From: Gigantopelta aegis
Lineage: Eukaryota > Mollusca > Gastropoda > Neomphalida > Peltospiridae
Reading direction: 5' to 3'
Assembly: GCF_016097555.1 (NCBI RefSeq)
Contig: NC_054708.1
Span: 6,852,764-6,916,763 of the forward strand
DNA length: 64,000 nucleotides
In this document: positions 1-64,000 of the stretch, piece by piece
How positions within the stretch are numbered: position 1 is the first letter of the stretch
Layout of the letters: each line of letters begins with the position of its first letter
Notes under the pieces: generated by a model
Told to the model about the DNA's origin: nothing
Seen by the model: the letters and a program-made list of their open reading frames with translations, nothing else
Databases searched by the model: none
Program-made: the position numbers and the translations under genes

Positions 1-3000
1 CCATGATACTGGGTATGTGCTATTCTGGTTTATCAAAAGCCATGATACTGGGTATGTGCTATTCTGGTTTATCAAAAGCCATGATACTGGGTATGTGCTA
101 TTCTGGTTTATCAAAAGCCATGATACTGGGTATGTGCTATCCTGGTTTATCAAAAGCCATGATACTGGGTATGTGCTATCCTGGTTTATCAAAAGCCATG
201 ATACTGGGTATGTGCTATTCTGGTTTATCAAAAGCCATGATACTGGGTATGTGCTATTCTGGTTTATCAAAAGCCATGATACTGGGTATGTGCTATTCTG
301 GTTTATCAAAAGCCATGATACTGGGTATGTGCTATCCTGGTTTATCAAAAGCCATGATACTGGGTATGTGCTATTCTGGTTTATCAAAAGCCATGATACT
401 GGGTATGTGCTATTCTGGTTTATCAAAAGCCATGATACTGGGTATGTGCTATCCTGGTTTATCAAAAGCCATGATACTGGGTATGTGCTATCCTGGTTTA
501 TCAAAAGCCATGATACTGGGTATGTGCTATTCTGGTTTATCAAAAGCCATGATACTGGGTATGTGCTATCCTGGTTTATCAAAAGCCATGATACTGGGTA
601 TGTGCTATCCTGGTTTATCAAAAGCCATGATACTGGGTATGTGCTATCCTGGTTTATCAAAAGCCATGATACTGGGTATGTGCTATCCTGGTTTATCAAA
701 AGCCATGATACTGGGTATGTGCTATCCTGGTTTATCAAAAGCCATGATACTGGGTATGTGCTATCCTGGTTTATCAAAAGCCATGATACTGGGTATGTGC
801 TATCCTGGTTTATCAAAAGCCATGATACTGGGTATGTGCTATCCTGGTTTATCAAAAGCCATGATACTGGGTATGTGCTATCCTGGTTTATCAAAAGCCA
901 TGATACTGGGTATGTGCTATCCTGGTTTATCAAAAGCCATGATACTGGGTATGTGCTATCCTGGTTTATCAAAAGCCATGATACTGGGTATGTGCTATCC
1001 TGGTTTATCAAAAGCCATGATACTGGGTATGTGCTATCCTGGTTTATCAAAAGCCATGATACTGGGTATGTGCTATCCTGGTTTATCAAAAGCCATGATA
1101 CTGGGTATGTGCTATCCTGGTTTATCAAAAGCCATGATACTGGGTATGTGCTATCCTGGTTTATCAAAAGCCATGATACTGGGTATGTGCTATCCTGGTT
1201 TATCAAAAGCCATGATACTGGGTATGTGCTATCCTGGTTTATCAAAAGCCATGATACTGGGTATGTGCTATCCTGGTTTATCAAAAGCCATGATACTGGG
1301 TATGTGCTATCCTGGTTTATCAAAAGCCATGATACTGGGTATGTGCTATCCTGGTTTATCAAAAGCCATGATACTGGGTATGTGCTATCCTGGTTTATCA
1401 AAAGCCATGATACTGGGTATGTGCTATCCTGGTTTATCAAAAGCCATGATACTGGGTATGTGCTATCCTGGTTTATCAAAAGCCATGATACTGGGTATGT
1501 GCTATCCTGGTTTATCAAAAGCCATGATACTGGGTATGTGCTATCCTGGTTTATCAAAAGCCATGATACTGGGTATGTGCTATCCTGGTTTATCAAAAGC
1601 CATGATACTGGGTATGTGCTATCCTGGTTTATCAAAAGCCATGATACTGGGTATGTGCTATCCTGGTTTATCAAAAGCCATGATACTGGGTATGTGCTAT
1701 CCTGGTTTATCAAAAGCCATGATACTGGGTATGTGCTATCCTGGTTTATCAAAAGCCATGATACTGGGTATGTGCTATCCTGGTTTATCAAAAGCCATGA
1801 TACTGGGTATGTGCTATCCTGGTTTATCAAAAGCCATGATACTGGGTATGTGCTATGTCTGGTTTATCAAAAGCCATGATACTGGGTATGTGCTATCCTG
1901 GTTTATCAAAAGCCATGATACTGGGTATGTGCTATTCTGGTTTATCAAAAGCCATGATACTGGGTATGTGCTATTCTGGTTTATCAAAAGCCATGATACT
2001 GGGTATGTGCTATCCTGGTTTATCAAAAGCCATGATACTGGGTATGTGCTATTCTGGTTTATCAAAAGCCATGATACTGGGTATGTGCTATCCTGGTTTA
2101 TCAAAAGCCATGATACTGGGTATGTGCTATTCTGGTTTATCAAAAGCCATGATACTGGGTATGTGCTATTCTGGTTTATCAAAAGCCATGATACTGGGTA
2201 TGTGCTATTCTGGTTTATCAAAAGCCATGATACTGGTATGTGCTATTCTGGTTTATCAAAAGCCATGATACTGGGTATGTGCTATTCTGGTTTATCAAAA
2301 GCCATGATACTGGGTATGTGCTATTCTGGTTTATCAAAAGCCATGATACTGGGTATGTGCTATTCTGGTTTATCAAAAGCCATGATACCTGGTATGTGCT
2401 ATTCTGGTTTATCAAAAGCCATGATACTGGGTATGTGCTATTCTGGTTTATCAAAAGCCATGATACTGGGTATGTGCTATTCTGGTTTATCAAAAGCCAT
2501 GATACTGGGTATGTGCTATTCTGGTTTATCAAAAGCCATGATACCTGGTATGTGCTATTCTGGTTTATCAAAAGCCATGATACTGGGTATGTGCTATTCT
2601 GGTTTATCAAAAGCCATGATACTGGGTATGTGCTATCCTGGTTTATCAAAAGCCATGATACTGGGTATGTGCTATTCTGGTTTATCAAAAGCCATGATAC
2701 TGGGTATGTGCTATCCTGGTTTATCAAAAGCCATGATACTGGGTATGTGCTATCCTGGTTTATCAAAAGCCATGATACTGGGTATGTGCTATTCTGGTTT
2801 ATCAAAAGCCATGATACTGGGTATGTGCTATCCTGGTTTATCAAAAGCCATGATACTGGGTATGTGCTATCCTGGTTTATCAAAAGCCATGATACTGGGT
2901 ATGTGCTATCCTGGTTTATCAAAAGCCATGATACTGGGTATGTGCTATCCTGGTTTATCAAAAGCCATGATACTGGGTATGTGCTATCCTGGTTTATCAA

Positions 3001-6000
3001 AAGCCATGATACTGGGTATGTGCTATCCTGGTTTATCAAAAGCCATGATACTGGGTATGTGCTATCCTGGTTTATCAAAAGCCATGATACTGGGTATGTG
3101 CTATCCTGGTTTATCAAAAGCCATGATACTGGGTATGTGCTATCCTGGTTTATCAAAAGCCATGATACTGGGTATGTGCTATCCTGGTTTATCAAAAGCC
3201 ATGATACTGGGTATGTGCTATCCTGGTTTATCAAAAGCCATGATACTGGGTATGTGCTATCCTGGTTTATCAAAAGCCATGATACTGGGTATGTGCTATC
3301 CTGGTTTATCAAAAGCCATGATACTGGGTATGTGCTATCCTGGTTTATCAAAAGCCATGATACTGGGTATGTGCTATCCTGGTTTATCAAAAGCCATGAT
3401 ACTGGGTATGTGCTATCCTGGTTTATCAAAAGCCATGATACTGGGTATGTGCTATCCTGGTTTATCAAAAGCCATGATACTGGGTATGTGCTATCCTGGT
3501 TTATCAAAAGCCATGATACTGGGTATGTGCTATCCTGGTTTATCAAAAGCCATGATACTGGGTATGTGCTATCCTGGTTTATCAAAAGCCATGATACTGG
3601 GTATGTGCTATCCTGGTTTATCAAAAGCCATGATACTGGGTATGTGCTATCCTGGTTTATCAAAAGCCATGATACTGGGTATGTGCTATCCTGGTTTATC
3701 AAAAGCCATGATACTGGGTATGTGCTATCCTGGTTTATCAAAAGCCATGATACTGGGTATGTCTGGTTTATCAAAAGCCATGATACTGGGTATGTGCTAT
3801 TCTGGTTTATCAAAAGCCATGATACTGGGTATGTGCTATCCTGGTTTATCAAAAGCCATGATACTGGGTATGTGCTATCCTGGTTTATCAAAAGCCATGA
3901 TACTGGGTATGTGCTATCCTGGTTTATCAAAAGCCATGATACTGGGTATGTGCTATCCTGGTTTATCAAAAGCCATGATACTGGGTATGTGCTATCCTGG
4001 TTTATCAAAAGCCATGATACTGGGTATGTGCTATCCTGGTTTATCAAAAGCCATGATACTGGGTATGTGCTATTCTGGTTTATCAAAAGCCATGATACTG
4101 GGTATGTGCTATCCTGGTTTATCAAAAGCCATGATACTGGGTATGTGCTATCCTGGTTTATCAAAAGCCATGATACTGGGTATGTGCTATCCTGGTTTAT
4201 CAAAAGCCATGATACTGGGTATGTGCTATCCTGGTTTATCAAAAGCCATGATACTGGGTATGTGCTATCCTGGTTTATCAAAAGCCATGATACTGGGTAT
4301 GTGCTATTCTGGTTTATCAAAAGCCATGATACTGGGTATGTGCTATCCTGGTTTATCAAAAGCCATGATACTGGGTATGTGCTATCCTGGTTTATCAAAA
4401 GCCATGATACTGGGTATGTGCTATCCTGGTTTATCAAAAGCCATGATACTGGGTATGTGCTATCCTGGTTTATCAAAAGCCATGATACTGGGTATGTGCT
4501 ATCCTGGTTTATCAAAAGCCATGATACTGGGTATGTGCTATCCTGGTTTATCAAAAGCCATGATACTGGGTATGTGCTATCCTGGTTTATCAAAAGCCAT
4601 GATACTGGGTATGTGCTATTCTGGTTTATCAAAAGCCATGATACTGGGTATGTGCTATTTCCTGGTTTATCAAAAGCCATGATACTGGGTATGTGCTATC
4701 CTGGTTTATCAAAAGCCATGATACTGGGTATGTGCTATCCTGGTTTATCAAAAGCCATGATACTGGGTATGTGCTATTCTGGTTTATCAAAAGCCATGAT
4801 ACTGGGTATGTGCTATTCTGGTTTATCAAAAGCCATGATACCTGGGTATGTGCTATTCTGGTTTATCAAAAGCCATGATACTGGGTATGTGCTATCCTGG
4901 TTTATCAAAAGCCATGATACTGGGTATGTGCTATTCTGGTTTATCAAAAGCCATGATACTGGGTATGTGCTATCCTGGTTTATCAAAAGCCATGATACTG
5001 GGTATGTGCTATCCTGGTTTATCAAAAGCCATGATACTGGGTATGTGCTATCCTGGTTTATCAAAAGCCATGATACTGGGTATGTGCTATCCTGGTTTAT
5101 CAAAAGCCATGATACTGGGTATGTGCTATCCTGGTTTATCAAAAGCCATGATACTGGGTATGTGCTATCCTGGTTTATCAAAAGCCATGATACTGGGTAT
5201 GTGCTATCCTGGTTTATCAAAAGCCATGATACTGGGTATGTGCTATCCTGGTTTATCAAAAGCCATGATACTGGGTATGTGCTATCCTGGTTTATCAAAA
5301 GCCATGATACTGGGTATGTGCTATCCTGGTTTATCAAAAGCCATGATACTGGGTATGTGCTATTCTGGTTTATCAAAAGCCATGATACTGGGTATGTGCT
5401 ATCCTGGTTTATCAAAAGCCATGATACTGGGTATGTGCTATTCTGGTTTATCAAAAGCCATGATACTGGGTATGTGCTATCCTGGTTTATCAAAAGCCAT
5501 GATACTGGGTATGTGCTATCCTGGTTTATCAAAAGCCATGATACTGGGTATGTGCTATCCTGGTTTATCAAAAGCCATGATACTGGGTATGTGCTATTCT
5601 GGTTTATCAAAAGCCATGATACTGGGTATGTGCTATCCTGGTTTATCAAAAGCCATGATACTGGGTATGTGCTATTCTGGTTTATCAAAAGCCATGATAC
5701 TGGGTATGTGCTATCCTGGTTTATCAAAAGCCATGATACTGGGTATGTGCTATCCTGGTTTATCAAAAGCCATGATACCTGGTTTATCAAAAGCCATGAT
5801 ACTGGGTATGTGCTATCCTGGTTTATCAAAAGCCATGATACTGGGTATGTGCTATTCTGGTTTATCAAAAGCCATGATACTGGGTATGTGCTATTCTGGT
5901 TTATCAAAAGCCATGATACTGGGTATGTGCTATCCTGGTTTATCAAAAGCCATGATACTGGGTATGTGCTATTCTGGTTTATCAAAAGCCATGATACTGG

Positions 6001-8993
6001 GTATGTGCTATCCTGGTTTATCAAAAGCCATGATACTGGGTATGTGCTATCCTGGTTTATGCCATGATACCTGGTTTATCAAAAGCCATGATACTGGGTA
6101 TGTGCTATCCTGGTTTATCAAAAGCCATGATACTGGGTATGTGCTATCCTGGTTTATCAAAAGCCATGATACTGGGTATGTGCTATCCTGGTTTATCAAA
6201 AGCCATGATACTGGGTATGTGCTATCCTGGTTTATCAAAAGCCATGATATGTATGTGCTACTGGTTTATCAAAAGCCATGATACTGGGTATGTGCTATCC
6301 TGGTTTATCAAAAGCCATGATACTGGGTATGTGCTATTCTGGTTTATCAAAAGCCATGATACTGGGTATGTGCTATTCTGGTTTATCAAAAGCCATGATA
6401 CTGGGTATGTGCTATTCTGGTTTATCAAAAGCCATGATACTGGGTATGTGCTATTCTGGTTTATCAAAAGCCATGATACTGGGTATGTGCTATTCTGGTT
6501 TATCAAAAGCCATGATACTGGGTATGTGCTATTCTGGTTTATCAAAAGCCATGATACTGGTATGTGCTATTCTGGTTTATCAAAAGCCATGATACTGGGT
6601 ATGTGCTATCCTGGTTTATCAAAAGCCATGATACTGGGTATGTGCTATTCTGGTTTATCAAAAGCCATGATACTGGGTATGTGCTATTCTGGTTTATCAA
6701 AAGCCATGATACTGGGTATGTGCTATTCTGGTTTATCAAAAGCCATGATACTGGGTATGTGCTATTCTGGTTTATCAAAAGCCATGATACTGGGTATGTG
6801 CTATTCTGGTTTATCAAAAGCCATGATACTGGGTATGTGCTATTCTGGTTTATCAAAAGCCATGATACTGGGTATGTGCTATTCTGGTTTATCAAAAGCC
6901 ATGATACTGGGTATGTGCTATTCTGGTTTATCAAAAGCCATGATACTGGGTATGTGCTATTCTGGTTTATCAAAAGCCATGATACTGGGTATGTGCTATT
7001 CTGGTTTATCAAAAGCCATGATACTGGGTATGTGCTATTCTGGTTTATCAAAAGCCATGATACCTGGTATGTGCTATTCTGGTTTATCAAAAGCCATGAT
7101 ACTGGGTATGTGCTATTCTGGTTTATCAAAAGCCATGATACTGGGTATGTGCTATTCTGGTTTATCAAAAGCCATGATACTGGGTATGTGCTATTCTGGT
7201 TTATCAAAAGCCATGATACTGGGTATGTGCTATTCTGGTTTATCAAAAGCCATGATACTGGGTATGTGCTATTCTGGTTTATCAAAAGCCATGATACTGG
7301 GTATGTGCTATTCTGGTTTATCAAAAGCCATGCTGGTATGTGCTATTCTGGTTTATCAAAAGCCATGATACTGGGTATGTGCTATTCTGGTTTATCAAAA
7401 GCCATGATACTGGGTATGTGCTATTCTGGTTTATCAAAAGCCATGATACTGGGTATGTGCTATTCTGGTTTATCAAAAGCCATGATACTGGGTATGTGCT
7501 ATTCTGGTTTATCAAAAGCCATGATACTGGGTATGTGCTATTCTGGTTTATCAAAAGCCATGATACTGGGTATGTGCTATTCTGGTTTATCAAAAGCCAT
7601 GATACTGGGTATGTGCTATTCTGGTTTATCAAAAGCCATGATACCTGGTATGTGCTATCCTGGTTTATCAAAAGCCATGATACTGGGTATGTGCTATTCT
7701 GGTTTATCAAAAGCCATGATACTATTCTGGTATGTGCTATCCTGGTTTATCAAAAGCCATGATACTGGGTATGTGCTATTCTGGTTTATCAAAAGCCATG
7801 ATACTGGGTATGTGCTATTCTGGTTTATCAAAAGCCATGATACTGGGTATGTGCTATTCTGGTTTATCAAAAGCCATGATACCTGGTATGTGCTATCCTG
7901 GTTTATCAAAAGCCATGATACCTGGTATGTGCTATCCTGGTTTATCAAAAGCCATGATACTGGGTATGTGCTATTCTGGTTTATCAAAAGCCATGATACT
8001 GGGTATGTGCTATTCTGGTTTATCAAAAGCCATGATACTGGGTATGTGCTATCCTGGTTTATCAAAAGCCATGATACCTGGTATGTGCTATTCTGGTTTA
8101 TCAAAAGCCATGATACCTGGTATGTGCTATCCTGGTTTATCAAAAGCCATGATACTGGGTATGTGCTATCCTGGTTTATCAAAAGCCATGATACTGGGTA
8201 TGTGCTATTCTGGTTTATCAAAAGCCATGATACTGGGTATGTGCTATTCTGGTTTATCAAAAGCCATGATACTGGGTATGTGCTATTCTGGTTTATCAAA
8301 AGCCATGATACTGGGTATGTGCTATTCTGGTTTATCAAAAGCCATGATACCTGGTATGTGCTATTCTGGTTTATCAAAAGCCATGATACTGGGTATGTGC
8401 TATTCTGGTTTATCAAAAGCCATGATACCTGGTATGTGCTATTCTGGTTTATCAAAAGCCATGATACTGGGTATGTGCTATCCTGGTTTATCAAAAGCCA
8501 TGATACCTGGTATGTGCTATCCTGGTTTATCAAAAGCCATGATACTGGGTATGTGCTATTCTGGTTTATCAAAAGCCATGATACTGGGTATGTGCTATCC
8601 TGGTTTATCAAAAGCCATGATACCTGGTATGTGCTATTCTGGTTTATCAAAAGCCATGATACTGGGTATGTGCTATTCTGGTTTATCAAAAGCCATGATA
8701 CCTGGTATGTGCTATCCTGGTTTATCAAAAGCCATGATACTGGGTATGTGCTATTCTGGTTTATCAAAAGCCATGATACTGGGTATGTGCTATTCTGGTT
8801 TATCAAAAGCCATGATACTGGGTATGTGCTATTCTGGTTTATCAAAAGCCATGATACCTGGTATGTGCTATTCTGGTTTATCAAAAGCCATGATACTGGG
8901 TATGTGCTATCCTGGTTTATCAAAAGCCATGATACTGGGTATGTGCTATTCTGGTTTATCAAAAGCCATGATACCGGGTATGTGCTGTCCTGA
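1..8993 (+). repeat. 39-bp satellite array, about 230 units
   Basis: The stretch is an uninterrupted head-to-tail array of a 39-bp unit (for example positions 3-41), containing the blocks TGGTTTATCAAAAGCCATGA and GGTATGTGCTAT. The commonest variation is T or C in TATTCTGG/TATCCTGG; a second variant has ATACCTGG in place of ATACTGGG. Irregular-length units occur near 1855, 2236, 3760, 4660, 5776, 6060, 6249, 7331 and 7722. The array continues beyond the left edge and ends at about 8993 in a diverged unit. Because 39 is 13 codons, three of six frames stay open for kilobases, giving repeated 13-residue peptides such as MILGMCYPGLSKA; I regard these as by-products, not genes. The monomer resembles the middle of the local SINE family (see findings). 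Confidence 0.98.
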
Positions 8994-9162
8994 TTATGAG
9001 TAAATGTATATAAATGACGTGTCACAGTCATTTGACACTGAACAGCCACTGATTAAACAATGTGCATTCCATTCTTTCATTTCAGACAATCAGATTCATA
9101 AACTATCAATGTTTACTAGAGATTAAGTAATCCTGATGTCATTATTCTGACTATATTTCCAG

Positions 9163-12100
9163 CACACAGAGGTGATGAACGCTGTTTTTGTAACCTACTT
9201 CAGGATTCTCAAACAAGCCCGGAAGTCAGGACTGTTGCCCTCTGTGTTCGAAGGACTTGCAAAGTAAGTTATTGTATACTTTAAAGTCAGGCTGTATTTC
9301 TGCTAATACAGCTTAGTTTTATGAATTAATGGAAGCTATTTGATTTGTCTAGTTTGCTATAGAAATTACACAAAGTAATGTTGTTTTTTTAATATTAAAG
9401 GGACACACCCTAGTTACAGCTAGTTGTTAACCATTACGGCGTTGTTTTTCGCTATTAAACCCATTTTTTCACAAATAAAATTGCACTTTACTTACCGTTT
9501 ATTATTTAGAATATACATTTCCATTCACCTGAAGTGTTTTTTGGTAATCCTGGTAATCCTGGTGTTTGTAATACCACAAAATGCATTTTTCGTATTTCTG
9601 AAAAAAGGACGCACGTTTGAGAAAAAACCGTTGAGCAGACAAGGTCTAATCTATTTTTAGACGGGATATTTCCATTTCAATGTCACAGACGTTGGTATAC
9701 CACATGACCGTTATCATTTTAATTCGGTTTGTTTTCTCGTGCACGGTTCGCGCAATCAACATCCGATTTGTTGTTGTTCATTTGTGAGATTTTTCTTCAC
9801 AGTTCGTGAAAATTTTCAGTAACAATAAAGTTCAGACAAGTAAGTATCTCAATACAAAACGTTACAAACCCTTAAAACCAATAATTTTGCTAAGTCCTAC
9901 GATATCTGGAGAGGGGATACAACCAGGACAGAACAGTTGGAACATGTCCAGGAAGGTGAAAAGAATGCACCCCAAGTCTGTGATATTGTAGTGACGTAGG
10001 CATTGTTGTGCTTCGAGCGACATCTACCGGTGACATCAGAATACAAACTTTCAAAATTATTTCAAGCAATTGGGACATGGGGATTCCCATGGTATTTATC
10101 GATATAAAACCTGCTTTTTTACCCATTTGATAAAAACGTGATCTAAGTGTGTTACAGGTTTGTAGATTAACCAAATTATAATTTATTTTCGCTGGATGGA
10201 ACTAGGGTGTGCGGCTTTAATTAATTTTTATATATTTGAGCCATAATAGTTGAGTTGAGAAAATGAGTGACATTGCATTAGAAAAATAAAATACATACAA
10301 TTTTATAAAATGATTATTACAGGGCTCGAAACGGCCTGTAGCCAGGTCGCCAATTGCGACCCAATGTCCAGTTTGGGCGACTCAAATATTAAAAAAATAT
10401 TGCATTAGTCGTCCAAATAATATTATGTGGCCGATCTTTAGAGCTATAACATATGAACCACAATTAATTTGTATTCCACATTAAAATCATGCTCGTGGTT
10501 CACTTACCACAACTTGACAACATCCATTATTATTTTGGGGGCCACCATATTTTTTTGGTGAGTTTCAGACCCTGTTATTATATATAATAAGATTATAAGT
10601 CTTAGACTAATTGCACTTGAAAAATATTTCTGGAACTCATGCTTTTGTAGATATTCTTTCCAATACTTTTCTCAAGAAAATTAATCTGTGGAGCTTGCCA
10701 AGGCTCGCTCGAAGGAATGGGTTTCTTGACACTCATGTCAGAAAAAACATCTACAAAAGAACTTGTCCCAGAAACTATTATCTATAATTTGTATGCATAA
10801 TACGCATTTTGAATGAAAATGTTTTTTGTACATAATTTCAGGGATGTGAAAGGGGCTGGAACAAAAAAACTTACTGTGGCCGGGGTCCAGGAGCCACTTA
10901 AGGGCCCCTGTAGGAAAACTGTTGTTTGCAACCCCTGGAACTGCTAAAAATTGCATTCAATGCTAACAAATCTAAACTGGTTCTAACTTATAATATAAGG
11001 CACACATCATAAACCTGAAACCATGAAAACATGCAAATGAACCTTGTGTGGTCAACAGTATTGAACATTATGTTTTTGATTTTTTAGACAAAATGGAAAA
11101 GTGCATTTACGCGTTTCAGCATAGCTCTCACATCCCTGTAATTTTCTGTGTGTTTTGTTTTTCTTGGTGGTGTGATATCTGATTGCAATCTGTTACAGGT
11201 TTGCCCATCTGATCAACATAGATTTCTTTGACGATCTGTTTACTGTCTTCAAAAATATACTTGAATCTGGGGTGAGTTTATAGCTTGGCTTAATTTCATA
11301 CTGGTTTGCTGTTGTTAACAACTGTCAGTGGACAACATCTTGTAAATATGATGTTAAAGTGATGTTTATTTTTAAAATTATTATGATGTAAAGTAACGTT
11401 TATTTTCCAGGAATTATAAGTTATATTTATTATGATGTTAAAATAGTGTTTATTTTCCAGGAAGTACAAGGAACAATTATTATGATGTTAAAGTAGTGTT
11501 TATTTTGCAGGAGTTACAATACCGACAAAGTCTGCAGTGTATCCAGACAGCATTCACCATCTTGTCTGGCCAGGGGGCAGCACTAAACATTGACCCGATG
11601 AACTTCTACAGACATCTGTATCAAAAACTTTTGAAAATACACGCAGGTATAAACACACATCTAAATCTCTCACAATTACAAAGTCATTATTAATTCAGTA
11701 GATTTTCTTAATTTTATTATAAGAGTGAGATATTTGACTGGGCTTATCACTTTTTCTACTTATTTATTAAACTGTTGTCAGTAATTCATTCAGCAGAGTG
11801 AGATAACGTTTGTGTTTGTTTATTTCTAAGTGATGTAGATTTCTTCTGACATTAAGGAATTAGGAAATGCACTTGTCAACTACATATATTTTTAAATGTT
11901 TAAATATCTTGCATTTATCTTTATGGATTTTCAGGAAGTGACAGCAAAGATATTTTAATAATTCTGAACTGCCTCGACTTGATGATAAGCAAGAGAAAAA
12001 GACAGGTAAATAATATGCAGTTAACTTGTACTGGTCTCACTTCAGTATACAGATATGTTTTCATTAGAACTACCTGAACAGGATGGGAAACACCCACCCA

Positions 12101-15100
12101 CATATATTGTGATGTAAATACAAACGTATTAGCATCAAGCTTGATGCGTGTTTTGTTTGTTGTAATTAGAGTGTAAATATTGGAATGAGCTGCAATAAAG
12201 AGATAAGATCGTTTTACCCATACTAGTCAGTGAAATACTTGATTTTGTAATAGGGTGTAATTGCTGGAATTATCTATACTGACGTTCAAAAGAAACTTCA
12301 CAAGGCTTGAAATTGTATTATAGAAAACCCACAAATGATATGGTGGGATTATGAAAGTATCTTGAAGTTCAACAGTTAAACGTCACAGTGCTATTTGTGA
12401 CACATGCAAAGTGTTTGTAAGGTGGTTTCTAAATTGGTTCTTTTTCAATTAGCAACAATATTTATTAAATGATTCAGATTTTATGTATGTAAAGTTTGTT
12501 TTGGCCGTCAGTATACAATAAAGATGTAGATCTGTGGAATACTTGTTCTGATCAGAGATGAATAGTTCTAGTGAGGTTCAGATAAAAAAAAAATCCACAA
12601 TACATTTGTAAAAAAAGCAATACACCGGAGCATTTTTATGACTAACAGTATGCTGGAGCATTGATAAACCAACTTTCCTTTTCTTTGTGTTATGTGTGAC
12701 ACTGCTGACAGGCTGAAACATTGTGTTACACTTTAAAACGTTGTGTTACACTTTGAAAGGTTGTGTTACACTTTAAAATGTGTTACACTTTGAAAGGTTG
12801 TGTTACACTTTAAAACGTTGTGTTACACTTTGAAAGGTTGTGTTACACTTTGAAAGGTTGTGTTACACTTTAAAACGTTGTGTTACACTTTGAAAGGTTG
12901 TGTTACACTTTAAAACGTTGTGTTACACTTTGAAAGGTTGTGTTACACTTTGAAAGGTTGTGTTACACTTTAAAATGTTGTGTTACACTTTGAAAGGTTG
13001 TGTTACACTTTAAAACGTTGTGTTACACTTTGAAAGGTTGTGTTACACTTTGAAACATTGTATTACTCTTTGTAGGTTTCCCAACCCAGAATCCTGGCAT
13101 TCCTCAAGAGACTGTGCACCATTTGTCTGCAGCACCAGCCGCACGCAGTCCTTGGAATTCTCTCCGCTGTCCGCAGTTTGATACATGTAGGGGATCTTTT
13201 TCAGTTTGTCTGTCTCATTAGCTGCTTTAACACTTGCATTTTTGGTACGAGCTAAATTTAGTCCAAACTAAATTGAAGTGGCACGTTCACACACATTTTT
13301 ACCTTATCATACAAAAATATGTGACTGCAAGCGAAACATTTATGAGCCTAGATCGATGGTTTTGGTCATACCAAACTAGTCCGGGTTACACTAGTCTGTA
13401 CCAATGTAGACCTGAAAAATGGTTAGTGTGAATGTTTAGTCCGGACTAAAAATGATAGTGTGAATGCAACTATTAATAGCACTTTTATAAAACTAATAAA
13501 TATTTGGAATTAACTTGAACTATTCTGTAATGATACATAAGTAAATGTAGGTGACCGGACACATTGATAACAAATCTAAATTATTTGAATATGTTTTTAG
13601 ATAACTTCATATTTGTGAAAAGTAACACTTGTTTTATTGCATTTAAATGGGTAGATTTTTTTCAACAAAACAGTGTTTTTCAATATCTTCTTTTAGATTG
13701 TTTTGCTTAAACCCTTTACTCAATACTTTTGACCACTTTTGTAATGGACTCTCAGTAATTTAGAACATAAAACTGCTTTTAACTGGCAATTTGGAATTTG
13801 GTTCCTATTTATAGGGGAAATTTTCTATCCATAGTAAAAATACTAGTTCTACTTATGTTTTAACATTTTGGGATGGTATGTGATATAAATGAGAAATGGC
13901 ATTTCATTTGAAGTAGTATTTCTCCTAAAGTCAACTTTAAAACATGAACCTTTCTTCTGTCGGTGATTATTAAATTGGTTCCAGATCCTAATAATCATTT
14001 CCATTATTTGTTTATCTTGGTTCAGAGAGCACTGTAACATTATTATTATATATTTAATAATCCTGGAGTTAATGTGTTTGTTTTCAGAATCACACGAGTA
14101 CGGACCTTCTGTTTGATAACGAGGCTCAGGGAAGCGGTGTGTATCTGCCGGAGCTGGACGACCCGGAACACTGCCACGCCCACAACGCAACTCTGTGGGA
14201 AATCACTACTTTGAGAGTACGTCGTTTACCAGGGCCCCATTCCATGAAGAGATCTGAGCCCTAAGATTACCTTAGGCGCATAGCTACCCTATGCACTTAA
14301 GTTGATCTTAGGGCCAAGATCGCTTCGTGGAACGGGGCCCTGGACTTCTGAGATATAAAAAATCCAGCCATTATCTTTGTCAGTTGTGTTCAAAACCTTG
14401 CAAATAAGATATCTTGCAATAGTGTCTTGTTAAGTTAATCGCCTGATGATTTCTGTTTGCTTTATAAGAATACATTTTCCTACAAAAGTCATTTGAGAGA
14501 CCACAGTGTAAAATTTGATTGTCACATAACGACGTCCAATATTTGTTCAAAAATGATTTACAGATATTTGATTGGCTGCTTCTTGGAGATGACCTATTAC
14601 CCACTGAAATTAACACAACAGATACTGATTACTATTAATGATGCAAAAGTTGACTGTAAATAGCTTCTGGATGGAAAGATGTTTCCAGCTTATTTTGGCT
14701 TGTTAGATAGTTTGGAAACTACCCATTTTAAGAGAAATGATGTCATGAAATATTCTCCATGTCCCCTTTGGAATTTGCTCAATGTCCATTCCCTGAAATT
14801 TCTCATTCCATGCATAACATATTATTTTGATTAATAAAGTGCAATTTAAAAATTCACAAGGATAAGTAGAAGCACGTTTCTTATATTGCATTGTAATTTT
14901 TCACAAATATGCTCTTAGAGAATTGTTCAATAAGTGTTTGGTTGTTACTAAAACAAAGATTGCTTTTTGAACAGATATATTTTGCTCTTTATACCATTTT
15001 ATGGAACAAAATGTTAGCCTTATGTGAACACACTTATGAGTACCATCAGCCTAAAATGCATTTATTGATTAAATGAATGAAAATGAATTGCTTTTGTTTT

Positions 15101-17521
15101 TTCAGAATCATTTCCACCCTGTTGTCCGGAGGTTTGCGACTCACATATCCAAGCAGTGTCCTTCAACCGGTGAAGGTCAGCTGATACCAGACTTGGCAAG
15201 AATGTGAGTTTTTATATTTCATTATCAATGTAAATAAAACTTCCATCAAAAGTCATCTAATTTAAATTAAAATATGCCATTTATAGAATGTAATACCCAA
15301 CAGTTATACTCCTGACGACCTGTTAAAATATTTATATTTGGGAGTGGTATATAAAAAAACCCAAAACCTTTTACTTTTCAAGCAAATAGTTACTTGAACA
15401 TTTATACACATCCATTGTTCAGCAGACTGATTTTGTTCCTATTGCAGGGTTCACCCTGGATCAAAAATACATGTAGCCAGAATATTAGCCAAATGGAATT
15501 TTTATTAGCCATATTGAAAATGCTTTAGCCAAATTTGTTTTACGCAGTTAAATGCTTGTTGTGATTTCTGCTTACAAAATACCTCGGCTAAGAATGCCGA
15601 CTTCACAGTATACTCCATTTATTAAAAGAAAAACACAAACAAAAAATACGGTCTTTTTAAAATCCAGCTAACTTATTAAATGTCACCTCATAGTCTTACA
15701 AATTTATATCTAAAATTATCTAACAAATATGATTATTGTAAACTAATTTTATTCAGTGTACATTTAACTTCAATTTAAATACTGCATGTTCATTTCCGGC
15801 GATCGCGATCTGCATGCGTGCTCTCGACCATGGGTGCGAAATTAACAAAGACAAAGGAATAAACAAAAACTACAGTTAGGTATTCATTGATGCGAACAAC
15901 TATTGTTTTTCTACAAATTTACATCAAGATTTACTTTTGCGTAATCGTATTGTTTAATGTCCGCAACGATGTCTCTTGACACGCGGGTGTCAGCCGACTC
16001 TGAAGCGTGACGTATATTCCAATCTAATTAGATTGCGTATATTCGCGCCGAAAGCCCCTCAGTTCAGCCAACGAACGTTCTTCCTAACGTTCGCGAACTA
16101 TTTGATAGGTGTTCGTCGTGTCCATTTGGTTTAACATGAAGCGCACAAACCAGTCTAGCGAACATTTTGTTTTCGCTCGGTCTGGCTGAACCCAACCCTT
16201 GAGATAGCCTACGTCTTTTGGCCCTGTACTGGCATGTGTATTCAAATTGACACGCATTGTCGGTCTGTTTTTGGTTCAAAGATTTTACAAAGTGAAAATA
16301 ACAAGTTACAGATGTTCCAGACATTGCTGTCATACATGATGAATGCATGCCGTTAAAATTAATAACCGTGATTATTAAAATAAGCAAACATTATAAGGTC
16401 TACGCTGTATTCTGCATGACACCGTTTCTCGTTACCGGTCGCGAGATTGCCATTACGCTAATTGAATATTTGGTAGTATTATTATGTTTGAGGTGTCGGA
16501 TAGATTATGTAACCGTTTGTTCACATCAGAAGACAGAAAATGGCTTAGCCAAAATTTTAGCCACTTGCAAATTTATTAGCCATTTTTTAGTAAAAATTAG
16601 CCAATGGCTAATTTGGCTACCAACAGCGCGAGCCCTGTATTGTAGGATTGCAAATGATATGATTTACAAGTATCAGATTGTGTTATTTTTGCTTCATTTT
16701 TAGAAAATCTTCAACATTTTAAGTGGTTATATTTGATCTTCATTCCAGGTCAACAATAGCATTGTTCCAGAAATATGAAAAGGAAAATGAAGTGTTTGAC
16801 TGCAGTATACCAGACAAGACACACAAATCTCATAGAAAGGTGAATTAATTTTAGTCCCCAGCTGGTTTCGTGGGTCTGACCTACATAGTTTACCAGATGT
16901 TTTATTCACAAGGCCTCAATGCTGAAATTTTATATATAACTTTACTGTTACAGATGTAGTTAAGACTTTCATGGCAATTGGTCCTTTTTTTTTTTTTTAC
17001 AGAGTTATGGCCCTTGTACGTAGGTGACAGAAATTTGTTTGGGCCTGGTACAGGATATGTATTGTTTTAGCAGTATTCTCTAAATACTTGTTACAGGAAG
17101 TTTGTTGGATATTTTCGCTATGCCAGCAACACTGAACGTCTAAAAAAACACAGCTTGGTTTCAGACTTTAATAAAAAGTATAGTCCCATTAAGAAATCGG
17201 GATGATAAGCAAAGGACAGCATCGAATCAAAGAACTTATTTGTGAAAAGGGTGGGACGTAGTCCAGTGGTAATGTGCTCGTCTGATGTGCAGTCAATTTA
17301 AGATCCATTACCGATACATATTAAGACATCAAACAGTTGAAGTTTAATATATGCCGAGGTCTTGTTAAACAAGTATTCCTTTCCTTTCTGAAATAATAAT
17401 TTTATTTGTTTTGCAGAGACTGACATCTGGGGTATCAAGTGAAGAAATGGAGAAATACTTGAAACATGTTCTAGAAGTCGTTCCAGATTCACTGTCTGAT
17501 TTCTCTCCTCACATTTCCTGA
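9163..17521 (+). CDS. NOC3L: NOC3L, nucleolar complex protein 3 homolog (3' part, nine exons)
   Basis: NOC3L is a nucleolar protein of the NOC/CBF-Mak21 family that works with NOC2 in assembly and export of pre-60S ribosomes. Exons seen: 9163-9263, 11199-11271, 11511-11646, 11935-12005, 13076-13186, 14088-14216, 15106-15203, 16749-16839 and 17417-17521 (stop TGA 17519-17521). All junctions are GT-AG and phase is kept throughout, giving 304 codons plus stop. Recognisable conserved blocks are [52 protein letters not shown] and a C-terminal tail with [11 protein letters not shown]. The vertebrate protein is about 800 residues, so roughly the first 60 percent is left of the window and the satellite probably sits in the intron before exon 9163. 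The acceptors of exons 11511 and 13076 lie in tandem repeats. The gene converges on MRPL43. Identity is from remembered family sequence. Confidence 0.93.
9264..9398. other. NOC3L intron start, no feature
   Basis: Donor GTAAGT at 9264 is followed by AT-rich intron sequence up to the TTAA target site of the next MITE. I see nothing else here. Confidence 0.6.
9399..10216. mobile_element. TTAA-flanked MITE (piggyBac-like ends), copy 1
   Basis: The left end AGGGACACACCCTAGTT and right end AACTAGGGTGTGCGGCT are imperfect terminal inverted repeats, and TTAA flanks both sides (9395-9398, 10217-10220). TTAA target duplication is the hallmark of the piggyBac superfamily. No transposase frame is present, so it is non-autonomous. 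The interior (about 9430-9700) resembles the copies at 51655 and 53253, including a conserved ACAAAATGCATTTTTC-like block. It is inserted in a NOC3L intron. Confidence 0.75.
10320..10574. mobile_element. Small hAT-like element with 6-bp target duplication
   Basis: The ends CAGGGCTCGAAAC and, inverted, CAGGGTCTGAAAC form terminal inverted repeats. The six bases TTATTA precede (10314-10319) and follow (10575-10580) the element. CAGGG termini are typical of hAT elements; the usual duplication is 8 bp, but groups with 5 or 6 bp are known. It is non-autonomous, 255 bp, in the same NOC3L intron. Confidence 0.6.
11340..11520 (+). repeat. 50-bp tandem repeat containing the splice acceptor of NOC3L exon 11511
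   Basis: Acceptor-like AGs end at 11410, 11460 and 11510, exactly 50 bp apart. Each is preceded by GTTTATTTTSCAG (S is C or G) and followed by an exon-like start: GAATTATAA, GAAGTACAA, and the true GAGTTACAA. A more diverged unit lies at 11340-11375. Reading on from either decoy acceptor in the host frame meets a stop quickly (TAA after two codons; TAG after eleven). Confidence 0.85.
12722..13075 (+). repeat. 20-bp minisatellite abutting the acceptor of NOC3L exon 13076
   Basis: About 17 units of GTTGTGTTACACTTTGAAAG with an alternating TTTAAAAC variant. The last, diverged unit reads TTGTATTACTCTTTGTAG and supplies the real 3' splice site, so the array runs right up to the exon. A few earlier units are short. 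Confidence 0.9.
13187..14087. other. NOC3L intron with a short palindrome
   Basis: AT-rich intron. A perfect 16-bp palindrome TTTAGTCCGGACTAAA lies at 13435-13450, in a patch (13240-13470) where TTTAGTCC recurs and where TAGTGTGAATG occurs twice. It may be a degraded MITE, but I could not define its ends. Confidence 0.4.
14230..14342. mobile_element. Near-palindromic MITE (113 bp)
   Basis: The sequence starts CAGGGCCCCATTCCATGAA and ends with its near-exact inverse TTCGTGGAACGGGGCCCTG. The middle is also self-complementary (CTAAGATTACCTTAGG; TATGCACTTAAG), so the whole element can fold into one hairpin. It lies 14 bp after a NOC3L donor. A decayed relative is at 20861-20955. Confidence 0.75.
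14343..15105. other. NOC3L intron, nothing recognised
   Basis: AT-rich intronic sequence between the palindromic MITE and the exon at 15106. Short open frames on both strands show no family resemblance and no splice phase fit. Confidence 0.5.
15445..16637. mobile_element. hAT-like non-autonomous element (about 1.2 kb)
   Basis: It begins CAGGGTTCACCCTGG and ends GCGCGAGCCCTG, with TATTG on both sides (15440-15444, 16638-16642), a possible 5-bp duplication. The subterminal parts are rich in TTAGCCA / TGGCTAA motifs at both ends. The centre is more GC-rich. No transposase could be read. Related pieces lie near 19850-20100 and 24540-24793. Confidence 0.6.
17250..17315 (+). repeat. SINE head fragment
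   Basis: GGGACGTAGTCCAGTGGTAA resembles the tRNA-like 5' head (A-box region) of the SINE copies elsewhere in the window. The body is missing. It lies in the last NOC3L intron. Confidence 0.55.
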
Positions 17522-17546
17522 CTAGGGACAGACTTGCAATGTGTGA

Positions 17547-17552
17547 AATAAA
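17547..17552 (+). terminator. NOC3L polyadenylation signal
   Basis: AATAAA, 26 bp after the NOC3L stop codon, is the first canonical signal downstream. Confidence 0.7.
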
Positions 17553-18419
17553 TCGGACTAATTTTAAGTGGTGTTTTTCTTTTATTGTATGCAAGTCTTC
17601 GACATAGATGGCATGTTCAAGAGCATGGTACTGTGCTTGGTTTTTGAGTTTACAATATTTAAAGATCAACTGGTTACACTTAAGATGTTGACCTCGACCC
17701 GTGATGGTTAGAATATCGAATGGGAGTGTCGAGTGTTCAGATATATCGTGATGTTCTGCTGGATAGCATTTGCAATTCAAGCCAAGTGTATCGATTGCCT
17801 TGTTGCCAAGATTACCTTTACACGAAAACAAGATACATGCAGTTCTTATTCATGTAATATATTTTACAATACTAAATATCTTCTTATTAAAGTTATTTAT
17901 TATTAGATATTATCATTGCATAATTTTTTTGCATTAAAGGGTCTAAGATCACAATTACTTTGCTGATCACAACTGGGGTAAACGTTTCTCCCCAGAAAGC
18001 TATATTTTGTCACCGACTAAAAATATAGAATTTATCTAGTCATGTGTTGTGATGATGGTATATAGCTATTGCAAGATAAATGCTTATTATGTACCCTAGG
18101 TACATCACGAGGGATATTATTAAATAACATGGGGGAGGCAGGAAGCAATTATTTTATATACCCATCCCCCACCCCCCCCCCCCAAAGTTTATTTAAACCA
18201 TCAACAAATAGAAAAAATAATTATGGTACCTCCTGCCTCCCTCCATGTAACAATTTTCAAACAGTCCCAAGAAATTATAACCAAAAAACAAACAAAACTA
18301 CATGCCACTGTTTAATGGTACTTTTTATATTTGTTTATAAATTGTCATTCTCAGAAAATACTATTCTCCAGTATGAAAATCACACAAAAATAACATCCTA
18401 AAAACACAACACCCTTAGT
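17553..18419. other. Convergent intergenic region, NOC3L to MRPL43
   Basis: No gene is seen. A minus-strand open frame of 177 codons (17298-17831) overlaps the last NOC3L exon in antisense and has no family resemblance. A run of about 15 C lies at 18170-18184. ATTAAA on the minus strand (18311-18316) is a candidate polyadenylation signal for MRPL43. Confidence 0.55.
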
Positions 18420-21400
18420 TTATTCTTTTTCACTTGGATTTTTTAATTCCTTGGATTGTATCTGCTTTGCGATTTCCAAAATTTGATCTGAAGCACTTTT
18501 AGGAGGAATCATTTGTGAACTCTGTTCATTAGGTAACTCTGTTACGTTCAGAGCAGTGTCTTTGTTTGTGAACGGAGTCCACACTCCCTGAATTGAGGGT
18601 GTGTCCGTGTGCCACTCTTTCCGAAAGCGCATTATTTCTGTGCCAGATCGTGTTCGGAAATGTTCGACCCACTGAAAGATTTCGTCTTTCGTGAAATTAG
18701 CAATGTTCATCGACTCTGTCCTGCCATTTACTGAAAAGAAATGAGAATATTACATTAAAACTAGATGTAATTGATGAGCTCCGTTAAGCATCTACACACT
18801 ACAATTCACACACGTGCAAAAGACTATGAATTTCAAATAGTATTAAGGGCAGGCCGTAACCCAGTGGTAAAGTGCTCGCTTGATGTACTGTCAGTCTAGG
18901 ATTGATCCCCTTGGTGGACCCATTGGGCTATTTCTCATTCCAACCAGTGCACCATGATTGGTATATATCCAAGATCGTGGTGTGTGCTATGCTGTCTGTG
19001 GGATGGTGCATATAAAAGATCCCTTGCTACTCCAGGCCTGCACAAATTGCACGAACGATCGTTTCGTTCGTGCGTCGGTTATGCAAATTTATTTCGCATA
19101 ACCGATTTACCGTTCGTGCAAAACTTTCTGAATAAAATGTCCTAGAGTCACCGGTTTTCGATCGCTTAAGCGAAATGTATGAATAAAATATAAATAAAAA
19201 ATTATAAGTATTTAATAATTTTTCTCTCGGAACAAAGCAGTGACTTCCGTGTTCGTTTTCGTTCTTGTGGTGACATCAGTGTTCGCACATTCTCGCACTA
19301 TTGCAATTACAAATGTGAACGATCAGAAACGCGTGTCGATCGAAAACGTGTGACCGTACGATACATCGCGGGTACAAACAACTTGACTGGTTTCCGACAT
19401 GTGTTATTATAATTAAATGTTACGGAAATGGCAGATACCAGTCTAGCTAGAATACTTATATTGTGAAGTGTAAGATATTCTCATTGGTTGTTGGATGTCA
19501 CCGAAGGGAATTCCTTCAAAATGCGGCCAATCAGAAATTGCGATACTTCCATTAATAAACGTTAATCGGTAAACTTCGGCTGATTACGGGAAATTGTCAA
19601 ATATCACACATGGCGATGAAAAATTTGACTGTATAAGTTTGACGTGTATACTATAAAGGTATATTATTACAGTTCATTTTTACTTCAACATGACAATGGT
19701 GTTCTTTATTAAAATTATTTTAAAGTTCTTTTTCATTTTTAAAAAAAACCGGTTATGCAAATCAAAATAGGTTATGCAATTTTTTTTGGCATAACCGATT
19801 TTCCGGTTATGCAAATTTTTAATTTGTGCAGGCCTGCTACTCATATATCCAAGCCCTGCAATCAAGAAAATGTCCACAGCAAAAAAAATATGCCTTGAAT
19901 TTTTTTTTTATAATAGTCCACAACAAAAAAAAGTGCCATGGAGAATGAAAAACTCCACAGCATTGTAAGGGTTGTATATCCTTGAAACTGATTAAAATGT
20001 TATTAATACAAGGAATATTTTATCAGCCAAATACTAAATGTTATAGCCACTTTCTAAAAACAATTATCAATTGGCTAATTTGGTAATGTACAGGACGGAC
20101 ACTAAAAAGTTGGTTATCTTGGCCGAGTGTTGCTCTTTCACAAATCTTGAACTGACCTACATTCAGCAAATCCAAGCACCCTGTGATTTTATGAGACATA
20201 CATACTGGTTTTTGCTCTTATCATTAAATGATATATATGGTGAGAATTGGTCATATCATTAGTGGATGCTCGCCATTTAACCTATGCACTAAACGCAATT
20301 TTCCAGCTGGAGCACCAAAATAATAAGAAAATTGAGTGAAAATCAAATGAATATTTGTTTAATGACACCTCAGTACATTTTGAACATATTTGGTGTATAA
20401 CATCATAACTTGTGGAGAGAGAAAAAAAAAGAGGGGGTTAAGATAAGGGGGCAGGGGAAGGGAGAAAGGAAATCCACTGCTGATAAGCAGCATGGAACCT
20501 TTTACACTTTAGATGAACTTTCTCAAACACAAGAAGGTACCTGGTACATATCAACGGCCAGTTTTTATAAATGAAACAACGTACAGTATTCAGCAAACAG
20601 TTGTGGAGACCGGTTCCGACGAGGTTTCAGATACACGACGACCCCAGGATTAGTTTTTGTGAAATCCAGAAGATGGTTTTCAATGAAGTCTCTAAAAAAA
20701 TAAAAAATAATATGTATAAATAAGAAAAAACATTGTAAAAACATTAATGATTTATTATACAATATTTTATTGTGAATACCTTATGTATAGAAGTTTCATA
20801 TTTTATTGTGTTGATCTAGACACATAATTAATGATTTACCAACACAGGCTTAAAAATCTGGGGCCCATTTTACAAAGTGATCGTAGCAGTAAGATCACCT
20901 TAAGTGCATAAAAACTATATGCACTTACAGTGATCTTAATACTAAAACAGGGCCTTGGTGATTTAAACCAGAAATATTAAAACCTGCAATTAGTTAATCC
21001 ATTCTGAGTTTTTTCTCATTCCAACCAGTGCACCAAAACTGGTATATCAAAGAATGTGGTATGTGCTATCCTGTGTGGGAAGACTTCAAGTGCATTACAC
21101 ATCCTTCACTACAAAAGTAAAAATGTAGGGCTTTCTTCTCTAAGAATTACCAAATGTTTGACATTAATAAATCAGTGTGCTCTATTGGTGTTAAACAAAA
21201 CAAACTTGAAATTTTAACACTTTTTCAGTCTCATCATACAGACTCATTCTGTATAGATAATTTGTCATGATCACATTAAACTCGAAGTGAATTATTCCTA
21301 ATGAACCACTTTTACCGTGTGCCCCTACTGGCCCCACTCGACTTGCAGAACTTGACTGTTATCCGTTGTAGTTGACAGACATATCGCCCTATACCATTTT

Positions 21401-21446
21401 GCATAACATTTTTCAAAAACGTGCTCGGCGTCGATCGCCCTGTCAT
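18420..21446 (-). CDS. MRPL43: MRPL43, mitochondrial large ribosomal subunit protein mL43 (complete, three exons)
   Basis: A component of the mitochondrial 39S subunit, of the L51/S25/CI-B8 thioredoxin-like family. Exons in order: 21446-21316, 20691-20585 and 18730-18420, all GT-AG with phase kept, for 182 residues. Conserved blocks are [42 protein letters not shown], and [18 protein letters not shown] near the end of the folded domain. The start is set at 21446 (MTGRSTPS) because the vertebrate protein begins at the equivalent place; an in-frame ATG at 21539 would add 31 residues with no family counterpart. -3 of the chosen ATG is A. The C-terminal tail is lysine/glutamate-rich and poorly conserved. 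It is divergent from CCDC125. Introns contain a SINE, a hAT-like element and a decayed MITE. Confidence 0.93.
18846..19032 (+). repeat. tRNA-derived SINE, truncated by a hAT-like insertion
   Basis: It has a tRNA-like head (AACCCAGTGGTAAAGTGCTC), then the typical blocks GGGCTATTTCTCATTCCAAC, CAGTGCACCATGATTGG and GTGCATATAAAAGATCCC. It stops where the element at 19033 begins. The right-hand part of the SINE does not resume after that element, so the SINE was either already truncated or later lost its tail. Confidence 0.85.
19033..19836. mobile_element. hAT-like element with perfect 16-bp ends and 6-bp duplication
   Basis: Terminal inverted repeats CAGGCCTGCACAAATT are perfect. CTACTC is duplicated at 19027-19032 and 19837-19842. 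The interior repeats GGTTATGCAAAT and CATAACCG blocks in both orientations near both ends. No transposase is seen. It is inserted into SINE sequence in the MRPL43 intron. Confidence 0.85.
19850..20100. mobile_element. Decayed hAT-like fragment
   Basis: It contains AGCCCTG near its left edge and the TAGCCA...TTGGCTAATTTGG motif pair seen in the element at 15445-16637. Exact ends are unclear. Confidence 0.35.
20861..20955. mobile_element. Decayed palindromic MITE
   Basis: The sequence runs from GGGCCCATTTTACAAAGTG to ACAGGGCC, with AAGTGCATA facing TATGCACTTA in the middle. It is related to the near-palindromic MITE at 14230-14342. Confidence 0.6.
21008..21207 (+). repeat. SINE, head missing
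   Basis: It contains TTTCTCATTCCAACCAGTGC, CTGGTATATCAAAG, GGTATGTGCTATCCTGTG, a TTTGACATTAATAAATCAG block and ends in GTGTTAAACAAAACAAACTT, which is the family's usual 3' tail. The tRNA-like head is absent. Located in MRPL43 intron 1. Confidence 0.85.
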
Positions 21447-21805
21447 GCTTATTTTGTCTGCACCTAGCAAGGTGTAAATATTTCCTACTTGACCTTTACG
21501 TTGTATCAGTGCACTAACATGCAATATTTTCTCGTTCACTGGTATGTTTGGGAATATAATGACGGATTACCATTAACATCAATATTACTCTGTAACGTAT
21601 GCTGAAAACAGCACTTTGAACTTTAGAATTTGGTCGTAAAAGAGATTTTAATGTGGCGTTATTTTCTCTAAAGCAACAAGTGCCAACAACGTTTCACTTC
21701 CGGTTGTTGTTCGGCTCATCCGTCGACGAAGCTTACGTTGAAAGTTTATTTACAAGTGTCAACTTTGACATGCAGTGCTGCCATTGAAGTTGGTTCATAA
21801 AAAAA
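21447..21805. promoter_or_regulatory. Shared bidirectional promoter of MRPL43 and CCDC125
   Basis: Only 359 bp separate the two start codons, which point away from each other. CACTTCCGGT at 21695-21704 matches the ETS/GABP (NRF-2) consensus, which is common in promoters of mitochondrial ribosomal protein genes. There is no obvious TATA box. Shared control is inferred from the layout and the motif. Confidence 0.65.
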
Positions 21806-24800
21806 ATGGACCATATACCATGCAGCCACAATCAAAACAAGCAGTCCGATGATAAATTTAACATCGTCTGCGGTGATTTAGGACTTGGAGAAGGTCTCAA
21901 ACCGGGTGGGCTCGCGACGTTTCTGCAACTTGACGGAATAAAAGATGGTTCGTCATGCCAGTGCCAAAGTTTTATTTCCAAAGCTAACGGTTCAGAAAGC
22001 CGTTTCAGTGACGCTGTCGCCACACCTAAAAATAAACAATCTAAATCTTTAATCGGCAGAAGTAAAAGTAAATCTCTGTCGTCTGCAACAGAGTCGGGTA
22101 GTGCTGAAAGGTGTGAGGAAAACTTCCCGACGTACGCCGACGTTCCTCTAGGAACTTCGCTCCGGCAACAGAAAAAGATTTACGAACAGAACCTTGACTC
22201 CTTACTTAAAAAGCATGGCTGCTCAGCATCTGTGGAGTCAAATGGAAGTAATGTTTATCGTGATAAAAATGAAAATAATTGTAAGTTGTTTTAAATTTAA
22301 ACAGTTCTTTAGTTGATTTTAATTTAAACTCATGGTTTTGACAGGCTATCATCATGTTTGGAACTTCTTCAGTTCATCATGTCTGTTTTATAACCATCAT
22401 TAGGCCCTAATGTTTCCAAAAAATTTAAAATGATTGCAATTTCCAACACACACACACACACACACACGTAACTTTATGTTGTGTTTCAAAAGTGAAAATA
22501 GTTTACAATAAAACAATCAGAGCTACTGGTGATGGTGTCACTTTGAACAGATTTAGACTAGTTTGATTTGATTTGTATCACCTGTCTGAATTCTGTGATA
22601 TCTATGTTATACATCCATAAACCAGTGAGCAAGAAAAGATATAAAACATGACCCTTCCACCATCATCTCCTCCATCCCAGCTACAATGTATTGTGTTCTA
22701 AGTGTAGGCCTACATAATATTTTTTCACTTTTTTAATTTTATCTTTTTTGTAAAATGTTGGTATTGCATATTTATGCAACATCTAAGAATGGTCAAACAA
22801 GTTTTTAGATTACACAATTCCATAGACATTTAATAAATTCTTGGTCTTTTTTTTAATTTCAGGGCCAGGAGATGGGAAAATGTTAACTAGTGATGAAATT
22901 GAGAGAAAACTCTTTGAAGCAATGCAGGTATGAACTTTTTAACTTCCATTGTGTTTATAGTCACTGGTAATACTATACAGGTATATTCTACACTTACACA
23001 TGTTTGCATCTGTCAGTTGTCATGTATGTAAATTGTTAAAAACTATTCTGACAGTTGATATATATATGTAACTCGATAAATATTAAAACTATATAAAAAA
23101 AAAAGGGATTTTAAACAAATTATAATACATGGTTAATCAATAAGAAATTTTGTTTAACATGATAAGTTCAAAACCCAGTCTTGCAGAGAAAAAAACCCTG
23201 ACGCTGCCTTGTGCATGTAGGCTGCTCTTTATTACTGATGACCGCAACAGATTGTTTATATATACTTACCAACACACAGAACAAAAGCTGCACTGTGGCA
23301 CTGCCTGATCATGAAACATTGCTTGTAATGAAATAGAGCAGGTCCTGGTAGGGTCACCCAAGCTGGACTGGTCAAAGGGTAGAGACTAGACTAATATGGA
23401 CCGGACAGACAGAGGACATGTGTCAAGAAAGACAGCTGTCTAGGAGAAGCAAACTCCAAAATCAAAACTGGGCTGGAGAGGCTTAGAATCCAAGTACGGA
23501 AACTCCTAGGAGAAGGAAAACTCCAAACTCAAACCAAGTTCACTGAAGTCAGAGTACAGAAACTATGCATCAGCATTAGCGTGGAAACCGAAAGGAAATG
23601 TCTGTACATACACCAAGCTCTATGATCATCATGACCAAGTTTCATGGTCCCAAATGTTGTAAATTCTGAAATGTGACCGTTTAAACACTGGATCCTGTCT
23701 AAATCAGATAAATATTAGGTCAATAGTGTGATCTTGTTTAGACAGGTTTCACTGTATATAAGCACTAACTAGACAATTTTTTGTTTTCTTACACTGATAG
23801 AACATATGTGAAGATATGTGTATGTCCACAAAGATTGAAAGAATCAAATGAGGTGAAATACATGTAAATCGAAATAATTAAATGAGGTGAAATATATCCC
23901 CTCTCTGTGTTGCAGGAAGTGGAGGAGTTAAAAATTGAACTTGACACTTGTCAGAAGCGACTGGAAGCCAAATACGAGGCGATCGCAATCTTGAAGGCTC
24001 AGGTACATTTTTCTTTTTATCTTTTTTTTTTTTTTGTCTTGTTTTTTCTTTCAGAAAAATAAAACAAATAATACTTTTAGATTTTATTCTACTATTCTGC
24101 TAAATTGTACAGGATCAGTGTTTATATAACTCTGCATGATTATAGTGCTGGATGTATGAAAACCAAAATCTATTAGTAATTGTGTTTTGTAATTGTATTG
24201 GGCAAACTATTTTTAAAGAACATTTTATGTGCTGATACAATTTTTATTTTTTACAGACTAATGCAGCTGAAGAGAGTGTTCAGAAAAATAAAAGATTTGT
24301 CAAAGAATACAGTAAACGTGTGGCTGAGGTGAGTTATTTTTTACACCTTTAATTAGTGTTTAATTCACTATTAGACTGGGTTATATAGATCCATTTGTCT
24401 GGACCCTAACTTTGGTAATAAAAATGCTTGCTGAAAATTTAATGATGGGATTCAAGGGTTTGAATATCAGAATTATTTGTTAATTAACATATTATTTTAG
24501 TTTTTCTTGAAAACCATTATCAGTTTTTTGTGTGTAAAGCAGGCCTCTGACAATTGTGAGAGCGACAGTTTCATTCGCGCGTCGCTTGCATAAGTACAGT
24601 TTGCGTAACCCTTTTTTCATTCGCATACTGAATTTATGAGATGATTTACAGCAAATTTCTAAACAGATGGGTATAAGTTCATATTTAAGTATTTAGCCAA
24701 TTAAAAAAATATTAATATTGATTTTCAAGGAAATATTTTACAGTCTCAAATTGGCTATTTATTTAACCAGTATTCTTTTGAGTATGAGCCCTGTGTTCCT

Positions 24801-27800
24801 CCTGTTTCACTGGTTGAAGCTGGCATTTTCTTGCCTAGATTATTCATTTCCGTAGATCTGGTTTATTCTTCGTCGTCCTAATGTTTAGATGATATTAGTA
24901 TTGATTAAGTATTGCTTTGAAATACATGGATTCTGCTGTATCTTCAGGATATTTAGTCATTGAGAACTTACAAAGCTTGTTTTTCTTAAACGCAGGTGTT
25001 TAAGCATTGTAAATATATGTAGTTACATGTGTGTAAGACATAAACAGGCTTTGTAAATTCGGCCTATTGTGTTTACTCTTCCAAGGGTTTTAAATAAGAT
25101 TTTATTTGAACATTTTGTGTTTAGGAATGCCCGAGGAATCAGATATGAAGGAACTTACATGTATATGTGTATCTAATATATACCGGTACATATATTTATA
25201 CTTACCCATGATATCCATGTCATAAACGTATGTGACAATTAACCCGTGTAATAATGCTAATTTAAAGGTATATTAAAATTTGCAAGGTATTTTGGTAATA
25301 ATGTGTTGCTGTCAATGGATCATTTGTTTACAAGCCAACAACCTGTATACCTGAGCTTAACGTTTTCATAAGATTTGGTTAAAATGTGTGATGTCAAACG
25401 GATTTGTGATGATGTCATATTACCGATGAAGGTGAATTTAGTACTGTGATTGATTAAATATCAAATTAAAATTTTATTTTAGAAGTGTTATAGGATAAAT
25501 AGAATTGACTACTAATTTTTTTAATATGTAAAATATAAACCTCATCTAGTTAATCGGCAGAGCCTTGACAAATACCGATTAACATAAACTAGATTGATAT
25601 GTTCTATATTAAAAAACACTTGTGGCAAATCCTCTATATATACATGCCTGGAATGCTTCATTTTATTTCCAAAAATACTGGTTCCAAAAAAAAGAAATTG
25701 TTTAATAAATAATTTAAATAACTGGATGTTTTAAACAATAAATATTAGTTTTATTGTACATGATATAACAGCTATGCTATGCACAAGATATATACATTTT
25801 ATTATGCAACTGTCACATGGCTTTGCTACACAGTATATATTGAACTGGCTATTCATAAGCTTGTAGTAAAGACTTGTTCACAAAGCTTGATAAATTGGCA
25901 GGGACTAAGACTGGAAATGTATATGTAGGATTTTTGGTCACCAAACACAAAGAATGCCATGCATCTTTAGAAATTTCTTACCTGAAATGTAGACTTACCG
26001 GTAACATATTTCAGGGTGTGATAGATTGTTTTGGTGCATATAGACCCTCGTACTCTGAAATGAAGCAACAAACAAATTGTTAGAAGGTAAATTCAAATTC
26101 TGATTTTTAAACTAGTTCTATTTTTTATGACTTCACTGTATGAAAAAATTGGGATGGGAGGGGTGTATAGACACAGGATTTTGTAGATACATAATAAAAA
26201 CAAAACATATCATAAGTGACTCTACTAGGTGGTTATGGGTTTGAAATGTTTTATGCTATCTATTGCCAAGATAAATGGGGTACATGTCAATTCTACTTTC
26301 CATACCCTTTGGAAAAAACTCTGGTCAGGGTTGGCAATTCTCCTCGGATCAGCTGTTTTCCTCTCATGGAATATAGCATTTCCTCGCAATTTTAATCGTC
26401 CTTTCCTCCAAAATGTGTCAGATGGCACAGATTTTAACCTAGGATTTCCGGGACCCCTCTAGATTTTTATAAAAATTTTTACAGTTCACCAATTCCCACC
26501 CCTGTCTGGTACAATGTTATATTTTCACAATTTTCAGTTTCTTGTTGGAACATCATTTTGTATTGTTTACCAGATACCAGTACTGTTAAGACTACTGTGG
26601 AAATGAAATGAGAGAAACAAAATGTGATCTTGGTTTGCCAGTTTCAAATAATAATGCATGTCTTTCTGGTTATCTTTCATACTTTTACTTATTTTGCATT
26701 GTTCGCATTTTTGAAGAATGAATATTAACTTCTGTTTGTATCTTGCATTTTATAAGATTTTGGCACATATTTCACATTAAATTAGTCTTTGTATACAATC
26801 TTTTAATGTCTGGTCCTTTGTAATATGTCCAGAGTTCAGTGACAGATAGACCTCGTTAGAATGGCATTTATACCATCCAACCACAATTTGTCAAGAACAA
26901 TTGCACATCAGTGTTATTCTGTTTGTTACACCAGAATATATTGACACCTGATACAGAGTAAATTAACAAAGGTTGTGCATCTGATGTCTGAAAACATTTA
27001 TTTTTAACAACAGTATAAACTGTTAGATGCCACAACTAATTAAACATGCACCTATAATAACTCAAGTTGTCGATGTCTGCTAATATACAGGACAACTGAA
27101 AACTGCATTTTAGTATGTAGTATTATTATAATACAATATTACACTAAATACACATTTTGTAATGGATTAGTGAAATATGTGCCTCAATTTTGTTCATCCT
27201 TCTGGCAGTTTTATCCAGCAATTTCACAAATTTATGACAAGTTTTTTCTAATAATTTTCAATCATGGATTATTGGAGTTTTAGTATCTTTTTTGTCTTCT
27301 AGTTTAAACTATTTAAAAATAATAAAAATAAAGCAAACCAAATAACAAAAAGAAAGAAAGAAACAATCTCATTGACATATTGTTTTAGAAAGTTAGTGTT
27401 GACAAAAATCTTAAGTTTTTTTTATTCAAGTTTAAACTGTTTAAAAATAAAAAGAAGTCAAATCAACAAAAAAACCAAAAACAGTCTCATTGACATATTG
27501 TTTTAGAAAAAGAAAGAAAGAAAGAAATGTTTTATTTAACGACTTAGCAGCAAGGGATCTTTTATATGCACCAACCCATAAACAGGGTAGTATATACCAC
27601 AGCCTTTGATATACCAGTCGTGGTGCACTGGCTGGAACGAGAAATAGCCCAATGAGCCCACCGACAGGGATCGATCCAAGACCGACCGCACGTCGAGTGA
27701 GCGCTTTACCACTGGGCTACGTCCCGCCCCTTTAGAAAAATAATGCTGACTGTCTTGTGTTGACAAAAATTTAGAAAATTGTGTAGTTGTGATTTTAATA

Positions 27801-30800
27801 TAATAGTAAGATTTAAATGCTATGTCTAGATCTTTGATAGTAGATAAGCATCCTCCTACAACATTTTTTTTATAAATAATTTCAGTTTTGTTTGACATAA
27901 GAAAAAAAGTAAAAGTGTTTTGGAAATAACAAAAATATACTATTTTTGTGTCCAATTTAGTAAACAATTGGCTCAGAAATAAATAACTTGTAGTAAATAC
28001 CATTGCATGAAAAAAAGCGTTCCCTCTGGAATGGACTTTAGACACTTTTATAATAGATGTAAATAATTCTGGCTCTAACTAGACTAGATTCTGACTTGCT
28101 GGGTAGAACTGTCTGCATGGACACTAACATCGTTTGAAAGCCTTGTGCATGCTGCTTGTCTTGTAGGAAGTGAACCAGCTGCAGTTTGAACTGGAGTACC
28201 AGGAGTCGTCTTTCATGGACAGCCAGCAGACTTGGGCTGTCAGATTCGATAGGTAAATTACTTATCATACAGCTAGTATGTAGAGACATATCACACCTTA
28301 CAGTTCTAGCTAGACTTTCAGATCTGCTGGTGAGTCTGGTTGTGGTGAGGGAGAGAGTTTGGGTTGGTTTCAGGGGGTTGTGTTGTGTTAAGGGAGTCTA
28401 GTTGTGTTGTGTTGAGAGGGTCTGGTTGTGGTGAAGGAGAGAGTTTGGGTTGGTTTGAAGTAGTGGGGTTGGGTTGTGTTAAGAGAGTCTGGTTGTGTTG
28501 TGTTAAGAGAGTCTGGTTGTGGTGAAGGAGAGAGTTTGGGTTGGTTTGAGGGAGTGGGATTGGGTTGTGTTAAGAGTCTGGTTGTGTTGTGTTAAGATAG
28601 TTTGGTTGTATTGTATTGAGGAGTCTGGTTGTGGTGAGGGATAGAGTTTGGGTTGTTTTGAGGAAATCATGATGTGGTTGTGGTTGATGCTGATCATGCT
28701 TAGTAAAAATACACACGTGTACTTTCAGAGTTTCAATTTAATCTTGGTCATGGTGCTAACATTTTAATTTAAATTCATAAAGCTTATTTTGGGTATTTAA
28801 TTTTTCTTTTTGATTTATAATTTTTCTTTTTTTTCTAGTGAACTTTAGCATTAGCAAGAGCATATGTAATTATATTGACTCCCAGATTTTTTAATGACAT
28901 TAGGTTAAAATTCTGCTTTGTGTCCAAGTTTAGATTCTTCAAATCAGCATTCTACATTTATGTACATAGAAACATACATGCATGAATCAACCTACTGCAC
29001 ATATTGCTGATGGCCCTGTTTGAAGAAAGACGGGTCAAAGCTCAGCATGCGACGGTGTGATTACCGGTACCTGCTCATCGTGTTACCGGCACACTGTGTT
29101 ACCTGCACACCGTGATACCGACAGGTGATCTGTGTCTTGCAGCTATCACACCTATACCAGGTCACAGTGTCTGGTCCATCAGGCATGTAATCAACAGTTG
29201 GTACCAGGTGGCATTGTGGTGTGTCCACTTCATTCTGGTAGTAGTTTGTGTGGGCTCATTCTTGTAATAGTGTTTTCCCTAGCTTGCTTTAGCATGATGC
29301 GACACCATGCCACAATAGTCCAGCGCCAACTTGCCTTAATCAGTGCCATGCTGCCCTTTTTCAATAATTAATTCTAAAATGGCTTTTACGAAATGCTCAA
29401 AGCATTTGTTATTAATTAATAAAATATCCCTGTTATATATTTTGCCATTTATTTATTGAAGTAAGCAGATTAATTACATTTATTTTTCTTTCAATTATTT
29501 TTTGGAGGTCTTTAATTAAAAAAGAAAGTGGCCTGAAAATTGCTCCAAAATGTAGTCTACCATGCCTTGCCAAATGTCTAGGAAAAACACTCTGCAACAT
29601 TGGTCCATTAATCCAAAAACTTGATTCTTTTTAAATAACTTTACAAAATAATGAAATTTAGCACATTAAATCCAAGTCAGATAAACTTGTATAAGTTTGG
29701 TCTTTAAAATTCTTCAATAATAGTGCAATTATAATTTAATATTTAATTAGTATAAGTGTAAACATCTGTTATTGTTATTTGAAAATATTCTGAATGTATA
29801 TAATTATTTTTGCTAATAGTATACATGCAATAAAACAATAGTTAGACTTCTACTTCATTTGCTGCCTTTTAAATGGTCTGAGCAAGAAGTTCTACATTTG
29901 TTCAGTTTATCCATTGATAGGAACAGGGGAAGGGGTGGGGATGAGGGAGCCTGTGCCCCCTCACTTGAGAATGAAAATGTAAGAACATTTTGTCTTTCTA
30001 TATATAAATAAAGAAAAAAATCTGGCTTGTGCCCTCTCCCCCCCCCCCCCCCACTAGAGATTGTGCCACCTCACTAGAGATTGTGTCCCCACCCTCCTCT
30101 TCAAATATCGTTCCTACAAGCCTGCATGAACATAAAAATAACGATAACAACTGGTACCTTTTAACATTTATTTAAGTCTAGCTACTGTTAATTAATAATG
30201 TTAAACCCAAATAATAAAAATGTAAAGTAATCAAAATTTAAAAATTAGTTATTGCCATTCCTACAAGGTCATGTGTAAAACATTTTTGTTATTTTATGTT
30301 GTAATTTAAAACACTTCTTTCAATCAGCATACATTCTAAGTAGGTTTTGAAGCATTGTGTAAATAACCAAGAGGACGTTTTGTGTAAAACTGATTAATGT
30401 ATAGAGTGACTGATACTTCTTAACTTGACACAGAGGTCTTTGGTGCCTGCCCTTACTTTATTTAACATACTCTTGAAGCACACGCTGTTGGTGAACAGAA
30501 TGAAACAGCAAATACAGACCGCTAGTAAGTGTTTACCTACGTCAGGTGTCGTACTGGTGAGATTGAACATCATCGGTGTACAAGTGGCTTGATAGGTTTA
30601 CACCTTCAAGTGTTGTAGTTACAGGTGAAATTTCACACCTGCAGAGAGTCATTACAGGTTAATGACTTGATTATTTGCACAAAACTCAGTCATCACTCTG
30701 AACAGAGAGAGAGAAAAAGTTTCCTAGTAGCATGAAGCTATAGAATTTGTTATTTTAAAAATGTGAAACTAGATTTAATTTCATTTCAACTTATTTTAGT

Positions 30801-33800
30801 GCTTATATCCAATTAACGTTCAAGCACGCTGTCCTGGGCACACATCTCAGCTATCTGGGCTGTTTGTCCAGGACAGTGGGTTAGTTGTTAGTTGGTTAGT
30901 GGTTAGTGAGAGAGAAGAGGGTGTAGTGGCCTTACACCTACTGTACCCATTGAGCCCTTAAGAACTCGCTCTGGGTTGAAGCCGGTACCTACCAGCCTGT
31001 AGCCTGATGGCTTAACCACTACGCCACCGAGGCCGGTGTGTGTGAAACTAGAGTTGTTTTCATTTAAGCAGTGCTTTATTTCCTTCATATATGTTAAATG
31101 ATGGCTTTGGTCAGAAACCTAGTAGTATACAGATTTTCCCTTACAACATGTTGATTTGAATAGTTTTTTAAAACGCTAGCATTAGAATTGCTAGTATAAA
31201 TTGAACATGGTCTGTATATGTAGTTTAACTATTTAATTACCTTGCTGTTCCATATGATTTCTCAGTATACGCAAATTAATATTGAAAAAAAATTAGTATG
31301 GCTTAGTTGAAATAAGCTATTATTAGACAAATATATTTACCACAAAGGTCTAATTTGGTATTAAGAGATTCTTTGTGGTAATATTATATACACATACCCA
31401 TATAATACATGTATAATTTTATTGATGTTTTGAACTACCATTTCAAACAATGCTGACAATATTTGTAATGGACCAAAACTAAAACTGAACACTCAACCTA
31501 TCTCCCCCCCCCCCCCACCCCCCAACCCCCCCACACAATAATGAACACAACCAAAATACATGGAACAGATTTGCATAAACAATGAATGAAAATAACCGAC
31601 GAATAAATTGTTGTGATACTACTTGTAGATACAGGTAGACGTGCATATGCTTGTTACATTTATCTTCAGCTAATAGTGATTGTTTTTAAATGTTTTTTTG
31701 CTTCAGCTGTGGGACAGTTTTTTTCTATTATTTTGCATGCTATTATGTGGAGCAAGTCCTTGCTTGTAAGGTAATATCAAATAGCAATTGATTAATTTTT
31801 ATATTTATTTGTACAGCACCACTAGAGCACATTGATTAATTAATCATTAGCTATTGGATGTCAAACACTTGGTAATTCTGACATCTAGTCTTAGAGGAAA
31901 CCTTCATTTTTCCATTAGCAGCAAGAGGTTATTTATACGCACATTTCAACAGACAAGACAACACATACCACAGTCTTTGATATACCAGTAGTATGGCACT
32001 GGTTTGGTACAGAAAAACAAACCACTCTAAGAATGGTTCCACCAAGGGGGGTTGATCCTACAGCCAAAGCTCTTCAGGCATGTGCTCTCCTGACTAAGCT
32101 AAATTCAGCCACACTCATACATTCAGTGTGTGGAAGAAAACTACCCCGGTTAGTTTATTAAAAACTAGATGCTTGAGCACCAGGTGAACAAAACCTCATT
32201 GTTGTAATTTTGAGAGGCCGATTGAATATACATGGGGCTCTATCGGATAATCAGTTATACCGGTTATTAGCATAAATTTGACACACATCGGGGCTATGCA
32301 ATTAAACGGATTTGACTGTATAATGATCTATATCACCTTCCTAAAGGACTTGCTTTGCGTGGGTTGCTATTGGTGACGGTAACACTGGCTGTCTATCTGG
32401 TTTAGGGTGACTTTGACTCTGACTCGGAGGTTGAGGTAGAGGAGGTGGAGGATGTAGAGTACACCAGGTGTGCTGCGTACCTAGCTCACTGCTGGGACTA
32501 TGAGGTCCTCTACGACAGGTAACATGCTTTACACTCGCTTTCATCTTCAGTACACCTGCAGGTCTAGCTCTAGAAATTGCCTTAAAAATAGTTAATTCGC
32601 AATTTTTATTTGGCAAAATAATTTTATGTAATAATTGATATTTTGTTTGCAAATAACTGGGTTTTTGAAGATTTAACAGATAATTTGGTGAAATTTTCTG
32701 CTCACCCAGAGCTTCTAAAATGCTGGTTAGGATCTTATGTTAGTCATATTTTATGTATTTTGCTTATATTGTATTTGATTCTGAATCTGGTTTATTCATT
32801 TTCTTTTATTTTGAAAAGTATTCCTTTGATCTTATAATAGTTGTATGAGTTCAGTTTAGTAACCAAAAAAAAAAAATCCCTGGGCCATTAGTCTGAATTG
32901 TTTATGGTTTTTTGGTCCTAATTTTAAGAATAATTACTATGTAAAAAAAAAATCATTGTCATTATGTATTATATAACATTGTTACATTCTCTTGTATTTT
33001 TCTATTTACTGCTGAATTGTCTTTATACAAGGTACCCAGTGTTTACAAATGCATTGTATTCTAAACCAACCAAAATACCAGTTAAGAGAAAAGTTTCTCT
33101 CATCCTCAGGTATTTGGAACAGAGCTATCCCATGAAAGAAAGCCATGTAAGAAATTTCTATCTTACATGGGATATCACGCGCTTGCGTTTAACATGACGT
33201 TGTTGGTAATATATGACGTCATATTAATGTGAGGCGGTGACGTGAGGTCATTAGACACAGTTTTAAATTAATATTTTGTTATTAAAACCTTCATTTTAAA
33301 AGCTATCTTGTTAATTTGTAATGTTAAATTTTATTTAACACATGAAACAAACACGGCAAATACAATAATGTAGTTTATTTATGATAAAATTGTCAAATAA
33401 AGAAGTTACTTGTTCAGCCATCTTTGTCTGTTCGTGTAAAATAATGGTTTATTTACCGAATGAATGAGAGAAAAAGACTCCATCATATGTGGTCATGTGG
33501 GATAGAAAAAGTACAAGCCTCGTCCCAGGTTGAAATTTTCACCACCTCAGGTGTACTTTTTCTATCCCACATGACCACATTTGATGGAGTCTTATATTAC
33601 TTCCAGAGTTGCTGAAAGAATACTAGTTACCAGTAACAAAAAAGGTTTATTTCCAGAGTTTGCCAGGAGAATGATAGTTACCAGTAACAAAAAAGGATTA
33701 TTTCCAGAGTTTGCCAGGAGAATGATAGTTACCAGTAACAAAAAAAGGTTTCTTTCCAGAGTTTGCCAGGAGAATGATAGTTACCAGTAACAAAAAAAGG

Positions 33801-34207
33801 TTTCTTTCCAGAGTTTGCCAGGAGAATGATAGTTACCAGTAACAAAAAAGGTTTATTTCCAGAGTTTGCCAGGAGAATGCTTATTTGATGTCGTGTCTTG
33901 AAGCCCGGTCAGAGGAACTACGTCGAGCCAATTCTCACAAGATGGGTCAGTTTCGTAATTACATCAATTTTACTTTAATCTGTGGGATTCTGTGGGCTAC
34001 CATCTGCAGTATGTAATGATCTTACTTTATTGGGAGTAATAGGAAAGAAAAACGTATTGTTGCAGGATCATATTTGTAAAATGTTTTTTAGTAAGTTTAT
34101 GTTTGCAACTAACAGTTATATCATTTGTATGTATATTTTCTATGTGTTTGGCATCTATTTTACAAAAAAAAATACATCATTACAGAAGATGGAGTATTAT
34201 AAGGATG

Positions 34208-34243
<36 letters not shown>

Positions 34244-37200
34244 TCAGGGGTGGGGATAAGCCCTTTTCTCCCGGTCTGGGACCGATTCTCGGTCTCTGAG
34301 ACCGAAATTATTTTTTAAAAACGTGTGTTTGCCGGTCCCACTTTTGTCATTCTTGTCGGTCCAAAGCACCTGTCCATTTCTATTATTGGAACAAATTCTT
34401 ATCCGTCAAGTGGACCGGCCTGCCGACATCGGTATCTCATGCATGATTTAAAATAATAAATAAATAGTGGTCAATATGGCTAGTGGCAAGACGTCTGTGA
34501 TTTTGAAGTCTGCCTACCGTATATCTTCGCCTGTAAGTCGATCTCGGCTATAAGTCGAGTCCCTAATTTCAAGCCCTGAAAACGTATTTTTTTATTGACC
34601 CGTTTATAAGTCGACCCATGAAAAACTACTTATAAATATTGAAATATTTCTTATTTTCAGCACATGAGAACAATAATATTTGAACAAAAGAAAATTATTT
34701 TACAAACTTCGGTTTTCACGTTTTGTACATCGCAATATAATCAGACTATTCCAATCAAACTATCATTATTACATAGCATCAGAACGAAATATTCCCTTAG
34801 TAGAGAATGAAAGCTGTTTGACTGTTACTGTATAGTACTGTACAGATGGTTTTGTGCACAGACAACGACTTTATTTATAAACACTGACAACAGATCACTA
34901 CGATAAAACTGAAAGTATCACGTTTTGCCGCCATATTAATACATGTAAGGAGGATAACTCTGGAAAGTACACTGGTTTTTGTACCAAATGTTGTGTGTCC
35001 CTATTGCTCTAGATAGTGAACTGCAGAGATCAGTCTATTTTAAGGGAAAGCTCAGTAATATTCATGAAGTTAATCAGCGCCAAAACATTGTTTGAACAAC
35101 CATTAATGCCAGTGACCAGATTTCAAAATAAACTCAGGCAACAGGTAGTTAGTATTGTTTACATTTTTACTATTAGTGATGACTGTTAATTTAACTAAGT
35201 GGACTGTTGTCTTTGGCATGTGAGTGAGATCGTACGCCTTTTCGCATAACCAAAACCGTTCTAATGCCAAAAAAAAAAAAGGTTATAAAAAATAAATGTG
35301 TCAAATTAACATATTTGAGTATAAATACATGGCATACTTCAACAATAAAACTTGTAAAATAATCCCCAAAACAGTAATATTTTTTGGTGAAATTTTTTTA
35401 CCCTCTTATAAGTCGACCCCCCAAGTTGTAAAATAATTTTTGGGTGAAAAAAATTCGACTTATAGGCGAAGATATACGGTAAGTATATATCGTCAGTCAC
35501 TGAAGTCGGACCTACAGTAGTGTCAATCCACAGCCACTAGGCTAGACATTAATTTTGTCAAAGTTGCTGAGCCAGTCAAGAGATTAAACAGACGTTAACA
35601 ATAACACCATTCTTGGTGAGAGAGCCATCAAGGTATTACACTCCAATTAAAACAAAGGACCCAGAGTTTGCAACTGGTTACAATCAACACCTGTCAACAC
35701 CTATGTACAGAGCTTTGTCGGGTCGGGTGTCCCAGTCCGAAGCAAGAGACTTTTGTGCAATACAAACTACTTGAAATAGCATAAAATATACTGAAATAAT
35801 CTATAAATGTATTTATTGTTGACTGTTCAATGCAGTCTATCCAATAATTATAAAGGATTTTAAAATTAACAAAAGGTTTCCATTTTGTTTGTTAACAAGT
35901 GGGAGTAAGCAGAACAGCTACATGTACTGGTTATCTTAAGAGCCAGTAGAGGTCAAATTTTGTCCAATCAGTGATGACGTTATTAATCTCTTTGTCTAAA
36001 CATGTACTAGCTCAGGCCGTCAAACGCTTCAACGGTGCGATCTTTTATTAATTTTCAGGACACAGTACTGAATATTCGTACTTTTTATACATATATGGGA
36101 TTTAAATTGATAATTTTTATTCCTTTTTTATATTATTTATTCCATTATGTAAAATATATACAATTTGTGGTTTTTTGTTTTTTACCACTGATGTGATAAA
36201 AAAAAAAATTTATTCCTTCCTTTTTTCCCCCTCTTTCCCCTCTCTGTTAATGATGACATCAAATGGGACCGATTGACAATTTTATTTCCCCCCACCCCTG
36301 ATATAAATATATGTATACTTCCAGCTATATTAGTTGTACTATTAGCAGTCAAACAAACTGTGGCTTAGTCATAGATTTATGTTTATGTGCAAAACTGGGT
36401 TTACAGTATTTTGTGAAATTGGTGCCTGGAATCATAAAGTCTCAGAGTTTATAGAATTAAACACCATATCACCAGTGTAGACTCCAAAATATTCACACAA
36501 AATGTAGATGATTTAAACTGATTGTTGTCAGTTAAATTCTGAGGAATGGTTAATATATGGGGAAAATAATAATAATTCTCTTATTAGTTAGTGATTTTAA
36601 GATGAGATAAAATAATGATAAGACCAGAAGTATATTTTAAAACTGTTTAAAATTTATATTAGTTTTAGACAAACACATAATAAGTAAATTTGATTGCAGC
36701 TCTTGTCCGTGAAAGAGATGAACTGGTGGCATTACTGGACGTGCGTGACAAGACGAAGTATGAAAAGTCTAAAAGTCAGTCGTCCGACGAGGATTATGGA
36801 ACATACTCGTGTGTTGAGGTTTGTACAGTTGTAACATTAATAGATTTCACATGTGTGTTTCAAAGTGCATGTAAGATTTCACAGACAGTTTATAGGAAGA
36901 AAATATACCTTGTTGTATAATAGCTTTCATCTACCTGTACAATACACCTGTATGTTCCATGTATTTGTAGATCGTGTTTAGTAGACTGCCAGACAATTTG
37001 TTGTAGAGTAGATTGTGAGTAGGCCTATCCGTATACAGTGTTCTGTGACAGTGATGCATCATACTGTCACAACCTGTGAAATCACTTTTTGGACTTTATC
37101 TTGTGCAGAGATGTGAGCTTCAATACAGGTGTTAATGAGCCCAGCTTATGAAAAAGCATAATTCGCCATAGTTTGGTATCTATGTTAATCAGTGTTTAGT

Positions 37201-40200
37201 CTACACTGTATTTTTGTTACTAAGTATATCAAGAGAAAGATTTAATTGCTTGTAGAACAGTGTTGTAATTTAAGATTTGTAGCACAAAGAAAAGATGTAA
37301 AACAATTTTGACTCTTTACAATTTTTAGAACAGTGTTAAATATAAAACAGCTGGGATAGTGTCGTGCCATCTTTGCTTGCTCTCAGGATCCTCACAGAAA
37401 ATACTTCAGACAGGTGATTCAGATGACTCTAAAGCTGTTCAAAGTGACACCATTGTTTTATTATAAAGTGTTTTTATTTGTTTGTCAGCTGGCTGTGTTA
37501 GGAGCATGTCAGTGTCGCCAGTCGAACCCAGAGCCCTGTCGCTGTGCACATGCTGCAGCTAACCTGCGCAAAGACATTGCTAGGCAACGAGATGAGGTAC
37601 GTTAAATGACAGTGATCACAGAATAATATATGTCTGTATGGGGAATTGCCACTGGTGGATGGATATTCACAGATATTACTAAATGTATGTTACTATCATG
37701 TCTGAGATACAGTTTTGTTCGGTGGGTTATATACCAAACTTTGTGATAATTTTATGTTATTCATTTTACTTATGGTCCCATTATATAATACATAAAAGAC
37801 AAAGGATTTGAAAATTGTCGAACATTCATACATTAAACAAAACCTTTTACACTTAATGGTCTTTTGGGCATCTGTTTTCCAGACCTCTCAAGTCTCACGG
37901 TTTTCCGCAAAATCTCACAGTCTCATGGTAAGCCGCGAAAGTCTCACGGTTTTTTTCTTCTAAAATCTCACGGTTTTTCTCTTGCGATAAAAATCCATTG
38001 TAGTTCAAACAATTTCTGTTCTTGCTCAGTCGAGTTCTCGGCCAATCCGGCCAGAAATAACAAACGAAGTGAGAAGACTGGACCCAACAATCCATATTTA
38101 GAAAATCAATGCCAAATAAGGTTATCGCTACCAGTCTCTCGCATTCTCGTTGGAGAGTTTGCACGCGTGACGTAGAAGTGAAAATTCCCTGATGTCACCT
38201 GTCAAATATTGTTTTCTACACAAAAGAACGACCAGTTTATTTTGCTTAGCACTTGATTATGTATGAATAGGTCAATCTCCAGGTTTTTACTGAAATCTCC
38301 AGGTTTTTGGACTTCAGTGTCCAGGTTTCCAGTGCCTCAACCGGTTTCCAGTGCCTCAAGGTTGAGAGGTGTGATTTTCATGCAATGACATCCAGCATAA
38401 ATTATATTATTCTAGGAAATGCTTCGACCCTAACCATGATACTATTTTTGGTCTATAACTAACTCCATTGCGATTTTTTTTTTTTTTGAACTTGTTTTCA
38501 CTTGACCTTAGGCAAGTATATATTAAGTTTAAAAAATGGTCTCATATGTGACTAAATTGATCACAACATAGAGGGCTGTATTAAAAACAGTTTTACTGCT
38601 GTGATAATGATTCTTTTCTGTAGCTAAACTCAGTTGGGGGCGGGATTTAGCTCTGTCCATTGAGTGCTTGCTTGTGTCGCAGGATCGAACCACCTTGGTG
38701 GATCCTTTCAACTGATTGGTTTTTTTTGTCACAACTGGTCAACGGCCATGGTATGTGCTTTCCTGTCTGTGTGAAAGTGCATATAAAAGATCCCTTGCTG
38801 TATTAGGAAAAATGTAGCAGGTTTCATCTGATGACTACAAGTCAGAATTACAAAATGTTTGACATCCAATAGCTGATGATTAATTAAACAATGTGTTCTA
38901 GTGGTGTCGTTAAACAAAACAAACTTTTCTTCTGATAACTACGGGTCAGAATTACCAAATGTTTGACATCCAATAAACAATGATTTATTAATGAATGTGC
39001 TTTAGTGGTGTCGTTAAACAAAACAAACTTTAGCTGACCTCCGTTTTGCCATTTTAGACAGAGCTATATAAACACTGGCACTAACCTATGTTTTGGTTTT
39101 TTAGATAGAGCTATATAAACACCGGTGCTAACCTCTGTTTTAGTTTCTCAGATAGAGCTATATAAACACTGGTGCTAACCTCTGTTTTAGTTTCTTAGAT
39201 AGAGCTATATAACAACTGGGGATAACCTCTGTTTTAGTTTCTCAGATAGAGCTATACAAACACTGGCGCTAAGCTCTGTTTTAATTTCTCAGATAGAGCT
39301 ATATAAACACTGGTGCTAACCTCCGTTTTGGTGTTTCAGATAGGGCTGTAAAAACACTGGCGTTAACCTCTGTTTTAGTTTCTCAGATAGAGCTATACAA
39401 ACACTGGTGTTAACCTCTGTTTTGGTGTTTCAGATAAAGCTGTACAAACACTGGTGCTAACCTCTGGTTTGCTGTTTCAGATAGAGCTATACAAACACTG
39501 GTGTTAACCTCCGTTTTGGTGTTTCAGATAGAGCTGTAGAAACACTGGTGTTAACCTCCATTTTGCTGTTTCAGATTGAGCTATACAAACATCGGCGCGA
39601 CGAGGCCTACATGACGGTTGATGCGTACCGGAAGGCGTTTGAGGAACAGCTCCAGAAGACCAAGACGCTCAGTCTCAGGTTCGCCGAACTCGCCGTGCCA
39701 GGGTCGTCGAAGGCCGTGAAGGCCAAGGCCGCCATCAAGTGGCTCATCAGTGTCCTCAATGATGGTAAGTCAGGGCTCATCAGTGTCCTCAATGATGGTA
39801 AGTCAGTGTCCTCAATGATGGTAAGTCAGTGTCCTCAATGATGGCAAATTCAGTGTCCTCTATGACGTTAAGTCAGTGTCCTCACTGATGGTAAATGATA
39901 TTGCACATGCACTCATCTACTAATGTTTGTATATTTCAGATGACCTGAATGATCCGGTGAACCAGCCAGCCAAGTCCAGGACGACACTGAACGGTCCGTT
40001 TCCGAATGATTTGAACACCAAGTCCACCAATGGACCAATGAGCCCCCAGGATCTGGTCACACTGTTAACAGAAATGGTAAAACTGTTTACCTTACGATGA
40101 ATTATTGGACTGTGATGGGCCATTATAATGATGAATTATTGGACTGATGGACCACTCTAATGATGAATTATTGGACTCTGATGGGCCACTGTAATGATGA

Positions 40201-42981
40201 ATTATTGGACTGTGATGGGCCATTATAATGATGAATTATTGGACTGTGATGGGCCACTGTAAAGATGAATTATTGGACTGTGATGAGCCACTGTAATGAT
40301 GAATTATTGGACTGTGATGGGCCATTATAATAATGAATTATTGGACTGTGATGGGACACTGTATTGATGAACTATTGGACTGTGATGGGACACTGTATTG
40401 ATGAACTATTGGACTGTGATGGGCCATTATAATGATGAATTATTGGTCTGTGATGGGCCACTATAATGATAAACTATTGGACTGTGATGGGCCACTGTAT
40501 TGATGAATTATTGGACTGTGATGGGCCATTATAATAATGAATTATTGGACTGTGATGGGACACTGTATTGATAAACTATTGGACTGTGATGGGACACTGT
40601 ATTGATGAATTATTGGACTGTGATGGGCCATTATAATGATGAATTATTGGTCTGTGATGGGCCACTATAATGATAAACTATTGGACTGTGATGGGCCACT
40701 GTAATGATAAACTATTGGACTGTGATGGACCACTGTATTGATGAACTATTGGACTGTGATGGGCCACTATAATGATAAACTACTGGACTGATGGGTCACT
40801 GTATTGATGAACTATTGGACTGTGATGGGCCATTATAATGATGAATTATTGGACTGTGATGGGCCACTGTAATGATGAATTATTGGACTGATGGGACACT
40901 GTATTGATGACTATTGGACTGTGATGGTCCACTATAATGATAAACTATTGGACTGTGGTGTGCCATTATAATGATGAATTATTGGTCTGTGATGGGATAC
41001 TGTATTGATGAACTATTGGACTGTGATGGGCCACTATAATGATAAACTATTGGACTGTGATGGGCCACTATTGATGAATTTTTGGACTGTGGTGGGCCAT
41101 TGTAATGATGAATTATTGGATTGATGGGCCATTGTAATGATGAACTGTTGGACTGTGGTGAGCCATTGTAATGAAAAACTATTGGACTGTGGTAGGCCAT
41201 TACAATGATGAATTATTGGACTGGTGGGCCATTGTAATGATGAATTATTGGACTGTGGTGGCCCATTGTAATGATGAACTATTGGACTGAAGTGCTATTG
41301 TAATGAATTACCTTCATTTATTCATCCAGTGCTCCACAACTGGTATATCAAAGATGATATGTGTAATCAGACCTAGACTTGAAAAAATCCTGAGAAAATT
41401 GTTCCCATAACCCTATTAATACCATATAAATTTACATGCTGAGAGAAGCTAAACATTGCTGTTTTTTAATTAGTCTGAGGGGAGTGATGGCGAAATCTGT
41501 GTAATATTTCCTGAATTAGGATCTGGGTATGCATTTGTATGCATGACTGATGATGTTAAGATCTAAAGACGTTATTAGAGACTTGAGTCTTGACTTTAAA
41601 ACTTTTATAAGCATGGGACCAGGAACTTGTTCCACTCAAGGTCGAGGTGCACCCATCTTGGGTGGGATGAACTTAAAAAACAAAGACTCCTAGCTGCTAA
41701 TTGGTAAGCTATGATATCACTATGGCGTTTGATGTAGTGACGGCATAGCCTATGATGCTTTTATGATTTTGTAGCACTAAGATAGCTTGAAAAATTCCTA
41801 GCCAGGGCTGAGCAATTTCAAATTTCTTTATCCATGACCTGGTTGGTAGGAGAATCATATGTCATAGAACCATGTAGTAGTCTGACTGTGCAGTCCTGGT
41901 TGCTGTAGTTGAGAACTAATCTCTGATTACATAAATATAGGCAGCATCAGAGAGGAATAACACATTCACCCAACCGTATCAGTTAGTTATTATCAGAGAG
42001 GAATAACACATTCACCCAACCGTATCAGTTAGTTATCATCAGAGAGGAATAACACATTCACCCAACCGTATCAGTTAGTTATCATCAGAGAGGAATAACA
42101 CATTCACCCAACCGTATCAGTTAGTTATCATCAGAGAGGAATAACACATTCACCCAACCGTATCAGTTAGTTATCATCAGAGAGGAATAACACATTCACC
42201 CAACCCGTATCAGTTAGTTATCATCAGAGAGGAATAACACATTCACCCAACCGTATCAGTTAGTTATCATCAGAGAGGAATAACACATTCACCCAACCCG
42301 TATCAGTTAGTTATCATCAGAGAGGAATAACACATTCACCCAACCCGTATCAGTTAGTTATCATCAGAGAGGAATAACACATTCACCCAACCGTATCAGT
42401 TATCATCAGAGAGGAATAACACATTCACCCAACCATATCAGTTAGTTATTATTTTGAATCCATGTACTCATTAGATTACTGCTTGCTGGATGAACAAATA
42501 ATCGTGTGAAAATATTGATGTATTTGTAAACAGCTGGTACATATTTAATTACATAATCATAGCTATTTTCAGAGTTATTCTGAAACCTGATACACAGATT
42601 CTATGGGGCAGTATTAACAAAATAATATATATTTCTAAAACAAAAGTAAATTAATTTTAACAAATTAAAATTGACGTGATGTTTAGCATTGAAAAAGTAA
42701 ATAGTGGAACTGTCTAAGATAACAGACCTGTTGTATATTTTAATACCCAGGAGAATTTTTGTATTGATGATTCCTTTTTCTTTGATTGCTTAGGTATATT
42801 ATGACAGTGAAACAGATGTGCATGTATGCGATTTTATATAGGTTTTTTTTTGTGATTGCAGCTTCATGAAAAGTCTGAAGCCCTTGCCCACCAGAAGCTT
42901 GCTGCCCAAGTTCTTGCCAGTAAATTACATGCAGCCGAAAGTAAACTAGCAGCACGCGGAGATGAGGTTTTTACTCAATAA
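21806..42981 (+). CDS. CCDC125: CCDC125, coiled-coil domain-containing protein 125 (complete, eleven exons)
   Basis: The vertebrate homologue (kenae) is a cytoplasmic coiled-coil protein linked to cell motility and Rho signalling. Exons: 21806-22280, 22863-22927, 23916-24002, 24257-24328, 28167-28252, 33863-33945, 36700-36818, 37489-37596, 39575-39764, 39940-40076, 42862-42981 (TAA). All are GT-AG with phase kept; 513 residues against about 511 in human. Family marks: GDLGLGEGLKPGG at residues 23-35; a coiled coil at about 165-290; the block LAVLGACQCRQ with a Cys-rich stretch from residue 330; DEAYMTVDAYRKAFEEQL; and PQDLVTLLTEMLHEKSEALA near the end. The vertebrate tail after this point is not matched. 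Start: first ATG after the GC-richer promoter, with the conserved motif soon after. Splice sites of exons 6 and 9 lie in tandem repeats, and an alternative to exon 5 may exist at 32406. Confidence 0.92.
22449..22466. repeat. (AC)n microsatellite
   Basis: About nine CA units in CCDC125 intron 1. Confidence 0.9.
22928..23915. other. CCDC125 intron 2, unassigned GC-richer patch
   Basis: The intron is AT-rich except for about 23330-23640, which is GC-richer and internally repetitive (CTAGGAGAAG...AACTCCAAA occurs twice). It may be a decayed repeat, but I cannot name the family. Confidence 0.4.
24540..24793. mobile_element. Probable hAT-like fragment
   Basis: It starts CAGGCCTCTGA and ends TATGAGCCCTG, with TTAGCCAATT and AATTGGCTA inside as in the 15445 element. 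The head resembles that at 19033 (CATTCGCGCGTCG; GCATAAG). I see no target duplication. Confidence 0.4.
24794..26325. other. CCDC125 intron 4, no recognised feature
   Basis: AT-rich sequence. A weak inverted pair (TAATCGG at about 25552 and CCGATTA at about 25578) is flanked by CTAGTT/AACTAG-like bases, too short to assign. Confidence 0.4.
26326..26504. mobile_element. Small hAT-like element with 6-bp duplication
   Basis: The ends CAGGGTTGGCAATTC and, inverted, CAGGGGTGGGAATTG match the classical hAT terminus. TCTGGT is present at 26320-26325 and 26505-26510. 179 bp, non-autonomous. Confidence 0.7.
27536..27727 (-). repeat. SINE, minus strand, tail shortened
   Basis: Read on the minus strand it has the tRNA-like head (GGGACGTAGCCCAGTGGTAA), the GGGCTATTTCTCGTTCCAGC block, CTGGTATATCAAAG and GCATATAAAAGATCCC, and ends in TTAAATAAAACATTTCTTTC. 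The section between the ATAAAAGATCCC block and the tail is missing. Confidence 0.9.
27843..28035 (-). repeat. Dispersed repeat R1, copy 1
   Basis: Similar to 50262-50450 and 57415-57630 on the opposite strand. Shared blocks on the minus strand are TTTACTACAAGTTATTTATT, TTGTTATTTCCAAAACACTT and TGTAGGAGGATG. The family and ends are unknown. Confidence 0.7.
28300..28690 (+). repeat. GT-rich minisatellite in CCDC125 intron 5
   Basis: Imperfect units of GAGTCTGGTTGTGGTGA and GAGAGAGTTTGGGTTGGTTT alternate, about six to eight times, just downstream of exon 5. Confidence 0.8.
30774..31040 (-). repeat. Second SINE family (B), complete copy with target duplication
   Basis: On the minus strand it opens with a tRNA-like head (GGCCTCGGTGGCGTAGTGG, then GGTAGGTACCGGCTTC) and continues into a body different from the common SINE (contains GTCCTGGACAAACAGCCC and ends AAGTTGAAATGAAA). 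TGTGAAACTAGA is duplicated at 30762-30773 and 31041-31052. Other copies: 55116-55366 and a fragment at 63765-63880. Confidence 0.85.
31800..32116 (-). repeat. SINE, minus strand
   Basis: Has the family's 3' part (CTAGAGCACATTGATTAATT and TATTGGATGTCAAACACTTG as written on plus), CTTTGATATACCAGTAGT, and a diverged tRNA-like head ending near 32116. Fairly old by its divergence. Confidence 0.8.
32406..32518 (+). CDS. CCDC125: Possible mutually exclusive alternative to CCDC125 exon 5
   Basis: The block is preceded by CTGGTTTAG, followed by GTAACA, and is open for 37 codons plus 2 bases. It enters in phase 0 and leaves in phase 2, exactly like exon 5 (28167-28252). It codes for an acidic stretch (DSDSEVEVEEVEDVEY) and ends WDYEVLYDR, compared with WAVRFDR in exon 5. 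Using both exons gives an in-frame TAG after eleven codons; using neither shifts exon 6 into a stop. So only one of the two can be used in a full-length message. Exon 5 is the one that matches vertebrate CCDC125. No expression evidence; a chance open block in a GC-richer patch is possible. Confidence 0.35.
33139..33171. repeat. Short hairpin in CCDC125 intron 5
   Basis: CCATGTAAGA and TCTTACATGG face each other across a short AT loop. Confidence 0.6.
33474..33593. repeat. Strong hairpin, 41-bp arms
   Basis: Left arm 33474-33514 and right arm 33553-33593 are reverse complements with a single mismatch, separated by 38 bp. The arms contain GTGGTCATGTGGGATAG and its complement. The hairpin sits directly upstream of the acceptor repeats of exon 6, and may be a foldback MITE. 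Confidence 0.85.
33601..33880 (+). repeat. 51/52-bp tandem repeat containing the acceptor of CCDC125 exon 6
   Basis: Acceptor AGs end at 33606, 33656, 33707, 33759, 33811 and 33862; the last is the true one. Spacing is 50 to 52 bp. Apart from the first, diverged unit, each has TTTCCAG followed by AGTTTGCCAGGAGAATG, the true exon start, before returning to GTTACCAGTAACAAAAAA. Reading from a decoy in the host frame ends at TAA ten codons on (CAG TAA). Confidence 0.95.
34245..36300. mobile_element. hAT-like element with 8-bp duplication, carrying a nested insertion
   Basis: Left end CAGGGGTGGGGATAA; right end, inverted, CAGGGGTGGGGGGAAATAA. ATATAAAT is duplicated exactly at 34237-34244 and 36301-36308. 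A different element is nested at 34517-35479. I found no readable transposase in the remaining 1.1 kb, so it is probably non-autonomous. Confidence 0.8.
34517..35479. mobile_element. Tc1/mariner-like (possibly pogo group) MITE nested in the hAT-like element
   Basis: The ends CCGTATATCTTCGCC are perfect inverted repeats flanked by TA on both sides (34515-34516, 35480-35481). Subterminal TATAAGTCGA motifs occur near both ends. 963 bp, no transposase frame. The TA duplication and end type suggest Tc1/mariner; the subgroup is a guess. Confidence 0.75.
37880..38373. mobile_element. Probable MITE with ACCTCTCAA ends
   Basis: The left CAGACCTCTCAAG faces the right TTGAGAGGTGTG. TTTTC occurs next to both ends. 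Internal TCTCACGG repeats sit at the left and CAGGTTT repeats at the right. CCDC125 intron 8. Confidence 0.45.
38638..39030 (+). repeat. SINE with duplicated tail
   Basis: The tRNA-like head (GGCGGGATTTAGCTCTGTC) with GGATCGAACC is followed by GGCCATGGTATGTGCTTTCC, GTGCATATAAAAGATCCC and a tail ending GTGTCGTTAAACAAAACAAA at about 38928. The tail section is then repeated at 38930-39030. The acceptor array of exon 9 starts right after it. Confidence 0.9.
39040..39574 (+). repeat. 47-bp tandem repeat of the 3' splice site of CCDC125 exon 9
   Basis: Twelve AGs end at 39057, 39104, 39151, 39198, 39245, 39292, 39339, 39386, 39433, 39480, 39527 and 39574, every one exactly 47 bp from the next; only the last is the real acceptor. 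Most units hold a branch-site-like CTAAC (TTAAC in some), a pyrimidine-rich stretch, CAG or TAG, and then ATAGAGCTATAYAAACACTGG, a near copy of the exon start ATTGAGCTATACAAACATCGG. In the host frame a decoy start runs into TAA about nine codons on, inside that same TAAC. Confidence 0.97.
39755..39900 (+). repeat. Repeated 5' splice site of CCDC125 exon 9
   Basis: The exon end GTGTCCTCAATGATG and donor GTAAGT at 39765 recur with donors at 39798 and 39821; then come a GC variant at 39844, a decayed copy, and GTAAAT at 39891. Steps are 33, 23 and 23 bp. Use of the donor at 39798 would add 33 bases, that is eleven residues (GKSGLISVLND) in frame without a stop. Confidence 0.92.
40083..41310 (+). 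repeat. 34-bp minisatellite, about 36 units
   Basis: Unit built of ATGATGAATTATTGGACTG and TGATGGGCCACTGTA, with point and small-length variants. It begins just after the donor of CCDC125 exon 10 but contains no exon sequence that I can see. Confidence 0.95.
41318..41372 (+). repeat. SINE fragment
   Basis: TCATCCAGTGCTCCACAACT followed by GGTATATCAAAG matches the SINE middle. Only about 55 bp are recognisable. Confidence 0.5.
41944..42452 (+). repeat. 46-bp minisatellite, about 11 units
   Basis: Nearly identical units of CATCAGAGAGGAATAACACA with ACCCAACCGTATCAGTTAG. A C-insertion variant (AACCCGTATC) recurs in three of the later units. CCDC125 intron 10. Confidence 0.95.
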
Positions 42982-43600
42982 CAAACACTTTCAGCCATTT
43001 CCAGTCTGGCCAAGAAGTTGAAAGTCATGACCTCATATGATTAAAAGAGAAAGTGTCAGCAGTTTTCAGTCTTAGTCTGGCTAATAACTTTGAGGTTATG
43101 ATCACAGAATCTAAAAGTAAAAGTTGAACATTCACAGGCTTCCAGTCTAAGGTTATGACCACATTATCTGATTACAAGTTAAATGTTTATTGGTTTCCAG
43201 TCTAGTCAATAAATGAGGTTATCACTACATCATCTAATATCTAAAATTAAGAGTTAAACATTCAAGGGCTTCCAGTCTAAAGTTATCACTACATTATCTG
43301 ATTAAAACTCATTGGCTTCCAGTCTGGCCAATAACTCTGAGGTTATGACCCCATTATCTGATTAGATGTTAAACATTCAAGGGCTTCCACTCTAAGGCTA
43401 TCACTACATTATCTGATTAAAACTCTTTGGCTTCCAGTCTGGCCAATAACTCTGAGGTTATGACCACATCATCTGAATAAAAGTTAAACATTCATGGGCT
43501 TCCAGTCTGAGGTTATGACCATATAATCTGATTAAAAGTCTAGCCAATAACTCTGAGGTTATGATCACATCATCTAAGACCGACTCACAAGTTTATAGAT
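42982..43600 (+). repeat. Degenerate repeats in the CCDC125 3' untranslated region
   Basis: Blocks GGCTTCCAGTCT, CCAATAACTCTGAGGTTATG and ACCACATTATCTGATTAAAA recur with varying spacing from directly after the stop codon. AATAAA at 43208-43213 is a candidate polyadenylation signal within them. Confidence 0.75.
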
Positions 43601-43636
43601 TGTCTGCCTCTTAAATTGGAGGTTATGGCTACTTAA

Positions 43637-44845
43637 AGGTAGGGTCAACTCAAACAAGAGCCTTATGTGTTGGAAAGATGCATACCCGGACCACCAACAC
43701 ATACTGACACTTTAGCAAATGAAAAACGCGTAAATTTAGAGTTAATAAAAAACCATGATTATTCCTGCTAACTGGGGGCAGCCATTTTGTTTCGTTTTTG
43801 TGACGTCCGGTGGGATAGGTTGGGGCAAAGTGACGTCAGCTCCTGACCATCTCCTGTATATACAGTGTAAACAAAAGCAGTAATTTTCGACAAGGCGCTT
43901 CTCTTTGATCAACCTGACTTGTAAAACAGCATAAATGACGTAATAATAAACTATTTAACTAAATATATTTCAAGTTGCATTAACGGAACAAAATGGGGTT
44001 ATAGTATTTTTCTCTGTTTAATAATCCAAAGGTAAAATGTACACTATTAGGCCTATTGATATGATACATTGGAGCGAAAACGACAACCCACGATACCCAA
44101 GTGATAATTTTCTTTTCTTTAGGACTACGTAATTGGTCAGTTCTGTGGTTTTAGATGGAAAAGTCTACTTAATCAATAGTTTTACAGAACTATTTAGAGT
44201 AATAAACCATGTCCATTACAATTTTAGGGGCGACAGGTAATATTCCACAATACCGGTATGTATTTTTGTGTCTAGACAGTCGATTAATTGGCTCTTCTAG
44301 TTACCAGTCAAATACCAGCCAATCAGGAATCACAGGTAGAAGCAACTAACAGCATAGACCAATTAACTAAGAAAACACTCTGTGTATCATTTCATTTCAT
44401 TACGTAGGTTAATGCATGGGCAAAACATTGTTCGTTGTTTCGACTTGTTGTGTAGCCATTTTGACAATGGTATTTTATTTTGTATTGAAAAATAATATAT
44501 ATAGTGCTGGATATACTTATTGCTGGCTTACTGGGATGTGTATTATTACAGAACATTGCAATGTATGACTATTTATCATCCCGCAAAAACCAGGTAGATT
44601 GTGTTTCTCTAGTTCTAAGGCTCATTCCTGACGTTATGCGTTAAGTATTACGTAACCACCAGCTCGCCAGAGGGCGTACTCACTGAGATGGTACAAAATG
44701 GCTGCGCCCGTTATATATAATAGCCGTCACATTTAACCATTTTATTAATTAACTATATGATTATACATGTTGATATTAAGCAATAATGTGCATTATATAT
44801 CGTTGAATATGCATACCAGGCCAAATGCCTTAATTGTCCTCTCCT
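43637..44845. mobile_element. TTAA-flanked element, related inside to 55587-57395
   Basis: TTAA lies at 43633-43636 and 44846-44849. The ends are weakly inverted (AGGTAGGGTCAACTC and, inverted, AGGAGAGGACAATTA). The interior at about 43870-44170 matches 56205-56510, with common blocks GACAAGGCGCTTC, TGACTTGTAAAACA and ATGGGGTTATAGTATTTTTC. No protein recognised. Confidence 0.55.
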
Positions 44846-44849
44846 TTAA

Positions 44850-45986
44850 TAAGAAATGTACCTTTTATCAGTTTCCCAGTCTAACCAACAAAAACAAAAA
44901 ATATATATATATATATCAATATCACTGTATTTATTTAATCCGTGAGCATGTTGATGTCTGTTTTGAAACAAAATCCATTATTTAGCTAATCTAATAATTA
45001 AAAATTATTAGTTATCAATAAAATAATTGCAAACACTGAGCAACATGTTTAATTTTTATGATGCATATTTGTGAATGTATATCATTTTATACAATTTCAT
45101 TTGTACATAAATCTCCACTTGTTATTCACTTCGTAGTAAATCGTTTTGAATCTGAAGATGAGTTTTGAGAAATCCTCCACGCAGAATAATATCATTTGTT
45201 ATGCACTTACATAATTATGAATTATAATATAAACAATGATTAGCTTTACATTTAATACCTGAAAATGTGGTAGACTGTAGAAGCAGAATTATGTACTTGT
45301 TGAAAAATTAGCTGCTTTCATAATTTATTCATTATGTTGATCATTCAGTACTCGGTAAGTACTGGTATGTAAAATACAGTGAAATCCTACTCAAAATGAA
45401 AGAAAACCAAATTAATGCATAAACATACTTGTTACAAGATTGCAGACAGCAAGAAAATCCATTTCTTTATACCTGTATTTCTAAAATCATGTAACATTAT
45501 GTACATAAATTCAGTCTTCTTTTCCTGAAATGTATGTACATTCTTTAAAGTTTCTTGTTTTTCTCCCATAATTTACATTGTGCCTTCCAAAACATTTACA
45601 AAAGTATTAAAAAAGAATTGTCCCAACAAATATTGTAAAAAAGTCATTAAATATTGGTGAAAAATGGAAGAAATTATATTTACAATGCCCGGTGTTGAAC
45701 TATATTAAAATATGTAAATATATGTTGTTAATTCAAAGACATAATCCATGACAGTATGCTATAGATCTTTTCAGTTGTATTAGCTTGCTCAGTTTGACAA
45801 CTTGTTATATCTAGCAGATGAAACTAATATTAGTTTGATGAAAACTGTTGCAATAAGCATCCCATAATTTAGTACAACATTTGTTTTATTAATATCTGTA
45901 ATGAACAAACCACTAAACATAATATTTTTTTCAGTCATGCCACTTTTAACTGCTTCTTAACCATGTGTTATACTTATAGATATATA
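44850..45986. other. Intergenic, nothing recognised
   Basis: AT-rich sequence with a short (AT)n run near 44901. No coding pattern or repeat that I can name. Confidence 0.5.
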
Positions 45987-45988
45987 TA

Positions 45989-46954
45989 CAGTAAAATCTC
46001 ATTGGCTCGAACACTGTCGGTGCATCAAAGTGTGTTCGACCCATTGGGTAGTTAGAACCATGCATTTGGCCGTTGTCAGGTGCTTCTCTAACACAAAAAC
46101 CAATCGGAATACCTCGCATATTTCTGTAAAACTGGCTTGGGCGAGATGGTCCGATTGACTCATGAGTAACAAAGTCGCCGTCAAATGTCGGATGAGATAC
46201 ATATTTGTAACTATTATTTATCACCGTTAAATAAACAAATAACAAACACACTGGCAGTTTGTATTTATAAATATTTATTAATTTAAAAAATCGTTCTTTA
46301 TTATGCTGTTGTAGAATCTTTTGCGACATATTGACAACGTTGAGAAAAAATGAAAGTGCATGAAGCAGAGGCGGAGGCCCTTTAGCCTACCTGTTATTGT
46401 TGCAATCACTACATTACATTGATATCTCGTGTATTTCAAGTTAAAAGCAAAATATGCCGACGCTCATGCGTAAAACGATTAAAGTAAACCGGCGAGGCCT
46501 GCCTAGGCTCACTAACTGATTGGTGTTACATGCAAGGTTCATTCAGCTAACGATTATCGTAGTACAATTGTCTGTACTAGAAAGATAATTACCGATAGGT
46601 GCTAAATAAACAACATGATAAGCTGGCATATGATCTAGGCTTTATTCGTTCCACTTACGAATTTATAATAACTTACTCTGTGACTGACGTGAAAGGGTCG
46701 ATGAAAAATTTGTACATAAATAATGTTTTGTATTTCTTCGGACAGACTTAGTCGTTCGAGCTAAATATGTTTAATTTTACAGTTCGGACCAATAAACTGG
46801 TTCGAGAGAAAGCTTCTGTTCGACCCAAGGGGTATTCGACCAATCAGCACCAAAATAAAAGGGTTTAATAGAACAAAAAATCGGGACATTGTGCTCGGTT
46901 TGAGAATACCGGTAGGTTCGACTGTTGGGCGTTCGAGCCAATGAGATTCTACTG
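45989..46954. mobile_element. Pogo/Tigger-like MITE
   Basis: Terminal inverted repeats: CAGTAAAATCTCATTGGCTC at the left, and CAGTAGAATCTCATTGGCTC when the right end is inverted (one mismatch), flanked by TA on both sides. TTCGAGC / GTTCGACC motifs recur near both ends. CAGT termini with TA duplication fit the pogo group of Tc1/mariner. It is 966 bp; a 127-codon minus-strand frame (46329-45946) crosses its left edge and does not look like a transposase. Confidence 0.85.
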
Positions 46955-46956
46955 TA

Positions 46957-48960
46957 GCTACTTTAATTTATAACTTTTCTTACATTATTTTGTTACCGTT
47001 GTAACGAAAATAGTGAATGAAAAGTGCCAAGACAGATGCAATAAAATGATATCTCCTGTGAGTAACTATGCAAAAAAATATGTTTTACATATCAAATTTT
47101 ATGTTTACATATGTATGATTATTTTTAAACAACTATCTTATTATTTTGTACTTAAATGAGTCACTATCAATGTTTGGAAAATGTAAAAGTAAATATTTTT
47201 ATATGTGTTTATTTAAATTGAAATTAAATAATATTATTGGCATGTATTGATGATAAGAATTGATTGTTATAATTGTGCCATATTGAAATGTGTTAATCTT
47301 ATATAGAATACCACGACAATATTTTTATCATTCAATTTCTTTCTGTGTTGGTATCAATGGTAACTCCAAATGATGTTCATTGGTTACTGTAAATGATGTA
47401 CATCATGCATTTAACAATAGCTGTTTACTGTTTTATTTCAAAAGCCCTGTAATCTGTATTTGTTAGAGATATAAGATATAGGCATCAGGAGACTGGAGCT
47501 TTTTAATGAAACTACATGTAATTGATTTTCTAGAAATTATGACTGAATTAGGGTGAGTGGGGAACAGGAGTTACGAGAAGACAACTCTGCATAAAGACAC
47601 TGACAAAACCATAACAGGGTCCTAGAGAGACACCATGTCACATAAAATCTTCATATCATGTGTCATATAAATATGATGTGATGTAATATCAATTTTATCA
47701 TACACTTTGGGAAAATATCTCTTTTTTCCTCCTCTTTGTTTTTTTTATTACCATTTCGGGAAAATTTTGTTTGTATTATGAATTAAATTTTTATTATTGT
47801 TATGAATTGTCTGTGTTTACTTCACATTAAAAAATACAATTGAAATATACAGGGTAAATATATATTGTATTATCTATGCAGATTTACACAGACAACCCTG
47901 CTGTACATGACACCCAATATAACAACCACCTATCTATAAAGGGCAAGACGGCTATGTCTGCCGTACATGACATTTTGCTTTACACTACTGTACATAGTCA
48001 TCACCTGCACACATAAATGACATTTAGCAAATCTTTCTGGTGCCATTATAGGTTGACACTTTGCCTGTGTTATGATTTTATGCACATTCTTAGCTTGACA
48101 TATCTTCATTTGCCTCATTCTTATTTAATTTATGTTTTACTTATTTCTTTTGCCATACAACTTAATAATTTAAATAGTAACTTTATAATAAAACTATCAA
48201 CTATGAGCTGTATGGTTTAAATATATTTCACTGCATACTTTGTGATGTCATTTTGATGTGTTAATAGTAATAATTTTGCAAATCATAAAAATTATGTCAC
48301 CATTCAAAAAATTATAAGAATTACGCCACTATTTAAAGGGAGTTAACCGTTGGTCCTTTTTTTCTTTTAGCCAATTCTAAAAGTCAATTTTAATGCAGAA
48401 TTTGCAATAGTTTTTTATAAAATGAAAATAGCCTTTGAAGAATATCATCTGATATTTGACTACAACTTTGCAAAACATTTATTTTGTCTGGTTTTATAAA
48501 GTTAACATTTAAACATCATGTTGCATAAATAAATATGTGTAAGTTCCGTGTAAATATAACTCTGTATGTTGAATGTGTCTTCAACAAGTGGTGTACTGCA
48601 AGCAATTGAGTGTGGTTTTAAGTAACCACAAATTAGTTTATTCTAGTTTTAATTATCCTTTTAATTGCTGACTTTCATCATTTTAGTATTGGGGATTTTT
48701 TAAGGTCACAAAACATCTTCTGGCGAGGTGTTTTAATGTATTGTATATAATGCCACAAAGATATTTTTTGTACAGTTATTTTGTTTAATATATTTGATAT
48801 GTATATGAATGCAAATACTATTTACAAAATTTTATTTGCAATGGGTAGTTTAATATTGATTGTTCCTACAGATTGTATACAACGTCAATGTTGTTTTTGC
48901 CATTGGTATACTATTAATAATAGTTTGTTGTATTTTTGCTTTATTTTAGAATGTCATTAA
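46957..48960. other. Intergenic, nothing recognised
   Basis: Strongly AT-rich. Scattered short frames only. I found no repeat ends, exons or RNA gene. Confidence 0.5.
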
Positions 48961-48963
48961 TAT

Positions 48964-49083
48964 GAGAGAGAGAGACAGAGAGAGAGACAGAGAGAGAGAA
49001 AAAAAAAAAAAAAACCCAGAGAGATGGGGAGGGAGGGTGAGAGTGAGTGTTGGGAGAGAGTGACAGCCAGACAGACAGACAGA
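48964..49083. repeat. Purine-rich (GA)n tract
   Basis: GAGAGAGAGACAGAGAGAG-type sequence with an A run in the middle and CAGACAGACAGA near the end. Confidence 0.9.
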
Positions 49084-49420
49084 GACCGGGACAGGTTGTG
49101 GTGTTGTGTTAATAATTTTTGACCATAACATAAATACGATCTTCCTCACTCATGAATACCATGGCTGCCAACACTTGATGAAATCCACTTCCTAGAATTG
49201 TAGTTATCTTACAAAAACACATGATCTGCAGATGGACCTATAGTTTCAACTTTGACTTGGCAATGTCTTTGATAAAATACACCCACTTGAAGCAGAGTTG
49301 TTTTGTAGAAACCAAGGATACGTTCCTCTTGTGCCAACATAAGAATTTTTCCATTTAAAACGATTTTCAGAATAACTTGCATTAATTAAGTAATTGATAG
49401 TGAACTACAGTTACAGTTAG

Positions 49421-49563
49421 CGTAAGAGCAACATGCCAGTGTGGTATAGTCCCCAAGTAAGAGCAACATGCCAGTGTGGTATAGTCCCCAAGTAAGAGCA
49501 ACATGCCAGTGTGGTATAGTCCCCAAGTAAGAGCAACATGCCAGTGTGGTATAGTCCCCAAGT
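49421..49563 (+). repeat. 35-bp tandem repeat, four copies
   Basis: Nearly identical copies of GTAAGAGCAACATGCCAGTG plus TGGTATAGTCCCCAA. No gene nearby. Confidence 0.95.
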
Positions 49564-50261
49564 ATATGAGACAGCTGTTTTATATACCATGATTTGAGAA
49601 ATATTGTTACGTTTTCTTTACAATTAATGCACATGCTGAGATATTGCTTGTGGGGTTCTTCTAGAATATATCATATGTGGGGGTGATGGGGAGGGTTAGG
49701 CAATTTAAAAAATATTGCCACTATCCACATTTTAATTATTTTTTAAGATATGTTTACATATGTTTAATATGTGGCAGACTCACGAAACAAAAAATATTTA
49801 CAATCCCTCCCAACTCCATCCCCACCCTATGTAGTTAATTCTGGAACAACCCTTATGGACTGATACAAACTATTATTCATGTTTTTTTCTGTTGACCATC
49901 ATTGGTTGTGAATGTCATGTGTGCACCTGGCAAGCTGTGAAAGTGTCTTGTTGTTATCATTCAGTATTACTAGTTGGTAGATGGAATATCAGTTTGTTAT
50001 TGATTTATTTGTGTTTTTATGTTAAAATATGAAACAAGTGCAATGTTGCTAGGCTTATGGGGAAATATGGTACCTAAATAGTATTCATCATTAACATAAA
50101 TAATGTATAACGTTTTTACATAGGTGTAGTTACAGCTTACTAGTGAGTAGAACTGCTGCTTTATTGATCAGCTGATTTCATTTATTAGTCCTTATTAATT
50201 AAATTATTAAATTAAATTAAATTAAATTATGTTTATGTAATTACTTATAGTCCTTCTCACA
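49564..50261. other. Intergenic, nothing recognised
   Basis: AT-rich, with a short AATTA-type run near 50196-50228. Confidence 0.5.
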
Positions 50262-50450
50262 AGGAACACCTTTTATCATACTATGGAACTTACTACAAGT
50301 TACTAATTTCTGAGCTGATTGTTTTTTAAATTGCACACAAAAATAGTATTTTTTTGTTATTTCCAAAACATTTTTACTTTTCTTCTTACTTCAAACCAAA
50401 CTGAAATTGTTTACAAAAAGACCTTTTGTAGAAGGATGAGACGGACTATA
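50262..50450 (+). repeat. Dispersed repeat R1, copy 2
   Basis: Shares ATACTATGGAACTTACTACA and TTTTGTTATTTCCAAAAC with the copy at 57415-57630 and, inverted, with 27843-28035. The right edge, near AGACGGACTAT, resembles AACGGACTAT in the 57-kb copy. Confidence 0.75.
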
Positions 50451-50492
50451 ATTACGTAACACACTAGTTCGTCCTCATAATTATACGTATAT

Positions 50493-50645
50493 ATAGAGGA
50501 TACTCCCCGAGTGTCTTGTGATATCATCATTTATCAGCACCAGTTGATAAAAGTATGAAATCGGAGGCTTGCCGAAAATTTTTATACTTTTATCAATGAG
50601 TGCTGACAAATGATGATAACACAAGACACGAGGGCAGTATTCTTT
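50493..50645. repeat. Long imperfect hairpin
   Basis: GTGTCTTGTGATATCATCAT...TGATAAAAGTAT faces ATACTTTTATCA...ATGATGATAACACAAGACAC, with arms of about 50 bp and a short loop around 50565. GGATACT-like bases continue the pairing outward. Confidence 0.8.
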
Positions 50646-51650
50646 TTATCATCCATTATCATTCTTTTCATTTGCGACAGTTGTAAACAATGTCAGTAAT
50701 GTGGGTTGAATGTCACTATATTTGGCAGTGGTAGACTCGTTAACTAGCAGAATGACAGTGATGTGACATCACAAATGATAGTTGTAGCGCTGAAACATAC
50801 ACAGTGATGTAGCGAAAGAAGGGATATATCCTAGGAGAATATCACAGGAGATATCGCAAATTATAGTGCCAGTGATATCTCTTACAAAAGCCTTTAATGG
50901 ATGATAATATATATATATACTATTTGGATCCTGATTATTGATAAAGGATGTGTTAACAGCCAGACTACTTGTGTTTGGTTATATTACATTAATCTTAAAA
51001 TATTAATACTGAGAGGAGTATGACGAGTTAGATGGTGAAACAAATACATTAGCTGTGCTGTTACCAACAGTTGAAATGAAATCCATGTATGATAACCTTT
51101 CTACAAAAAAAAAGTTTTTAGTCCCCTACAGGTCCAACATGTATTGCTTTAGCAGTACTCTCAGAATACTGTACTTGTTTAAATAAAATAAAATTCATTG
51201 GCATGATGCATATATTCATATGTCATTGAATAGTGTAACAGGACCAATGTGTAGACAGAGCTTTAGATTGCACCAAGGCTGAGGCAAGAAAGGGTGTGCC
51301 CAAACTAAGTATGCCCAAAATAAGCAACCCTAAATTAAGTACAAACTTGCTAAATCCAAAACATTTCACCTCAAAATCAATGGAATGTTAAACAGTAGTT
51401 AGATTAAAATAACTTAAAATACATTTCTGAACAGTGAATATGTAGAACGTTTTACCAGCTATTATGAACATTACTGCACTAAAAAGACCTTGGTGTGCTC
51501 AGAACAGACAGACAACAACAAAAAGAAGCCTGTTGCCCAACTGAGTGAGATCTAAAGCCCTGCTAGATATTGAACTTGTGATTCACTGACAGAGTTGTTC
51601 ACAGATCTCAGCAGAACTTCCAGGTCCTAGTTGTTCAACAGTTGCTTAGC
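50646..51650. other. Intergenic, nothing recognised
   Basis: No gene. A short (AT)n run lies near 50905-50922. Confidence 0.45.
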
Positions 51651-51654
51651 TTAA

Positions 51655-52439
51655 AAGGGACAGACCCTAGTTTCTAAACACTAAGGCATAGTTTTTACTG
51701 TTAATAGTCATTTTTTATCACTGAAATCAAATATTACTTAGAGTTTATTGCTTAGATTATCCATGTTCATACAACAGAAGTGTTTCTGGTCATCCAGGTG
51801 TTTCTAATACCAAAACATGCATTTTTCATATTTTTAAAAACGCATGTGCGCCTGAGAAGTAACCATTATGGAGACGAGCTCTAGTCTATTTTTGAGGGTA
51901 TTTCCTTGTTTCAACGTCACAGACTCTTGTTTTACTCTGTCGTAACTATATCCAAATGTGTTACAGGTTTGAAAGTAAAGTAAAGTTTGTTTTATTTAAC
52001 GACGCCGCTAGAGCACATTGATTTTTTATCTTATCATCGGCTATTGGACGTCAAACATATGGTCATTCTGACACTGTTTTTAGAGGAAACCCGCTGTCGC
52101 CACATAGGCTACTCTTTTTACGACAGGCAGCAAGGGATCTTTTATTTGCGCTTCCCACAGGCAGGATAGCACAAACCATGGCCTTTGTTGAACCAGTTAT
52201 GGATCACTGGTCGGTGAAAGTGGTTTACACCTACCCATTGAGCCTTGCAGAGCACTCACTCAGGGTTTGGAGTCGGTATCTGGATTAAAAATCCCATGCC
52301 TCGACTGGGATCCGAACCCAGTATCTACCAGCCTGTAGACCGATGGCCTGCCACGACGCCACCGAGGCCGGTTACAGGTTTGAAGACTTTAACTAAACTT
52401 AGTGTCCATGTTTACGGGTTGAAACTAGGGTCTGCACCT
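51655..52439. mobile_element. TTAA-flanked MITE, copy 2, with a SINE inserted
   Basis: The left end AAGGGACAGACCCTAGTTT and right end GAAACTAGGGTCTGCACCT are inverted repeats, with TTAA at 51651-51654 and 52440-52443. Without the SINE (51979-52373) the element is about 390 bp. The interior matches 9430-9700 and 53290-53580. Confidence 0.8.
51979..52373 (-). repeat. Complete SINE in minus orientation with target duplication
   Basis: On the minus strand: tRNA-like head (CCTCGGTGGCGTCGTGGCAG) with B-box-like GGTTCGGATCC, then the middle and the tail ending GTCGTTAAATAAAACAAAC. GTTACAGGTTTGAA is repeated on both sides (before 51979 and after 52370), as expected from LINE-driven insertion. It interrupts the MITE. 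Confidence 0.9.
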
Positions 52440-52700
52440 TTAACCTGTCGTCATTATAACATGTTCCTGATGGACAGAGCGTTTTTAACAACTACAATTA
52501 CATGTCCAACACATTTTATTGTTTACATTAATCATCCGTGACATTATCAGTGTGTTACAGGTTTGAAACTAGGGTCTGCACCTTTAACCCATCGGCACTA
52601 TAACATGTTCCTGATGGACAGAGCGTTTTTAACAACTACAATTACATGTCCAACACATTTTATTGTTTATATTAATCATCAGTGACATTATCAATGTGTT
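52421..52700 (+). repeat. 144-bp tandem duplication
   Basis: Two units starting GAAACTAGGGTCTGCACCTT at 52421 and 52565, so the right end of the MITE is present twice. Differences are few. Confidence 0.9.
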
Positions 52701-52894
52701 TCTTGTTGCCCTAATGTTTGTAGTAGCTAAAACTTCAGTTTACTTACTAATACACGTATATATTTTTTCATATGTACAAAATTATTAGCAGGTAAAATCA
52801 TGTTTCAGGTGATCAGAAACACCTTGTATATAAAGACACTGATATTCTAAAGAAGAAAATGCATTTTATATGTAATTATGTTATTAAAATATCT

Positions 52895-53050
52895 CGGGCG
52901 GGACATAGCTCAATGGTAAAGCACTCGCTTGGGTGGTTAGTGTGGGCTCATTGGGCTATTTCTCGTTCCAGCCAGTGCACCATGACTGCTATATCAAAAG
53001 CGTGGAATGTGCTATCCTGTTCATGGGATGGTGCATATAAAAGCTCTGTG
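52895..53050 (+). repeat. SINE, 3' part missing
   Basis: Head GGGCGGGACATAGCTCAATG, then GGGCTATTTCTCGTTCCAGC, GCTATATCAAAAGCGTGG and GTGCATATAAAAG. The tail is absent. Confidence 0.85.
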
Positions 53051-53252
53051 GGTCAGAAATGTGCTACAATAGCTGAAAACTCACAACAGTCTATTTTAGA
53101 TAACAATTTTAGACCACTTTATAAATTAGTGAAAAGAACTTCTAAAAATGACTTTCTGTTTTTTCTTTTTTTAAACAACTTATAAGAAATTATTTTAAAA
53201 ACTGTGGTTGCTCCTGCGAAGATGACTATTTCAATAGCTGATGGTTAGTTAA

Positions 53253-53614
53253 AGGGACATACCCTAGTTTTTAAACACTAAGGCATATTTTTGACTATTA
53301 TAGCCGTTTTTGATAACTGAAATCATACTTTACTTAGATTTTATGGTTTAGATTATCAATTTCCATACATTCGAAGTGTTTTTGGTCTTTATGTTTTTTT
53401 TAATATCACAAAATGCATTTATCATATTTTTAAAAATGCATGTGTGTCTGAGAAGTATCAGTTATGGAGTCGAGTTTTAATCTATTTTTAGAGGGCATTT
53501 CATCATGTCAAAGTCGCAGACTTGTATTTCACTCAATTCTAACTTTATCCAAATGTGTTACAGGTTTGTAGATTAACTAAAAGATTTCAGGGGTTGAAAG
53601 TAGGGTCTGTCCCT
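53253..53614. mobile_element. TTAA-flanked MITE, copy 3 (compact, 362 bp)
   Basis: AGGGACATACCCTAGTTT at the left; AAAGTAGGGTCTGTCCCT at the right; TTAA at 53249-53252 and 53615-53618. It looks like the uninterrupted form of the copy at 51655. Confidence 0.85.
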
Positions 53615-54275
53615 TTAATCTAGGCCTATACTTGAACAACTGGGTTCAGGATATATCTGTTTGAATTAGTTTAATACATGTTTGTACAGATATTACTACT
53701 ACTAAGTGCTGGTATTTGTTTCAGTAAACCATTTTTAAAATCCTTTATAGCACGACTATTTGGTTTTTTAGTTTTGTTTTTTGTAGGTACTTAATTTTAA
53801 TTTTAATTTGATGTAAATTATCAGAAATGCCTTGTTGATTGACAAAATGGGAATTATTTTGGTGATATTTTAAAGAAATTGTTTTGCAATAAATTGGTAC
53901 ACAGTTCAGCTGGTTTGTTTTATTATTTCAAGGGGAAAATATGAATTTTAAGAAAAAACATTGGTCATTATTTCCTTCGGTCATTTTCCCCCCTTTTTTT
54001 CTTTCTAACTGGAATAAAAATTGATTGAACTTTTTGTAATAAATGAATAGAATCTAACAATTTGAAATATTTTTTTAAACTCTGTCTTATATAATATATG
54101 ATTTTAATTTAAATGTATCTGTTTATATTTATAGTCATTCAATTTGATTTTATGGAATATCATTGAACTGAAGTTTGCAGGGGAGAGTGCATGTAATTTG
54201 AAATGTGTAACTTATTAACATTGAAAACTTCTTTGTGGTAATTCCAGCCCATGCATATGTAGCAGTTTTTGTGTA
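53615..54275. other. Intergenic, nothing recognised
   Basis: Very AT-rich sequence without coding pattern. Confidence 0.5.
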
Positions 54276-54289
54276 AAATGAGAACCCCA

Positions 54290-54925
54290 GACATGTTTGG
54301 CTTTTTCTCATTCTAGACTGCTCCACGACTGGTATACCAAATGCTGTGCCATGTGCTATCCTGTCTGTGGGATGGTGCATATAAAACATCCCTTGCTACT
54401 AATGGAAAAATGTAGCAGGTTAGACTATATTTCAAAATTACAGCATGCATGGCATCCAATAGCCAATGACCAGCCTTGGTGGCGTCGTGGTTAGGCCATC
54501 GGTCAACAGGCTGGTAGGTACTGGGTTCGGATCCCAGTCAAGGCATGGGATTTTTAATCCAAAAACCGACTCCAAATCCTGAGAGTGCTCTGCAAGGCTC
54601 AATGGGTAGGTGTAAACCACTTGAACCGACCAGTGATCCATAACTGGTTCAACAAAGGCCATGGTTTGTGCTATCCTGCCTGTGGGAAGTGCAAATAAAA
54701 GATCCCTTGCTGCTAATCGGAAAGAGTAGCCCATGAAGTAGCAACAGCGGGTTTTCTCTCAAAATCTGTGTGGTCCTTAACCATATGTCTGACGCCATAT
54801 AACCGTAAATAAAATGTGTTGAGTGTGTCGTTAAATAAAACATTTCCTTCTTCTTCCATTAGCCAATGATTAATAAATTAATGTGCTATTAGTGGTGTTG
54901 TTAAACAAAACAAACTTTAATTTTA
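54290..54925 (+). repeat. SINE interrupted by another SINE
   Basis: The left half (54290-54472) runs from TTTTCTCATTCTAGACTGC to CCAATAGCCAATGA; the right half (about 54858-54925) resumes at ATTAGCCAATGATTAATAAA and ends TTAAACAAAACAAACTTTAA. The shared TAGCCAATGA is the target duplication of the inner SINE. Confidence 0.88.
54473..54855 (+). repeat. Complete SINE, nested
   Basis: tRNA-like head (CTTGGTGGCGTCGTGGTTAG; GGTTCGGATCCCAGTC), middle (AAAGGCCATGGTTTGTGCTA; GCAAATAAAAGATCCC), and end (GTGTCGTTAAATAAAACATT with a CTTCTTC tail). It is among the least diverged SINE copies here, consistent with being the younger of the nested pair. Confidence 0.92.
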
Positions 54926-55115
54926 TGTTTAGTGTGTAAATGTGTGCACTGACCCGTTAATAAATGGGTTTGTTAGACGTTACCGTGGGAGCAACCAATG
55001 TGTTGCACCCAGGCATTAAAAACATTTGTGGGTACTACTAATATTAATAAAAGCTACTATATAAAGACAAATAATCTATGGCCTTAGCGATAGATATATT
55101 TTATTTATTTTCATT

Positions 55116-55366
55116 TCATTTCAACTTATTTTCGTGCTTATATCCAATTAAGGTTCAAGCACGCGGTCATGGGCACACAGCTATCTGAGCTGTCTGTCCA
55201 GGACAGTGGGTTAATTGTTGTTAGTGAGAGAGAAGAGGTGTAGTGGCCTTACACCTACCCAAAGTGTCGTTAAGACGTGCTCTGGATGGGAGCCGGTACC
55301 GGGCTCCGAACCCTGTACCTACCAGCCTTATGTCCGATGGCTTAACCACGACTCCACCCTGATTTA
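55116..55366 (-). repeat. SINE family B, second copy
   Basis: Plus-strand blocks TTTCATTTCAACTTATTTTC, TTATATCCAATTAAGGTTCA, GTCCAGGACAGTGGG and GGCTTAACCACGACTCCACC match the copy at 30774-31040. The tRNA-like head is at the right end. Confidence 0.85.
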
Positions 55367-55586
55367 TACAAAAATTGCAGATAACTCTTGTTGATTGTTG
55401 TATGTTAAAAGTTATTCCCCTTTATCAATGGCCACGTCGTCTGATTATGTACAGATCGGCCGATATCTCGGATTATGAATCCTGGGCTTCTATAATTTTA
55501 TAAAAATCCACTAACCATGGGATCATTGATTCAATGATGTAAAACATTTACTAGTCATGATTATAATTTCACTAGACTAACTTTAA

Positions 55587-57395
55587 AGGAAACATGTCAC
55601 GTTACCTATATTTGGCACCAACCATGTACAATTAATTATAAATTGAATCACCTAAAAAAATTTAAAAAAATTACTTAAAATATCTGTAAAAAACCCTGAG
55701 ATATGAACTCTTAGCGGAAATTGCCGATCTTTAATGAGCAGGGTAATCACGAGGTCCGTGACGTTAGAGACGCGTCGCTTGATCTGAAGCCTTACACTTA
55801 AAAGCATTAGTCCGTACCATTCATAAAGAATCTAAGACTTGCACAAAGTGCTCGTTCGCAAAAGTTTTGCCGTATCAATTTGAGCTGTTAGTAAATGAAG
55901 AATGACACACATTTACTTACAACAGTGATACTTAAGAAAAAACGGATAGCGAGTCGGAGGGTGGAGAAACCGATGGTGCCAGACCAGACCGGTCGACCAA
56001 TTTACAGCCCGGAGCCCGAAAGTAACCCGGAGACAACCAAAACCCGGATGCTAATGCCGAGATGTATACTGTTCATATTTAGCATGAAGATACACCTCGG
56101 TATGATGTATTTAAATATGTAAAAAAAAAATATAAATGTAGGACAAACATTTTTTTATTTTTTTTTAGAAAATATCGCATTTTTTATGAAATCTGTATGC
56201 ACAGTGTAAACAAACGCTCAAATTTACGACAAGGCGCTTCACTTTCATTAGCCTGACTTGTAAAACAACATAAATGACTTGAGAGTATAATCAACTTTTA
56301 AACTAAATATATTTCAATTTGCATACATAGAACGAAATGGGGTTATAGTATTTTTCTCTCATAAAAAAAGTAGTTTATTATTAGGCCTTTTAGTAGGGTG
56401 CGTTAGAGTAAAAACGACCACTCGCGATACCCAAGTAATAATTTTCTTTTCTTTGGTACTACGTAATTGGTCAGTTTTGTAATTTTAGATGGGAAAGTCT
56501 ACTTAATCAAGGGTTTTACAGCATTATTTACAGTTATTTCGACACCGACAGTAGTGGTTTATTTTGTATTGAACTTCGTGTTACTTTGAAGATTAAAAAC
56601 ATTATTTAAAATTATTATTGTTTTCTACACGTTTTTTTAAAAACATATTTAAATACATCGTACTGAGATGTATCCTCATGTCAAATCCCATGTTTGTATA
56701 TGCCATATTTAATTACTTATTGATGTTTCCTTCTTCGGACGGTGAATACAGATTTTGTTTGTAGGCCTACAGCCCTAACATGAAAAATCTTTTTTTTTCC
56801 CCAAAAAAACCCAAACAAAAAACATTTCTACATTTTTATTTTAACATATATAAATATATCATGCTGAAGTGTATCTTTGTGCCAAATATGTACAATGTAC
56901 ACCTCGGCATTCGCAACCGAGTACTGTTTTTGTCTCCGGGTAACGTTCGGGCTCCGGGCTGTAAATAGGCCGACACCAAAGTACTATGCGGTGTTGGTGT
57001 CCAATCTTTTCATTTACGATAAAATACACGCGTCTTTCTTCGGATACAATCCTTTGGAAAACCATAAAAAGACAATTCCGATCGTTTAAACTGTTTATTT
57101 TTACACCCAAAGGCCGCGCAGTACGGCACTGTTGGACTGAAAAGATCGTAAGCCCCTTACTCCATATATAAACAGTTAACAACAAGGAAGAGTACAGCGG
57201 CTCTGACATCACTTCCCTTTTTTTCCGAACGCTCACGAATAAATATGCATAAATCGTACTTTGATACTGATTAGCGTAATTTCTTCATTTTAAGTTAACT
57301 ACACGTATTTTATTGTTATAAAGTTATTTGTATATTATTTTTATATCATTTTGCTTTTAAAATGAGCTATAATATGGTCTCGTGTCATGTTTCCT
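55587..57395. mobile_element. TTAA-flanked element, about 1.8 kb
   Basis: AGGAAACATGTCACG at the left and its inverse CGTGTCATGTTTCCT at the right, each next to TTAA (55583-55586, 57396-57399). An inner inverted pair at about 55985-56035 and 56915-56970 reads RPIYSPEPE when translated in opposite directions. The middle (56205-56510) is shared with 43637-44845. No transposase recognised. Confidence 0.7.
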
Positions 57396-57414
57396 TTAAT
57401 AAATACAATCAGAT

Positions 57415-57630
57415 GCAAGTGTGTCCCACGGGGAACGGCTTTTTTCATACTATGGAATTTACTACAAGTTATTTATTTCTGAGCCGCTTGTTTTCTAAAT
57501 TACACACAAAAATAATATATTTTTGTTATTTCCAAAAAACTTTTATTTTTATTTTTACGTCAAACCAAACTTAAATTACTAGTATTTACAAAAACAACAA
57601 AATATTTTTGTAGGAGGATGGAACGGACTA
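57415..57630 (+). repeat. Dispersed repeat R1, copy 3
   Basis: Contains GGCTTTTTTCATACTATGGA, TTACTACAAGTTATTTATTT and TTTTGTTATTTCCAAAAAAC. Its frame resembles that of the 27843 copy (TTSYLFLSxLFxKLxTKI in both), but the 50262 copy is not open there. Confidence 0.7.
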
Positions 57631-57679
57631 TATGTAATATTCCGATCAGAACAGTCCCCTTCCCCACGTGCCATATTAT

Positions 57680-57740
57680 GTTGTTGTTTTTTTTTTTTTT
57701 TTTTTGTTGTTGTTTTTTTTGGGGGGGGGGGGGGGAGGGG
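57680..57740. repeat. T-run followed by G-run
   Basis: About 22 T, TTGTTG, T8, then about 15 G and GAGGGG. Homopolymer blocks, also a likely sequencing weak spot. Confidence 0.9.
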
Positions 57741-59107
57741 GTTCAGTGTGTTTCTGGGGACGCACGACCCGACCCCTCCCATAAAAACACCACTAGCCAG
57801 TCTAGACTTTCTCTACACAATTTCCTGCACATGTGCCTGTTTGACTAAATATTTCGTTTGCTGTAAATTAATTAGGCCTATATACATTGCATTATAAAGT
57901 GTAAATTTTGCTGTAATAACAGCTAAATATATAATTTAACCTAAAAATGTCTACCTATAGTAACAGTATCTGTGTAAACATATTTATGTTAGTCTTGCAT
58001 GCCAATTTTTCAAGGTTAAATGTTAAAATGAAGACATTGTTCTATATACATGATTATAAGCGTAAGTGGCATGCAAAACAAAAAAAAACCCTAATATTTT
58101 TTAAATACCCCCCTCAACAATTTTACCTCCCCCACAAAGAAATCCCCAGTAACAACAACAAATCTGCTCCCAAATAAACAATAACCTACAAAACAAGCCC
58201 ACACACCAGTACACACGCACAACCCAGACTAACACGCACATTTGATTATTATTTTTATTTTTTTATCTATGTACATATACCAGTGGCGTATGAAGGTGGC
58301 AAGGCGGGGGTGGACAAAACAAAAAGTGTGGGGAGGGGGCCACACTTTTATATACACACACTTTTACACTATTATAAAGCATAATTTCTGAAAAGTAGGG
58401 GGGGGGGGGGCCTCATGCGACCATGTTAACATTTGCGTTTAAAAACATTATATGCAACATATCAACCAAACTATGACCCATAAATATCAGTACTACAACC
58501 CCTACCTCAAAATATTAACTGAATAAAATGGTACCTTTCATTTTACAACACCCCTAGTTTTACAAAAAAAATTAGTACTTTCTTTAACAGGTACTCCATA
58601 TATATTTCAAGCACAAGGCTACTTGACACAGTGGTACTAGATGAAATAAAATTGCATACATTTTTGTCCAGATGAAACTAATTGTTTTTACAATCAACAC
58701 GCTCACTTTTATCACCAATAACAGGACTTGTGGTGTTAACTTATCTATCAAAAGTTCGGTGCACCTCGAACTTTGACACAGCCAGAAGTTATTTGGTTTA
58801 GCACTACCTAAACTTCGCAAGATACGTTCTCGTTTGGAAAATAAAACAAGCCCCTAATCCGGTTGTGATGGAACATGCTCTTAATTTTGTTTTCGCCTGT
58901 GGCGATATTAATTGTTTTAGAGGGCCGTGTGCAGTTCCAATATGCACTTAAGCCCAGCTGGGCACTTTTGTTTACGAAATACCTCTGCGCGACGGTCGTC
59001 GAGCTTTTTCTAATACACACCCATACCAGATGCGGAGGCCATGTGGCCAGTAGTTACGTAATACCTCCGCGAGTGCGGTTTTTACGACCGTGATTTTGGC
59101 GACTAGG
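57741..59107. other. Intergenic, nothing firm
   Basis: CAGTGGCGTATGAAGG at 58281 looks like the left end of a hAT-type element, but I found no matching right end. A run of about 12 G lies near 58400. The part at 58740-59100 is GC-richer, without gene or repeat identity. Confidence 0.4.
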
Positions 59108-60009
59108 TGTCATCAAGTCTGGCCATCTAAGAAAAATATGCCGGCTTGGTCGCTGTGGAAATATCACTTGATAGGGGAAGGACCGCTTTTCTCCCAGGCG
59201 ATACTGGGATTTTATAATAAATAGCTAGGGTTTTAGAGATATCAGGGAGAAACATATTGGAAGGCTTCCAGGGAACGCGTCCGTTTGGACTTGGTAAATA
59301 TTATTTCTGCTCTGTTGTATAACCTTGATGTGATTGATGTGACTTTAAGTATCTTAATACTGTATTATACCAATATTATTTAGACGGTGCTGCCGGTAAT
59401 CTGACGCAGTAGACTGTAGGCTCACTGTTCTAATATATATATAGCTTAACCAGTCATCCTAGAGGACCTAGGTAAACTGTAGGTTATTGTCTTTATTGTG
59501 ATAGGTACCAGTATTAATTCTGTATTACAAGGTTACTGAATGAGTAGTTAAGGGTTAATTAAAAATTAACCAGTTAGGAATAGAGTTGTAATTCCTTTAT
59601 TAATTAAGTTCCCCTGGAAGCGTTTCTCAATTATCACACGTGTGGGTGTTGTGTCACGGTGAAGTGATTACAATATTGTGTAAACTAGACACCTAGAGAT
59701 TAACTAATTAAGTGATCAGTTCTGGGTTGTTATTATTTGTTGTTGTTAATTAACTACTGCGGCAGTACATTTGTCAGCGTAGTATTAATACAGATTCCAA
59801 AGTGTATTGTGTTTTTTGTTGTGTTTTCTAGTGAACTAAACGTGCTATATTACATATACTTTAAATAAGATCTTATCTCTGATCATACCTAGCCGAGCCA
59901 CGCGGGTATAACTGCCCGTTACAGAGAGATCTAATAGATAGACAGTTAGGAGAGATATTTGGATAATCGTGTTTCATTTAGTTACGGGTATTGTAGGATC
60001 CCCGTGACA
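59108..60009. mobile_element. Possible solo LTR (weak)
   Basis: The block begins TGTCA and ends TGACA, is about 0.9 kb, has no open frame, and differs in composition from its surroundings. No flanking target duplication and no internal region are visible, so this is only a suggestion. If an LTR, it is an old isolated one. Confidence 0.2.
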
Positions 60010-61130
60010 CCGGTACATACATTCCTTATGACACCGAGCTCATGTTATAATATATTTATGACATTAATGACATCACTAGCAGGGTTGATGCAATATTTCC
60101 CTAGAGTGGGTGCAACGTGATACAGTATTCAAGTATACCCACGTGTTATCTAGGTGGTTAATTAATATTCAGTTGTCAAAAATATTTACGTTTCCCCCAC
60201 TAGAAAAGAATAAATGCATTGAATTCATCTGCTAAACACTGCATTTTTAGGGACACTTAAAATGTTTAAAGGGGTGCGCATCCCCAGAACCCTCGCGTTA
60301 TGGTTTGTGAAACTTGTGAAACTAAGTGTATCTGTTGTTGCAATTTAATTGATAGCTTTCAGAACATCTAGTGTTCGAATTTTACGAAGGGACATTTTCC
60401 CGAACCCATTAAAAAGTTTACTTTGCGCCCTCGATCTCAGTCAGCTCACCCCCATGTCTACTTGCTTCCGCCGTGCCTGTGACAGACTTGCTATGGTAGC
60501 AGTACTCATGTGACAGGTGCCATCGGTGGGGCAGGATATGTTCATATTTCGCGTACACTTGATGTCATCATTGTTGTGACAGTGATTCACAAGGGCATGT
60601 CATCACATATGTACTTACTCTAATGAGATCTGCTGATTTTAATTTAATAAACTAGTCATTTTTGCGCAAGATGAATGAAATCTCCAGTAAATGATCTCCT
60701 CGGGAGTGGCTGTCCTCCTATAGACGAGACACTAGACAGAGATTCGTGGAATCTATCACTATTTTACCAAATGCCTGTTCATATCTGTATTGTGCAGATA
60801 TACCTTTCTTCTTATAAGTGAAATATAAATTAACTATGAAATGAATCATTCACTTGATAATAATTATGCAACTGTAATAAAAGCTTTAGTACTCCATACT
60901 CTAGTTGTACAAATAACAAAATGATTTTTTAGTAACCGGCTTTATATCACCAGTTATTAAAAATGTATAAAATAATGCAGGTCCGTAAGAAAGATTTGAA
61001 TAAGGCAGCCAAAAGGGGTGCGTGCCAGAGACTATGCAAAACAGCAATATTTGGATGGCTTCAAACTTGATTTTTGTAGCATATGTAGAACAACGTATAT
61101 CAGTAGTTTACAAGAGTGTATTTTTATGAT
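60010..61130. other. Intergenic, nothing recognised
   Basis: No exon, repeat end or RNA gene seen. Confidence 0.5.
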
Positions 61131-61135
61131 CTTGG

Positions 61136-61395
61136 GGTCGGGACGCAACCCAGTGGCAAAGTGCTCGCCTGTTGCGCGGTCGGACTGGGATCGATCGCCG
61201 TCAGTGGACTCATTGGGCCATTTCTCGCTCTAGCCAGTGCACCACGACTGGTATATCAAAGACCATGGTATGTGGAAAAATGTAGCGTGTTTCCTCTCTA
61301 AGACTATTTGTCAAAATTATCAAATGTTTGACATCCAATAGCCGATGATGAATAAATCAATGTGCTCTAGTGGTGTCGTTAAATAAAACTTTAAC
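61136..61395 (+). repeat. SINE with internal deletion
   Basis: Head GGGACGCAACCCAGTGGCAA and GGGATCGATCGCC, middle CACGACTGGTATATCAAAG and ACCATGGTATGTGG, then a jump to GAAAAATGTAGCGTG and the tail GTGTCGTTAAATAAAAC. The section with ATAAAAGATCCC is missing. Confidence 0.9.
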
Positions 61396-61715
61396 CTGAC
61401 TGTGATGTGCGCCAAGTGAAGACTAAACCAGTGTGTCTAATTTAAATGATGTAATTTTCAGAACGTCATGTTCACGGTGGATGGCGGTTTCCCACACATA
61501 GTCTCGAGCACAGAGTATCGAGCTGTCGTCGCCGCAGAATGACTGTTTATCAAGACGCACCACCCGCTCGTTGAACAGAATGGGTTCATTTACAGCGCAG
61601 CGTGCATTAGTCCCGGCAAGCACATAACCGGCTGCTTTGTCGAGAGAGTCGACTGTTCGTAATAGGCCTACTAGCTTATTATTTTTCCAAGTCAATCATT
61701 CGAGAAGTCAGGGGC

Positions 61716-61836
61716 GAAGGCTGGGTTGGACTTCGAGGGTTCGGACAACACACACACACACCTCCCGCTCAGTGGCGTAGGATGGATTGGGCTTCGAGGG
61801 TTCGGACAACACACACACACACACCTCCAGCTCAAG
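61716..61836 (+). repeat. Two-copy tandem repeat with (AC)n
   Basis: GACTTCGAGGGTTCGGACAAC and GGCTTCGAGGGTTCGGACAA each lead into a short CA run and ACCTCC. CAGTGGCGTAGGATGG (61772) lies between them. Confidence 0.85.
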
Positions 61837-61904
61837 CTAAAACTAGCGAAATTAGGCTATTCATATAAGCGTCCATGGAAAATGTTTTTGTTTTTTTAAA
61901 AAGA

Positions 61905-62204
61905 GTTTGTTTTGCTTAACGACACCACTAGAGCACTGATTAAATATCGGGTATTGAATGTCAAACATTTGGTCATTCTGACAGGTAGTCATCATAGGAA
62001 ACCAGCTACTTTTTTCCTGATGCATCAAGCGATCTTTTATATGCACTTTCCCATAGAAAAGCACACACCACGGCCTTTGACCAGTTGTGGTGTACTGGTT
62101 GGAACGGGAAAAAAAATCAGTTGAATGGATCCACCGAGGTGGTTCGATCCTGCAACGCAATCACCTCAAACGAGCACTCAACCGACTGAGCTAAATCCCG
62201 CCTC
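61905..62204 (-). repeat. SINE, minus strand
   Basis: Tail at the left (GTTTTGCTTAACGACACCAC), middle with GATCTTTTATATGCACTTTC, and head at the right ending GACTGAGCTAAATCCCGCC. Complete but diverged. Confidence 0.88.
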
Positions 62205-62222
62205 GTGGGAAACGTTCACTAT

Positions 62223-62454
62223 CAGTGGAGGATGTAAGGGGAGGAGCAGCCCGGGCCCGCACCCCCCCCCCCCCCCCCCCCATATTGCGACAGTTTTTTT
62301 TTTTCTTTCACGTTTGAGAATCCGAGGAACAACTAATAAAAAGCTTTGGCCTTACGCCTTAGATGTCACTGAGACCCCGCTAAATGGATGTTCATATTCG
62401 ACCCCTGACCCCTCCCCTCCCCCTCCGGTCCAAATCACACTACGCCCCTGAGCA
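62223..62454. mobile_element. Possible MITE with CAGTGG/CAGGGG ends
   Basis: CAGTGGAGGATGTAAGGGG at the left; CACTACGCCCCTG at the right. The ends are weakly inverted; no target duplication found. It holds a run of C at about 62261-62280. Confidence 0.35.
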
Positions 62455-62510
62455 GGGAACATTAAAACGTGACTACAGCCATACAATCATTAAACAAAAG
62501 CTTTATTATT

Positions 62511-63226
62511 AACTGTTCTGTTTTCAATATGTGTGTTTTAAATTAATTGGAGTATTCTTTCAAAGCCATAACAAACAGAATACTATGTCCATACTTGCTT
62601 TATGAATTATTGTAGGCCTAATTTATATGAATAAATGAACGAACGAACGAATTAATGAATGAATGAGTGGATAAATGATAAAATGGTTTTTAACTGTTCT
62701 GTTTTCAATATGTGTGTTTTAAATGAATTGGAGTATTCTTTCAAAGCCATAACAAACAGAATACTATGTCCATACTTACTTTATGAATTATAGTAGGCCT
62801 AATATATGAATAAATGAACGAACGAACGAATTAATGAATGAATGAGTGGATAAATGATAAAATGGTTTTTAACTGTTCTGTTTTCAATATGTGTGTTTTA
62901 AATGAATTGGAGTATTCTTTCAAAGCCATAACAAACAGAATACTATGTCCATACTTACTTTATGAATTATAGTAGGCCTAATATATGAATAAATGAACGA
63001 ACGAACGAATTAATGAATGAATGAGTGGATAAATGATAAAATGGTTTTTAACTGTTCTGTTTTCAATATGTGTGTTTTAAATGAATTGGAGTATTCTTTC
63101 AAAGCCATAACAAACAGAATACTATGTCCATACTTACTTTATGAATTATAGTAGGCCTAATATATGAATAAATGAACGAACGAACGAATTAATGAATGAA
63201 TGAGTGGATAAATGATAAAATGGTTT

Positions 63227-63228
<2 letters not shown>
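62511..63228 (+). repeat. 179-bp tandem repeat, four copies
   Basis: Units start AACTGTTCTGTTTTCAATAT at 62511, 62692, 62871 and 63050. Each contains CAAAGCCATAACAAACAGAA, TAGTAGGCCTAAT (TTGTAGGCCTAAT in the first) and GAACGAACGAACGAATTAAT. Copies 2 to 4 are almost identical; the first is slightly diverged. Confidence 0.97.

Positions 63229-63279
<51 letters not shown>
63229..63279. repeat. (AC)n microsatellite
   Basis: About 25 CA units directly after the 179-bp array. Confidence 0.97.
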
Positions 63280-63280
<1 letters not shown>

Positions 63281-63764
63281 CTAATTTTGAACTTTGAGAT
63301 GTCTGAATATTATCCAAAGGAAACTAGTGAGGAATGCATAGTGGACATGTTTTTCGTTTTGGTAATGGTGGAGAAACTGACAGACATTCGAACATTCCTG
63401 CTGAACCAAATGATTTTAATTAATGAAATATAGATTCAGCTGTATTTACTACTAATGACGTCATGTTATTGACGTCAAACGTTTCGGTTGCAATGACGTT
63501 GTTACTTCAGTCAATGTACTTTGGACGCTTCAAACGTAATTCCTTTGACAAAAACATAATAACTTTATTACAATTATTTTTAATGTATACACAGCAGTTG
63601 TTGTTTTTAAGTTGCAGGAAGCACAGAGGTTTTGGGAAGAATACCATAATTGTAAGTTGGTGAAAAATAGAATACTGCATGTTATTAAATGTATAGTAGT
63701 AGTACTAGCCTATCACATTTCCTCCTTTACTTTTAACCTGATTTTCATACTATAAATATGCTAC
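63280..63764. other. Intergenic, nothing recognised
   Basis: Short frames only; no family resemblance. Confidence 0.5.
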
Positions 63765-63880
63765 TACGGTTTAAATACACTGTCCTGGGTACACTTGTCT
63801 GTTCAGGATAGTGTCTTAATGTTAAGCTGTTAATGGTTAATAAGAGTACACCGACGATACCCCCATCCTTCTCTCTTTCT
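63765..63880 (-). repeat. SINE family B fragment
   Basis: ACACTGTCCTGGGTACACTT, CAGGATAGTGTCTTAATG and GTTAATGGTTAATAAGAG correspond to the middle of the copy at 30774-31040. Confidence 0.6.
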
Positions 63881-63888
63881 TTCCCTCC

Positions 63889-63889
<1 letters not shown>

Positions 63890-63979
<90 letters not shown>
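63890..63979. repeat. (CT)n microsatellite
   Basis: About 45 CT units close to the right edge. Confidence 0.98.
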
Positions 63980-63981
<2 letters not shown>

Positions 63982-64000
63982 TTATGTCTCGACTATCGGG

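What the first reader, a model, noticed from the sequence alone, without database searches (positions are those of the whole stretch)
39040..39574. Twelve copies of a complete 3' splice site at an exact 47-bp period before CCDC125 exon 9
Most units have a branch-site-like YTAAC, a pyrimidine tract, AG and a near copy of the first 21 exon bases. The period never varies across eleven intervals although bases do. Decoy starts reach TAA, within the branch-like TAAC, about nine codons on, so a wrong choice would normally create a stop. How the spliceosome chooses the twelfth site is a real question. It could regulate dosage through nonsense-mediated decay.
Basis: partly seen in the sequence, partly recalled or inferred. 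Interest (0 to 1): 0.8.

Follow-up and report, generated by a model that had tools for sequence, protein, structure and literature searches.

The report
Tandem-repeated splice site before an exon
A splice site at the start of one exon has been copied head to tail twelve times, most likely by ordinary tandem-repeat growth, and similar repeated splice sites turn up at about one in twenty of the exon edges sampled in the same animal genome.

Summary
In detail: twelve 47-bp units at 39031-39595, all with AG and in exact register, each holding 26 intron bases plus a near copy of the first 21 exon bases. All 11 upstream copies read into a stop; only the last keeps the frame.

It is not unique. In the window the donor of the same exon is multiplied too, and two other acceptors (a third in part) sit in such arrays. 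Among 155 myosin, CCT and kinesin exon matches examined, 13 of 273 usable splice sites have a tandem copy carrying exon bases and an intact AG/GT. Any tandem copy is as frequent at splice sites (17/273) as in nearby intron (37/546). The arrays look like minisatellites that happen to straddle exon edges, with no measurable targeting or removal.

This matches amphioxus 'mirages', which seem not to disturb regular splicing. Exon definition (long intron before, 175-nt intron after) predicts the twelfth site; no RNA was available to test it. Dosage control through nonsense-mediated decay is possible but unsupported. New member of a known kind.

The parts
39031..39595 (+). array of twelve 47-bp units: 26 intron bases (branch-site-like sequence, pyrimidine tract, AG) + 21 exon-like bases
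39031..39548 (+). eleven decoy units; AGs end at 39057-39527; each reads into a stop at codon 4 or 9
39549..39595 (+). twelfth unit with the predicted working acceptor (AG ends 39574); the only copy whose frame stays open to the donor
39575..39764 (+). coding exon after the array (IELYKHRRDEAYMTVDAYRKAF...), CCDC125-like (name recalled)
39741..39896 (+). donor-side array of the same exon, 33- then 23-bp units; identical GTAAGT donors after 39764, 39797 (+33, in frame, would add 11 residues) and 39820 (+56, leads to a stop)
33596..33879 (+). second acceptor array in the same gene: five AGs ending 33656, 33707, 33759, 33811, 33862 (51/52-bp spacing), each followed by the same 17 exon bases; the four decoys all reach a stop
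11376..11519 (+). acceptor array before a NOC3L exon, about three 50-bp units, AGs ending 11410, 11460, 11510
12721..13075 (+). 20-bp array (17.8 copies by TRF to 13072) running into the pyrimidine tract and acceptor of another NOC3L exon (starts 13076); partial case, identity 0.675 only, intron side

Best explanation
The array is a minisatellite born by tandem duplication of a 47-bp segment that happened to straddle an intron/exon boundary (a 'mirage'), then grown by unit-wise exchange or slippage. Shown: its anatomy, its recurrence at other splice sites, and a rate not distinguishable from that of tandem copies in nearby intron. Inferred: the spliceosome uses the last acceptor because exon definition pairs sites across the exon (real exon body plus donor), so the eleven upstream copies are mostly silent intron sequence, and the few wrong choices are removed by nonsense-mediated decay. 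Arrays of this kind persist because only the exon-side copy must stay intact.
For: Twelve units in register without indels; the outermost units differ most from the consensus (8 and 9 of 47 bases; inner units 2-5), as in amphioxus mirages whose end units escape homogenisation (PMC3087553, passages). Three further arrays at splice sites in the window plus one partial. Genome sample: 13 of 273 usable splice sites have a tandem copy at identity 0.65 or more with at least 6 exon bases and intact AG/GT; any tandem copy at identity 0.7 or more at 17/273 splice sites against 37/546 positions 60-120 bp into the intron, Fisher P = 0.88. Arrays (period 12 or more) cover 10% of window 9001-64000 and 18% of 198 kb of other loci, mostly around myosin exons. 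Six NOC3L exons joined at the exon-side copies align without gap over 207 residues to the PDB chain of NOC3 homolog 8fkv, which supports the exon-side copy as the working one there. Upstream intron 1978 nt, downstream intron 175 nt: competing 3' sites of the class LS behave as under exon definition (PMC9225289 section 9; LS read by me as long before, short after).
Against: No RNA data: use of site 12 is inferred from the open frame. In the window alone acceptors exceed background (3/14 against 6.5%, P = 0.057; 4/14 at a looser cut-off against 7.1%, P = 0.014), which could hint at targeting; these counts include the array of the finding itself, 2/13 and 3/13 without it. PMC9225289 also reports an overall preference for upstream 3' sites, which would favour decoys. 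An intronic minisatellite is over-represented near multiple alternative splicing decisions in C. elegans (PMC4039745, passages), so silence cannot be taken for granted. Control positions are several per locus and the nearest ones can lie in the same array as the splice site, so they are not independent.
Confidence: 0.78

Rival explanations
1. The array is a working dosage control: a regulated share of transcripts uses decoy acceptors, reaches a stop and is degraded.
For: All 11 decoys have AG and lead to a stop by codon 9; decoy strengths by a rough home-made score (8.9-11.4) are close to that of the real site (12.4).
Against: AG invariance is not beyond chance (P = 0.21) and the exon-like part is not significantly less variable than the intron part (P = 0.098). 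In nine decoys the first stop is the branch-like TAA or its equivalent at the unit junction, which the units carry anyway. Similar arrays lie on unrelated genes, and tandem copies at splice sites are no more frequent than in nearby intron.
Confidence: 0.08
2. A mechanism targets splice sites (for example breaks at transcribed exon edges) and makes tandem copies there preferentially.
For: Window: 3-4 of 14 acceptors, the finding included; kinesin donors 6 of 51.
Against: Pooled sample 17/273 at splice sites against 37/546 in nearby intron; kinesin acceptors 0 of 58; all controls, acceptor side 8/142 against 64/683, donor side 9/131 against 54/676.
Confidence: 0.12
3. Assembly artefact: the copies were produced by the assembler.
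For: Not tested against reads.
Against: Units differ from each other by up to 14 of 47 bases with phase kept; unrelated loci show the same kind of structure with different periods.
Confidence: 0.02

Closest known systems
[quoted passage not shown] similar, imperfect, in PGBD5)
   Same: Tandem units spanning acceptor or donor, many copies with AG/GT, end units outside homogenisation, regular splicing apparently undisturbed
   Different: Another animal group (probably a mollusc, recalled, untested); twelve copies of 47 bp; both ends of one exon multiplied; frequency estimated here in a genome sample. Sources: abstract and passages of PMC3087553 and one passage of PMC3902484; the original Adh3 paper (PMC117041) is not held
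[quoted passage not shown]
   Same: Minisatellite whose units carry donor sites
   Different: Donor side of one human gene, with downstream repeat units reported as used donors; here mainly the acceptor side and use of copies unknown. Seen only as a passage and a citation in PMC4526556
Intron gain by tandem duplication of segments with AG/GT
   Same: Tandem duplication that copies splice sites
   Different: No new intron here; the copies lie in an existing intron. Seen in passages of PMC3087553 and a search listing
Length-variable intronic minisatellite of abalone TSSK1-like (PMC6905558)
   Same: Intronic minisatellite (27-bp unit) in a mollusc gene, unit number differs between individuals
   Different: The passages seen do not say that it spans a splice site; the gene's boundaries are said to follow GT-AG

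Membership tests
mirage (tandem duplication of an exon/intron boundary) | tandem units that include both intron and exon sequence across a splice site | tested here: met
   26 intron + 21 exon-like bases per unit
mirage (tandem duplication of an exon/intron boundary) | many units keep AG/GT | tested here: met
   AG in 12 of 12
mirage (tandem duplication of an exon/intron boundary) | end units escape homogenisation | tested here: met
   8 and 9 differences from consensus against 2-5 inside; no tree was built
mirage (tandem duplication of an exon/intron boundary) | length differs between haplotypes or individuals | not testable with these tools
   one assembly only; one place found
mirage (tandem duplication of an exon/intron boundary) | regular splicing not disturbed | not testable with these tools
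   no RNA; the open frame and, for NOC3L, a gap-free alignment support the exon-side copy

The most novel reading that the evidence does not exclude
Mirages are pervasive in this genome (13 of 273 sampled splice sites), and at some of them, such as this exon with arrays at both ends, changes in copy number act as a quickly mutable rheostat of productive splicing, including an in-frame 11-residue variant from the donor array.
Probability: 0.1. Interest if true: 0.75.

Novelty: new member of a known kind. Interest (0 to 1): 0.45.

Why it matters
The reports of repeated splice sites that I saw treat a few genes, mainly of amphioxus. A genome in which about one sampled splice site in twenty has tandem copies is a natural experiment on splice-site choice: near-identical competing sites that differ mainly in position. 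Junction reads from one RNA library would test the exon-definition and intron-definition proximity rules across many genes. It also bears on how new introns and isoforms arise from tandem duplication, and suggests that selection against such arrays is weak as long as the exon-side copy survives (inference).

Tried and rejected
Not supported: selection for usable decoys (AG invariance P = 0.21; exon-like part less variable than intron part, P = 0.098). Not supported: a dispersed family (array found at one place). Structured RNA: no Rfam family reached its gathering score in the window. Targeted birth at splice sites: not supported by the pooled sample, although the small window sample leans that way. 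Target-site duplication of the SINE-like element left of the array: the only shared stretch of 7 or more bases has its left copy within the element-like sequence, inconclusive. A minus-strand ORF at 18420-18749 that reminded me of a mitochondrial ribosomal protein had no Pfam match. The 5' exon proposed at 21806-22280 does not join the next exon in frame; an exon between is probably missed, and no exon after 42966 was found.

Limits of the sample. Splice-site scores are home-made weights, and sites were picked automatically near the ends of family matches, so some may be wrong. Rows dropped: 4 myosin rows with more than one stop; no acceptable acceptor in 6 myosin, 1 CCT and 2 kinesin rows; no acceptable donor in 5 myosin, 6 CCT and 9 kinesin rows. 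Rows examined: 55 of 80 myosin, 40 of 64 CCT and 60 of 124 kinesin matches. The first 30 myosin loci are the best-scoring matches; the others were chosen by me, mostly without stops and on large contigs, so the sample is not random. An earlier comparison without kinesin used hand-typed totals (79 donors, 490 controls); the scripts give 80 donors and 489 controls.

Full report
Observation. The twelve sites are real. AGs end at 39057 and every 47 bases to 39574; the whole array is 39031-39595, each unit being 26 intron bases plus 21 exon-like bases. TRF scores it 698 with no indels. Nine of twelve units have YTAAC (read). AG is intact in 12 of 12. All 11 decoys read into a stop, at codon 9 in nine and codon 4 in two. 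A DNA search found the array at one place in the 1.149-Gb assembly that holds the window.

Surroundings. Joining eight predicted exons (23916-42966) gives an open reading of 305 residues for the gene with the array; a proposed 5' exon at 21806-22280 does not join in frame. The name CCDC125 is recalled, not confirmed. The neighbouring gene upstream is NOC3L: 207 residues joined from six exons align without gap to the NOC3 homolog chain 8fkv_SU, E = 1.9e-84. The donor of the exon behind the array is multiplied too: identical GTAAGT donors follow 39764, 39797 and 39820; the second would add 11 residues in frame, the third leads to a stop. The acceptor at 33862 has four upstream copies at 51-52 bp, all four leading to a stop. 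The NOC3L acceptor at 11510 has copies at 11460 and 11410, and the NOC3L acceptor at 13075 lies at the end of a 20-bp array. With a 40-base window test, 3 of 14 window acceptors have a tandem copy at identity 0.7 or more and 4 of 14 at 0.65; for donors it is 0 of 15 and 1 of 15. Five thousand random window positions give 6.5% and 7.1%; for acceptors the binomial P values are 0.057 and 0.014, with the array of the finding included.

Genome sample. Family searches found 80 myosin, 64 CCT and 124 kinesin exon matches; 55, 40 and 60 were examined. After dropping unusable sites, 142 acceptors and 131 donors remained. A tandem copy at identity 0.7 or more was present at 8 of 142 acceptors and 9 of 131 donors. 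Controls in introns of the same loci: 64 of 683 on the acceptor side and 54 of 676 on the donor side (P = 0.19 and 0.86); nearby controls only, 37 of 546 against 17 of 273 splice sites (P = 0.88). The controls are several per locus and not independent. A full mirage (identity 0.65 or more, at least 6 exon bases in the copy, AG or GT kept) was found at 4 acceptors and 9 donors, 13 of 273. Examples are L010 (80-bp units, seven copies printed), L147, L095 and L129 (donors) and L047, L062 and L069 (acceptors). Tandem arrays cover 10% of the window beyond the first 9 kb and 18% of 198 kb of other loci, and splice sites fall into tandem copies about as often as nearby intron does.

How it works. The units show the usual minisatellite pattern, end units most divergent. 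The choice of the last site is inferred. A transcriptome-wide survey finds that sites closest across the exon are favoured under exon definition, and that competing 3' sites of the class LS behave that way (abstract, passages and section 9 of PMC9225289); I read LS as long intron before, short intron after. Here the introns are 1978 and 175 nt. The same survey reports an overall upstream preference for 3' sites, which is against this inference. For donors of class LS it reports a downstream preference, which would predict use of the downstream donor copies of this exon.

Known kinds. [quoted passage not shown] PMC3902484, one passage). The authors say that Adh3 data and their RT-PCR suggest no interference with regular splicing, that copies could still serve as cryptic sites, that length varies between haplotypes, and that the arrays suggest a model for intron gain. 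A human minisatellite with several splice donors is cited in PMC4526556 (passages). A minisatellite is linked to multiple splicing decisions in C. elegans (PMC4039745, passages). An abalone gene has a length-variable intronic minisatellite, not described in the passages seen as spanning a splice site (PMC6905558); an earthworm gene has intronic minisatellites (PMC12783039, passages). My searches, read as listings apart from the papers named here, showed no report of mirages in a mollusc; the library holds open-licence papers only. The finding is a long, clean member of a known kind, with the added point that the kind is common in this genome and not measurably concentrated at, or removed from, splice sites.

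Noticed in passing
1-8992: A 39-bp minisatellite of about 230 copies, 97% matches, open on both strands over more than 400 codons at its right end, 171 bp upstream of a NOC3L exon.
   Followed up: no
40096-41289: A 34-bp x 35 array starting about 20 bp after the next exon's donor (exon end 40076); the donor itself is not in it.
   Followed up: no
about 38630-39031: A SINE-like stretch with a duplicated 104-bp tail (38822-39031) ends within two bases of the start of the 47-bp array. The tail GTCGTTAAACAAAACAAACTT recalls molluscan elements (recalled, untested).
   Followed up: partly
49422-49564: Four identical 35-bp units each starting GTAAGAGC, donor-like; no exon was found nearby, but none was systematically sought there.
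   Followed up: no
L010, L095, L129, L147, L152: Donor-side arrays in myosin and kinesin genes, copies 95-100% identical over the 40 bases tested and extending 26-52 bases into the exon by a simple walk: probably very young.
   Followed up: partly
18420-18749, minus strand: A 109-codon open frame without a Pfam match that reminded me of a mitochondrial ribosomal protein (recalled).
   Followed up: partly
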